A stretch of 64,000 nt of DNA from positions 62,001-126,000 of the forward strand of contig NW_027478965.1 of the NCBI RefSeq assembly GCF_051014685.1, given 5' to 3'. Under the pieces are notes generated by a model. It was not told where the DNA came from. It saw only the letters and a program-made list of their open reading frames with translations, and did no database searches. Each line of letters begins with the position of its first letter. Within the stretch, counting starts at the first letter, position 1. The position numbers were made by a program, and so were the translations under genes. This document shows positions 1 through 64,000 of the stretch, piece by piece. This DNA comes from Ptiloglossa arizonensis (Eukaryota; Arthropoda; Insecta; Hymenoptera; Colletidae).

Positions 1-3000
1 CCCCATTACAACGGTATGTGTACTTCTCCCCTAGGCCATTCCAATTATTGGTTTCGAGTATCAGATTTGCGAAAATTTTGATGGTTTCTCAACCATTCCT
101 TAACTTCAAACTCCCATATCTCGCGAACAGATTGACGAACTCGAGAAATTCCTATTGCATCTGAAGGCAGAAACTCGCCCGATTACAATGGAGTGTGTAC
201 TTTCCCCCTAGGCCATTCCAGTTATTCGTTTCTAGCATCAGACTTGCGAAAATTTTGATGGCTTCTCAACCATTCCTTAATTTCAAACTCGCATATCTCG
301 CGAATGGATTGACGAACTCGAGAAGTTCCTGTTGCATCTGAAAGCAGAAACTCGCCCGATTACAACGGTATGTGTATTTTTGCCCTAGACCATAGTAGTT
401 AATGGTTCCGAGTATCAGATTCCGAAAATTTTGATGCTTTCTCAACCATTCCTTAACTGCAAACTCCCATATCTAGCGAACGGATTGACGAACTCGAGAA
501 ATTCCTGTTGCATCTGAAAGTAGAAACTTTCCCGATTACAATGGTGTGTGTACTTTTCCCCTAGGCCAATCCAGTTATTGTTTTCGAGTATCAGAATTGC
601 GAAAATTTTGATGGTTTCTCAACCATTCCTTAATTTCAAACTCGCATATCTCGCGAACGGATTGACGAACTCGTGAAATTCCTGTTGCACCTGAAAGCAG
701 AAGCTCGCCCGATTACAACGGTATGTGAATTTTTCCCCTAGGCCATTCCAGTTATTCGTTTCGAGTAAGAGACTTGCAAAATTTTTATGGTTTCTCAACC
801 ATTCCTTAATTTCAAACTCGCATATCTCGCGAACGGATTGACGAACTCGTGAAATTGCTGTTGCATCTGAAAGCAGAAACTCGCCCGATTACAACAGTAT
901 GTGAATTTTTCCCCTAGGCCATTGTAGTTATTGGTTTCGAGTATCAGACTTGCAAAAATTTTGATGGTTTCTCAACAATTCCTCAATTTCAAACTCGCAT
1001 ATCTCGCGAACGGATTGACGAACTCGAGAAATTCGTGTTGCATCTGAAAGCAGAAGCTCGCCCGATTACCACGGTATGTGTATTTTTGCCCTAGACCATA
1101 GTAGTTAATGGTTCCGAGTATCAGATTCCGCATATTTTGATGGTTTCTCATGCATTCCTTAACTTCAAACTCCCATATCTCGCGAGCGGATTGACGAACT
1201 CGAGAAATTCCGGTTGCATCTGAAAGTTGAAACTCGCCCGATTACAACGGTGTGTTTACTTTTCCCCAAGGCCATTCCAGTTATTGGTTTCGAGTATCAG
1301 ACTTGCGAAAATTTTGATCGTTCCTCAAACATTCCTTAACTTCAAACTCCCATATCTCGCGAACGGATTGACGAACTCGAGAAATTCCTGTTGCATCTGA
1401 AAGCAGAAACTCGCCCGACTACAACGGTATGTGTATTTTTCCCCTAGGCCATAGTAGTTACTGATTTCGAGTATCAGACTCGCGAAAATTTTTATGGTTT
1501 CTCATCCATTCCTTAACTTCAAATTCCCATATCTCGCGAACGGATTGACGAACTCGAGAAATTCCTGTTGCATCTGAAAGTAGAAACTCGCCCGATTGCA
1601 ACGGTATGTGTACATATCCCCTAGGCCATTCCAGTTATTGGTTTCGAGTATCAGACTTGCGAAAATTTTGATGGTTTCTCAACCATTCCTTAACTTCAAA
1701 CTCACATATCTCGCGAACGGATTGAGGAAATCGAGAAATTCCTGTTGCATCTGAAAGTAGAAACTCGCCCGATTACAACGGTATCTGTACATATCCCCTA
1801 GGCCATTCCAGTTATTGGTTTCGAGTATCAGACTTGCGAAAATTTTGATGGTTTCTCAAACATTCCTTAACTTCAAACTCCCATATCTCGCGAACCGATT
1901 GACGAACTCGAGAAATTCCTATTGCATCTGAAGGCAGAAACTCGCCCGATTACAATGGTGTGTGTACTTTTCCCCTATGCCATTCCAGTTATTGATTTCG
2001 AGTATCAGATTCCGCAAATTTTGATGGATAATCAACCATTCCTTAACTTCAAACTCCCATATCTCGCGAGCGGATTGACGAACTCGAGAAATTCCGGTTG
2101 CTTCTGAAAGTAGAAACTCGCCCGATTACAATGGTGTGTGTACTTTTCCCCTATGCCATTCCAGTTATTGGTTTCGAGTATCAGATTTGCGAAAATTTTG
2201 ATGGTCTCTCAACCATTCCTTAATTTCAAACTCCCGTATCTCGCGAACGGATTGACGAACTCGAGAAATTCCTGTTGCATCTGAAAGTAGAAACTCGCGC
2301 GATTACAACGGTATGTGTACATATCCCCTAGGCCATTCCAGTTATTGGTTTTGAGTATCAGACTTGCGAAAATTTTGATGGTTTCTCAACCATTCCTTAA
2401 CTTCAAACTCCCATATCTAGCGAACCGATTGACGAACTCGAGAAATTCCTATTGCATCTGAAGGCAGAAACTCGCCCGATTACAATGGTGTGTGTACTTT
2501 TCCCCTATGCCTTTCCAGTTATTGGTTTCGAGTATCAGATTCCGCAAATTTTGATGGATAATCAACCATTCCTTAACTTCAAACTCCCATATCTCGCGAG
2601 CGGATTGACGAACTCGAGAAATTCCGGTTGCTTCTGAAAGTAGAAACTCGCCCGATTACAATGGTGTGTGTACTTTTCCCCTATGCCATTCCAGTTATTG
2701 GTTTCGAGTATCAGATTTGCGAAAATTTTGATGGTTTCTCAACCATTCCTTAATTTCAAACTCCCGTATCTCGCGAACGGATTGACGAACTCGAGAAATT
2801 CCTGTTGCATCTGAAAGTAGAAACTCGCCCGATTACAACGGTATGTGTATTTTTCCCCTTGGCCATTGTAGTTATTGGTTTCGAGAATCAGACTTGCGAA
2901 AATTTTGATGGCTTCTCAACCATTCCTTAATTTCAAACTCGCATATCTGGCGAAAGGATTGATGAACTCGAGAAATTCCTGTTGCATCTGAAAGCAGAAA

Positions 3001-5629
3001 CTCGCCCAATTACAACGGTATGTGTATTTTTGCCCTGGACCATAGTAGTTAATGGTTCCGGGTATCAGATTCCGAAATCTTTGATCGTTTCTCAACCATT
3101 CCTTAACTTAAAACTCCCATATCTAGCGAACGGACTGACGATCTCGAGAAGTTCCTGTTGCATCTGAAAGCAGAAACTCGCCCGATTACAACGGTATGTG
3201 TATTTTTGCCCTGGACCATAGTAGTTAATGGTTCCGAGTATCAGATTCCGAAAATTTTGATGCTTTCTCCACCATTCCTTAACTTCAAACTCCCATATCT
3301 CGCGAACGGATTGACGATCTCGAGAAGTTCCTGTTGCATATGAAAGCAGAAACTCGCCCGATTACAACAGTATTTGTATTTTTCCCCTAGGCCATTCCAG
3401 TTATTGGTTTCGAGTATCAGATTTGCGAAAATTTTGATGGTTTCTCCACCATTCCTTAATTTCAAACTCCCGTATCTCGCGAACGGATTGACGAACTCGA
3501 GAAATTCCTGTTGCATCTGAAAGCAGAAACTCGCCCGACTACAACTGTATGTGTATTTTTGCCCTAGGCCATAGTAGTTACTGATTTCGAGTATCAGACT
3601 CGCGAATATTTTTATGGTTTCTTATCCATTCCTAAACTTCAAATTCCCATATCTCGCGAACGGATTGAGGAAATCGAGCAATTCCTGTTGCATCTGAAAG
3701 TAGAAACTCGCCCGATTACAACGGTGTGTGTACTTTTCCCCAAGGCCATTCCAGGTATTGGTTTCGAGTATCAGACTTGCGAAAATTTTTATGGTTTCTC
3801 AACCATTCCTTAACTTCAAACTCCCATATCTCGCGAACGGATTGACGAACTCGAGAAATTCCTATTGCATCTGAAGGCACAAATTCGCCCGATTACAATG
3901 GTGTGTGTACCTTTCCCCTAGGCAATTCCAGTTATTGGTTTCGAGTATCAGACTTGCGAAAATTTTAATGGACTCTCAACCATTCCTTAAATTCAAACTC
4001 CCATATCTCGCGAACCGATTGACGAACTCGAGGAATTCCTGTTGCATCTGAAAGTAGAAACTCGCCCCATTACAACGGTATGTGTACTTTTCCCCTAGGC
4101 CATTCCAGTTATTGGTTTCGAGTATCAGATTTGCGAAAATTTTGATGGTTTGTCAACCATTCCTTATCTTCATACTCCCATATCTCGCGAACGGATTGAC
4201 GAACTCGAGAAACTCCTGTTGCGTCTGAAAGTAGAAACACGCCCGATTACAATGGAGTGTGTACTTTTCCCCTAGGCCATTCCAGTTATTCGTTTCTAGC
4301 ATCAGACTTGCGAAAATTTTGATGGCTTCTCAACCATTCCTTAATTTCAAACTCGCATATCTCGCGAATGGATTGACGAACTCGAGAAGTTCCTGTTGCA
4401 TCTGAAAGCAGAAACTCGCCCGATTACCACGGTATGTGTATTTTTGCCCTAGACCATAGTAGTTAATGGTTCCGAGTGTCAGATTCCGAATATTTTGATG
4501 CTTTCTCAACCATTCCTTAATTTCAAACTCCCATATCTCGCGAACGGATTGACGGACTCGAGAAATTCCTGTTGCATCTGAAAGTAGAAACTTTCCCGAT
4601 TACAATGGTGTGTGTACTTTTCCCCTAGGCCATTCCAGTTATTCGTTTCGAGTAAGAGACTTGCAAAATTTTTATTGTTTCTCAACCATTCCTTAATTTC
4701 AAACTCGCATATCTCGCGAACGGATTGACGAACTCGTGAAATTGCTGTTGCATCTGAAAGTAGAAACTAGCCCGATTACAACGGTATGTGAGTTTTTCCC
4801 CTAGGCCATTGTAGTTATTGGTTTCGTGTATCAGACTTGCAAAAATTTTGATGGTTTCTCAACAATTCCTCAATTTCAAACTCGCATATCTCGCGAACGG
4901 ATTGACGAACTCGAGAAATTCCTGTTGCATCTGAAAGCAGAAGCTCGCCCGATTACCACGGTATGTGAATTTTTGCCCTAGACCATAGTAGTTAATGGTT
5001 CCGAGTATCAGATTCCGCATATTTTGATGGTTTCTCATCCATTCCTTAACTTCAAACTCCCATATCTCGCGAGCGGATTGACGAACTCGAGAAATTCTGG
5101 TTGCATCTGAAAGTAGAAACTCGCCCGATTACAACGGTGTGTGTACTTTTCCCCAAGGCCATTCCAGTTATTGGTTTCGAGTATCAGACTTGCGAAAATT
5201 TTGATGGTTTCTCAACCATTCCTTATTTTCAAACTCCCATATCTCGCGAACCGATTGTCGAACTCGAGAAATTCCTGTTGCATCTGAAAGTAGCAACTCG
5301 CCCGATTACAACGGTATGTGTATTTTTCTCTAGACCATAGTAGTTATTGGTTTCGAGTATCAGACTTGCGAAAATTTTGATGGTTTCTCAACCATTCCTT
5401 AACTTCAAACTCCCATATCTCGCGAACGGATTGACGAACTCGAGAAATTCCTGTTGCATCTGAAAGTAGAAACTTGCCCGATTACAACGGTGTGTGTACT
5501 TTTCCCCAAGGCCATTCCAGTTACTGGTTTCGAGTATCAGACTTGCGAAAATTTTGATGGTTTCTCAACCATTCCTTATTTTCAAACTCGCATATCTCGC
5601 GAACGGATTGACGAACTCGAGAAATTCCT
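1..5629 (+). repeat. Zone 1a: satellite with partial copies of the 6-mer unit
   Basis: The first ~1.1 kb is a near copy of 6008 onward (offset 6,007 bp, 34 monomers), including one copy of the six-monomer unit that starts at GAACAGATTG (125). The sequence then joins a part resembling 8262 onward. The rest is a mixture of monomer subtypes, with the duplicated trimer at 1741-2800. This looks like an incompletely homogenised edge of the block at 5630-12343. Confidence 0.75.
1741..2800 (+). repeat. Tandem duplication of a 530-bp trimer
   Basis: Positions 1741-2270 and 2271-2800 are near-identical three-monomer units (530 bp). Shared markers include the rare 'gtacatatcccctagg' variant, 'gatggataatcaacc' and 'ccggttgcttctg'. 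A third block begins the same way at 2801 but diverges after about 50 bp. Relatives of the 'acatatcccc' monomer occur near 8850 and 12207. Confidence 0.85.
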
Positions 5630-8600
5630 ATTGCATCTGAAGGCAGAAACTCGCCCGATTACAATGGTGTGTGTACTTTTCCCCTAGGCCATTCCAGTTA
5701 TTGGTTTCGAGTATCAGACTTGCGACAATTTTGATGGTTTCTCAACCATTCCTTCACTTCAAACTCCCATATCTCGCGAACGGATTGACGAACTCGAGAA
5801 ATTCCTATTGCATCTGAAGGCAGAAACTCGCCCGATTACAATGGTGTGTATACTTTTCCCCTAGGCAATTCCAGTTATTGGTTTCGAGTATCAGACTTGC
5901 GAAAATTTTAATGGACTCTCAACCATTCCTTAAATTCAAACTCCCATATCTCGTGAACCGATTGACGAACTCGAGGAATTCGTGTTGCATCTGAAAGTAG
6001 AAACTCGCCCCATTACAACGGTATGTGTACTTTTCCCCTAGGCCATTCCAATTATTGGTTTCGAGTATCAGATTTGCGAAAATTTTGATGGTTTCTCAAC
6101 CATTCCTTAACTTCAAACTCCCATATCTCGCGAACAGATTGACGAACTCGAGAAATTCCTATTGCATCTGAAGGCAGAAACTCGCCCGATTACAATGGAG
6201 TGTGTACTTTTCCCCTAGGCCATTCCAGTTATTCGTTTCTAGCATCAGACTTGCGAAAATTTTGATGGCTTCTCAACCATTCCTTAATTTCAAACTCGCA
6301 TATCTCGCGAATGGATTGACGAACTCGAGAAGTTCCTGTTGCATCTGAAAGCAGAAACTCGCCCGATTACAACGGTATGTGTATTTTTGCCCTAGACCAT
6401 AGTAGTTAATGGTTCCGAGTATCAGATTCCGAAAATTTTGATGCTTTCTCAACCATTCCTTAACTGCAAACTCCCATATCTAGCGAACGGATTGACGAAC
6501 TCGAGAAATTCCTGTTGCATCTGAAAGTAGAAACTTTCCCGATTACAATGGTGTGTGTACTTTTCCCCTAGGCCAATCCAGTTATTGGTTTCGAGTATCA
6601 GAATTGCGAAAATTTTGATGGTTTCTCAACCATTCCTTAATTTCAAACTCGCATATCTCGCGAACGGATTGACGAACTCGTGAAATTCCTGTTGCACCTG
6701 AAAGCAGAAGCTCGCCCGATTACAACGGTATGTGAATTTTTCCCCTAGGCCATTCCAGTTATTCGTTTCGAGTAAGAGACTTGCAAAATTTTTATGGTTT
6801 CTCAACCATTCCTTAATTTCAAACTCGCATATCTCGCGAACGGATTGACGAACTCGTGAAATTGCTGTTGCATCTGAAAGCAGAAACTCGCCCGATTACA
6901 ACGGTATGTGAATTTTTCCCCTAGGCCATTGTAGTTATTGGTTTCGAGTATCAGGCTTGCAAAAATTTTGATGGTTTCTCAACAATTCCTCAATTTCAAA
7001 CTCGCATATCTCGCGAACGGATTGACGAACTCGAGAAATTCGTGTTGCATCTGAAAGCAGAAGCTCGCCCGATTACCACGGTATGTGTATTTTTGCCCTA
7101 GACCATAGTAGTTAATGGTTCCGAGTATCAGATTCCGCATATTTTGATGGTTTCTCATCCATTCCTTAACTTCAAACTCCCATATCTCGCGAACAGATTG
7201 ACGAACTCGAGAAATTCCTATTGCATCTGAAGGCAGAAACTCGCCCGATTACAATGGAGTGTGTACTTTTCCCCTAGGCCATTCCAGTTATTCGTTTCTA
7301 GCATCAGACTTGCGAAAATTTTGATGGCTTCTCAACCATTCCTTAATTTCAAACTCGCATATCTCGCGAATGGATTGACGAACTCGAGAAGTTCCTGTTG
7401 CATCTGAAAGCAGAAACTCGCCCGATTACAACGGTATGTGTATTTTTGCCCTAGACCATAGTAGTTAATGGTTCCGAGTATCAGATTCGGAAAATTTTGA
7501 TGCTTTCTCAACCATTCCTTAACTGCAAACTCCCATATCTAGCGAACGGATTGACGAACTCGAGAAATTCCAGTTGCATCTGAAAGTAGAAACTTTCCCG
7601 ATTACAATGGTGTGTGTACTTTTCCCCTAGGCCAATCCAGTTATTGGTTTCGAGTATCAGAATTGCGAAAATTTTGATGGTTTCTCAACCATTCCTTAAT
7701 TTCAAACTCGCATATCTCGCGAACGGATTGACGAACTCGTGAAATTCCTGTTGCACCTGAAAGCAGAAGCTCGCCCGATTACAACGGTATGTGAATTTTT
7801 CCCCTAGGCCATTCCAGTTATTCGTTTCGAGTAAGAGACTTGCAAAATTTTTATGGTTTCTCAACCATTCCTTAATTTCAAACTCGCATATCTCGCGAAC
7901 GGATTGACGAACTCGTGAAATTGCTGTTGCATCTGAAAGCAGAAACTCGCCCGATTACAACGGTATGTGAATTTTTCCCCTAGGGCATTGTAGTTATTGG
8001 TTTCGAGTATCAGACTTGCAAAAATTTTGATGGTTTCTCAACAATTCCTCAATTTCAAACTCGCATATCTCGCGAACGGATTGACGAACTCGAGAAATTC
8101 GTGTTGCATCTGAAAGCAGAAGCTCGCCCGATTACCACGGTATGTGTATTTTTGCCCTAGACCATAGTAGTTAATGGTTCCGAGTATCAGATTCCGCATA
8201 TTTTGATGGTTTCTCATCCATTCCTTAACTTCAAACTCCCATATCTCGCGAGCGGATTGACGAACTCGAGAAATTCCGGTTGCATCTGAAAGTTGAAACT
8301 CGCCCGATTACAACGGTGTGTTTACTTTTCCCCAAGGCCATTCCAGTTATTAGTTTCGAGTATCAGACTTGCGAAAATTTTGATCGTTCCTCAAACATTC
8401 CTTAACTTCAAACTCCCATATCTCGCGAACGGATTGACGAACTCGAGAAATTCCTGTTGCATCTGAAAGCAGAAACTCGCCCGACTACAACGGTATGTGT
8501 ACTTTTACCCTAGGCCATAGTAGTTACTGATTTCGAGTATCAGACTCGCGAAAATTTTTATGGTTTCTCATCCATTCCTTAACTTCAAATTCCCATATCT

Positions 8601-8986
8601 CGCGAACGGATTGACGAACTCGAGAAATTCCTGTTGCATCTGAAAGTAGAAACTTTCCCGATTACAATGGTGTGTGTACTTTTCCCCTAGGCCAATCCAG
8701 TTATTGGTTTCGAGTATCAGACTTGCGAAAATTTTGATGGATTCTCAACCATTCCTTAACTTCAAACTCCCATATCTCGCGAGCGGATTGACGAACTCGA
8801 GAAATTCCTGTTGCATCTGAAAGTAGAAACTCGCCCGATTACAACGGTATGTGCACATATCCCCTAGGCCATTCCAGTTATTGGTTTCGAGTATCAGACT
8901 TGCGAAAATTTTGATGGTTTCTCAACCATTCCTTAACTTCAAACTCCCATATCTCGCGAACCGATTGACGAACTCGAGAAATTCCT
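5630..8986 (+). repeat. 19-monomer higher-order unit, copy 1 (3,357 bp)
   Basis: Diagnostic variants recur exactly 3,357 bp downstream: 'tgcgacaatt' at 5721 and 9078, 'ctcgccccat' at 6004 and 9361, 'gaacagattg' at 7191 and 10548, 'agttgaaact' at 8291 and 11648. The copy begins near 5630, where the preceding sequence stops matching, and abuts the second copy directly. It contains two consecutive 1,059-bp six-monomer units (6132-7190 and 7191-8249). Confidence 0.88.
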
Positions 8987-11900
8987 ATTGCATCTGAAGG
9001 CAGAAACTCGCCCGATTACAATGGTGTGTGTACTTTTCCCCTAGGCCATTCCAGTTATTGGTTTCGAGTATCAGACTTGCGACAATTTTGATGGTTTCTC
9101 AACCATTCCTTCACTTCAAACTCCCATATCTCGCGAACGGATTGACGAACTCGAGAAATTCCTATTGCATCTGAAGGCAGAAACTCGCCCGATTACAATG
9201 GTGTGTATACTTTTCCCCTAGGCAATTCCAGTTATTGGTTTCGAGTATCAGACTTGCGAAAATTTTAATGGACTCTCAACCATTCCTTAAATTCAAACTC
9301 CCATATCTCGTGAACCGATTGACGAACTCGAGGAATTCGTGTTGCATCTGAAAGTAGAAACTCGCCCCATTACAACGGTATGTGTACTTTTCCCCTAGGC
9401 CATTCCAATTATTGGTTTCGAGTATCAGATTTGCGAAAATTTTGATGGTTTCTCAACCATTCCTTAACTTCAAACTCCCATATCTCGCGAACAGATTGAC
9501 GAACTCGAGAAATTCCTATTGCATCTGAAGGCAGAAACTCGCCCGATTACAATGGAGTGTGTACTTTTCCCCTAGGCCATTCCAGTTATTCGTTTCTAGC
9601 ATCAGACTTGCGAAAATTTTGATGGCTTCTCAACCATTCCTTAATTTCAAACTCGCATATCTCGCGAATGGATTGACGAACTCGAGAAGTTCCTGTTGCA
9701 TCTGAAAGCAGAAACTCGCCCGATTACAACGGTATGTGTATTTTTGCCCTAGACCATAGTAGTTAATGGTTCCGAGTATCAGATTCCGAAAATTTTGATG
9801 CTTTCTCAACCATTCCTTAACTGCAAACTCCCATATCTAGCGAACGGATTGACGAACTCGAGAAATTCCTGTTGCATCTGAAAGTAGAAACTTTCCCGAT
9901 TACAATGGTGTGTGTACTTTTCCCCTAGGCCAATCCAGTTATTGGTTTCGAGTATCAGAATTGCGAAAATTTTGATGGTTTCTCAACCATTCCTTAATTT
10001 CAAACTCGCATATCTCGCGAACGGATTGACGAACTCGTGAAATTCCTGTTGCACCTGAAAGCAGAAGCTCGCCCGATTACAACGGTATGTGAATTTTTCC
10101 CCTAGGCCATTCCAGTTATTCGTTTCGAGTAAGAGACTTGCAAAATTTTTATGGTTTCTCAACCATTCCTTAATTTCAAACTCGCATATCTCGCGAACGG
10201 ATTGACGAACTCGTGAAATTGCTGTTGCATCTGAAAGCAGAAACTCGCCCGATTACAACGGTATGTGAATTTTTCCCCTAGGCCATTGTAGTTATTGGTT
10301 TCGAGTATCAGGCTTGCAAAAATTTTGATGGTTTCTCAACAATTCCTCAATTTCAAACTCGCATATCTCGCGAACGGATTGACGAACTCGAGAAATTCGT
10401 GTTGCATCTGAAAGCAGAAGCTCGCCCGATTACCACGGTATGTGTATTTTTGCCCTAGACCATAGTAATTAATGGTTCCGAGTATCAGATTCCGCATATT
10501 TTGATGGTTTCTCATCCATTCCTTAACTTCAAACTCCCATATCTCGCGAACAGATTGACGAACTCGAGAAATTCCTATTGCATCTGAAGGCAGAAACTCG
10601 CCCGATTACAATGGAGTGTGTACTTTTCCCCTAGGCCATTCCAGTTATTCGTTTCTAGCATCAGACTTGCGAAAATTTTGATGGCTTCTCAACCATTCCT
10701 TAATTTCAAACTCGCATATCTCGCGAATGGATTGACGAACTCGAGAAGTTCCTGTTGCATCTGAAAGCAGAAACTCGCCCGATTACAACGGTATGTGTAT
10801 TTTTGCCCTAGACCATAGTAGTTAATGGTTCCGAGTATCAGATTCGGAAAATTTTGATGCTTTCTCAACCATTCCTTAACTGCAAACTCCCATATCTAGC
10901 GAACGGATTGACGAACTCGAGAAATTCCAGTTGCATCTGAAAGTAGAAACTTTCCCGATTACAATGGTGTGTGTACTTTTCCCCTAGGCCAATCCAGTTA
11001 TTGGTTTCGAGTATCAGAATTGCGAAAATTTTGATGGTTTCTCAACCATTCCTTAATTTCAAACTCGCATATCTCGCGAACGGATTGACGAACTCGTGAA
11101 ATTCCTGTTGCACCTGAAAGCAGAAGCTCGCCCGATTACAACGGTATGTGAATTTTTCCCCTAGGCCATTCCAGTTATTCGTTTCGAGTAAGAGACTTGC
11201 AAAATTTTTATGGTTTCTCAACCATTCCTTAATTTCAAACTCGCATATCTCGCGAACGGATTGACGAACTCGTGAAATTGCTGTTGCATCTGAAAGCAGA
11301 AACTCGCCCGATTACAACGGTATGTGAATTTTTCCCCTAGGCCATTGTAGTTATTGGTTTCGAGTATCAGACTTGCAAAAATTTTGATGGTTTCTCAACA
11401 ATTCCTCAATTTCAAACTCGCATATCTCGCGAACGGATTGACGAACTCGAGAAATTCGTGTTGCATCTGAAAGCAGAAGCTCGCCCGATTACCACGGTAT
11501 GTGTATTTTTGCCCTAGACCATAGTAGTTAATGGTTCCGAGTATCAGATTCCGCATATTTTGATGGTTTCTCATCCATTCCTTAACTTCAAACTCCCATA
11601 TCTCGCGAGCGGATTGACGAACTCGAGAAATTCCGGTTGCATCTGAAAGTTGAAACTCGCCCGATTACAACGGTGTGTTTACTTTTCCCCAAGGCCATTC
11701 CAGTTATTAGTTTCGAGTATCAGACTTGCGAAAATTTTGATCGTTCCTCAAACATTCCTTAACTTCAAACTCCCATATCTCGCGAACGGATTGACGAACT
11801 CGAGAAATTCCTGTTGCATCTGAAAGCAGAAACTCGCCCGACTACAACGGTATGTGTACTTTTACCCTAGGCCATAGTAGTTACTGATTTCGAGTATCAG

Positions 11901-12343
11901 ACTCGCGAAAATTTTTATGGTTTCTCATCCATTCCTTAACTTCAAATTCCCATATCTCGCGAACGGATTGACGAACTCGAGAAATTCCTGTTGCATCTGA
12001 AAGTAGAAACTTTCCCGATTACAATGGTGTGTGTACTTTTCCCCTAGGCCAATCCAGTTATTGGTTTCGAGTATCAGACTTGCGAAAATTTTGATGGATT
12101 CTCAACCATTCCTTAACTTCAAACTCCCATATCTCGCGAGCGGATTGACGAACTCGAGAAATTCCTGTTGCATCTGAAAGTAGAAACTCGCCCGATTACA
12201 ACGGTATGTGCACATATCCCCTAGGCCATTCCAGTTATTGGTTTCGAGTATCAGACTTGCGAAAATTTTGATGGTTTCTCAACCATTCCTTAACTTCAAA
12301 CTCCCATATCTCGCGAACCGATTGACGAACTCGAGAAATTCCT
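8987..12343 (+). repeat. 19-monomer higher-order unit, copy 2 (3,357 bp)
   Basis: Second copy of the preceding 3,357-bp unit, nearly identical throughout, ending near 12344 where 'ctatgcc' replaces 'ctaggcc'. It contains the corresponding pair of 1,059-bp six-monomer units at 9489-10547 and 10548-11606. The near identity implies a recent unequal exchange or amplification. Confidence 0.88.
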
Positions 12344-12344
12344 A

Positions 12345-15300
12345 TTGCATCTGAAGGCAGAAACTCGGCCGATTACAATGGTGTGTGTACTATTCCCCTA
12401 TGCCATTCCAGTTATTGGTTTCGAGTATCAGATTCCGCAAATTTTGATGGATTCTCAACCATTCCTTAACTTCAAACTCCCATATCTCGCGAGCGGATTG
12501 ACGAACTCGAGAAATTCCGGTTGCATCTGAAAGTAGAAACTCGCCCGACTACAATGGTGTGTGTACTTTTCCCCTATGCCATTCCAGTTATTGGTTTCGA
12601 GTATCAGATTTGCGAAAATTTTGATGGCTTCTCAACCATTCCTTAATTTCAAACTCCCGTATCTCGCGAACGGATTGACGAACTCGAGAAATTCCTGTTG
12701 CATCTGAAAGCAGAAACTCGCCCGACTACATCTGTATGTGTATTTTTGCCCTAGGCCATAGTAGTTACTGATTTCGAGTATCAGACTCGCGAATATTTTT
12801 ATGGTTTCTCATCCATTCCTAAACTTCAAATTCCCATATCTCGCGAACGGATTGAGGAAATCGAGCAATTCCTGTTGCATCTGAAAGTAGAAACTCGCCC
12901 GATTACAACGGTGTGTGTACTTTTCCCCAAGGACATTCCAGTTATTGGTTTCGAGTATCAGACTTGCGAAAATTTTGATGGCTTCTCAACCATTCCTTAA
13001 CTTCAAGCTCCCACAGCTCGCGATCCGATTGACGAACTCGAGAAATTCCTGTTGAATCTGAAAGCAGAAAATCGCCCGATTACAACGGTATGTGTATTTT
13101 TGCCCTAGGTCACAGTAGTTATTGGTTTCGAGTATCAGACTCGCGAAAATTTTGATGTCTTCTCAACAATTCCTTAACTTCAAACTCCCATATCTCGCGA
13201 ACGGATTGACGAACTCGAAAAATTCCTGTTGTATCTGAAAGCAGAACCTCGCCCGATTACAATGGTATGTGTATTATTGCCCTAGGCCATAGTAGTTATT
13301 GGTTTCGAGTATCAGACATGCGAAAATTTTGATGGTTTCTCAATCATTCCTTAACTTCAAACTCCCATATCTCGCGAACGGATTGACGAACTCGAGAATT
13401 TCCTATTGCATCTGAAAGCAGAAACTCGCCCGATTACAATGGTGTGGGTACTTTTCCCCTAGGCCATTCCAGTTATTGGTTTCGAGTATCAGACTTGCGA
13501 AAATTTTGATCGTTTCTCAACCATTCCTTAATTTAAAACTCCCATATCTCGCGAACGGATTGACGACCTCGAGAAATTCCTGTTGCATCTGAAAGTAGAA
13601 ACTCGCCCGACTTCAACGGTATGTGTATTTTTGCCCTAGGCGATAGTAGTTACTGATTTCGAGTATCAGACTCGCGAAAATTTTTATGGTTTCTCATCCA
13701 TTCCTTAACTTCAAACTCCCATATCTCGCGAACCGATTGACGACCTCGAGAAATTCCTGTTGCATCTGAAAGTAGAAACTCGCCCGACTTCAACGGTATG
13801 TGTATTTTTGCCCTAGGCGATAGTAGTTACTGATTTCGAGTATCAGACTCGCGAAAATTTTTATGGTTTCTCATCCATTCCTTAACATCAAATTCCCATA
13901 TCTCGCGAACGGATTGAGGAAATCGAGCAATTCCTGTTGCATCTGAAAGTAGAAACTCGCCCGATTACAACGGTATGCGTATTATTGCCCTAGACCGTAG
14001 TTGTTATTGGTTTCGAGTATCAGATTCCGAAAATTTTGATGGTTTCTCAACCATTCCTTAATTTCAAACTCGCATATCTCGCGAACGGATTGTCGAACTC
14101 AAGAAATTCCTGTCGCATCTGAAAGCAGAAGCTCGCTCGATTACAACGGTGTGTGTATTTTTCCCCTTGGCCATTGTAGTTATTGGTTTCGAGTATCAGC
14201 CTTGCGAAAATTTTGATGGCTTCTCAACCATTCCTTAACTTCAAGTTCCCACATCTCGCGAACCGATTGACGAACTCGAGAAATTCCTGTTGAATCTGAA
14301 AGCAGAAACTCGCCCGATTACAACGGTCTGTGTATTTTTGCCCTAGGCCATAGTAGTTATTGGTTTCGAGTATCAGACTTGCGAAAATTTTGATGGTTTC
14401 TCAACCATTCCTTAACTTCAAGCTCCCATATCTCCCGAACGGATTGACGAACACGAGAAATTCCTGTTGCATCTGATTGCAGTAACTCGCCCGAATACAA
14501 CGGTATGTGTATTTTTGCCCTACGCCATAGTAGTTATTGGTTTCGAGTATCAGACTTGCGAAAATTTTGATGGTTTCTCAACCATTCCTTAACTTCAAGC
14601 TCCCATATCTCGCGAACGGATTGACGAACTCGAGAAATTCCTGTTGTATCTGAAAGTAGAAACTTGCCCGATTACAATGGTGTGTGTACTTTTCCCCTAG
14701 TCCATTCCAGTTATTGGTTTCGAGTATCAGACATGCGAAAATTTTGATGGTTTCTCAACCATTCCTTAACTTCAAACTCCCATATCTCGCGAACCGATTG
14801 ACGAACTCGAGAAATTCCAGTTGAATCTGAAAGCAGAAACTCGCCCGATTACAACGGTATGTGTATTTTTGCCCTAGACCACAGTAGTTATTGTTTTCGA
14901 GAATCAGACTTTCGAAAATTTTGATGGTTTCTCAACCATTCCTTAACTTCAAGCTCCCATATCTCCCGAACGGATTGACGAGCACGAGAAATTCCTGTTG
15001 CATCTGATTGCAGTAACTCGCCCGAATACAAGGGTATGTGTATTTTTGCCCTACGCCATAGTAGTTATTGGTTTCGAGTATCAGACTTGCGAAAACTTTG
15101 ATGGTTTCTCAACCATTCCTTAACTTCAAACTCCCATATCTCGCGAACGGATTGACGAACTCGAGAAATTCCTGTTGCATCTGAAAGTAGAAACTCGCCC
15201 GATTACAATGCTGTGTCTATTTTTGCCATAGGCCATAGTAGTTATTGGTTTCGAGTATCAGACTTGCGAAAATTTTGATGGTCTCTCAACCATTCCTTAA

Positions 15301-18300
15301 CTTCAAACTCCCATATCTCGCGAACCGACCGACGAACTCGAGAAATTCCTGTTGAATCTGAAAGCAGAAACTCGCCCGATTACAACGGTATGTGTATTTT
15401 TGCCCTAGACCATAGTTGTTATTGGTTTCGAGTATCAGATTCCGAAAATTTCGATGGTTTCTCAACCATTCCTTAATTTCAAACTCGCATATCTCGCGAA
15501 CGGATTGTCGAACTCGAGAAATTCCTGTCGCATCTGAAAGCAGAAGCTCGCCCGATTACAACGGTGTGTGTATTTTTCCCCTTGGCCATTGCAGTTAATG
15601 GTTTCGAGTATCAGACTTGGGAAAATTTTGACGGCTTCTCAACCATTCCTTAACTTCAAACTCCCATATCTCGTGAGCGGATTGAGGAAATCAAGAAATT
15701 CCTGTTGCATCTGAAAGTAGAAACTCGCCCCATTACAAAGGTATGTGTACTTTTCCCCTAGGCCATTCCAGTTATTGGTTTCGAGTATCAGATTTGCGAA
15801 AATTTTGATGGTTTGTCAACCATTCTTTAACTTCATACTCCCATATCTCGCGAACGGATTGACGAACTCGAGAAACTCCTGTTGCATTTGAAAGTAGAAA
15901 CTCTCCCGATTACAATGGAGTGTGTACTTTTCCCTTAGGCCATTGTAGTTATTGGTTTCGTGTATCAGACTTGCGAAATTTTTGATTGTTTCTCAACCAT
16001 TCCCTAACTTCAAACTCCCATATCTCGCGAACGGATTGACGAACTCGAGAAATTCATGTTGCATCTGAAGGCAGAAACTCGCCCGATTACAATGGTGTGT
16101 GTACTTTTCCCCTAGGCCATTCCAGTTATTGGTTTCGAGTATCAGACTTGCGAAAATTTTAATGGAATCTCAACCATTCCTTAAATTCAAACTCCCATAT
16201 CTCGCGAACCGATTGACGAACTCGAGAAATTCCTGTTGCATCTGAAAGTAGCAACTCGCCCGATTACAATGGTGTGTGTACTTTTCCCCTAGGCCGTTCC
16301 AGGTAATGGTTCCGAGTATCAGACTTGCGAAAATTTTGATAGTTTCTCAACCATTCCTTAATTTCAAACTCGCATATCTCGCGAACGGATTGACGAACTC
16401 GTGAAATTGCTGTTCCATCTGAAAGCAGAAACTCGCCCGATTACAACGGTATGTGTATTTTTGCCCAAGGCCATAGTAGTTACTGATTTCTAGTATCAGA
16501 CTCTCGAAAATTTTTATGGTTTCTCAATCATTCCTTAACTTCAAATTCCCATATCTCGCGAACGGATTGAGGAAATCCAGAAATTCCTGTTGCATCTGAA
16601 AGCAGAAACTCGCCCGAATACAACGGTATGTATATTTTTCCCCTAGGCCATAGTAGTTATTGGTTTCGAGTATCAGACTTGCGAAAATTTTGATGGTTTC
16701 TCAACCATTCCTTAACTTCAAACTCCCATATCTCCCGAACGGATTGACGAACTCGTGAAATTGCTGTTGCATCTGAAAGCAGAAACTCGCCCGATTACAA
16801 CGGTATGTGTATTTTTGCCCAAGGCCATAGTAGTTACTGATTTCTAGTATCAGACTCGCGAAAATTTTTATGGTTTCTCAACCATTCCTTAACTTCAAAT
16901 TCCCATATCTCGCGAACGGATTGAGGAAATCGAGAAATTCCTGTTGCATCTGAAAGCAGAAACTCGCCCGAATACAACGGTATGTGTATTTTTGCCCTAG
17001 ACCGTAGTAGATAATAGTTTCGAGTATCAGATTCCGAAAATTTTGATGGTTTCTCAACCATTCCTTAACTTCAAGCTCCCATATCTCGCGAACGGATTGA
17101 CGAACTCGAGAAATTCCTGTTGTATCTGAAAGTAGAAACTTGCCCGATTACAATGGTGTGTGTACTTTTCCCCTAGTCCATTCCAGTCATTGGTTTCGAG
17201 TATCAGACATGCGAAAATTTTGACGGTTTCTCAACCATTCCTTAACTTCAAACTCCCATATCTCGCGAACCGATTGACGAACTCGAGAAATTCCTGTTGA
17301 ATCTGAAAGCAGATACTCGCCCGATTACAACGGTATGTGTATTTTTGCCCTAGACCACAGTAGTTATTGTTTTCGAGAATCAGACTTGCGAAAATTTTGA
17401 TGGTTTCTCAACCATTCCTTAACTTCAAGCTCCCATATCTCCCGAACGGATTGACGAACACGAGAAATTCCTGTTGCATCTGATTGCAGTAACTCGCCCG
17501 AATACAACGGTATGTGTATTTTTGCCCTACGCCATAGTAGTTATTGGTTTCGAGTATCAGACTTGCGAAAATTTTGATCGTTTCTCAACCATTCCTTAAC
17601 TTCAAACTCCCATATCTCGCGAACGGATTGACGAACTCGAGAAATTCCTGTTGCATCTGAAAGTAGAAACTCGCCCGATTACAATGGTGTGTCTATTTTT
17701 GCCCTAGGCCATAGTAGTTATTGGTTTCGAGTATCAGACTTGCGAAAATTTTGATGGTTTCTCAACCATCTCTTAATTCCAAACTCCGATATTTCGCGAA
17801 CGGATTGACGAATCCGAAAAATTTCTGTTGCATCTGAAAGTAGAAACTCTCCCGATTACAACGGTATGTGTATTTTTGCTCTAGACCATAATAGTTATTG
17901 GTTTCGAGTATCAGACTTGCGAAAATTTTGATGGTTTCTCAACCATTCCTTAACTTCAAACTCCCATATCTCGCGAACCGATTGACGAACTCGAGAAATT
18001 CCTGTTGAATCTGAAAGCAGAAACTCGCCCGATTACAACGGTATGTGTATTTTTGCCCTAGGCCAAAGTAGTTAATGGTTTCGAGTATCAGACTTGGGAA
18101 AATTTTGACGGCTTCTCAACCATTCCTTAACTTCAAACTCCCATATCTCGTGAGCGGATTGAGGAAATCAAGAAATTCCTGTTGCATCTGAAAGTAGCAA
18201 CTCGCCCGATTACAACGGTATGTGTATTTTTGCTCTAGACCATAGTAGTTATTGGTTTCGAGTATCAGATTTGCGAAAATTTTGATTGTTTCTCAATAAT

Positions 18301-20500
18301 TGCTTAACTTCAAACTCCCATATCTCGCGAACGGATTGACGAACTCGAGAAATTTCTGTTGCATCTGAAAGCAGAAACTCGCCCGATTACAACGGTATGT
18401 GTATTTTTGCCCTAGGCCATAGTAGTTAATGGTTTCGAGTATCAGACATGCGAAAATTTTGATGGTTTCTCAACCATTCCTTAACTTCAAACCCCCATAT
18501 ATCGTGAACGGATTGAGGAAATCGAGAAACTGCTGTTGCATCTGAAAGTAGAAACTCGCCCGATTACAATGGAGTGTGTACTTTTCCCTTAGGCCATAGT
18601 AGTTATTGGTTTCGAGTATCAGATTCCGAAAATTTTGATGGTTTCTCAACCATTCGTTAACTTCAAACCCCCATATCTCTCGAACGGATTGACGAACCGA
18701 AGAAATTCCTGTTGCAACTGAAAGTAGAAACTCGCCCCATTACAACGGTATGTGTACTTTTCCCCTAGGCCATTCCAGTAATTGGTTTCGAGTATCAGAT
18801 TTGCGAAAATTTTGATGGTTTCTCAATCATTCCTTAACTTCAAACTCCCATATCTCGTGAACGGATTGAGGAAATCGAGAAATTCCTGTTGCATCTGAAA
18901 GTAGAAACTCGCCCCATTACAACGGTACGTGTACCTTTCCCCTAGGCCATTCCAGTAATTGGTTTCGAGTATCAGACCAGAGAAAATTTTGATGGTTTCT
19001 CAACCATTCCTTGACTTCAAACTCCCATATCTCGCAAACCGATTGACGAGCTCGAGAAATTCCTATTGCATCTGAAAGTAGAAACTCGCCCGATTACAAT
19101 GGTGTGTGTGCTTTTCCCCTAGGCAATTCCAGTTATTGGTTTCGAGAATCAGACTTGCGAAAATTTTGATGGTTTCTCAACCATTCCTTAACTTCAAACC
19201 CCCATATCTCGCGAACGGATTGACGAGCTCGAGAAATTCCTGTTGCAGCTGAAAGTAGAATCTCGCCCGTTTACAATGGTGTGTGTACTTTTCCCCTAGG
19301 CCATTCCAGTCATAGGTTTCGAATATCAGACTTGCGAAAATTTTGATCGTTTCTCAACCATTCCTTAACTTCAAACTCCAATATCTCGCGAACGGATTGA
19401 GGATCTCGAGAAATTTCTGTTGCATCTGAAAGTAGAAACTCGCCCGAATACAGTGGTGTGTGTACTTTTCCCCTAGGCTATTCCAGTTATTGGTTTCGAG
19501 TATCAGACTTGCGAAAATTTTGATGGTTTCTCAACCATTCCTTAATTTCAAACTCCCATATCTCGCGAACGGATTGAGGATCTCGAGAAATTTCTGGTGC
19601 ATCTGAAAGTAGAAACTCGCCCGAATACAATGGTGTGTGTACTTTTCCCCTAGGCCATTCCAGTTATTGGTTTCGAGTATCAGACCAGAGAAAATTTTGA
19701 TGGTTTCTCAACCATTCCTTGACTTCAAACTCCCATATCTCGCAAACCGATTGACGAGCTCGAGAAATTCCTGTTTCATCTGATAGCAGAACCTCGCCCG
19801 ATTACAACGGTATGTGTATTTTTGCCCTGGGCCATAGTAGTTATTGGTTTCGAGTATCAGACTCGCGAACATTTTGATGTTTTCTCAACTATTCCTTAAC
19901 TTCAATCTCCCATATCTCGCGAACGGATTGACGAGCTCGAGAAATTCCTGTTGCATCTGAAAGTAGAAACTCGCCCGTTTACAATGGTGTGTGTACTTTT
20001 CCCCTAGGCTATTCCAGTTATTGGTTTCGAGTATCAGACTTGCGAAAATTTTGATGGTTTCTCAACCATTCCTTAATTTCAAACTCCCATAACTCGCGAA
20101 CGGATTGAGGATCTCGAGAAATTTCTGTTGCATCTGAAAGTAGAAACTCGCCCGAATACAATGGTGTGTGTGCTTTTCCCCTAGGCTATTCCAGTTATTG
20201 TTTTCGAGTATCAGACTTGCGAAAATTTTGATGGTTTCTCAAGCATTCCGTATTTTCAAACTCCCATATCTCGCGAACGGATTGACGAACTCGAGAAGTT
20301 CCTATTGCATCAGAAAGCAGAAACTCGCCCGAATACAACGGTATGTGTATTTTGCCCCTAGGACTTTGTAGTTATTGATTTGGAGTATCAGACGGCGAAA
20401 ATTTTGGCGGTTGCTCAAACATTCCTTAACTTCAAACTCCCATATCTCCCGAACGGATTGACGAATCCGAAAAATATCTGCTGCATCTGAAAGCAGAGAC
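12345..20500 (+). repeat. Zone 2: diverged satellite with weak higher-order structure
   Basis: Monomers here differ more from one another and carry many private variants ('ctgattgcag', 'tctcccgaac', 'gaggaaatc', 'ccagagaaaa'). Local duplications are visible: adjacent monomers near 13563 and 13741 (178 bp apart), and a block around 14640-15190 resembling one at 17100-17660 (the marker 'atctgattgc' at 15002 and 17478, offset 2,476 bp, 14 monomers). I see no regular long period and nothing other than satellite. Confidence 0.75.
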
Positions 20501-22739
20501 TCGCCCGATTACAACGGTATGTGTATTTTTGCCCTACGCCATAGAAGTTATTGGTCTCGAGTACCAGACTTGCGAAAATTTTGGTGGTTTCTCAACCATT
20601 CCTTAACTTCAAACTCGCATATCTCGCGAACAGATTGACGATCTCGAGAAATTTCTGTTGCATCTGAAAGTAGAAACTCGCCCGATTACAATGGTGTGGC
20701 TACTTTTTCCCCTAGGCCATTCCAGTTATTCGTTTCTAGCATCAGAATTGCGAAAATTTTGCTCAACCATTCCTTAACTTCAAACTCCCATATCTTGCGA
20801 ACGGATTGACGAACTCGAGAAATTCCTGTTGCGTCTGAAAGCAGAAACTCGCCCGATTACAATGGTGTGTGTACTTTTCCCCTAGGCCATTGCAGTTATT
20901 GGTTTCGAGTATCAGACCAGAGAAAATTTTGATGCTATCTCAACCATTCCTTGACTTCAAACTCCCATATCTCGCGAACCGATTGACGAGCTCGAGAAAT
21001 TCCTGTTGCATCTGAAAGCAGAACCTCGCCCGATTACAATGGTATGTGTATTATTGCCCTAGGCCATAGTAGTTATTGGTTTCGAGTATCAGACTTGCGA
21101 AAATTTTGATGGTTTCTCAACCATTCCTTAACTTCAAACTCCCATATCTCGCGAACGGAATGACGAACTCGAAAAATTCCTGTTGCATCTGAAAGTAGAA
21201 ACTCGCCCGATTACAATGGTGTGTGTACTTTTCCCCTAGGCCATTCCAGTTATTGGTTTCGAGTATCAGACTTGCGAGAATTTTCATGGTTTCTCAACCA
21301 TTTCCTTAACTTCAAACTCCCATACCTCGCGAACGGATTGACGAACTCGGGTAATTCCTGTTGCATCTGAAAGCAGAAACACGCCCGATTACAACGGTAT
21401 GTGAATGTTCCCCTAGGCCATTGTAGTTATTGGTTTCGAGTATCAGACTTGCGAAAATTTTCATGGTTTCTCAACCATTTCTTAACTTCAAACTCCCATA
21501 TCTCGCGAACGGAAAGACGAACTCGAGAAATTCCTGTTGCATCTGAAAGTAGAAGCTCGCCCGATTACAATGGTGTGTGTACTTTTCCCTAGGCCATTCC
21601 AGTTCTTGGTTTCGAGTATCAGACTTGCGAAAATTTTCATGGTTTCTCAACCATTCCTTATCTTCGAACGCCCATATCTCGCGAACGGATTGACGAACTC
21701 GAGAAATTCCTGTTGAATCTGAAAGCAGATACTCGCCCATTACGACGGTATGAGTATTTTTCCCCTAGGCCATTTTAGTTATTGGTTTCGAGTATCAGAC
21801 TTGCGAAAATTTTGATGGTTTCTCAACCATTCTTTAATTTCAAACTCCCATATCTCGCGGACGGATTGACGAACTCGAGAAATTCCTGTTGCATATGAAA
21901 GCAGATACTCGCCCGATTACAACGGTATGTGTATTTTTCACGTAGGCCATTGTAGTTATTTGTTTCGAGTATCAGACTTGCGAAAATTTTGATGGTTTCT
22001 CAACCATTCCTTAACTTCAAACTCCCGTATCTCGCGGACGGATTGACGAACTCGAGAAAGTCCTGCTGCATCTGAAAGCAGAAACCCGCCCGATTACAGC
22101 GGTATGTGAATTTTTCCCCTAGGCCATTCCAGTTATTGGTTTCGAGTATCAGACTTGCGAAAATTTTGGTTGTTTCTCAACCATTCCTTATCTTCAAACC
22201 CCATATCTCGCGAACGGATTGACGAACTCGAGAAAGTCCTGCTGCATCTGAAAGCAGAAACACGCCCGATTACAATGGTGTGTGTACTTTTCACTAGGCC
22301 ATTCCAGTTATTGGTTTCGAGTATCAGACTTGCGAAAATTTTGATTGTTTCTCAACCATTCCTTATCTTCAAACCCCCATATCTCGCGAACGGATTGACG
22401 AACTCGAGAAGGCCCTGCTGCGTCTGAAAACAGAAACCCGCCCGATTACATCGGTGTGTGTATTTTTGCCCTAGGCCATAGCAGTTATTGGTCTCGAGTA
22501 TCAGACTTGCGAAAATTTTGATGGTTTCTCAACCATTCCTTAACTTCAAACTCCCATATCTCGCGAACGGATTGACGAACTCGAGAAATTCCTGTTGCGT
22601 CTGAAAGTGGAAACTCGCCCGATTACAAAGGTATGTGTACTTTTCCCCTAGGCCATTCCAGTTATTGGTTTCGAGTATCAGACCAGCGAAAATTTTGATG
22701 ATTTCGCAACCATTCTTTAACTTCAAACTCCCATATCTC

Positions 22740-25700
22740 GCGAACGGAATGACGAACTCGAAAAATTCCTGTTGCATCTGAAAGTAGAAACTCGCCGGAT
22801 TACAATGGTGTGTGTACTTTTCCCCTAGGCCATTCCAGTTATTGGTTTCGAGTATCAGACTTGCGAGTATTTTCATGGTTTCTCAACCATTTCCTTAACT
22901 TCAAACTCCCATACCTCGCGAACGGATTGACGAACTCCGGTAATTCCTGTTGCATCTGAAAGCAGAAACTCGCCCGATTACAACGGTATGTGAATGTTCC
23001 CCTAGGCCATTGTAGTTATTGGTTTCGAGTATCAGAATTGCGAAAATTTTAATGGTTTCTCAACCATTTCTTAACTTCAAACGCCCATATCTCGCGAACG
23101 GAATGACGAACTCGAGAAATTCCTGTTGCATCTGAAAGTAGAAGCTCGCCCGATTACAATGGTGTGTGTACTTTTCCCTAGGCCATTCCAGTTCTTGGTT
23201 TCGAGTATCAGACTTGCGAAAATTTTCATGGTTTCTCAACCATTCCTTATCTTCGAACGCCCATATCTCGCGAACGGATTGACGAACTCGAGAAATTCCT
23301 GTTGAATCTGAAAGCAGATACTCGCCCATTACGACGGTATGAGTATTTTTCCCCTAGGCCATTTTAGTTATTGGTTTCGAGTATCAGACTTGCGAAAATT
23401 TTGATGGTTTCTCAACCATTCTCTAATTTCAAACTCCCATATCTCGCGGACGGATTGACGAACTCGAGAAATTCCTGTTGCATATGAAAGCAGATACTCG
23501 CCCGATTACAAAGGTATGTGTATTTTTCACGTAGGCCATTGTAGTTATTGGTTTCGAGTATCAGACTTGCGAAAATTTTCATGGTTTCTCAACCATTCCT
23601 TATCTTCAAACCCCATATCTCGCGAACGGATTGACGAACTCGAGATATTCCTGTTGTATCTGAAAGTAGAAACTCGCCCGAATACAATGGTGTGTGTACT
23701 TTTCCCCTAGGCCATTCCAGTTAGTGGTATCGAGTATCAGACTTGCGAAAATTTTCATGGTTTCTCAACCATTTCTTAACTTCAAACTCCCATATCTCGC
23801 GAACGGAATGACGAACTCGAAAAAAACCTGTTGCATCTGAAAGTAGAAACTCGCCCGATTACAATGGTATGTGTACTTTTCCCCTAGGCCATTCCAGTTA
23901 TTGGTTTCGAGTATCAGACTTGCGAGAATTTTCATGGTTTCTCAACCATTTCCTTAATTTCAAACTCCCATACCTCGCGAACGGATTGACGAACTCCGGT
24001 AATTCCTGTTGCATCTGAAAGCAGAAACTCGCCCGATTACAACGGTATGTGAATGTTCCCCTGGGCCATTGTAGTTATTGGTTTCGAGTATCAGACTTGC
24101 GAAAATTTTCATGGTTTCTCAACCATTTCTTAACTTCAAACTCCCATATCTCGCGAACGGAATGTCGAACTCGAGAAATTCCTGTTGCATCTGAAAGTAG
24201 AAGCTCGCCCGATTACAATGGTGTGTGTACTTTTCCCTAGGCCATTCCAGTTCTTGGTTTCGAGTATCAGACTTGCGAAAATTTTCATGGTTTCTCAACC
24301 ATTCCTTATCTTCGAACGCCCATATCTCGCGAACGGATTGACGAACTCGAGAAATTCCTGTTGAATCTGAAAGCAGATACTCGCCCATTACGACGGTATG
24401 AGTATTTTTCCCCTAGGCCATTTTAGTTATTGGTTTCGAGTATCAGACTTGCGAAAATTTTGATGGTTTCTCAACCATTCTTTAATTTCAAACTCCCATA
24501 TCTCGCGGACGGATTGACGAACTCGAGAAATTCCTGTTGCATATGAAAGCAGATACTCGCCCGATTACAACGGTATGTGTATTTTTCACGTAGGCCATTG
24601 TAGTTATTGGTTTCGAGTATCAGACTTGCGAAAATTTTCATGGTTTCTCAACCATTCCTTATCTTCAAACCCCATATCTCGCGAACGGATTGACGAACTC
24701 GAGATATTCCTGTTGTATCTGAAAGTAGAAACTCGCCCGAATACAATGGTGTGTGTACTTTTCCCCTAGGCCATTCCGGTTAGTGGTATCGAGTATCAGA
24801 CTTGCGAAAATTTTCATGGTTTCTCAACCATTCCTTAACTTCAAACTCCCATATCTCGCGAACGGAATGACGAACTCGAAAAATTCCTGTTGCATCTGAA
24901 AGTAGAAACTCGCCCGATTACAATGGTGTGTGTACTTTTCCCCTAGGCCATTCCAGTTATTGGTTTCGAGTATCAGACTTGCGAGAATTTTCATGGTTTC
25001 TCAACCATTTTCTTAACTTCAAACTCCCATACCTCGCGAACGGATTGACGAACTCCGGTAATTCCTGTTGCATCTGAAAGCAGAAACTCGCCCGATTACA
25101 ACGGTATGTGAATGTTCCCCTAGGCCATTGTAGTTATTGGTTTCGAGTATCAGACTTGCGAAAATTTTCATGGTTTCTCAACCATTTCTTAACTTCAAAC
25201 TCCCATATCTCGCGAACGGAATGACGAACTAGAGAAATTCCTGTTGCATCTGAAAGTAGAAGCTCGCCCGATTACAATGGTGTGTGTACTTTTCCCTAGG
25301 CCATTCCAGTTCTTGGTTTCGAGTATCAGACTTGCGAAAATTTTCATGGTTTCTCAACCATTCCTTATCTTCGAACGCCCATATCTCGCGAACGGATAGA
25401 CGAACTCGAGAAATTCCTGTTGAATCTGAAAGCAGATACTCGCCCATTACGACGGTATGAGTATTTTTCCCCTAGGCCATTTTAGTTATTGGTTTCGAGT
25501 ATCAGACTTGCGAAAATTTTGATGGTTTCTCAACCATTCTTTAATTTCAAACTCCCATATCTCGCGGACGGATTGACGAACTCGAGAAATTCCTGTTGCA
25601 TATGAAAGCAGATACTCGCCCGATTACAACGGTATGTGTATTTTTCACGTAGGCCATTGTAGTTATTGGTTTCGAGTATCAGACTTGCGAAAATTTTCAT

Positions 25701-28700
25701 GGTTTCTCAACCATTCCTTATCTTCAAACCCCATATCTCGCGAACGGATTGACGAACTCGAGATATTCCTGTTGTATCTGAAAGTAGAAACTCGCCCGAA
25801 TACAATGGTGTGTGTACTTTTCCCCTAGGCCATTCCAGTTAGTGGTATCGAGTATCAGACTTGCGAAAATTTTCATGGTTTCTCAACCATTTCTTAACTT
25901 CAAACTCCCATATCTCGCGAACGGAATGACGAACTCGAAAAATTCCTGTTGCATCTGAAAGTAGAAACTCGCCCGATTACAATGGTATGTGTACTTTTCC
26001 CCTAGGCCATTCCAGTTATTGGTTTCGAGTATCAGACTTGCGAGAATTTTCATGGTTTCTCAACCATTTCCTTAACTTCAAACTCCCATACCTCGCGAAC
26101 GGATTGACGAACTCCGGTAATTCCTGTTGCATCTGAAAGCAGAAACTCGCCCGATTACAACGGTATGTGAATGTTCCCCTAGGCCATTGTAGTTATTGGT
26201 TTCGAGTATTAGACTTGCGAAAATTTTCATGGTTTCTCAACCATTTCTTAACTTCAAACTCCCATATCTCGCGAACGGAATGTCGAACTCGAGAAATTCC
26301 TGTTGCATCTGAAAGTAGAAGCTCGCCCGATTACAATGGTGTGTGTACTTTTCCCTAGGCCATTCCAGTTCTTGGTTTCGAGTATCAGACTTGCGAAAAT
26401 TTTCATGGTTTCTCAACCATTCCTTATCTTCGAACGCCCATATCTCGCGAACGGATTGACGAACTCGAGAAATTCCTGTTGAATCTGAAAGCAGATACTC
26501 GCCCATTACGACGGTATGAGTATTTTTCCCCTAGGCCATTTTAGTTATTGGTTTCGAGTATCAGACTTGCGAAAATTTTGATGGTTTCTCAACCATTCTT
26601 TAATTTCAAACTCCCATATCTCGCGGACGGATTGACGAACTCGAGAAATTCCTGTTGCATATGAAAGCAGATACTCGCCCGATTACAACGGTATGTGTAT
26701 TTTTCACGTAGGCCATTGTAGTTATTGGTTTCGAGTATCAGACTTGCGAAAATTTTCATGGTTTCTCAACCATTCCTTATCTTCAAACCCCATATCTCGC
26801 GAACGGATTGACGAACTCGAGATATTCCTGTTGTATCTGAAAGTAGAAACTCGCCCGAATACAATGGTGTGTGTACTTTTCCCCTAGGCCATTCCGGTTA
26901 GTGGTATCGAGTATCAGACTTGCGAAAATTTTCATGGTTTCTCAACCATTCCTTAACTTCAAACTCCCATATCTCGCGAACGGAATGACGAACTCGAAAA
27001 ATTCCTGTTGCATCTGAAAGTAGAAACTCGCCCGATTACAATGGTGTGTGTACTTTTCCCCTAGGCCATTCCAGTTATTGGTTTCGAGTATCAGACTTGC
27101 GAGAATTTTCATGGTTTCTCAACCATTTTCTTAACTTCAAACTCCCATACCTCGCGAACGGATTGACGAACTCCGGTAATTCCTGTTGCATCTGAAAGCA
27201 GAAACTCGCCCGATTACAACGGTATGTGAATGTTCCCCTAGGCCATTGTAGTTATTGGTTTCGAGTATCAGACTTGCGAAAATTTTCATGGTTTCTCAAC
27301 CATTTCTTAACTTCAAACTCCCATATCTCGCGAACGGAATGACGAACTAGAGAAATTCCTGTTGCATCTGAAAGTAGAAGCTCGCCCGATTACAATGGTG
27401 TGTGTACTTTTCCCTAGGCCATTCCAGTTCTTGGTTTCGAGTATCAGACTTGCGAAAATTTTCATGGTTTCTCAACCATTCCTTATCTTCGAACGCCCAT
27501 ATCTCGCGAACGGATAGACGAACTCGAGAAATTCCTGTTGAATCTGAAAGCAGATACTCGCCCATTACGACGGTATGAGTATTTTTCCCCTAGGCCATTT
27601 TAGTTATTGGTTTCGAGTATCAGACTTGCGAAAATTTTGATGGTTTCTCAACCATTCTTTAATTTCAAACTCCCATATCTCGCGGACGGATTGACGAACT
27701 CGAGAAATTCCTGTTGCATATGAAAGCAGATACTCGCCCGATTACAACGGTATGTGTATTTTTCACGTAGGCCATTGTAGTTATTGGTTTCGAGTATCAG
27801 ACTTGCGAAAATTTTCATGGTTTCTCAACCATTCCTTATCTTCAAACCCCATATCTCGCGAACGGATTGACGAACTCGAGATATTCCTGTTGTATCTGAA
27901 AGTAGAAACTCGCCCGAATACAATGGTGTGTGTACTTTTCCCCTAGGCCATTCCAGTTAGTGGTATCGAGTATCAGACTTGCGAAAATTTTCATGGTTTC
28001 TCAACCATTTCTTAACTTCAAACTCCCATATCTCGCGAACGGAATGACGAACTCGAAAAATTCCTGTTGCATCTGAAAGTAGAAACTCGCCCGATTACAA
28101 TGGTATGTGTACTTTTCCCCTAGGCCATTCCAGTTATTGGTTTCGAGTATCAGACTTGCGAGAATTTTCATGGTTTCTCAACCATTTCCTTAACTTCAAA
28201 CTCCCATACCTCGCGAACGGATTGACGAACTCCGGTAATTCCTGTTGCATCTGAAAGCAGAAACTCGCCCGATTACAACGGTATGTGAATGTTCCCCTAG
28301 GCCATTGTAGTTATTGGTTTCGAGTATTAGACTTGCGAAAATTTTCATGGTTTCTCAACCATTTCTTAACTTCAAACTCCCATATCTCGCGAACGGAATG
28401 TCGAACTCGAGAAATTCCTGTTGCATCTGAAAGTAGAAGCTCGCCCGATTACAATGGTGTGTGTACTTTTCCCTAGGCCATTCCAGTTCTTGGTTTCGAG
28501 TATCAGACTTGCGAAAATTTTCATGGTTTCTCAACCATTCCTTATCTTCGAACGCCCATATCTCGCGAACGGATTGACGAACTCGAGAAATTCCTGTTGA
28601 ATCTGAAAGCAGATACTCGCCCATTACGACGGTATGAGTATTTTTCCCCTAGGCCATTTTAGTTATTGGTTTCGAGTATCAGACTTGCGAAAATTTTGAT

Positions 28701-29775
28701 GGTTTCTCAACCATTCTTTAATTTCAAACTCCCATATCTCGCGGACGGATTGACGAACTCGAGAAATTCCTGTTGCATATGAAAGCAGATACTCGCCCGA
28801 TTACAACGGTATGTGTATTTTTCACGTAGGCCATTGTAGTTATTGGTTTCGAGTATCAGACTTGCGAAAATTTTCATGGTTTCTCAACCATTCCTTATCT
28901 TCAAACCCCATATCTCGCGAACGGATTGACGAACTCGAGATATTCCTGTTGTATCTGAAAGTAGAAACTCGCCCGAATACAATGGTGTGTGTACTTTTCC
29001 CCTAGGCCATTCCAGTTAGTGGTATCGAGTATCAGACTTGCGAAAATTTTCATGGTTTCTCAACCATTCCTTAACTTCAAACTCCCATATCTCGCGAACG
29101 GAATGACGAACTCGAAAAATTCCTGTTGCATCTGAAAGTAGAAACTCGCCCGATTACAATGGTGTGTGTACTTTTCCCCTAGGCCATTCCAGTTATTGGT
29201 TTCGAGTATCAGACTTGCGAGAATTTTCATGGTTTCTCAACCATTTCCTTAACTTCAAACTCCCATACCTCGCGAACGGATTGACGAACTCCGGTAATAC
29301 CTGTTGCATCTGAAAGCAGAAACTCGCCCGATTACAACGGTATGTGAATGTTCCCCTAGGCCATTGTAGTTATTGGTTTCGAGTATCAGACTTGCGAAAA
29401 TTTTCATGGTTTCTCAACCATTTCTTAACTTCAAACTCCCATATCTCGCGAACGGAATGACGAACTAGAGAAATTCCTGTTGCATCTGAAAGTAGAAGCT
29501 CGCCCGATTACAATGGTTTGTGTACTTTTCCCTAGGCCATTCCAGTTCTTGGTTTCGAGTATCAGACTTGCGAAAATTTTCATGGTTTCTCAACCATTCC
29601 TTATCTTCGAACGCCCATATCTCGCGAACGGATTGACGAACTCGAGAAATTCCTGTTGAATCTGAAAGCAGATACTCGCCCATTACGACGGTATGAGTAT
29701 TTTTCCCCTAGGCCATTTTAGTTATTGGTTTCGAGTATCAGACTTGCGAAAATTTTGATGGTTTCTCAACCATTC
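22740..29775 (+). repeat. Homogeneous 1,059-bp (6-mer) / 2,118-bp (12-mer) higher-order repeat
   Basis: The marker 'cacgtagg' lies at 23528, 24587, 25646, 26705, 27764 and 28823, exactly 1,059 bp apart each time. Two subtypes alternate. One carries 'gaatgtcgaactcg' (near 24162, 26280, 28398); the other carries 'gaatgacgaactagag' (near 25220, 27338, 29456). 'ccggttagtgg' and 'ccagttagtgg' also alternate over part of the run. The real homogenised period is therefore 2,118 bp. The run breaks near 29775, where the sequence jumps to a different monomer phase. Confidence 0.92.
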
Positions 29776-32050
29776 CTTAACTTCAAACTCCCATATCTCG
29801 CGAACGGAATGACGAACACGAAAAATTCCTGTTGCATCTGAAAGTAGAAACTCGCCCGATTACAATGGTGTGTGTACTTTTCCCCTAGGCCATTCCAGTT
29901 ATTGGTTTCGAGTATCAGACTTGCGAGAATTTTCATGGTTTCTCAACCATTTCCTTAACTTCAAACTCCCATACCTCGCGAACGGATTGACGAACTCGGG
30001 TAATTCCTGTTGCATCTGAAAGCAGAAACACGCCCGATTACAACGGTATGTGAATGTTCCCCTAGGCCATTGTAGTTATTGGTTTCGAGTATCAGACTTG
30101 CGAAAATTTTCATGGTTTCTCAACCATTTCTTAACTTCAAACTCCCATATCTCGCGAACGGAAAGACGAACTCGAGAAATTCCTGTTGCATCTGAAAGTA
30201 GAAGCTCGCCCGATTACAATGGTGTGTGTACTTTTCCCTAGGCCATTCCAGTTCTTGGTTTCGAGTATCAGACTTGCGAAAATTTTCATGGTTTCTCAAC
30301 CATTCCTTATCTTCGAACGCCCATATCTCGCGAACGGATTGACGAACTCGAGAAATTCCAGTTGAATCTGAAAGCAGATACTCGCCCATTACGACGGTAT
30401 GAGTATTTTTCCCCTAGGCCATTTTAGTTATTGGTTTCGAGTATCAGACTTGCGAAAATTTTGATGGTTTCTCAACCATTCTTTAATTTCAAACTCCCAT
30501 ATCTCGCGGACGGATTGACGAACTCGAGAAATTCCTGTTGCATATGAAAGCAGATACTCGCCCGATTACAACGGTATGTGTATTTTTCACGTAGGCCATT
30601 GTAGTTATTTGTTTCGAGTATCAGACTTGCGAAAATTTTGATGGTTTCTCAACCATTCCTTAACTTCAAACTCCCGTATCTCGCGGACGGATTGACGAAC
30701 TCGAGAAAGTCCTGCTGCATCTGAAAGCAGAAACCCGCCCGATTACAGCGGTATGTGAATTTTTCCCCTAGGCCATTCCAGTTATTGGTTTCGAGTATCA
30801 GACTTGCGAAAATTTTGGTTGTTTCTCAACCATTCCTTATCTTCAAACCCCATAGCTCGCGAACGGATTGACGAACTCGAGAAAGTCCTGCTGCATCTGA
30901 AAGCAGAAACACGCCCGATTACAATGGTGTGTGTACTTTTCACTAGGCCATTCCAGTTATTGGTTTCGAGTATCAGACTTGCGAAAATTTTGATTGTTTC
31001 TCAACCATTCCTTATCTTCAAACCCCCATATCTCGCGTACGGATTGACGAACTCGAGAAGGTCCTGCTGCGTCTGAAAACAGAAACCCGCCCGATTACAT
31101 CGGTGTGTGTATTTTTGCCCTAGGCCATAGCAGTTATTGGTCTCGAGTATCAGACTTGCGAAAATTTTGATGGTTTCTCAACCATTCCTTAACTTCAAAC
31201 TCCCATATCTCGCGAACGGATTGACGAACTCGAGAAATTCCTGTTGCGTCTGAAAGTGGAAACTCGCCCGATTACAAAGGTATGTGTACTTTTCCCCTAG
31301 GCCATTCCAGTTATTGGTTTCGAGTATCAGACCAGCGAAAATTTTGATGATTTCGCAACCATTCTTTAACTTCAAACTCCCATATCTCGCGAACGGATTG
31401 ACGAACTCGAGAAATTCCTGTTGCATCTGAAAGCAGAAACTCGCCCGATTACAACGGTATGTGAATTTTTGCCCTAGGCCATAGTAGTTATTGGTCTCGA
31501 GTATCAGACTTGCGAAAATTTTGATGGTTTCTCAACCATTCCTTAACTTCAAACTCCCATATCTCGCGGACGGATTGACGAACTCGAGAAATTCCTGTTG
31601 CATCTGAATGCAGAAACTCGCCCGATTACAACGGTATGTGAATTTTTGCCCTAGGCCATAGTTATTGGTCTCGAGTATCAGACTTGCGAAAATTTTGATG
31701 GTTTCTCAACCATTCCTTAATTTCAAACTCCCATATCTCGCGAACGGATTGACGAACTCGAGAAGTTCCTGTTGCATCTGAAAGTAGAAACTCGCCCGAT
31801 TACAATGGTGTGTGTATTTTTCCCCTAGGCCCTTCCAGTTATTGGTATCCAGTATCAGACTTGCGAAAATTTTCATGGTTTCTCAACCATTTCTTAACTT
31901 CAAACTACCATATCTCGCGAACGGAATCACGAACTCGAGAAATTCCTGTTGCATCTGAAAGTAGAAGCTCGCCCGATTACAATGGTGTGTGTACTTTTCC
32001 CTAGGCCATTCCAGTTATTGGTTTCGAGTATCAGACCAGCGAAGATGTTG

Positions 32051-32056
32051 ATGGTT
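32051..32056. other. Paralogous empty insertion site
   Basis: The six bases ATGGTT here, with their flanks, are the unoccupied counterpart of the element's target. The left flank matches the copy 3,700 bp downstream (31810 vs 35510; 'gaagatgttg' 32041 vs 35741). The right flank matches the copy 5,484 bp downstream (32413 vs 37897). The difference, 1,784 bp, equals the 1,778-bp element plus a 6-bp duplicated target. Confidence 0.9.
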
Positions 32057-35000
32057 TCTCAACCATTTCTTAACTTCAAACTCCCATATCTCGCGAACGG
32101 AATGACGAACTCGAAAAATTCCTGTTGCATCTGAAAGTAGAAACTCGCCCGATTACAATGGTGTGTGTACTTTTCCCCTAGGCCATTCCAGTTATTGGTT
32201 TCGAGTATCAGACTTGCGAGAATTTTCATGGTTTCTCAACCATTTCCTTAACTTCAAACTCCCATACCTCGCGAACGGATTGACGAACTCCGGTAATTCC
32301 TGTTGCATCTGAAAGCAGAAACTCGCCCGATTACAACGGTATGTGAATGTTCCCCTAGGCCATTGTAGTTATTGGTTTCGAGTATCCGAATTGCGAAAAT
32401 TTTATTGGTTTCTCAACCATTTCTTAACTTCAAACTCCCATATCTCGCGAACGGAATGACGAACTCGAGAAATTCCTGTTGCATCTGAAAGTAGAAGCTC
32501 GCCCGATTACAATGGTGTGTGTACTTTTCCCTAGGCCATTCCAGTTCTTGGTTTCGAGTATCAGACTTGCGAAAATTTTCATGGTTTCTCAACCATTCCT
32601 TATCTTCGAACGCCCATATCTCGCGAACGGATTGACGAACTCGAGAAATTCCTGTTGAATCTGAAAGCAGATACTCGCCCATTACGACGGTATGAGTATT
32701 TTTCCCCTAGGCCATTTTAGTTATTGGTTTCGAGTATCAGACTTGCGAAAATTTTGATGGTTTCTCAACCATTCTCTAATTTCAAACTCCCATATCTCGC
32801 GGACGGATTGACGAACTCGAGAAATTCCTGTTGCATATGAAAGCAGAAACTCGCCCGATTACAACGGTATGTGTATTTTTGCCCTACGCCATAGAAGTTA
32901 TTGGTCTCGAGTACCAGACTTGCGAAAATTTTGGTGGTTTCTCAACCATTCCTTAACTTCAAACTCGCATATCTCGCGAACAGATTGACGATCTCGAGAA
33001 ATTTCTGTTGCATCTGAAAGTAGAAACTCGCCCGATTACAATGGTGTGGGTACTTTTTCCCCTAGGCCATTCCAGTTATTCGTTTCTAGCATCAGAATTG
33101 CGAAAATTTTGCTCAAACATTCCTTAACTTCAAACTCCCATATCTTGCGAACGGATTGACGAACTCGAGAAATTCCTGTTGCGTCTGAAAGCAGAAACTC
33201 GCCCGATTACAACGGTATGTGTATTTTTGCCCTAGGCCATAGTAGCTATTGGTTTCGAGTATCAGACTCGCGAACATTTTGATGTTTTCTCAACTATTCC
33301 TTAACTTCAATCTCCCATATCTCGCGAACGGATTGACGAACTCGAGAAATTCCTGTTGCATCTGAAAGCAGAAACCCGCCCGATTACAGTGGTGTGTGTA
33401 CTTTTCCCCTAGGCCATTCCAGTATATTCGTTTCTAGCATCAGAATTGCGAAAATTTTGTGGTTTCCCAACCATTCGTTAACTTCAAACTCCCATATCTC
33501 GCGAACGGATTGACGAACTCGAGAAATTCCTGTTGCGTCTGAAAGTGGAAACTCGCCCGATTACAATGGTCTTCGTACTTTTCCCCTAGCCATTCCAGTT
33601 ATTGGTTTCGAGTATCAGACTTGCGAAAATTTTGATGGTTTCTAAGCCATTCCTTAACTTCAAACTCACATATCTAGGGAACGGATTGACGAACTCGAGA
33701 ATTTCCTATTGCATCTGAAAGCAGAAACTCGCCCGATTACAATGGTGTGTGTACTTTTCCCCTAGGCCATTCCAGTTATTGGTTTCGAGTATCAGACCAG
33801 AGAAAATTTTGATGCTATCTCAACCATTCCTTGACTTCAAACTCCCATATCTCGCGAACCGATTGACGAGCTCGAGAAATTCCTGTTGCATCTGAAAGCA
33901 GAACCTCGCCCGATTACAATGGTATGTGTATTATTGCCCTAGGCCATAGTAGTTATTGGTTTCGAGTATCAGACTTGCGAAAATTTTGATGGTTTCTCAA
34001 CCATTCCTTAACTTCAAACTCCCATATCTCGCGAACGGAATGACGAACTCGAAAAATTCCTGTTGCATCTGAAAGTAGAAACTCGCCCGATTACAATGGT
34101 GTGTGTACTTTTCCCCTAGGCCATTCCAGTTATTGGTTTCGAGTATCAGACTTGCGAGAATTTTCATGGTTTCTCAACCATTTCCTTAACTTCAAACTCC
34201 CATACCTCGCGAACGGATTGACGAACTCGGGTAATTCCTGTTGCATCTGAAAGCAGAAACACGCCCGATTACAACGGTATGTGAATGTTCCCCTAGGCCA
34301 TTGTAGTTATTGGTTTCGAGTATCAGACTTGCGAAAATTTTCATGGTTTCTCAACCATTTCTTAACTTCAAACTCCCATATCTCGCGAACGGAAAGACGA
34401 ACTCGAGAAATTCCTGTTGCATCTGAAAGTAGAAGCTCGCCCGATTACAATGGTGTGTGTACTTTTCCCTAGGCCATTCCAGTTCTTGGTTTCGAGTATC
34501 AGACTTGCGAAAATTTTCATGGTTTCTCAACCATTCCTTATCTTCGAACGCCCATATCTCGCGAACGGATTGACGAACTCGAGAAATTCCTGTTGAATCT
34601 GAAAGCAGATACTCGCCTATTACGACGGTATGAGTATTTTTCCCCTAGGCCATTTTAGTTATTGGTTTCGAGTATCAGACTTGCGAAAATTTTGATGGTT
34701 TCTCAACCATTCTTTAATTTCAAACTCCCATATCTCGCGGACGGATTGACGAACTCGAGAAATTCCTGTTGCATATGAAAGCAGATACTCGCCCGATTAC
34801 AACGGTATGTGTATTTTTCACGTAGGCCATTGTAGTTATTTGTTTCGAGTATCAGACTTGCGAAAATTTTGATGGTTTCTCAACCATTCCTTAACTTCAA
34901 ACTCCCGTATCTCGCGGACGGATTGACGAACTCGAGAAAGTCCTGCTGCATCTGAAAGCAGAAACCCGCCCGATTACAGCGGTATGTGAATTTTTCCCCT

Positions 35001-35750
35001 AGGCCATTCCAGTTATTGGTTTCGAGTATCAGACTTGCGAAAATTTTGGTTGTTTCTCAACCATTCCTTATCTTCAAACCCCATATCTCGCGAACGGATT
35101 GACGAACTCGAGAAAGTCCTGCTGCATCTGAAAGCAGAAACACGCCCGATTACAATGGTGTGTGTACTTTTCACTAGGCCATAGTAGTTATTGGTCTCGA
35201 GTATCAGACTTGCGAAAATTTTGATGGTTTCTCAACCATTCCTTAACTTCAAACTCCCATATCTCGCGGACGGATTGACGAACTCGAGAAATTCCCGTTG
35301 CATCTGAATGCAGAAACTCGCCCGATTACAACGGTATGTGAATTTTTGCCCTAGGCCATAGTTATTGGTCTCGAGTATCAGACTTGCGAAAATTTTGATG
35401 GTTTCTCAACCATTCTTTAATTTCAAACTCCCATATCTCGCGAACGGATTGACGAACTCGAGAAATTCCTGTTGCATCTGAAAGTAGAAACTCGCCCGAT
35501 TACAATGGTGTGTGTATTTTTCCCCTAGGCCCTTCCAGTTATTGGTATCCAGTATCAGACTTGCGAAAATTTTCATGGTTTCTCAACCATTTCTTAACTT
35601 CAAACTACCATATCTCGCGAACGGAATCACGAACTCGAGAAATTCCTGTTGCATCTGAAAGTAGAAGCTCGCCCGATTACAATGGTGTGTGTACTTTTCC
35701 CTAGGCCATTCCAGTTATTGGTTTCGAGTATCAGACCAGCGAAGATGTTG

Positions 35751-35756
35751 ATGGTT
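35751..35756. repeat. Target-site duplication, left copy (ATGGTT)
   Basis: Direct repeat of ATGGTT flanking the element, matched at 37535-37540. A six-base duplication goes with element ends TG...CA on the minus strand. Because the element's end and the target share A residues, 4- to 7-base duplications are formally possible. Confidence 0.85.
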
Positions 35757-35820
35757 TGGCGGCGCTAATAGGATGTTTAAAGTAGGAGAGAACGGAAATA
35801 GGAAAAGGAGGTGGGGATAA

Positions 35821-35888
35821 GCGTTTCATCCCGGGCCTGCTAGTGGACTCGTCAGTAAGGCATCCTAGCAGGCCCTGCCTTATACGCC
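35821..35888 (-). ncRNA. Type III hammerhead ribozyme, copy 1
   Basis: Read on the minus strand, all three stems and the core are present. Stem III is GGCGU paired with ACGC. It is followed by A as the cleavage-site base, so the cut falls between 35883 and 35882. Stem I is UAAGGCA/UGCCUUA (7 bp, perfect), then the core CUGACGA, stem II GUCC/GGAU, and the core GAAA running into ACGC. Stems I and II are closed by 13-nt loops and stem III is open, which makes it type III. The loops contain GGGCCUGCUAG and CUAGCAGGCCC, perfectly complementary over 11 nt. Two departures from the commonest form are G-U instead of G-C at the base of stem II, and A rather than C at the cleavage site. Self-cleavage has not been tested. 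Confidence 0.9.
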
Positions 35889-35916
35889 GGGACATTGGAA
35901 GATCGGTAAGAGGTCG

Positions 35917-35924
35917 TATATATA
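35917..35924 (-). promoter_or_regulatory. Putative TATA box of LTR 1
   Basis: TATATATA on both strands, inside the LTR, with its downstream edge 28 bp from the ribozyme's 5' end (36 nt measured from the start of the box). This spacing would start a Pol II transcript at or near the first base of the hammerhead. Function is inferred from position. Confidence 0.6.
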
Positions 35925-36012
35925 GCGATCGGAGCAGGTACGGGAACTTGCGGGAAACGGTTGGTGGTGAGTTTCCCTCTGGTGGCAAGCGTGGGTAAGT
36001 GCCGCCACATAA

Positions 36013-36019
36013 CCCCCTT
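36013..36019 (-). other. Polypurine tract before LTR 1
   Basis: AAGGGGG on the minus strand, three bases (TTA) before the LTR start TGTGG. It has the position and composition expected of a plus-strand primer in LTR retroelements, though it is short. Confidence 0.65.
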
Positions 36020-36509
36020 GCCAGTGGTAAACGATACTTTGAAGTTCCGTCCTGATGTCCCAGTGGCGTAGGTATTTGTTCCGTTGTTCGGTGGCACAAC
36101 AAGGCACAGGAGGAGGTTGTCTAGAGTAGTGGACGAGAGGAATGGTTCTTTTTCGTAGTAAGGCCCAGCTGCTGTCGATTACGAACTACGCATGGCGAGC
36201 CTTGTATGCTCAAGCCGCGATTTTTGCTTGTTGTCCGACGTTGATGCGTGAGCGTACCGGTACTTATGAAACGCATCCGTGTGGTCGGTGAATAATGTCG
36301 ACTAAAGCTGCCTGCTGTCCTCCTGGGGTTGATCCTGATGGTTAGCCGGAAGTATAGCGTCATATCGTCGCTGGCAGGTAAAGGAGTCAACCCTCGGAGA
36401 GGGGGATTTACGAAAAATCGGCCTTTACACGTTGCGTTCCATCCATCGTCTTGTGCTGCACCTCTACTGCTGCTGTGCTGTTGTCCAGAAGGTTGCGTTG
36501 GTTCTTAGA

Positions 36510-36520
36510 CGGGGTCACCA
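36510..36520 (-). other. Primer-binding site, copy 1 (tRNA-Trp type)
   Basis: TGGTGACCCCG on the minus strand, three bases after the end of LTR 2. It is complementary to the last 11 bases, CCA included, of an animal-type tRNA-Trp (ending CGGGGTCA-CCA, from memory). The match does not extend further. The position directly after an LTR supports a role in priming reverse transcription. Confidence 0.75.
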
Positions 36521-36586
36521 CTTTGGCGGCGGTTTAAAGATGCTTAAGGTAGGAGAGAACGGAAATAGGAAAAGGAGTGGGGATAA

Positions 36587-36654
36587 GCGTTTCATCCCGG
36601 GCCTGCTAGTGGACTCGTCAGTAAGGCATCCTAGCAGGCCCTGCCTTATACGCC
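36587..36654 (-). ncRNA. Type III hammerhead ribozyme, copy 2
   Basis: Identical to copy 1 over all 68 bases, including the core, the three stems and the complementary loops. The predicted cut lies between 36649 and 36648. Cleavage here and at copy 1 would release a 766-nt RNA with 5'-hydroxyl and 2',3'-cyclic phosphate ends, the substrate form for RNA circularisation. Confidence 0.9.
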
Positions 36655-36682
36655 GGGACATTGGAAGATCGGTAAGAGGTCG

Positions 36683-36690
36683 TATATATA
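36683..36690 (-). promoter_or_regulatory. Putative TATA box of LTR 2
   Basis: TATATATA at the same spacing upstream of the hammerhead as in the other LTRs. The neighbouring base on its upstream side (minus strand) is changed relative to LTRs 1 and 3. Confidence 0.55.
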
Positions 36691-36777
36691 CCGATCGGAG
36701 CAGGTACGGGAACTTGCGGGAAACGGTTGGTGGTGAGTTTCCCTCTGGTGGCAAGCGTGGGTAGTGCCGCCACATAA

Positions 36778-36784
36778 CCCCCTT
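36778..36784 (-). other. Polypurine tract before LTR 2
   Basis: AAGGGGG on the minus strand, then TTA and the LTR start, exactly as at LTR 1. Confidence 0.6.
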
Positions 36785-37268
36785 GCCAGTGGTAAACGAT
36801 ACTTTGAAGTTCCGTCCTGATGTCCCAGTGGCGTAGGTATTTGTTCCGTTGGTCGGTGGCACAACAGGCACAGGAGGAGGTTGTCCAGAGCGGTGGAAGA
36901 GAAGAATGCTTCTTTTTCGTAGTAAGGCCCAGCTGCTGTCGATTGCGGAATACGCGTGGCGAGCATCGTTTGCTCAAGCCGCGTTTTCGCTTGTTGTCCG
37001 ACGTTGATGCGTGCGCGTACCAGTATTTATGAAACGCATCGGTGTGGTCGGTGAATAATTTCGACAAGCTGCCTGCTGTCCTCCTGGGGTTGATCCTGAT
37101 GGTTAGCCGGGAGTATAGCGTTCGTGTCGTCGCTGGCAGGTCGAGGAGTCAACCCTCGGAGAGGGGGATTTACGAAAAATCGGCCTTTACGTTGCGTTCC
37201 TTCCATCGTCTTGTGCTGCACCTGTACTGCTGCTGTGCTGTTGTCCAGAAGGTTGCGTTGTTCTTAGA

Positions 37269-37279
37269 CGGGGTCACCA
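37269..37279 (-). other. Primer-binding site, copy 2 (tRNA-Trp type)
   Basis: TGGTGACCCCG on the minus strand, three bases (AAG) after the end of the 5' LTR. It is unchanged from copy 1 although flanking internal sequence has diverged, which is consistent with constraint. Confidence 0.75.
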
Positions 37280-37345
37280 CTTTGGCGGCGCTAAATTGAA
37301 GTATGTGAGGAAGGGGCGAACGGAAATATAAGGAAGTGGGGATAA

Positions 37346-37413
37346 GCGTTTCATCCCGGGCCTGCTAGTGGACTCGTCAGTAAGGCATCCTAGCAGGCCC
37401 TGCCTTATACGCC
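37346..37413 (-). ncRNA. Type III hammerhead ribozyme, copy 3
   Basis: Identical to copies 1 and 2 over 68 bases. The predicted cut is between 37408 and 37407. Cleavage here and at copy 2 would release a 759-nt RNA. As the 5'-most copy, it lies near the presumed start of the full-length transcript. Confidence 0.9.
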
Positions 37414-37441
37414 GGGACATTGGAAGATCGGTAAGAGGTCG

Positions 37442-37449
37442 TATATATA
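37442..37449 (-). promoter_or_regulatory. Putative TATA box of LTR 3
   Basis: TATATATA in the 5' LTR, same spacing to the hammerhead as in LTR 1. If the element is transcribed from its own promoter, this is the copy that would drive the complete dimer. Confidence 0.6.
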
Positions 37450-37534
37450 GCGATCGGAGCAGGTACGGGAACTTGCGGGAAACGGTTGGTGGTGAGTTTC
37501 CCTCTGGTGGCAAGCGTGGGTAAGTGCCGCCACA

Positions 37535-37540
37535 ATGGTT
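37535..37540. repeat. Target-site duplication, right copy (ATGGTT)
   Basis: Right-hand partner of 35751-35756. The satellite continues from here in the phase expected from the empty paralogue at 32051. Confidence 0.85.
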
Positions 37541-40100
37541 TCTCAACCATTTCTTAACTTCAAACTCCCATATCTCGCGAACGGAATGACGAACTCGAAA
37601 AATTCCTGTTGCATCTGAAAGTAGAAACTCGCCCGATTACAATGGTGTGTGTACTTTTCCCCTAGGCCATTCCAGTTATTGGTTTCGAGTATCAGACTTG
37701 TGAGAATTTTCATGGTTTCTCAACGATTTCCTTAACTTCAAACTCCCATACCTCGCGAACGGATTGACGAACTCCGGTAATTCCTGTTGCATCTGAAAGC
37801 AGAAACTCGCCCGATTACAACGGTATGTGAATGTTCCCCTAGGCCATTGTAGTTATTGGTTTCGAGTATCAGAATTGCGAAAATTTTAATGGTTTCTCAA
37901 CCATTTCTTAACTTCAAACTCCCATATCTCGCGAACGGAATGACGAACTCGAGAAATTCCTGTTGCATCTGAAAGTAGAAGCTCGCCCGATTACAATGGT
38001 GTGTGTACTTTTCCCTAGGCCATTCCAGTTCTTGGTTTCGAGTATCAGACTTGCGAAAATTTTCATGGTTTCTCAACCATTCCTTATCTTCGAACGCCCA
38101 TATCTCGCGAACGGATTGACGAACTCGAGAAATTCCTGTTGAATCTGAAAGCAGATACTCGCCCATTACGACGGTATGAGTATTTTTCCCCTAGGCCATT
38201 TTAGTTATTGGTTTCGAGTATCAGACTTGCGAAAATTTTGATGGTTTCTCAACCATTCTCTAATTTCAAACTCCCATATCTCGCGGACGGATTGACGAAC
38301 TCGAGAAATTCCTGTTGCATATGAAAGCAGATACTCGCCCGATTACAACGGTATGTGTATTTTTCACGTAGGCCATTGTAGTTATTGGTTTCGAGTATCA
38401 GACTTGCGAAAATTTTCATGGTTTCTCAACCATTCCTTATCTTCAAACCCCATATCTCGCGAACGGATTGACGAACTCGAGATATTCCTGTTGTATCTGA
38501 AAGTAGAAACTCGCCCGAATACAATGGTGTGTGTACTTTTCCCCTAGGCCATTCCAGTTAGTGGTATCGAGTATCAGATTTGCGAAAATTTTCATGGTTT
38601 CTCAACCATTTCTTAACTTCAAACTCCCATATCTCGCGAACGGAATGACGAACTCGAAAAATTCCTGTTGCATCTGAAAGTAGAAACTCGCCCGATTACA
38701 ATGGTGTGTGTACTTTTCCCCTAGGCCATTCCAGTTATTGGTTTCGAGTATCAGACTTGCGAGAATTTTCATGGTTTCTCAACCATTTCCTTAACTTCAA
38801 ACTCCCATACCTCGCGAACGGATTGACGAACTCCGGTAATTCCTGTTGCATCTGAAAGCAGAAACTCGCCCGATTACAACGGTATGTGAATGTTCCCCTA
38901 GGCCATTGTAGTTATTGGTTTCGAGTATCAGACTTGCGAAAATTTTCATGGTTTCTCAACCATTTCTTAACTTCAAACTCCCATATCTCGCGAACGGAAT
39001 GACGAACTCGAGAAATTCCTGTTGCATCTGAAAGTAGAAGCTCGCCCGATTACAATGGTGTGTGTACTTTTCCCTAGGCCATTCCAGTTCTTGGTTTCGA
39101 GTATCAGACTTGCGAAAATTTTCATGGTTTCTCAACCATTCCTTATCTTCGAACGCCCATATCTCGCGAACGGATTGACGAACTCGAGAAATTCCTGTTG
39201 AATCTGAAAGCAGATACTCGCCCATTACGACGGTATGAGTATTTTTCCCCTAGGCCATTTTAGTTATTGGTTTCGAGTATCAGACTTGCGAAAATTTTGA
39301 TGGTTTCTCAACCATTCTTTAATTTCAAACTCCAATATCTCGCGGACGGATTGACGAACTCGAGAAATTCCTGTTGCATATGAAAGCAGATACTCGCCCG
39401 ATTACAACGGTATGTGTATTTTTCACGTAGGCCATTGTAGTTATTGGTTTCGAGTATCAGACTTGCGAAAATTTTCATGGTTTCTCAACCATTTCTTAAC
39501 TTCAAACTCCCATATCTCGCGAACGGAATGACGAACTCGAGAAATTCCTGTTGCATCTGAAAGCAGAAACACGCCCGATTACAATGGTGTGTGTACTTTT
39601 CCCTAGGCCATTCCAGTTATTGGTTTCGAGTATCAGACTTGCGAAAATTTTGATTGTTTCTCAACCATTCCTTATCTTCAAACCCCCATATCTCGTGAAC
39701 GGAATGACGAACTCGAAAAATTCCTGTTGCATCTGAAAGTAGAAACTCGCCCGATTACAATGGTGTGTGTGCTTTTCCCCTAGGCCATTCCAGTTATTGG
39801 TTTCGAGTATCATAACCGCGAAAATTTTGATGGTTTGTCAACCATTTCTTAACTTCAAACTCCCATATCTCGCGAACGGATTGACGAACTCGAGAAATTC
39901 CCGTTGCGTCTGAAAGTGGAAACTCGCCCGATTACAAAGGTATGTGTACTTTTCCCCTAGGCCATTCCAGTTATTGGTATCGAGTATCAGACTTGCGAAA
40001 ATTTTCATGGTTTCTCAACCATTTCTTAACTTCAAGCTCCCATATCTCGCGAACGGAATAACGAACTCGAGAAATTCCTGTTGCATCTGAAAGTTGAAGC
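37541..40100 (+). repeat. Zone 3 continued: 1,059-bp six-monomer repeats after the element
   Basis: The 'cacgtagg' marker recurs at 38365 and 39424 (1,059 bp apart), and the neighbouring monomers match those of 22740-29775. The unit breaks down after about 39500 and passes into the subtypes of the next zone. Confidence 0.85.
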
Positions 40101-43100
40101 TCGCCCGATCACAACGGTGTGTGTACTTTTCCCTAGGCCATTCAAGTTATTGGTTTCGAGTATCAGACCAGCGAAAATTTTGTTGGTATCTCAACCATTC
40201 CTTAACTTCAAACTCCCATATGTCGCGAACGGATTGACGAACTCGAGAAATTCCTGTTGCACCTGAAACCAGAATCTCGCCCGATTACAATGGTGTGTGT
40301 ACTTTTCCCCTAGGCCATTCCAGTTATTCTTTTCTAGCATCAGAATTGCGAAAATTTTGTTGTTTCTCAACCATTCGTTAACTTCAAACTCCCATATCTC
40401 GCGAACGGATTGACGAACTCGAGAAATTCCTGTTGCGACTGAAAGTGGAAACTCGCCCGATTACAAAGGTATGTGTACTTTTCCCCTAGGCAATTCCAGT
40501 TATTGGTTTCGAGTATCAGACCAGCGAAAATTTTGATGATTTCTCAACCATTCCTTAACTTCAAACTCCCATATCTCGCGAACGGATTGACGAACTCGAG
40601 AAATTCCTGTTGCATCTGAAAGCAGAAACTCGCCCGATTACAACGGTATGTGCATTTTTGCCCTAGGCCATAGTAGTTATTGGTTTCGAGTATTAGACTT
40701 GCGAAAATTTCGATCGTTTCTCAAGCATTCCTTAACTTCAAGCTCCCATATCTCGCGAACGGATCGACGAACTCGTGAAATTCCTGTTGCGTCGGAAAGT
40801 GGAAACTCGCCCGATTAAAAAGGTATGTGTACTTTTCCCCTAGGCCATTCCAGTTATTGGTTTCGAGTATCAGACCAGCGAAAATTTTGATGATTTCTCA
40901 ACCATTCCTTAACTTCAAACTCCCATATCTCGCGAACGGATTGACGAACTCGAGAAATTCCTGTTGCATCTGAAAGTAGAAACTCGACCGATTACAATGG
41001 TGTGTGTGCTTTTCCCGTAGGCCATTCCAGTTATTGGTTTCGAGAATCAGACTTGCGAAAATTTTGATGGTTTCTCAACCATTCCTTGACTTCAAACCCA
41101 CATATCTCGCGAACGGATTTACGAACTCGAGAAATTCCTGTTGCATCTGAAAGCAGAAACTCGCCCGATTACAACGGTATGTGCATTTTTGCCCTAGGCC
41201 ATAGTAGTTATTGGTTTCGAGTATTAGACTTGCGAAAATTTTGATGGTTTCTCAACCATTCCTTAACTTCAAACTCCCATATCTCGCGAACGGATTGACG
41301 AACTCGAGAAATTCCTGTTGCATCTGAAAGCAGAAACTCGCCCGATTACGACGGTATGTGTATTTTTCCCCTAAGCCTTTGTAGTTATTGGTTTCGTGTA
41401 TCAGACTTTCGAAAATTTTGATGGTTTCTCAACCGTTCCTTAACTTCAACCACCCATATCTCGCGAACGGAATGACGAACTCGAGAAATTCCTGTTGCAT
41501 CTGAAAGCAGAAAGTGGCCCGTTTACAACGGCATGTGTATTTTTGCCCTAGCCAATAGTAGTTATTGGTTTCGAGTATCAGACATGCGAAAATTTTGATG
41601 ATTTCTCAACCATTGCTTAACTTCAAACTCCCATATCTCGCGAACGGAATGACGAACTCGAGAAATTCTAGTTGCATCTGAAAGTAGAAGCTCGCCCGAT
41701 TACAATGGTGTGTGTACTTTTCCCTAGGCCATTCCAGTTATTGGTTTCGAGTATCAGACTTGCGAAAATTTTGATGGTTTCTCAACCGCTCCTTAACTTC
41801 AAACTCCCATATCTCGCGAACGGATCGACGAACTCGTGAAATTCCTGTTGCGTCGGAAAGTGGAAACTCGCCCGATTACAAAGGTATGTGTACTTTTCCC
41901 CTAGGCCATTCCAGTTATTGGTTTCGAGCATCAGACCAGCGAAAATTTTGATGATTTCTCAACCATTCCTTAACTTCAAACTCCCATATCTCGCGAACGG
42001 ATTGACGAACTCTAGAAATTCCGGTTGCATCTGAAAGCAGAAACTCGCCCGATTACAACGGTATGTGCATTTTTGCCCTAGGCCATAGTAGTTATTGGTT
42101 TCGAGTATTAGACTTGCGAATATTTCGATCGTTTCTCAAGCATTCCTTAACTTCAAGCTCCCATATCTCGCGAACGGATCGACGAACTCGTGAAATTCCT
42201 GTTGCGTCGGAAAGTGGAAACTCGCCCGATTAAAAAGGTATGTGTACTTTTCCCCTAGGCCATTCCAGTTATTGGTTTCGAGTATCAGACCAGCGAAAAT
42301 TTTGATGATTTCTCAACCATTCCTTAACTTCAAACTCCCATATCTCGCGAACGGATTGACGAACTCGAGAAATTCCTGTTGCATGTGAAGGTAGAAACTC
42401 GCCCGATTACAACGGTATGTGTATTTTTCCCCTAGGCCTCTGTAGTTATTGCTTTCGAGTGTCAGACTTGCGAAAATTTTGATGGTTTCTCAACCATTCC
42501 TTAACATCAAACTCCCATATCTCGCGAACGGATTGACGAACTCGAGAATTTCCTATTGCATCTGAAAGTAGAAACTCGCCCGATTACAATGGTGTGTGTG
42601 CTTTTCCCGTAGGCCATTCCAGTTATTGGTTTCGAGAATCAGACTTGCGAAAATTTTGATGGTTTCTCAACCATTCCTTGACTTCAAACCCACATATCTC
42701 GCGAACGGATTTACGAACTCGAGAAATTCCTGTTGCATCTGAAAGCAGAAACTCGCCCGATTACAACGGTATGTGCATTTTTGCCCTAGGCCATAGTAGT
42801 TATTGGTTTCGAGTATTAGACTTGCGAAAATTTTGATGGTTTCTCAGCCATTCCTTAACTTCAAACTCCCATATCTCGCGAACGGATTGACGAACTCGAG
42901 AAATTCCTGTTGCATCTGAAAGCAGAAACTCGCCCGATTACGACGGTATGTGTATTTTTCCCCTAAGCCTTTGTAGTTATTGGTTTCGTGTATCAGACTT
43001 TCGAAAATTTTGATGGTTTCTCAACCGTTCCTTAACTTCAACCACCCATATCTCGCGAACGGAATGACGAACTCGAGAAATTCCTGTTGCATCTGAAAGC

Positions 43101-46100
43101 AGAAAGTGGCCCGTTTACAACGGCATGTGTATTTTTGCCCTAGCCAATAGTAGTTATTGGTTTCGAGTATCAGACTTGCGAAAATTTTGATGATTTCTCA
43201 ACCATTCCTTAACTTCAAACTCCCATATCTCGCGAACGGAATGACGAACTCGAGAAATTCTAGTTGCATCTGAAAGTAGAAGCTCGCCCGATTACAATGG
43301 TGTGTGTACTTTTCCCTAGGCCATTCCAGTTATTGGTTTCGAGTATCAGACTTGCGAAAATTTTGATGGTTTCTCAACCGCTCCTTAACTTCAAACTCCC
43401 ATATCTCGCGAACGGATCGACGAACTCGTGAAATTCCTGTTGCGTCGGAAAGTGGAAACTCGCCCGATTACAAAGGTATGTGTACTTTTCCCCTAGGCCA
43501 TTCCAGTTATTGGTTTCGAGTATCAGACCCGCGAAAATTTTGATGATTTCTCAACCATTCCTTAACTTCAAACTCCCATATCTCGCGAACGGATTGACGA
43601 ACTCGAGAAATTCCTGTTGCATGTGAAAGTAGAAACTCGCCCGATTACAACGGTATGTGTATTTTTCCCCTAGGCCTCTGTAGTTATTGCTTTCGAGTGT
43701 CAGACTTGCGAAAATTTTGATGGTTTCTCAACCATTCCTTAACATCAAACTCCCATATCTCGCGAACGGATTGACGAACTCGAGAATTTCCTATTGCATC
43801 TGAAAGTAGAAACTCGCCCGATTACAATGGTGTGTGTGCTTTTCCCGTAGGCCATTCCAGTTATTGGTTTCGAGAATCAGACTTGCGAAAATTTTGATGG
43901 TTTCTCAACCATTCCTTGACTTCAAACCCACATATCTCGCGAACGGATTTACGAACTCGAGAAATTCCTGTTGCATCTGAAAGCAGAAACTCGCCCGATT
44001 ACAACGGTATGTGCATTTTTGCCCTAGGCCATAGTAGTTATTGGTTTCGAGTATTAGACTTGCGAAAATTTTGATGGTTTCTCAACCATTCCTTAACTTC
44101 AAACTCCCATATCTCGCGAACGGATTGACGAACTCGAGAAATTCCTGTTGCATCTGAAAGCAGAAACTCGCCCGATTACGACGGTATGTGTATTTTTCCC
44201 CTAAGCCTTTGTAGTTATTGGTTTCGTGTATCAGACTTTCGAAAATTTTGATGGTTTCTCAACCGTTCGTTAACTTCAACCACCCATATCTCGCGAACGG
44301 AATGACGAACTCGAGAAATTCCTGTTGCATCTGAAAGCAGAAAGTGGCCCGTTTACAACGGCATGTGTATTTTTGCCCTAGCCAATAGTAGTTATTGGTT
44401 TCGAGTATCAGACTTGCGAAAATTTTGATGATTTCTCAACCATTCCTTAACTTCAAACTCCCATATCTCGCGAACGGAATGACGAACTCGAGAAATTCTA
44501 GTTGCATCTGAAAGTAGAAGCTCGCCCGATTACAATGGTGTGTGTACTTTTCCCTAGGCCATTCCAGTTATTGGTTTCGAGTATCAGACTTGCGAAAATT
44601 TTGATGGTTTCTCAACCGCTCCTTAACTTCAAACTCCCATATCTCGCGAACGGATCGACGAACTCGTGAAATTCCTGTTGCGTCGGAAAGTGGAAACTCG
44701 CCCGATTACAAAGGTATGTGTACTTTTCCCCTAGGCCATTCCAGATATTGGTTTCGAGTATCAGACCCGCGAAAATTTTGATGATTTCTCAACCATTCCT
44801 TAACTTCAAACTCCCATATCTCGCGAACGGATTGACGAACTCGAGAAATTCCTGTTGCATGTGAAAGTAGAAACTCGCCCGATTACAACGGTATGTGTAT
44901 TTTTCCCCTAGGCCTCTGTAGTTATTGCTTTCGAGTGTCAGACTTGCGAAAATTTTGATGGTTTCTCAACCATTCCTTAACATCAAACTCCCATATCTTG
45001 CGAACGGATTGACGAACTCGAGAATTTCCTATTGCATCTGAAAGTAGAAACTCGACCGATTACAATGGTGTGTGTGCTTTTCCCGTAGGCCATTCCAGTT
45101 ATTGGTTTCGAGAATCAGACTTGCGAAAATTTTGATGGTTTCTCAACCATTCCTTAACTTCAAACCCACATATCTCGCGAACGGATTTACGAACTCGAGA
45201 AATTCCTGTTGCGTCTGAAAGCAGAAACTCGCCCGATTACAACGGTATGTGCATTTTTGCCCTAGGCCATAGTAGTTATTGGTTTCGAGTATTAGACTTG
45301 CGAAAATTTTGATGGTTTCTCAACCATTCCTTAACTTCAAACTCCCATATCTCGCGAACGGATTGACGAACTCGAGAAATTCCTGTTGCATCTGAAAGCA
45401 GAAACTCGCCCGATTACGACGGTATGTGTATTTTTCCCCTAAGCCTTTGTAGTTATTGGTTTCGTGTATCAGACTTTCGAAAATTTTGATGGTTTCTCAA
45501 CCGTTCCTTAACTTCAACCACCCATATCTCGCGAACGGAATGACGAACTCGAGAAATTCCTGTTGCATCTGAAAGCAGAAAGTGGCCCGTTTACAACGGC
45601 ATGTGTATTTTTGCCCTAGCCAATAGTAGTTATTGGTTTCGAGTATCAGACTTGCGAAAATTTTGATGATTTCTCAACCATTCCTTAACTTCAAACTCCC
45701 ATATCTCGCGAACGGAATGACGAACTCGAGAAATTCTAGTTGCATCTGAAAGTAGAAGCTCGCCCGATTACAATGGTGTGTGTACTTTTCCCTAGGCCAT
45801 TCCAGTTATTGGTTTCGAGTATCAGACTTGCGAAAATTTTGATGGTTTCTCAACCGCTCCTTAACTTCAAACTCCCATATCTCGCGAACGGATCGACGAA
45901 CTCGTGAAATTCCTGTTGCGTCGGAAAGTGGAAACTCGCCCGATTACAAAGGTATGTGTACTTTTCCCCTAAGCCATTCCAGTTATTGGTTTCGAGTATC
46001 AGACCAGCGAAAATTTTGATGATTTCTCAACCATTCCTTAACTTCAAACTCCCATATCTCGCGAACGGACTGACGAACTCTAGAAATTCCTGTTGCATCT

Positions 46101-49100
46101 GAAAGCAGAAACTCGCCCGATTACAACGGTATGTGCATTTTTGCCCTAGGCCATAGTAGTTATTGGTTTCGAGTATTAGACTTGCGAATATTTCGATCGT
46201 TTCTCAAGCATTCCTTAACTTCAAGCTCCCATATCTCGCGAACGGATCGACGAACTCGTGAAATTCCTGTTGCGTCGGAAAGTGGAAACTCGCCCGATTA
46301 AAAAGGTATGTGTACTTTTCCCCTAGGCCATTCCAGTTATTGGTTTCGAGTATCAGACCAGCGAAAATTTTGATGATTTCTCAACCATTCCTTAACTTCA
46401 AACTCCCATATCTCGCGAACGGATTGACGAACTCGAGAAATTCCTGTTGCATGTGAAGGTAGAAACTCGCCCGATTACAACGGTATGTGTATTTTTCCCC
46501 TAGGCCTCTGTAGTTATTGCTTTCGAGTGTCAGACTTGCGAAAATTTTGATGGTTTCTCAACCATTCCTTAACATCAAACTCCCATATCTCGCGAACGGA
46601 TTGACGAACTCGAGAATTTCCTATTGCATCTGAAAGTAGAAACTCGCCCGATTACAATGGTGTGTGTGCTTTTCCCGTAGGCCATTCCAGTTATTGGTTT
46701 CGAGAATCAGACTTGCGAAAATTTTGATGGTTTCTCAACCATTCCTTGACTTCAAACCCACATATCTCGCGAACGGATTTACGAACTCGAGAAATTCCTG
46801 TTGCATCTGAAAGCAGAAACTCGCCCGATTACAACGGTATGTGCATTTTTGCCCTAGGCCATAGTAGTTATTGGTTTCGAGTATTAGACTTGCGAAAATT
46901 TTGATGGTTTCTCAACCATTCCTTAACTTCAAACTCCCATATCTCGCGAACGGATTGACGAACTCGAGAAATTCCTGTTGCATCTGAAAGCAGAAACTCG
47001 CCCGATTACGACGGTATGTGTATTTTTTCCCTAAGCCTTTGTAGTTATTGGTTTCGTGTATCAGACTTTCGAAAATTTTGATGGTTTCTCAACCGTTCCT
47101 TAACTTCAACCACCCATATCTCGCGAACGGAATGACGAACTCGAGAAATTCCTGTTGCATCTGAAAGCAGAAAGTGGCCCGTTTACAACGGCATGTGTAT
47201 TTTTGCCCTAGCCAATAGTAGTTATTGGTTTCGAGTATCAGACTTGCGAAAATTTTGATGATTTCTCAACCATTCCTTAACTTCAAACTCCCATATCTCG
47301 CGAACGGAATGACGAACTCGAGAAATTCTAGTTGCATCTGAAAGTAGAAGCTCGCCCGATTACAATGGTGTGTGTACTTTTCCCTAGGCCATTCCAGTTA
47401 TTGGTTTCGAGTATCAGACTTGCGAAAATTTTGATGGTTTCTCAACCGCTCCTTAACTTCAAACTCCCATATCTCGCGAACGGATCGACGAACTCGTGAA
47501 ATTCCTGTTGCGTCGGAAAGTGGAAACTCGCCCGATTACAAAGGTATGTGTACTTTTCCCCTAGGCCATTCCAGTTATTGGTTTCGAGTATCAGACCCGC
47601 GAAAATTTTGATGATTTCTCAACCATTCCTTAACTTCAAACTCCCATATCTCGCGAACGGATTGACGAACTCGAGAAATTCCTGTTGCATGTGAAAGTAG
47701 AAACTCGCCCGATTACAACGGTATGTGTATTTTTCCCCTAGGCCTCTGTAGTTATTGCTTTCGAGTGTCAGACTTGCGAAAATTTTGATGGTTTCTCAAC
47801 CATTCCTTAACATCAAACTCCCATATCTCGCGAACGGATTGACGAACTCGAGAATTTCCTATTGCATCTGAAAGTAGAAACTCGCCCGATTACAATGGTG
47901 TGTGTGCTTTTCCCGTAGGCCATTCCAGTTATTGGTTTCGAGAATCAGACTTGCGAAAATTTTGATGGTTTCTCAACCATTCCTTAACTTCAAACCCACA
48001 TATCTCGCGAACGGATTTACGAACTCGAGAAATTCCTGTTGCGTCTGAAAGCAGAAACTCGCCCGATTACAACGGTATGTGCATTTTTGCCCTAGGCCAT
48101 AGTAGTTATTGGTTTCGAGTATTAGACTTGCGAAAATTTTGATGGTTTCTCAACCATTCCTTAACTTCAAACTCCCATATCTCGCGAACGGATTGACGAA
48201 CTCGAGAAATTCCTGTTGCATCTGAAAGCAGAAACTCGCCCGATTACGACGGTATGTGTATTTTTCCCCTAAGCCTTTGTAGTTATTGGTTTCGTGTATC
48301 AGACTTTCGAAAATTTTGATGGTTTCTCAACCGTTCCTTAACTTCAACCACCCATATCTCGCGAACGGAATGACGAACTCGAGAAATTCCTGTTGCATCT
48401 GAAAGCAGAAAGTGGCCCGTTTACAACGGCATGTGTATTTTTGCCCTAGCCAATAGTAGTTATTGGTTTCGAGTATCAGACTTGCGAAAATTTTGATGAT
48501 TTCTCAACCATTCCTTAACTTCAAACTCCCATATCTCGCGAACGGAATGACGAACTCGAGAAATTCTAGTTGCATCTGAAAGTAGAAGCTCGCCCGATTA
48601 CAATGGTGTGTGTACTTTTCCCTAGGCCATTCCAGTTATTGGTTTCGAGTATCAGACTTGCGAAAATTTTGATGGTTTCTCAACCGCTCCTTAACTTCAA
48701 ACTCCCATATCTCGCGAACGGATCGACGAACTCGTGAAATTCCTGTTGCGTCGGAAAGTGGAAACTCGCCCGATTACAAAGGTATGTGTACTTTTCCCCT
48801 AAGCCATTCCAGTTATTGGTTTCGAGTATCAGACCAGCGAAAATTTTGATGATTTCTCAACCATTCCTTAACTTCAAACTCCCATATCTCGCGAACGGAC
48901 TGACGAACTCTAGAAATTCCTGTTGCATCTGAAAGCAGAAACTCGCCCGATTACAACGGTATGTGCATTTTTGCCCTAGGCCATAGTAGTTATTGGTTTC
49001 GAGTATTAGACTTGCGAATATTTCGATCGTTTCTCAAGCATTCCTTAACTTCAAGCTCCCATATCTCGCGAACGGATCGACGAACTCGTGAAATTCCTGT

Positions 49101-52100
49101 TGCGTCGGAAAGTGGAAACTCGCCCGATTAAAAAGGTATGTGTACTTTTCCCCTAGGCCATTCCAGTTATTGGTTTCGAGTATCAGACCAGCGAAAATTT
49201 TGATGATTTCTCAACCATTCCTTAACTTCAAACTCCCATATCTCGCGAACGGATTGACGAACTCGAGAAATTCCTGTTGCATGTGAAGGTAGAAACTCGC
49301 CCGATTACAACGGTATGTGTATTTTTCCCCTAGGCCTCTGTAGTTATTGCTTTCGAGTGTCAGACTTGCGAAAATTTTGATGGTTTCTCAACCATTCCTT
49401 AACATCAAACTCCCATATCTCGCGAACGGATTGACGAACTCGAGAATTTCCTATTGCATCTGAAAGTAGAAACTCGCCCGATTACAATGGTGTGTGTGCT
49501 TTTCCCGTAGGCCATTCCAGTTATTGGTTTCGAGAATCAGACTTGCGAAAATTTTGATGGTTTCTCAACCATTCCTTGACTTCAAACCCACATATCTCGC
49601 GAACGGATTTACGAACTCGAGAAATTCCTGTTGCATCTGAAAGCAGAAACTCGCCCGATTACAACGGTATGTGCATTTTTGCCCTAGGCCATAGTAGTTA
49701 TTGGTTTCGAGTATTAGACTTGCGAAAATTTTGATGGTTTCTCAACCATTCCTTAACTTCAAACTCCCATATCTCGCGAACGGATTGACGAACTCGAGAA
49801 ATTCCTGTTGCATCTGAAAGCAGAAACTCGCCCGATTACGACGGTATGTGTATTTTTTCCCTAAGCCTTTGTAGTTATTGGTTTCGTGTATCAGACTTTC
49901 GAAAATTTTGATGGTTTCTCAACCGTTCCTTAACTTCAACCACCCATATCTCGCGAACGGAATGACGAACTCGAGAAATTCCTGTTGCATCTGAAAGCAG
50001 AAAGTGGCCCGTTTACAACGGCATGTGTATTTTTGCCCTAGCCAATAGTAGTTATTGGTTTCGAGTATCAGACTTGCGAAAATTTTGATGATTTCTCAAC
50101 CATTCCTTAACTTCAAACTCCCATATCTCGCGAACGGAATGACGAACTCGAGAAATTCTAGTTGCATCTGAAAGTAGAAGCTCGCCCGATTACAATGGTG
50201 TGTGTACTTTTCCCTAGGCCATTCCAGTTATTGGTTTCGAGTATCAGACTTGCGAAAATTTTGATGGTTTCTCAACCGCTCCTTAACTTCAAACTCCCAT
50301 ATCTCGCGAACGGATCGACGAACTCGTGAAATTCCTGTTGCGTCGGAAAGTGGAAACTCGCCCGATTACAAAGGTATGTGTACTTTTCCCCTAAGCCATT
50401 CCAGTTATTGGTTTCGAGTATCAGACCAGCGAAAATTTTGATGATTTCTCAACCATTCCTTAACTTCAAACTCCCATATCTCGCGAACGGACTGACGAAC
50501 TCTAGAAATTCCTGTTGCATCTGAAAGCAGAAACTCGCCCGATTACAACGGTATGTGCATTTTTGCCCTAGGCCATAGTAGTTATTGGTTTCGAGTATTA
50601 GACTTGCGAATATTTCGATCGTTTCTCAAGCATTCCTTAACTTCAAGCTCCCATATCTCGCGAACGGATCGACGAACTCGTGAAATTCCTGTTGCGTCGG
50701 AAAGTGGAAACTCGCCCGATTAAAAAGGTATGTGTACTTTTCCCCTAGGCCATTCCAGTTATTGGTTTCGAGTATCAGACCAGCGAAAATTTTGATGATT
50801 TCTCAACCATTCCTTAACTTCAAACTCCCATATCTCGCGAACGGATTGACGAACTCGAGAAATTCCTGTTGCATGTGAAGGTAGAAACTCGCCCGATTAC
50901 AACGGTATGTGTATTTTTCCCCTAGGCCTCTGTAGTTATTGCTTTCGAGTGTCAGACTTGCGAAAATTTTGATGGTTTCTCAACCATTCCTTAACATCAA
51001 ACTCCCATATCTCGCGAACGGATTGACGAACTCGAGAATTTCCTATTGCATCTGAAAGTAGAAACCGCGCCGATTACAATGGTGTGTGTGCTTTTCCCGT
51101 AGGCCATTCCAGTTATTGGTTTCGAGAATCAGACTTGCGAAAATTTTGATGGTTTCTCAACCATTCCTTGACTTCAAACCCACATATCTCGCGAACGGAT
51201 TTACGAACTCGAGAAATTCCTGTTGCATCTGAAAGCAGAAACTCGCCCGATTACAACGGTATGTGCATTTTTGCCCTAGGCCATAGTAGTTATTGGTTTC
51301 GAGTATTAGACTTGCGAAATTTTGATGGTTTCTCAACCATTCCTTAACTTCAAACTCCCATATCTCGCGAACGGATTGACGAACTCGAGAAATTCCTGTT
51401 GCATCTGAAAGCAGAAACTCGCCCGATTACGACGGTATGTGTATTTTTTCCCTAAGCCTTTGTAGTTATTGGTTTCGTGTATCAGACTTTCGAAAATTTG
51501 ATGGTTTCTCAACCGTTCCTTAACTTCAACCACCCATATCTCGCGAACGGAATGACGAACTCGAGAAATTCCTGTTGCATCTGAAAGCAGAAAGTGGCCC
51601 GTTTACAACGGCATGTGTATTTTTGCCCTAGCCAATAGTAGTTATTGGTTTCGAGTATCAGACTTGCGAAAATTTTGATGATTTCTCAACCATTCCTTAA
51701 CTTCAAACTCCCATATCTCGCGAACGGAATGACGAACTCGAGAAATTCTAGTTGCATCTGAAAGTAGAAGCTCGCCCGATTACAATGGTGTGTGTACTTT
51801 TCCCTAGGCCATTCCAGTTATTGGTTTCGAGTATCAGACTTGCGAAAATTTTGATGGTTTCTCAACCGCTCCTTAACTTCAAACTCCCATATCTCGCGAA
51901 CGGATCGACGAACTCGTGAAATTCCTGTTGCGTCGGAAAGTGGAAACTCGCCCGATTACAAAGGTATGTGTACTTTTCCCCTAGGCCATTCCAGTTATTG
52001 GTTTCGAGTATCAGACCCGCGAAAATTTTGATGATTTCTCAACCATTCCTTAACTTCAAACTCCCATATCTCGCGAACGGATTGACGAACTCGAGAAATT

Positions 52101-55100
52101 CCTGTTGCATGTGAAAGTAGAAACTCGCCCGATTACAACGGTATGTGTATTTTTCCCCTAGGCCTCTGTAGTTATTGCTTTCGAGTGTCAGACTTGCGAA
52201 AATTTTGATGGTTTCTCAACCATTCCTTAACATCAAACTCCCATATCTCGCGAACGGATTGACGAACTCGAGAATTTCCTATTGCATCTGAAAGTAGAAA
52301 CTCGCCCGATTACAATGGTGTGTGTGCTTTTCCCGTAGGCCATTCCAGTTATTGGTTTCGAGAATCAGACTTGCGAAAATTTTGATGGTTTCTCAACCAT
52401 TCCTTAACTTCAAACCCACATATCTCGCGAACGGATTTACGAACTCGAGAAATTCCTGTTGCATCTGAAAGCAGAAACTCGCCCGATTACAACGGTATGT
52501 GCATTTTTGCCCTAGGCCATAGTAGTTATTGGTTTCGAGTATTAGACTTGCGAAAATTTTGATGGTTTCTCAACCATTCCTTAACTTCAAACTCCCATAT
52601 CTCGCGAACGGATTGACGAACTCGAGAAATTCCTGTTGCATCTGAAAGCAGAAACTCGCCCGATTACGACGGTATGTGTATTTTTCCCCTAAGCCTTTGT
52701 AGTTATTGGTTTCGTGTATCAGACTTTCGAAAATTTTGATGGTTTCTCAACCGTTCCTCAACTTCAACCACCCATATCTCGCGAACGGAATGACGAACTC
52801 GAGAAATTCCTGTTGCATCTGAAAGCAGAAAGTGGCCCGTTTACAACGGCATGTGTATTTTTGCCCTAGCCAATAGTAGTTATTGGTTTCGAGTATCAGA
52901 CTTGCGAAAATTTTGATGATTTCTCAACCATTCCTTAACTTCAAACTCCCATATCTCGCGAACGGAATGACGAACTCGAGAAATTCTAGTTGCATCTGAA
53001 AGTAGAAGCTCGCCCGATTACAATGGTGTGTGTACTTTTCCCTAGGCCATTCCAGTTATTGGTTTCGAGTATCAGACTTGCGAAAATTTTGATGGTTTCT
53101 CAACCGCTCCTTAACTTCAAACTCCCATATCTCGCGAACGGATCGACGAACTCGTGAAATTCCTGTTGCGTCGGAAAGTGGAAACTCGCCCGATTAAAAA
53201 GGTATGTGTACTTTTCCCCTAGGCCATTCCAGTTATTGGTTTCGAGTATCAGACCAGCGAAAATTTTGATGATTTCTCAACCATTCCTTAACTTCAAACT
53301 CCCATATCTCGCGAACGGATTGACGAACTCGAGAAATTCCTGTTGCATGTGAAGGTAGAAACTCGCCCGATTACAACGGTATGTGTATTTTTCCCCTAGG
53401 CATCTGTAGTTATTGCTTTCGAGTGTCAGACTTGCGAAAATTTTGATGGTTTCTCAACCATTCCTTAACATCAAACTCCCATATCTCGCGAACGGATTGA
53501 CGAACTCGAGAATTTCCTATTGCATCTGAAAGTAGAAACTCGCCCGATTACAATGGTGTGTGTGCTTTTCCCGTAGGCCATTCCAGTTATTGGTTTCGAG
53601 AATCAGACTTGCGAAAATTTTGATGGTTTCTCAACCATTCCTTAACTTCAAACCCACATATCTCGCGAACGGATTTACGAACTCGAGAAATTCCTGTTGC
53701 GTCTGAAAGCAGAAACTCGCCCGATTACAACGGTATGTGCATTTTTGCCCTAGGCCATAGTAGTTATTGGTTTCGAGTATTAGACTTGCGAAAATTTTGA
53801 TGGTTTCTCAACCATTCCTTAACTTCAAACTCCCATATCTCGCGAACGGATTGACGAACTCGAGAAATTCCTGTTGCGTCTGAAAGCAGAAACTCGCCCG
53901 ATTACAACGGTATGTGCATTTTTGCCCTAGGCCATAGTAGTTATTGGTTTCGAGTATTAGAGTTGCGAAAATTTTGATGGTTTCTCAACCATTCCTTAAC
54001 TTCAACCACCCATATCTCGCGAACGGAATGACGAACTCGAGAAATTCCTGTTGCATCTGAAAGCAGAAAGTGGCCCGTTTACAACGGCATGTGTATTTTT
54101 GCCCTAGCCAATAGTAGTTATTGGTTTCGAGTATCAGACTTGCGAAAATTTTGATGATTTCTCAACCATTCCTTAACTTCAAACTCCCATATCTCGCGAA
54201 CGGAATGACGAACTCGAGAAATTCTAGTTGCATCTGAAAGTAGAAGCTCGCCCGATTACAATGGTGTGTGTACTTTTCCCTAGGCCATTCCAGTTATTGG
54301 TTTCGAGTATCAGACTTGCGAAAATTTTGATGGTTTCTCAACCGCTCCTTAACTTCAAACTCCCATATCTCGCGAACGGATCGACGAACTCGTGAAATTC
54401 CTGTTGCGTCGGAAAGTGGAAACTCGCCCGATTACAAAGGTATGTGTACTTTTCCCCTAGGCCATTCCAGTTATTGGTTTCGAGTATCAGACCAGCGAAA
54501 ATTTTGATGATTTCTCAACCATTCCTTAACTTCAAACTCCCATATCTCGCGAACGGATTGACGAACTCGAGAAAGTCCTGCTGCATCTGAAAACAGAAAC
54601 CCGCCCGATTACATCGGTCTGTGTATTTTTGCCCTAGGCCATAGTAGTTATTGGTTTCGAGTATTAGACTTGCGAAAATTTCGATCGTTTCTCAAGCATT
54701 CCTTAACTTCAAGCTCCCATATCTCGCGAACGGATCGACGAACTCGTGAAATTCCTGTTGCGTCGGAAAGTGGAAACTCGCCCGATTACAAAGGTATGTG
54801 TACTTTTCCCCTAGGCCATTCCAGTTATTGGTTTCGAGTATCAGACCAGCGAAAATTTTGATGATTTCTCAACCATTCCTTAACTTCAAACTCCCATATC
54901 TCGCGAACGGATTGACGAACTCGAGAAATTCCTGTTGCATCTGAAAGCAGAAACTCGCCCGATTACGACGGTATGTGTATTTTTCCCCTAAGCCTTTGTA
55001 GTTATTGGTTTCGTGTATCAGACTTTCGAAAATTTTGATGGTTTCTCAACCGTTCCTTAACTTCAACCACCCATATCTCGCGAACGGAATGACGAACTCG

Positions 55101-58100
55101 AGAAATTCCTGTTGCATCTGAAAGCAGAAAGTGGCCCGTTTACAACGGCATGTGCATTTTTGCCCTAGCCAATAGTAGTTATTGGTTTCGAGTATCAGAC
55201 TTGCGAAAATTTTGATGATTTCTCAACCATTCCTTAACTTCAAACTCCCATATCTCGCGAACGGAATGACGAACTCGAGAAATTCTAGTTGCATCTGAAA
55301 GTAGAAGCTCGCCCGATTACAATGGTGTGTGTACTTTTCCCTAGGCCATTCCAGTTATTGGTTTCGAGTATCAGACTTGCGAAAATTTTGATGGTTTCTC
55401 AACCGCTCCTTAACTTCAAACTCCCATATCTCGCGAACGGATCGACGAACTCGTGAAATTCCTGTTGCGTCGGAAAGTGGAAACTCGCCCGATTACAAAG
55501 GTATGTGTACTTTTCCCCTAGGCCATTCCAGTTATTGGTTTCGAGTGTCAGACTTGCGAAAATTTTGATGGTTTCTCAACCATTCCTTAACATCAAACTC
55601 CCATATCTCGCGAACGGATTGACGAACTCGAGAATTTCCTATTGCATCTGAAAGTAGAAACTCGCCCGATTACAATGGTGTGTGTGCTTTTCCCGTAGGC
55701 CATTCCAGTTATTGGTTTCGAGAATCAGACTTGCGAAAATTTTGATGGTTTCTCAACCATTCCTTAACTTCAAACCCACATATCTCGCGAACGGATTTAC
55801 GAACTCGAGAAATTCCTGTTGCATCTGAAAGCAGAAACTCGCCCGATTACAACGGTATGTGCATTTTTGCCCTAGGCCATAGTAGTTATTGGTTTCGAGT
55901 ATTAGACTTGCGAAAATTTTGATGGTTTCTCAACCATTCCTTAACTTCAAACTCCCATATCTCGCGAACGGATTGACGAACTCGAGAAATTCCTGTTGCA
56001 TCTGAAAGCAGAAACTCGCCCGATTACGACGGTATGTGTATTTTTCCCCTAAGCCTTTGTAGTTATTGGTTTCGTGTATCAGACTTTCGAAAATTTTGAT
56101 GGTTTCTCAACCGTTCCTTAACTTCAACCACCCATATCTCGCGAACGGAATGACGAACTCGAGAAATTCCTGTTGCATCTGAAAGCAGAAAGTGGCCCGT
56201 TTACAACGGCATGTGTATTTTTGCCCTAGCCAATAGTAGTTATTGGTTTCGAGTATCAGACTTGCGAAAATTTTGATGATTTCTCAACCATTCCTTAACT
56301 TCAAACTCCCATATCTCGCGAACGGAATGACGAACTCGAGAAATTCTAGTTGCATCTGAAAGTAGAAGCTCGCCCGATTGCAATGGTGTGTGTACTTTTC
56401 CCTAGGCCATTCCAGTTATTGGTTTCGAGTATCAGACTTGCGAAAATTTTGATGGTTTCTCAACCGCTCCTTAACTTCAAACTCCCATATCTCGCGAACG
56501 GATCGACGAACTCGTGAAATTCCTGTTGCGTCGGAAAGTGGAAACTCGCCCGATTACAAAGGTATGTGTACTTTTCCCCTAGGCCATTCCAGTTATTGGT
56601 TTCGAGTATCAGACCCGCGAAAATTTTGATGATTTCTCAACCATTCCTTAACTTCAAACTCCCATATCTCGCGAACGGATTGACGAACTCGAGAAATTCC
56701 TGTTGCATGTGAAAGTAGAAACTTGTCCGATTACAACGGTATGTGTATTTTTCCCCTAGGCCTCTGTAGTTATTGCTTTCGAGTGTCAGACTTGCGAAAA
56801 TTTTGATGGTTTCTCAACCATTCCTTAACATCAAACTCCCATATCTCGCGAACGGATTGACGAACTCGAGAATTTCCTATTGCATCTGAAAGTAGAAACT
56901 CGACCGATTACAATGGTGTGTGTGCTTTTCCCGTTGGCCATTCCAGTTATTGGTTTCGAGAATCAGACTTGCGAAAATTTTGATGGTTTCTCAACCATTC
57001 CTTAACTTCAAACCCACATATCTCGCGAACGGATTTACGAACTCGAGAAATTCCTGTTGCGTCTGAAAGCAGAAACTCGCCCGATTACAACGGTATGTGC
57101 ATTTTTGCCCTAGGCCATAGTAGTTATTGGTTTCGAGTATTAGACTTGCGAAAATTTTGATGGTTTCTCAACCATTCCTTAACTTCAAACTCCCATATCT
57201 CGCGAACGGATTGACGAACTCGAGAAATTCCTGTTGCATCTGAAAGCAGAAACTCGCCCGATTACGACGGTATGTGTATTTTTCCCCTAAGCCTTTGTAG
57301 TTATTGGTTTCGTGTATCAGACTTTCGAAAATTTTGATGGTTTCTCAACCGTTCCTTAACTTCAACCACCCATATCTCGCGAACGGAATGACGAACTCGA
57401 GAAATTCCTGTTGCATCTGAAAGCAGAAAGTGGCCCGTTTACAACGGCATGTGTATTTTTGCCCTAGCCAATAGTAGTTATTGGTTTCGAGTATCAGACT
57501 TGCGAAAATTTTGATGATTTCTCAACCATTCCTTAACTTCAAACTCCCATATCTCGCGAACGGAATGACGAACTCGAGAAATTCTAGTTGCATCTGAAAG
57601 TAGAAGCTCGCCTGATTACAATGGTGTGTGTACTTTTCCCTAGGCCATTCCAGTTATTGGTTTCGAGTATCAGACTTGCGAAAATTTTGATGGTTTCTCA
57701 ACCGCTCCTTAACTTCAAACTCCCATATCTCGCGAACGGATCGACGAACTCGTGAAATTCCTGTTGCGTCGGAAAGTGGAAACTCGCCCGATTACAAAGG
57801 TATGTGTACTTTTCCCCTAGGCCATTCCAGTTATTGGTTTCGAGTATCAGACCAGCGAAAATTTTGATGATTTCTCAACCATTCCTTAACTTCAAACTCC
57901 CATATCTCGCGAACGGACTGACGAACTCTAGAAATTCCTGTTGCATCTGAAAGCAGAAACTCGCCCGATTACAACGGTATGTGCATTTTTGCCCTAGGCC
58001 ATAGTAGTTATTGGTTTCGAGTATTAGACTTGCGAATATTTCGATCGTTTCTCAAGCATTCCTTAACTTCAAGCTCCCATATCTCGCGAACGGATCGACG

Positions 58101-61100
58101 AACTCGTGAAATTCCTGTTGCGTCGGAAAGTGGAAACTCGCCCGATTAAAAAGGTATGTGTACTTTTCCCCTAGGCCATTCCAGTTATTGGTTTCGAGTA
58201 TCAGACCAGCGAAAATTTTGATGATTTCTCAACCATTCCTTAACTTCAAACTCCCATATCTCGCGAACGGATTGACGAACTCGAGAAATTCCTGTTGCAT
58301 GTGAAGGTAGAAACTCGCCCGATTACAACGGTATGTGTATTTTTCCCCTAGGCCTCTGTAGTTATTGCTTTCGAGTGTCAGACTTGCGAAAATTTTGATG
58401 GTTTCTCAACCATTCCTTAACATCAAACTCCCATATCTCGCGAACGGATTGACGAACTCGAGAATTTCCTATTGCATCTGAAAGTAGAAACTCGCCCGAT
58501 TACAATGGTGTGTGTGCTTTTCCCGTAGGCCATTCCAGTTATTGGTTTCGAGAATCAGACTTGCGAAAATTTTGATGGTTTCTCAACCATTCCTTGACTT
58601 CAAACCCACATATCTCGCGAACGGATTTACGAACTCGAGAAATTCCTGTTGCATCTGAAAGCAGAAACTCGCCCGATTACAACGGTATGTGCATTTTTGC
58701 CCTAGGCCATAGTAGTTATTGGTTTCGAGTATTAGACTTGCGAAAATTTTGATGGTTTCTCAACCATTCCTTAACTTCAAACTCCCATATCTCGCGAACG
58801 GATTGACGAACTCGAGAAATTCCTGTTGCATCTGAAAGCAGAAACTCGCCCGATTACGACGGTATGTGTATTTTTTCCCTAAGCCTTTGTAGTTATTGGT
58901 TTCGTGTATCAGACTTTCGAAAATTTTGATGGTTTCTCAACCGTTCCTTAACTTCAACCACCCATATCTCGCGAACGGAATGACGAACTCGAGAAATTCC
59001 TGTTGCATCTGAAAGCAGAAAGTGGCCCGTTTACAACGGCATGTGTATTTTTGCCCTAGCCAATAGTAGTTATTGGTTTCGAGTATCAGACTTGCGAAAA
59101 TTTTGATGATTTCTCAACCATTCCTTAACTTCAAACTCCCATATCTCGCGAACGGAATGACGAACTCGAGAAATTCTAGTTGCATCTGAAAGTAGAAGCT
59201 CGCCCGATTACAGTGGTGTGTGTACTTTTCCCTAGGCCATTCCAGTTATTGGTTTCGAGTATCAGACTTGCGAAAATTTTGATGGTTTCTCAACCGCTCC
59301 TTAACTTCAAACTCCCATATCTCGCGAACGGATCGACGAACTCGTGAAATTCCTGTTGCGTCGGAAAGTGGAAACTCGCCCGATTACAAAGGTATGTGTA
59401 CTTTTCCCCTAGGCCATTCCAGTTATTGGTTTCGAGTATCAGACCCGCGAAAATTTTGATGATTTCTCAACCATTCCTTAACTTCAAACTCCCATATCTC
59501 GCGAACGGATTGACGAACTCGAGAAATTCCTGTTGCATGTGAAAGTAGAAACTCGCCCGATTACAACGGTATGTGTATTTTTCCCCTAGGCCTCTGTAGT
59601 TATTGCTTTCGAGTGTCAGACTTGCGAAAATTTTGATGGTTTCTCAACCATTCCTTAACATCAAACTCCCATATCTCGCGAACGGATTGACGAACTCGAG
59701 AATTTCCTATTGCATCTGAAAGTAGAAACTCGACCGATTACAATGGTGTGTGTGCTTTTCCCGTAGGCCATTCCAGTTATTGGTTTCGAGAATCAGACTT
59801 GCGAAAATTTTGATGGTTTCTCAACCATTCCTTAACTTCAAACCCACATATCTCGCGAACGGATTTACGAACTCGAGAAATTCCTGTTGCGTCTGAAAGC
59901 AGAAACTCGCCCGATTACAACGGTATGTGCATTTTTGCCCTAGGCCATAGTAGTTATTGGTTTCGAGTATTAGACTTGCGAAAATTTTGATGGTTTCTCA
60001 ACCATTCCTTAACTTCAAACTCCCATATCTCGCGAACGGATTGACGAACTCGAGAAATTCCTGTTGCATCTGAAAGCAGAAACTCGCCCGATTACGACGG
60101 TATGTGTATTTTTCCCCTAAGCCTTTGTAGTTATTGGTTTCGTGTATCAGACTTTCGAAAATTTTGATGGTTTCTCAACCGTTCCTTAACTTCAACCACC
60201 CATATCTCGCGAACGGAATGACGAACTCGAGAAATTCCTGTTGCATCTGAAAGCAGAAAGTGGCCCGTTTACAACGGCATGTGTATTTTTGCCCTAGCCA
60301 ATAGTAGTTATTGGTTTCGAGTATCAGACTTGCGAAAATTTTGATGATTTCTCAACCATTCCTTAACTTCAAACTCCCATATCTCGCGAACGGAATGACG
60401 AACTCGAGAAATTCTAGTTGCATCTGAAAGTAGAAGCTCGCCCGATTACAATGGTGTGTGTACTTTTCCCTAGGCCATTCCAGTTATTGGTTTCGAGTAT
60501 CAGACTTGCGAAAATTTTGATGGTTTCTCAACCGCTCCTTAACTTCAAACTCCCATATCTCGCGAACGGATCGACGAACTCGTGAAATTCCTGTTGCGTC
60601 GGAAAGTGGAAACTCGCCCGATTACAAAGGTATGTGTACTTTTCCCCTAGGCCATTCCAGTTATTGGTTTCGAGTATCAGACCAGCGAAAATTTTGATGA
60701 TTTCTCAACCATTCCTTAACTTCAAACTCCCATATCTCGCGAACGGATTGACGAACTCGAGAAATTCCTGTTGCATCTGAAAGCAGAAACTCGCCCGATT
60801 ACAACGGTATGTGCATTTTTGCCCTAGGCCATAGTAGTTATTGGTTTCGAGTATTAGACTTGCGAAAATTTCGATCGTTTCTCAAGCATTCCTTAACTTC
60901 AAGCTCCCATATCTCGCGAACGGATCGACGAACTCGTGAAATTCCTGTTGCGTCGGAAAGTGGAAACTCGCCCGATTAAAAAGGTATGTGTACTTTTCCC
61001 CTAGGCCATTCCAGTTATTGGTTTCGAGTATCAGACCAGCGAAAATTTTGATGATTTCTCAACCATTCCTTAACTTCAAACTCCCATATCTCGCGAACGG

Positions 61101-64000
61101 ATTGACGAACTCGAGAAATTCCTGTTGCATGTGAAGGTAGAAACTCGCCCGATTACAACGGTATGTGTATTTTTCCCCTAGGCCTCTGTAGTTATTGCTT
61201 TCGAGTGTCAGACTTGCGAAAATTTTGATGGTTTCTCAACCATTCCTTAACATCAAACTCCCATATCTCGCGAACGGATTGACGAACTCGAGAATTTCCT
61301 ATTGCATCTGAAAGTAGAAACTCGCCCGATTACAATGGTGTGTGTGCTTTTCCCGTAGGCCATTCCAGTTATTGGTTTCGAGAATCAGACTTGCGAAAAT
61401 TTTGATGGTTTCTCAACCATTCCTTAACTTCAAACCCACATATCTCGCGAACGGATTTACGAACTCGAGAAATTCCTGTTGCGTCTGAAAGCAGAAACTC
61501 GCCCGATTACAACGGTATGTGCATTTTTGCCCTAGGCCATAGTAGTTATTGGTTTCGAGTATTAGACTTGCGAAAATTTTGATGGTTTCTCAACCATTCC
61601 TTAACTTCAAACTCCCATATCTCGCGAACGGATTGACGAACTCGAGAAATTCCTGTTGCGTCTGAAAGCAGAAACTCGCCCGATTACAACGGTATGTGCA
61701 TTTTTGCCCTAGGCCATAGTAGTTATTGGTTTCGAGTATTAGAGTTGCGAAAATTTTGATGGTTTCTCAACCATTCCTTAACTTCAACCACCCATATCTC
61801 GCGAACGGAATGACGAACTCGAGAAATTCCTGTTGCATCTGAAAGCAGAAAGTGGCCCGTTTACAACGGCATGTGTATTTTTGCCCTAGCCAATAGTAGT
61901 TATTGGTTTCGAGTATCAGACTTGCGAAAATTTTGATGATTTCTCAACCATTCCTTAACTTCAAACTCCCATATCTCGCGAACGGAATGACGAACTCGAG
62001 AAATTCTAGTTGCATCTGAAAGTAGAAGCTCGCCCGATTACAATGGTGTGTGTACTTTTCCCTAGGCCATTCCAGTTATTGGTTTCGAGTATCAGACTTG
62101 CGAAAATTTTGATGGTTTCTCAACCGCTCCTTAACTTCAAACTCCCATATCTCGCGAACGGATCGACGAACTCGTGAAATTCCTGTTGCGTCGGAAAGTG
62201 GAAACTCGCCCGATTACAAAGGTATGTGTACTTTTCCCCTAGGCCATTCCAGTTATTGGTTTCGAGTATCAGACCAGCGAAAATTTTGATGATTTCTCAA
62301 CCATTCCTTAACTTCAAACTCCCATATCTCGCGAACGGATTGACGAACTCGAGAAAGTCCTGCTGCATCTGAAAACAGAAACCCGCCCGATTACATCGGT
62401 CTGTGTATTTTTGCCCTAGGCCATAGTAGTTATTGGTTTCGAGTATTAGACTTGCGAAAATTTCGATCGTTTCTCAAGCATTCCTTAACTTCAAGCTCCC
62501 ATATCTCGCGAACGGATCGACGAACACGTGAAATTCCTGTTGCGTCGGAAAGTGGAAACTCGCCCGATTACAAAGGTATGTGTACTTTTCCCCTAGGCCA
62601 TTCCAGTTATTGGTTTCGAGTATCAGACCAGCGAAAATTTTGATGATTTCTCAACCATTCCTTAACTTCAAACTCCCATATCTCGCGAACGGATTGACGA
62701 ACTCGAGAAATTCCTGTTGCATGTGAAGGTAGAAACTCGCCCGATTACAACGGTATGTGTATTTTTCCCCTAGGCCTCTGTAGTTATTGCTTTCGAGTGT
62801 CAGACTTGCGAAAATTTTGATGGTTTCTCAACCATTCCTTAACATCAAACTCCCATATCTCGCGAACGGATTGACGAACTCGAGAATTTCCTATTGCATC
62901 TGAAAGTAGAAACTCGCCCGATTACAATGGTGTGTGTGCTTTTCCCGTAGGCCATTCCAGTTATTGGTTTCGAGAATCAGACTTGCGAAAATTTTGATGG
63001 TTTCTCAACCATTCCTTAACTTCAAACCCACATATCTCGCGAACGGATTTACGAACTCGAGAAATTCCTGTTGCATCTGAAAGCAGAAACTCGCCCGATT
63101 ACAACGGTATGTGCATTTTTGCCCTAGGCCATAGTAGTTATTGGTTTCGAGTATTAGACTTGCGAAAATTTTGATGGTTTCTCAACCATTCCTTAACTTC
63201 AAACTCCCATATCTCGCGAACGGATTGACGAACTCGAGAAATTCCTGTTGCATCTGAAAGCAGAAACTCGCCCGATTACGACGGTATGTGTATTTTTCCC
63301 CTAAGCCTTTGTAGTTATTGGTTTCGTGTATCAGACTTTCGAAAATTTTGATGGTTTCTCAACCGTTCCTTAACTTCAACCACCCATATCTCGCGAACGG
63401 AATGACGAACTCGAGAAATTCCTGTTGCATCTGAAAGCAGAAAGTGGCCCGTTTACAACGGCATGTGTATTTTTGCCCTAGCCAATAGTAGTTATTGGTT
63501 TCGAGTATCAGACTTGCGAAAATTTTGATGATTTCTCAACCATTCCTTAACTTCAAACTCCCATATCTCGCGAACGGAATGACGAACTCGAGAAATTCTA
63601 GTTGCATCTGAAAGTAGAAGCTCGCCCGATTACAATGGTGTGTGTACTTTTCCCTAGGCCATTCCAGTTATTGGTTTCGAGTATCAGACTTGCGAAAATT
63701 TTGATGGTTTCTCAACCGCTCCTTAACTTCAAACTCCCATATCTCGCGAACGGATCGACGAACTCGTGAAATTCCTGTTGCGTCGGAAAGTGGAAACTCG
63801 CCCGATTACAAAGGTATGTGTACTTTTCCCCTAGGCCATTCCAGTTATTGGTTTCGAGTATCAGACCCGCGAAAATTTTGATGATTTCTCAACCATTCCT
63901 TAACTTCAAACTCCCATATCTCGCGAACGGATTGACGAACTCGAGAAATTCCTGTTGCATGTGAAAGTAGAAACTCGCCCGATTACAACGGTATGTGTAT
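40100..64000 (+). repeat. Zone 4: 7-mer/9-mer higher-order repeats (1,238 and 1,592 bp)
   Basis: A marker monomer with 'ctaagccttt' followed by 'ttcgtgtatcagactttcg' occurs at 41371, 42963, 44201, 45439, 47031, 48269, 49861, 51452, 52689, 54988, 56049, 57287, 58879, 60117 and 63301. The spacings are 1592, 1238, 1238, 1592, 1238, 1592, 1591, 1237, 2299, 1061, 1238, 1592, 1238 and 3184 bp, i.e. 9, 7, 7, 9, 7, 9, 9, 7, 13, 6, 7, 9, 7 and 18 monomers. Alternation of 7 and 9 gives a 2,830-bp 16-mer. Copies are very similar, so homogenisation is recent. Confidence 0.92.
53190..54920 (+). repeat. Segment duplicated at 60972-62702 (7,782-bp offset)
   Basis: Rare variants recur exactly 7,782 bp (44 monomers) apart: 'gattaaaaagg' at 53192 and 60974, 'agttgcg' at 53961 and 61743, and the 'agtcctgctgcatctgaaaa' monomer near 54574 and 62356. 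The match fails after about 54920/62702. This accounts for the irregular 2,299- and 3,184-bp marker spacings. Confidence 0.8.

Follow-up and report, generated by a model that had tools for sequence, protein, structure and literature searches.

A putative LTR retrozyme family with type III hammerheads in a bee genome

Plant LTR retrozymes carry type III hammerheads in their LTRs, and gypsy elements were named as their likely partner (Cervera et al. 2016, PMC4918200). Metazoan retrozymes were described as non-LTR elements of ~170-400 nt with type I hammerheads (Cervera and de la Pena 2020, PMC7229834), and the available text of papers from 2024 and 2025 assigns LTR retrozymes to plants, animal retrozymes being non-LTR elements whose hammerheads are type I. 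Pseudoknotted type III hammerheads were reported from toad and termite HDV-like RNAs and from termite and fly genomes, and the structural search, as summarised there, returned none in hymenopterans (PMC7936874). The CsRn1 clade of Ty3/gypsy was characterised, in the sections available, by a tRNA-Trp primer-binding site (PBS), a 4-bp duplication and a CHCC Gag (PMC2582038, PMC3630058).

The window analysed here, a stretch of 64,000 nucleotides, came from a bee, as COX1 showed; the sequence-only reading had made its proposal conditional on an animal host. Judged by its sequence, the element in the window is an animal LTR retrozyme built to the plant plan, apart from its different primer tRNA and the 11-nt complementarity of its loops. 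The plant-style reading follows from type III hammerheads in the LTRs, a PBS, a polypurine tract, a 4-bp duplication and units of ~760 nt; together with the bee host, this anatomy supported the earlier proposal of such an element in an unexpected lineage. We put at roughly 0.85 the probability that it represents a recently mobile LTR retrozyme family in the bee, with a cycle of self-cut circles and gypsy enzymes.

Anatomy of the element and its hammerheads

The element was inserted in a satellite of 177-bp units and flanked on both sides by a 4-bp target duplication, and removal of the element joined the flanks into satellite sequence in register. The features were as follows.

1..35750, resuming 37539-64000, no strand: satellite array, 177-bp unit (a 354-bp period was likewise reported)
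35751..35754, no strand: left target-site duplication, ATGG
37535..37538, no strand: right target-site duplication, ATGG
35755..37534, minus strand: whole element, LTR-int-LTR-int-LTR, 1780 bp, 53% GC
37281..37534, minus strand: LTR 1 (5' in sense), 254 bp, TGTGGCGGC...CCGCCAAA
37442..37449, minus strand: TATATATA of LTR 1, putative promoter, first T 42 nt upstream of the cleavage site
37343..37415, minus strand: type III hammerhead of LTR 1, predicted cleavage 37408/37407 (RF00008 and descriptor)
37269..37279, minus strand: PBS TGGTGACCCCG, complementary to the 3' end of host tRNA-Trp plus the added CCA
36775..37280, minus strand: internal part 1, 506 bp
36775..36784, minus strand: polypurine tract AAGGGGGTTA, preceding LTR 2
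36522..36774, minus strand: LTR 2, 253 bp
36683..36690, minus strand: TATATATA of LTR 2
36584..36656, minus strand: type III hammerhead of LTR 2, predicted cleavage 36649/36648 (RF00008 and descriptor)
36510..36520, minus strand: second PBS
36010..36521, minus strand: internal part 2, 512 bp
36010..36019, minus strand: polypurine tract preceding LTR 3
35755..36009, minus strand: LTR 3 (3' in sense), 255 bp
35917..35924, minus strand: TATATATA of LTR 3
35818..35890, minus strand: type III hammerhead of LTR 3, predicted cleavage 35883/35882 (RF00008 and descriptor)

The three LTRs, two PBS, two polypurine tracts and target duplication claimed before were all present, and a type III core was found on the minus strand of each LTR, as had been stated. 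Of the LTR ends given earlier, the TG start was retained (TGT) and the CA end was not. Because the 4-bp duplication stood behind CCAAA in other copies, the element was defined as TGT...CCAAA and its start was moved from 35757 to 35755. The lack of coding capacity held as far as Pfam goes, with no match above the cut-off for six ORFs of the element, including one of 149 aa. The predicted cleavage sites delimited units of 759 and 766 nt (52.6 and 54.0% GC), where ~760 nt had been given before.

A strict hammerhead descriptor, composed with the motif already known, gave three matches in the window, every one inside an LTR, and none in 60 simulated windows and 2000 simulated elements (~15 Mb of first-order Markov sequence). 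Rfam Hammerhead_3 (RF00008) also matched the window, at 22.8 bits (E 0.074 for the hammerhead of LTR 1) against a gathering score of 48.5 bits, so the proposed covariance-model check was half passed: matches existed, all under the curated threshold. Over the whole genome RF00008 gave no match, which was uninformative because the controls were equally silent. The covariance model R1 had no match on 13 loci, a 28-mer had none in a collection of genome contigs, and a distant-mode search of phages and plasmids had none. In viral contigs, an exact 15-mer of the hammerhead occurred at 8 places, not above the chance expectation by our estimate, and an exact satellite 19-mer at 0 places. A canonical hammerhead pattern matched three places in the whole genome (control 0), one of which (L115) was a decayed retrozyme LTR. 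The candidate hammerhead at L116 scored 21.9 bits with RF00163, under its threshold of 34; GCCTTACTGATGAGTCCA was common to L116 and L117, where stem I was indistinct, and the element has nearly the same sequence.

Pair 10.1-11.1 was a G-U wobble and the predicted cleavage triplet was GUA. This pair is usually G-C in hammerheads, and both features depart from expectation. Loops I and II were Watson-Crick complementary over 11 nt. The 79-nt hammerhead RNA folded alone was predicted to form a nested competing hairpin of -30.9 kcal/mol, compared with -10.3 kcal/mol for the three stems minus the loop contact, and the 766-nt unit was highly self-paired (z -4.3, 20 shuffles).

Copies across the bee genome

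Exact LTR starts numbered 609 in the genome and 0 in the reversed control. Further copies with target duplications, which the sequence-only reading had proposed to look for, proved to be many: among 32 distinct copies, 28 were flanked by a duplication of 4 bp and 3 by one of 5 bp, and a contig end cut the other one. Two-LTR copies matched over ~1.0 kb. Predicted cleavage sites were 757-769 nt apart in 41 units, and the longest ATG frame was 106 aa in 30 of these. The first T of TATATATA stood 42 nt ahead of the cleavage site at 72 of the 73 hammerheads found by GGCGTATAAG, and ACTGGCAAGGGGGTTA was contained in all 42 G-rich stretches preceding an exact LTR start. The PBS was complementary to host tRNA-Trp over 11 nt, and over 18 nt in L075, L082/L083 and the gypsy element of L073.

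Among 71 distinct LTR contexts, in which LTRs were defined by their ends and strand by the PBS, there were 1 hammerhead, 10 U3 and 45 U5 variants, with mean differences per column of 0, 0.009 and 0.15, respectively. The parse behind the within-copy counts required 39 exact hammerhead letters, which makes their value of 0 in the hammerhead partly a product of construction; the 71-context comparison was redone without this requirement. With loci found by the PBS pattern included, the hammerhead was unchanged in 71 and altered in 7 of 78 contexts, a count whose pattern tolerates 5 substitutions and misses more decayed hammerheads. No compensatory change or covariation was seen in the hammerhead stems of the copies read, because the hammerhead hardly varies among them; these copies matched the window best and are thus young. 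U5 differed between the two LTRs in 10 of 23 two-LTR copies, which requires more than one template. Internal parts within three-LTR copies were up to 27 substitutions apart (L009, L010), and those of L010 differed although its U5 1 and U5 2 were equal. The differing units of L009 and L010 ruled out a single circle copied repeatedly as the origin of all three-LTR copies.

Gypsy composites and the proposed cycle

In a 5.8-kb composite (C86:575757-581531), a retrozyme unit and a CsRn1-type gypsy element were fused at the PBS. Two retrozyme LTRs flanking an internal part were followed by a PBS with one mismatch to TGGTGACCCCGACGTG, an intact gag ORF, pol-like stretches and a gypsy LTR; the middle was read as 40-nt samples, on which the pol-like stretches rest. 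A single 4-bp duplication, CTTC, enclosed the entire composite. Its retrozyme LTRs were identical in their first 227 nt and shared a U5 variant present in no other compared locus, and its 3' LTR was the gypsy's own, ordinary LTR. A second junction of hammerhead LTR and gag at the PBS was found at L077 (gag 95% to L073; imperfect duplication GGTT/GGTG), and the sequence was continuous over the cleavage site in these chimeras. The partner gag matched PF23055 (E 3.5e-24). The tRNA-Trp PBS, CHCC Gag and 4-bp duplication of the partner make it likely a CsRn1-type Ty3/gypsy element.

Since retrozyme unit and gypsy lay inside one 4-bp duplication, C86 argues strongly for retrozyme RNA having been copied by gypsy machinery that read past the hammerhead cleavage site. 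From C86 and L077 we infer mobilisation of the retrozyme by Ty3/gypsy, and the gypsy-type element fused in one copy is probably the one copying it. An uncut transcript of a three-LTR locus is an alternative possible template for C86.

In the proposed cycle, TATATATA would act as the LTR promoter and start transcription at the first strand of stem III, ~12 nt upstream of the cleavage site, a position which we take from the usual promoter spacing. Cleavage by the LTR hammerheads would release ~760-nt units lacking cap and tail from the transcript, and a host ligase would circularise them. A CsRn1-type Ty3/gypsy element would supply reverse transcriptase and integrase in trans, and tRNA-Trp would prime at the PBS. 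The enzyme would proceed through U5, hammerhead, U3 and beyond, with either a circle or an uncut multimer as template, and might jump among packaged retrozyme and gypsy RNAs before the integrase inserted the product with a 4-bp duplication.

It is rather unlikely that the hammerhead cuts but uncut multimeric transcripts, such as those of three-LTR loci, are reverse-transcribed, with circles as by-products. The existence of three-LTR copies with differing units and the unequal U5 pairs, with their need for several templates, fit such a route; the otherwise unseen U5 shared by both LTRs of C86 points instead to a circle read slightly more than one round, although a locus with tandem units of a single variant would equally produce it. 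An ordinary TRIM, whose LTR hairpin merely resembles a hammerhead and in which self-cleavage plays no part, is improbable. The Rfam score under gathering, the stable nested hairpin predicted from the 11-nt arms and the absent covariation would suit it, whereas the core letters in their proper order among three stems (a combination that none of 2060 simulated sequences showed), the low variability of the hammerhead, lower than anywhere else in the LTR, and the nearly constant spacing of TATATATA argue against it.

Derivation by deletion from an autonomous gypsy element with a hammerhead in its own LTRs is very improbable. Among the best 40 of 1200 candidates, 11 gag-bearing places were scored: 2 had a hammerhead LTR (L077, C86), which with the similar LTR/PBS junctions would favour a deletion, whereas 7 matched only from the PBS onward and 2 (C55, C1018) started at a contig end. 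No coding element with the retrozyme as its fragment, the case which the earlier reading had named against itself, was found among these best 40 of 1200. Also against a deletion, CTGANGA was absent from the 700 nt upstream of the PBS in six gypsy-type loci (L073, L074, L076, L079-L081), and C86, its middle sampled only, ended in the gypsy's own LTR. Horizontal transfer of a plant LTR retrozyme, despite the plant-like plan and unit size, is hardly credible given tRNA-Trp rather than tRNA-Met, a CsRn1-type partner and 11-nt Watson-Crick loop complementarity, where published descriptions give plant contacts as non-Watson-Crick. In our view, a tRNA-Met PBS is a trait of the plant lineage, and a hammerhead in an LTR element is what defines an LTR retrozyme.

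Within the favoured cycle of circles and gypsy enzymes, one joint reading is offered tentatively. LTR retrozymes may have arisen independently in animals, here as a CsRn1-dependent TRIM whose R region carries a hammerhead; the 11-nt arms might switch between a loop contact (active, nascent RNA) and the nested hairpin (inactive, closed circle); and the gypsy enzyme might read a circle for more than one turn and change template between circles and its own RNA, so that multi-LTR and retrozyme-gypsy composite insertions would result.

The presence in a bee of a recent LTR retrozyme at high copy number would break the division into LTR elements of plants and non-LTR elements of animals. The composites add genomic evidence for the copying machinery and for an enzyme crossing the hammerhead site, a step that has so far been a model in published accounts, as far as these were available. 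The bee retrozyme offers an animal system for asking if circular RNA truly templates LTR retrotransposition.

Comparison with described elements

The following comparisons refer to the accessible text of each source. Metazoan non-LTR retrozymes (PMC7229834) resemble the bee element as animal, hammerhead-bearing, non-coding, head-to-tail units, but they lack LTR, PBS and polypurine tract and have larger duplications; with its LTRs, PBS, polypurine tracts and type III rather than type I hammerheads, the bee element falls outside their definition. The hammerheads of PMC7936874 share type III, a Watson-Crick contact of loops 1 and 2 and insects among their hosts, but their helix I is longer and bears an additional hairpin, and their contact spans ~4 nt; those of termites occur as isolated motifs, unlike the LTR hammerheads of the bee.

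PbTRIM of ants (PMC3532108) and Helenus (PMC10886601) are likewise short non-coding hymenopteran LTR elements with 4-bp duplications, and some hymenopteran Helenus use tRNA-Trp. PbTRIM differs in its LTRs of 152-184 bp and tRNA-Leu PBS, and neither account mentions, in its accessible text, a hammerhead such as the bee element has. Measured against the TRIM definition (<1000 bp, LTR 100-350 bp), the bee element has LTRs of suitable length and no known genes; its two-LTR copies, at ~1.0 kb, slightly exceed the limit, and the copy in the window is 1780 bp long. CsRn1 elements (PMC2582038, PMC3630058) share the tRNA-Trp PBS and 4-bp duplication but are autonomous, and none of the six gypsy-type LTR ends that were read contained the hammerhead core.

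Plant LTR retrozymes (PMC4918200) differ in primer tRNA (tRNA-Met against tRNA-Trp), LTR length (300-400 against ~254 bp), unit GC (>55% against 53-54%), the 11 complementary nt of loops I-II and the chimeras with a partner, both of which distinguish the bee element. The distance between cleavage sites is ~700 nt in plants (600-800 as criterion) and 757-769 in the bee. Both have type III LTR hammerheads blocked in the predicted fold, PBS, polypurine tract, 4-bp duplications, solo LTRs, no known protein and gypsy as the likely partner.

The element and its genomic family

35755-37534, minus strand: whole element, three LTRs alternating with two internal parts, flanked by ATGG
36646-36966, minus strand: 106-aa frame, no Pfam match
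36486-36498, minus strand: second tRNA-Trp-complement block, ACGCAACCTTCTG, behind the 11-nt primer-binding site (PBS)

The LTRs of the window element measured 253-255 bp (n=3) and its internal parts 506 and 512 bp (n=2). A 177-bp satellite array filled the rest of the window and was split by the insertion, the satellite sequence being in register once the flanks were joined. In sense order, each LTR consisted of TGTGGCGGC, TATATATA, the hammerhead, U5 and CCGCCAAA, where U3 and U5 denote simply the LTR portions before and after the hammerhead. Downstream of the LTR lay a G and the PBS TGGTGACCCCG, and each internal part ended 3' in AAGGGGGTTA. The TG...CA ends given in the sequence-only reading were nearly right; other copies placed the 4-bp duplication after CCAAA. 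Among 41 units (stretches between successive hammerhead cleavage sites, 757-769 nt), 30 had a longest ATG frame of 106 aa, equal in length to the window frame. This recurrence may be mere similarity among young copies; a small protein is mentioned for plant retrozymes too, in one paper.

Further copies with target duplications, a check proposed in the sequence-only reading, were found in the genome (998.67 Mb, 2016 contigs). The first 24 nt of the LTR, searched as an exact string, occurred at 609 places (reversed control, 0). Among the first 100 listed, 34 pairs lay 759-775 bases apart and 32 places were single, the pairs being undercounted because the matches were exact only. With the window element as query, the best 40 of 924 first-look candidates were scored. 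Two overlapping sets were read, 28 copies (L009-L036) and 30 loci (L043-L072); since these matched the window best, young copies are favoured among them. Removal of identical elements left 32 with at least two LTRs, nine of them with three, a share inflated because the query itself had three. Of these, 31 were duplicated, with 4 bp in 28 and 5 bp in three (L026, L036, L069), although some duplications could be written longer because the preceding base was A; the other copy (L060) was cut by a contig end. Ten copies lay in the 177-bp satellite and seven in a TACGTTA-type array. The polypurine tract (PPT) read ACTGGCAAGGGGGTTA in 42 of 42 G-rich stretches before an exact LTR start, and for 72 of 73 hammerheads the first T of TATATATA lay 42 nt before the cleavage site.

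The host-genome COX1 (contig C969, insect mitochondrial code) was nearest to Colletes gigas (84%), followed by Andrena (81-82%) and Hylaeus (79-80%), which identifies the host as a bee. COX1 matches (88 scored of 631 first-look candidates) fell on C969, C8, C139 and many other contigs, including large ones such as C4, C6 and C8; C969 held five copies of identical score, 22-27 kb apart. With so many matches, the genome carries much mitochondrial DNA in its nuclear contigs.

The hammerhead and the mosaic LTRs

The hammerhead was read as CCGGCGUA / UAAGGC (loop AGGGCCUGCUAGGAU) GCCUUA / CUGACGA / GUCC (loop ACUAGCAGGCCCG) GGAU / GAA / ACGC, in which stems I, II and III all closed and stem III was the open one. 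The covariance-model check proposed earlier succeeded in part: Rfam Hammerhead_3 matched three times in the window (22.8 bits, E 0.074), but under the gathering score of 48.5, and a window search at that threshold returned no match. A descriptor written after the motif was known (UH, stem I 5 bp, CUGANGA, stem II 4 bp, GAA, stem III 4 bp; wobbles allowed) picked out these three sites and no others in the window, and had no match in the simulated controls (60 windows, 2000 elements). Loops I and II shared 11 complementary bases. The isolated 79-nt RNA was predicted to fold as a nested hairpin built from these arms (-30.9 kcal/mol, versus -10.3 when the three stems form and the contact is left out). 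Paired as a free duplex, the arms gave -22.3 kcal/mol, which is not a kissing energy. The predicted fold of the 766-nt unit had -230.4 kcal/mol (z -4.3, 20 shuffles), and the hammerhead sat in a blocked hairpin within it. Ribozyme activity and an RNA circle are predictions, inferred from sequence. Hammerhead-like cores (CUGAUGAGUCC...GGACGAAAC) with GCCTTA upstream, as in the window element, were also seen at L116 (C5:23136213) and L117 (C10:6809137), where the element's LTR was absent; these could be sister families or relics.

For conservation analysis, LTRs were defined by their ends and strands by the PBS, which gave 71 distinct LTR contexts from 58 loci. The 68-nt hammerhead had one variant, U3 had 10 (mean difference 0.009 per column) and U5 had 45 (0.15 per column). 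When PBS-found loci were added, the hammerhead was unchanged in 71 of 78 contexts, the seven altered including L075, both L077 LTRs and L082/L083. LTRs of fresh LTR-element insertions are expected to be identical. Within copies (50 LTR pairs), U3 showed 22 substitutions in 6002 columns, and U5 showed 177 substitutions and 170 gap columns in 3357. U3 was identical in 21 and U5 in 13 of the 23 two-LTR copies. Since U5 forms recurred between copies, their divergence is not post-insertion decay alone; identical U3 beside differing U5 would be the trace expected from a template jump inside the hammerhead. In the nine three-LTR copies, the internal parts were 2 to 27 substitutions apart. L012 was compatible with one circle read twice, an origin rejected for L010, in which the first two U5 were equal yet the internal parts were 27 substitutions apart. 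This divergence and the misfit of L010 argue that several RNAs take part.

The primer and the gypsy partner

One host tRNA-Trp gene (C4:4777367-4777438, anticodon CCA, ARAGORN), with CCA added, could pair with the window PBS over its first 11 nt; beyond these, agreement was confined to the later 13-nt block, which looks as if it were a decayed remnant of an older, longer copied primer. In L075, L082/L083 and the gypsy-type locus L073, complementarity extended over the first 18 nt. In L083 (C14:2736001) and L082 (C14:2602679), which were 99% identical over 875 nt, the retrozyme LTR was followed by a stretch with 39 of its first 41 nt complementary to tRNA-Trp. Their internal part of about 0.6 kb was unlike that of the other loci examined; in L083 an LTR tail closed it, and AAAG was duplicated on either side of LTR-int-LTR-X. 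The pair has the look of another passenger using the retrozyme LTR.

The 16-nt tRNA-Trp PBS occurred at 41 genomic places (control, 0), and several of the 20 read had a Gag frame downstream. The Gag of the gypsy-type locus L076 matched DUF7041 (PF23055, E 3.5e-24), and its motif was read as CHCC. Its relatives numbered 312; of the 120 listed, all that carried an organism name came from insects, with bees ranking highest. With a hammerhead LTR plus gag as query, 11 of the best 40 scored among 1200 candidates bore gag: two with the hammerhead LTR, seven matching from the PBS onward only, and two (C55, C1018) starting at a contig end. L077 began with a hammerhead LTR whose core was mutated (CUGAAGAG); after it came the PBS, 1.07 kb of gag at 95% to that of L073, and a reversed hammerhead LTR. 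Its flanks, GGTT and GGTG, form an imperfect duplication.

C86:575757-581531: composite of a retrozyme unit and a probable CsRn1-type gypsy element, inserted in satellite, CTTC at both ends

The 5' part of this composite ran from satellite and CTTC through LTR, retrozyme PBS, retrozyme internal part (read at both ends) and PPT to a second LTR. This was followed by a gypsy-type PBS (one mismatch), an intact gag frame, a protease motif and RNase H- and integrase-like stretches (by eye, 40-nt samples). The terminal LTR, which in three samples matched the L073 or L076 LTRs at 97.5%, was followed by CTTC and satellite. Because a single duplication encloses the whole, it represents one insertion. 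Its retrozyme LTRs were identical over the first 227 nt, with a U5 variant absent from all other loci examined, and differed only further on, just ahead of the PBS. On the simplest reading, minus-strand synthesis would have begun on gypsy RNA, switched to retrozyme RNA near the shared PBS, and then crossed the hammerhead site, an entire unit and the hammerhead again. Such a template could be circular or an uncut multimer, but not one linear unit released by cleavage.

Comparison with known retrozymes and CsRn1-like elements

The LTR retrozyme with type III hammerheads recognized from the sequence holds, more strongly than first stated: it belongs to a family of such elements in an animal genome, with composite insertions. 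Among the published open-licence papers listed, no title or abstract opening reported such an animal element. Papers of 2024 and 2025, among them PMC12029980, describe animal retrozymes as non-LTR with type I hammerheads and LTR retrozymes as plant elements. PMC7761336 mentions bacterial or insect elements carrying type III hammerheads as 'in preparation', and PMC7936874 does the same for fly ones, which counts against priority for the bee family. The bee element shares with plant LTR retrozymes, as described in PMC4918200, a self-paired unit whose hammerhead is blocked. The machinery of the family, identified via the composite insertions, is probably a CsRn1-type gypsy. The marks given for CsRn1-like elements in PMC2582038 and PMC3630058, namely a tRNA-Trp PBS, a 4-bp duplication (6 bp in one published element) and a CHCC Gag, are shared by the bee partner.
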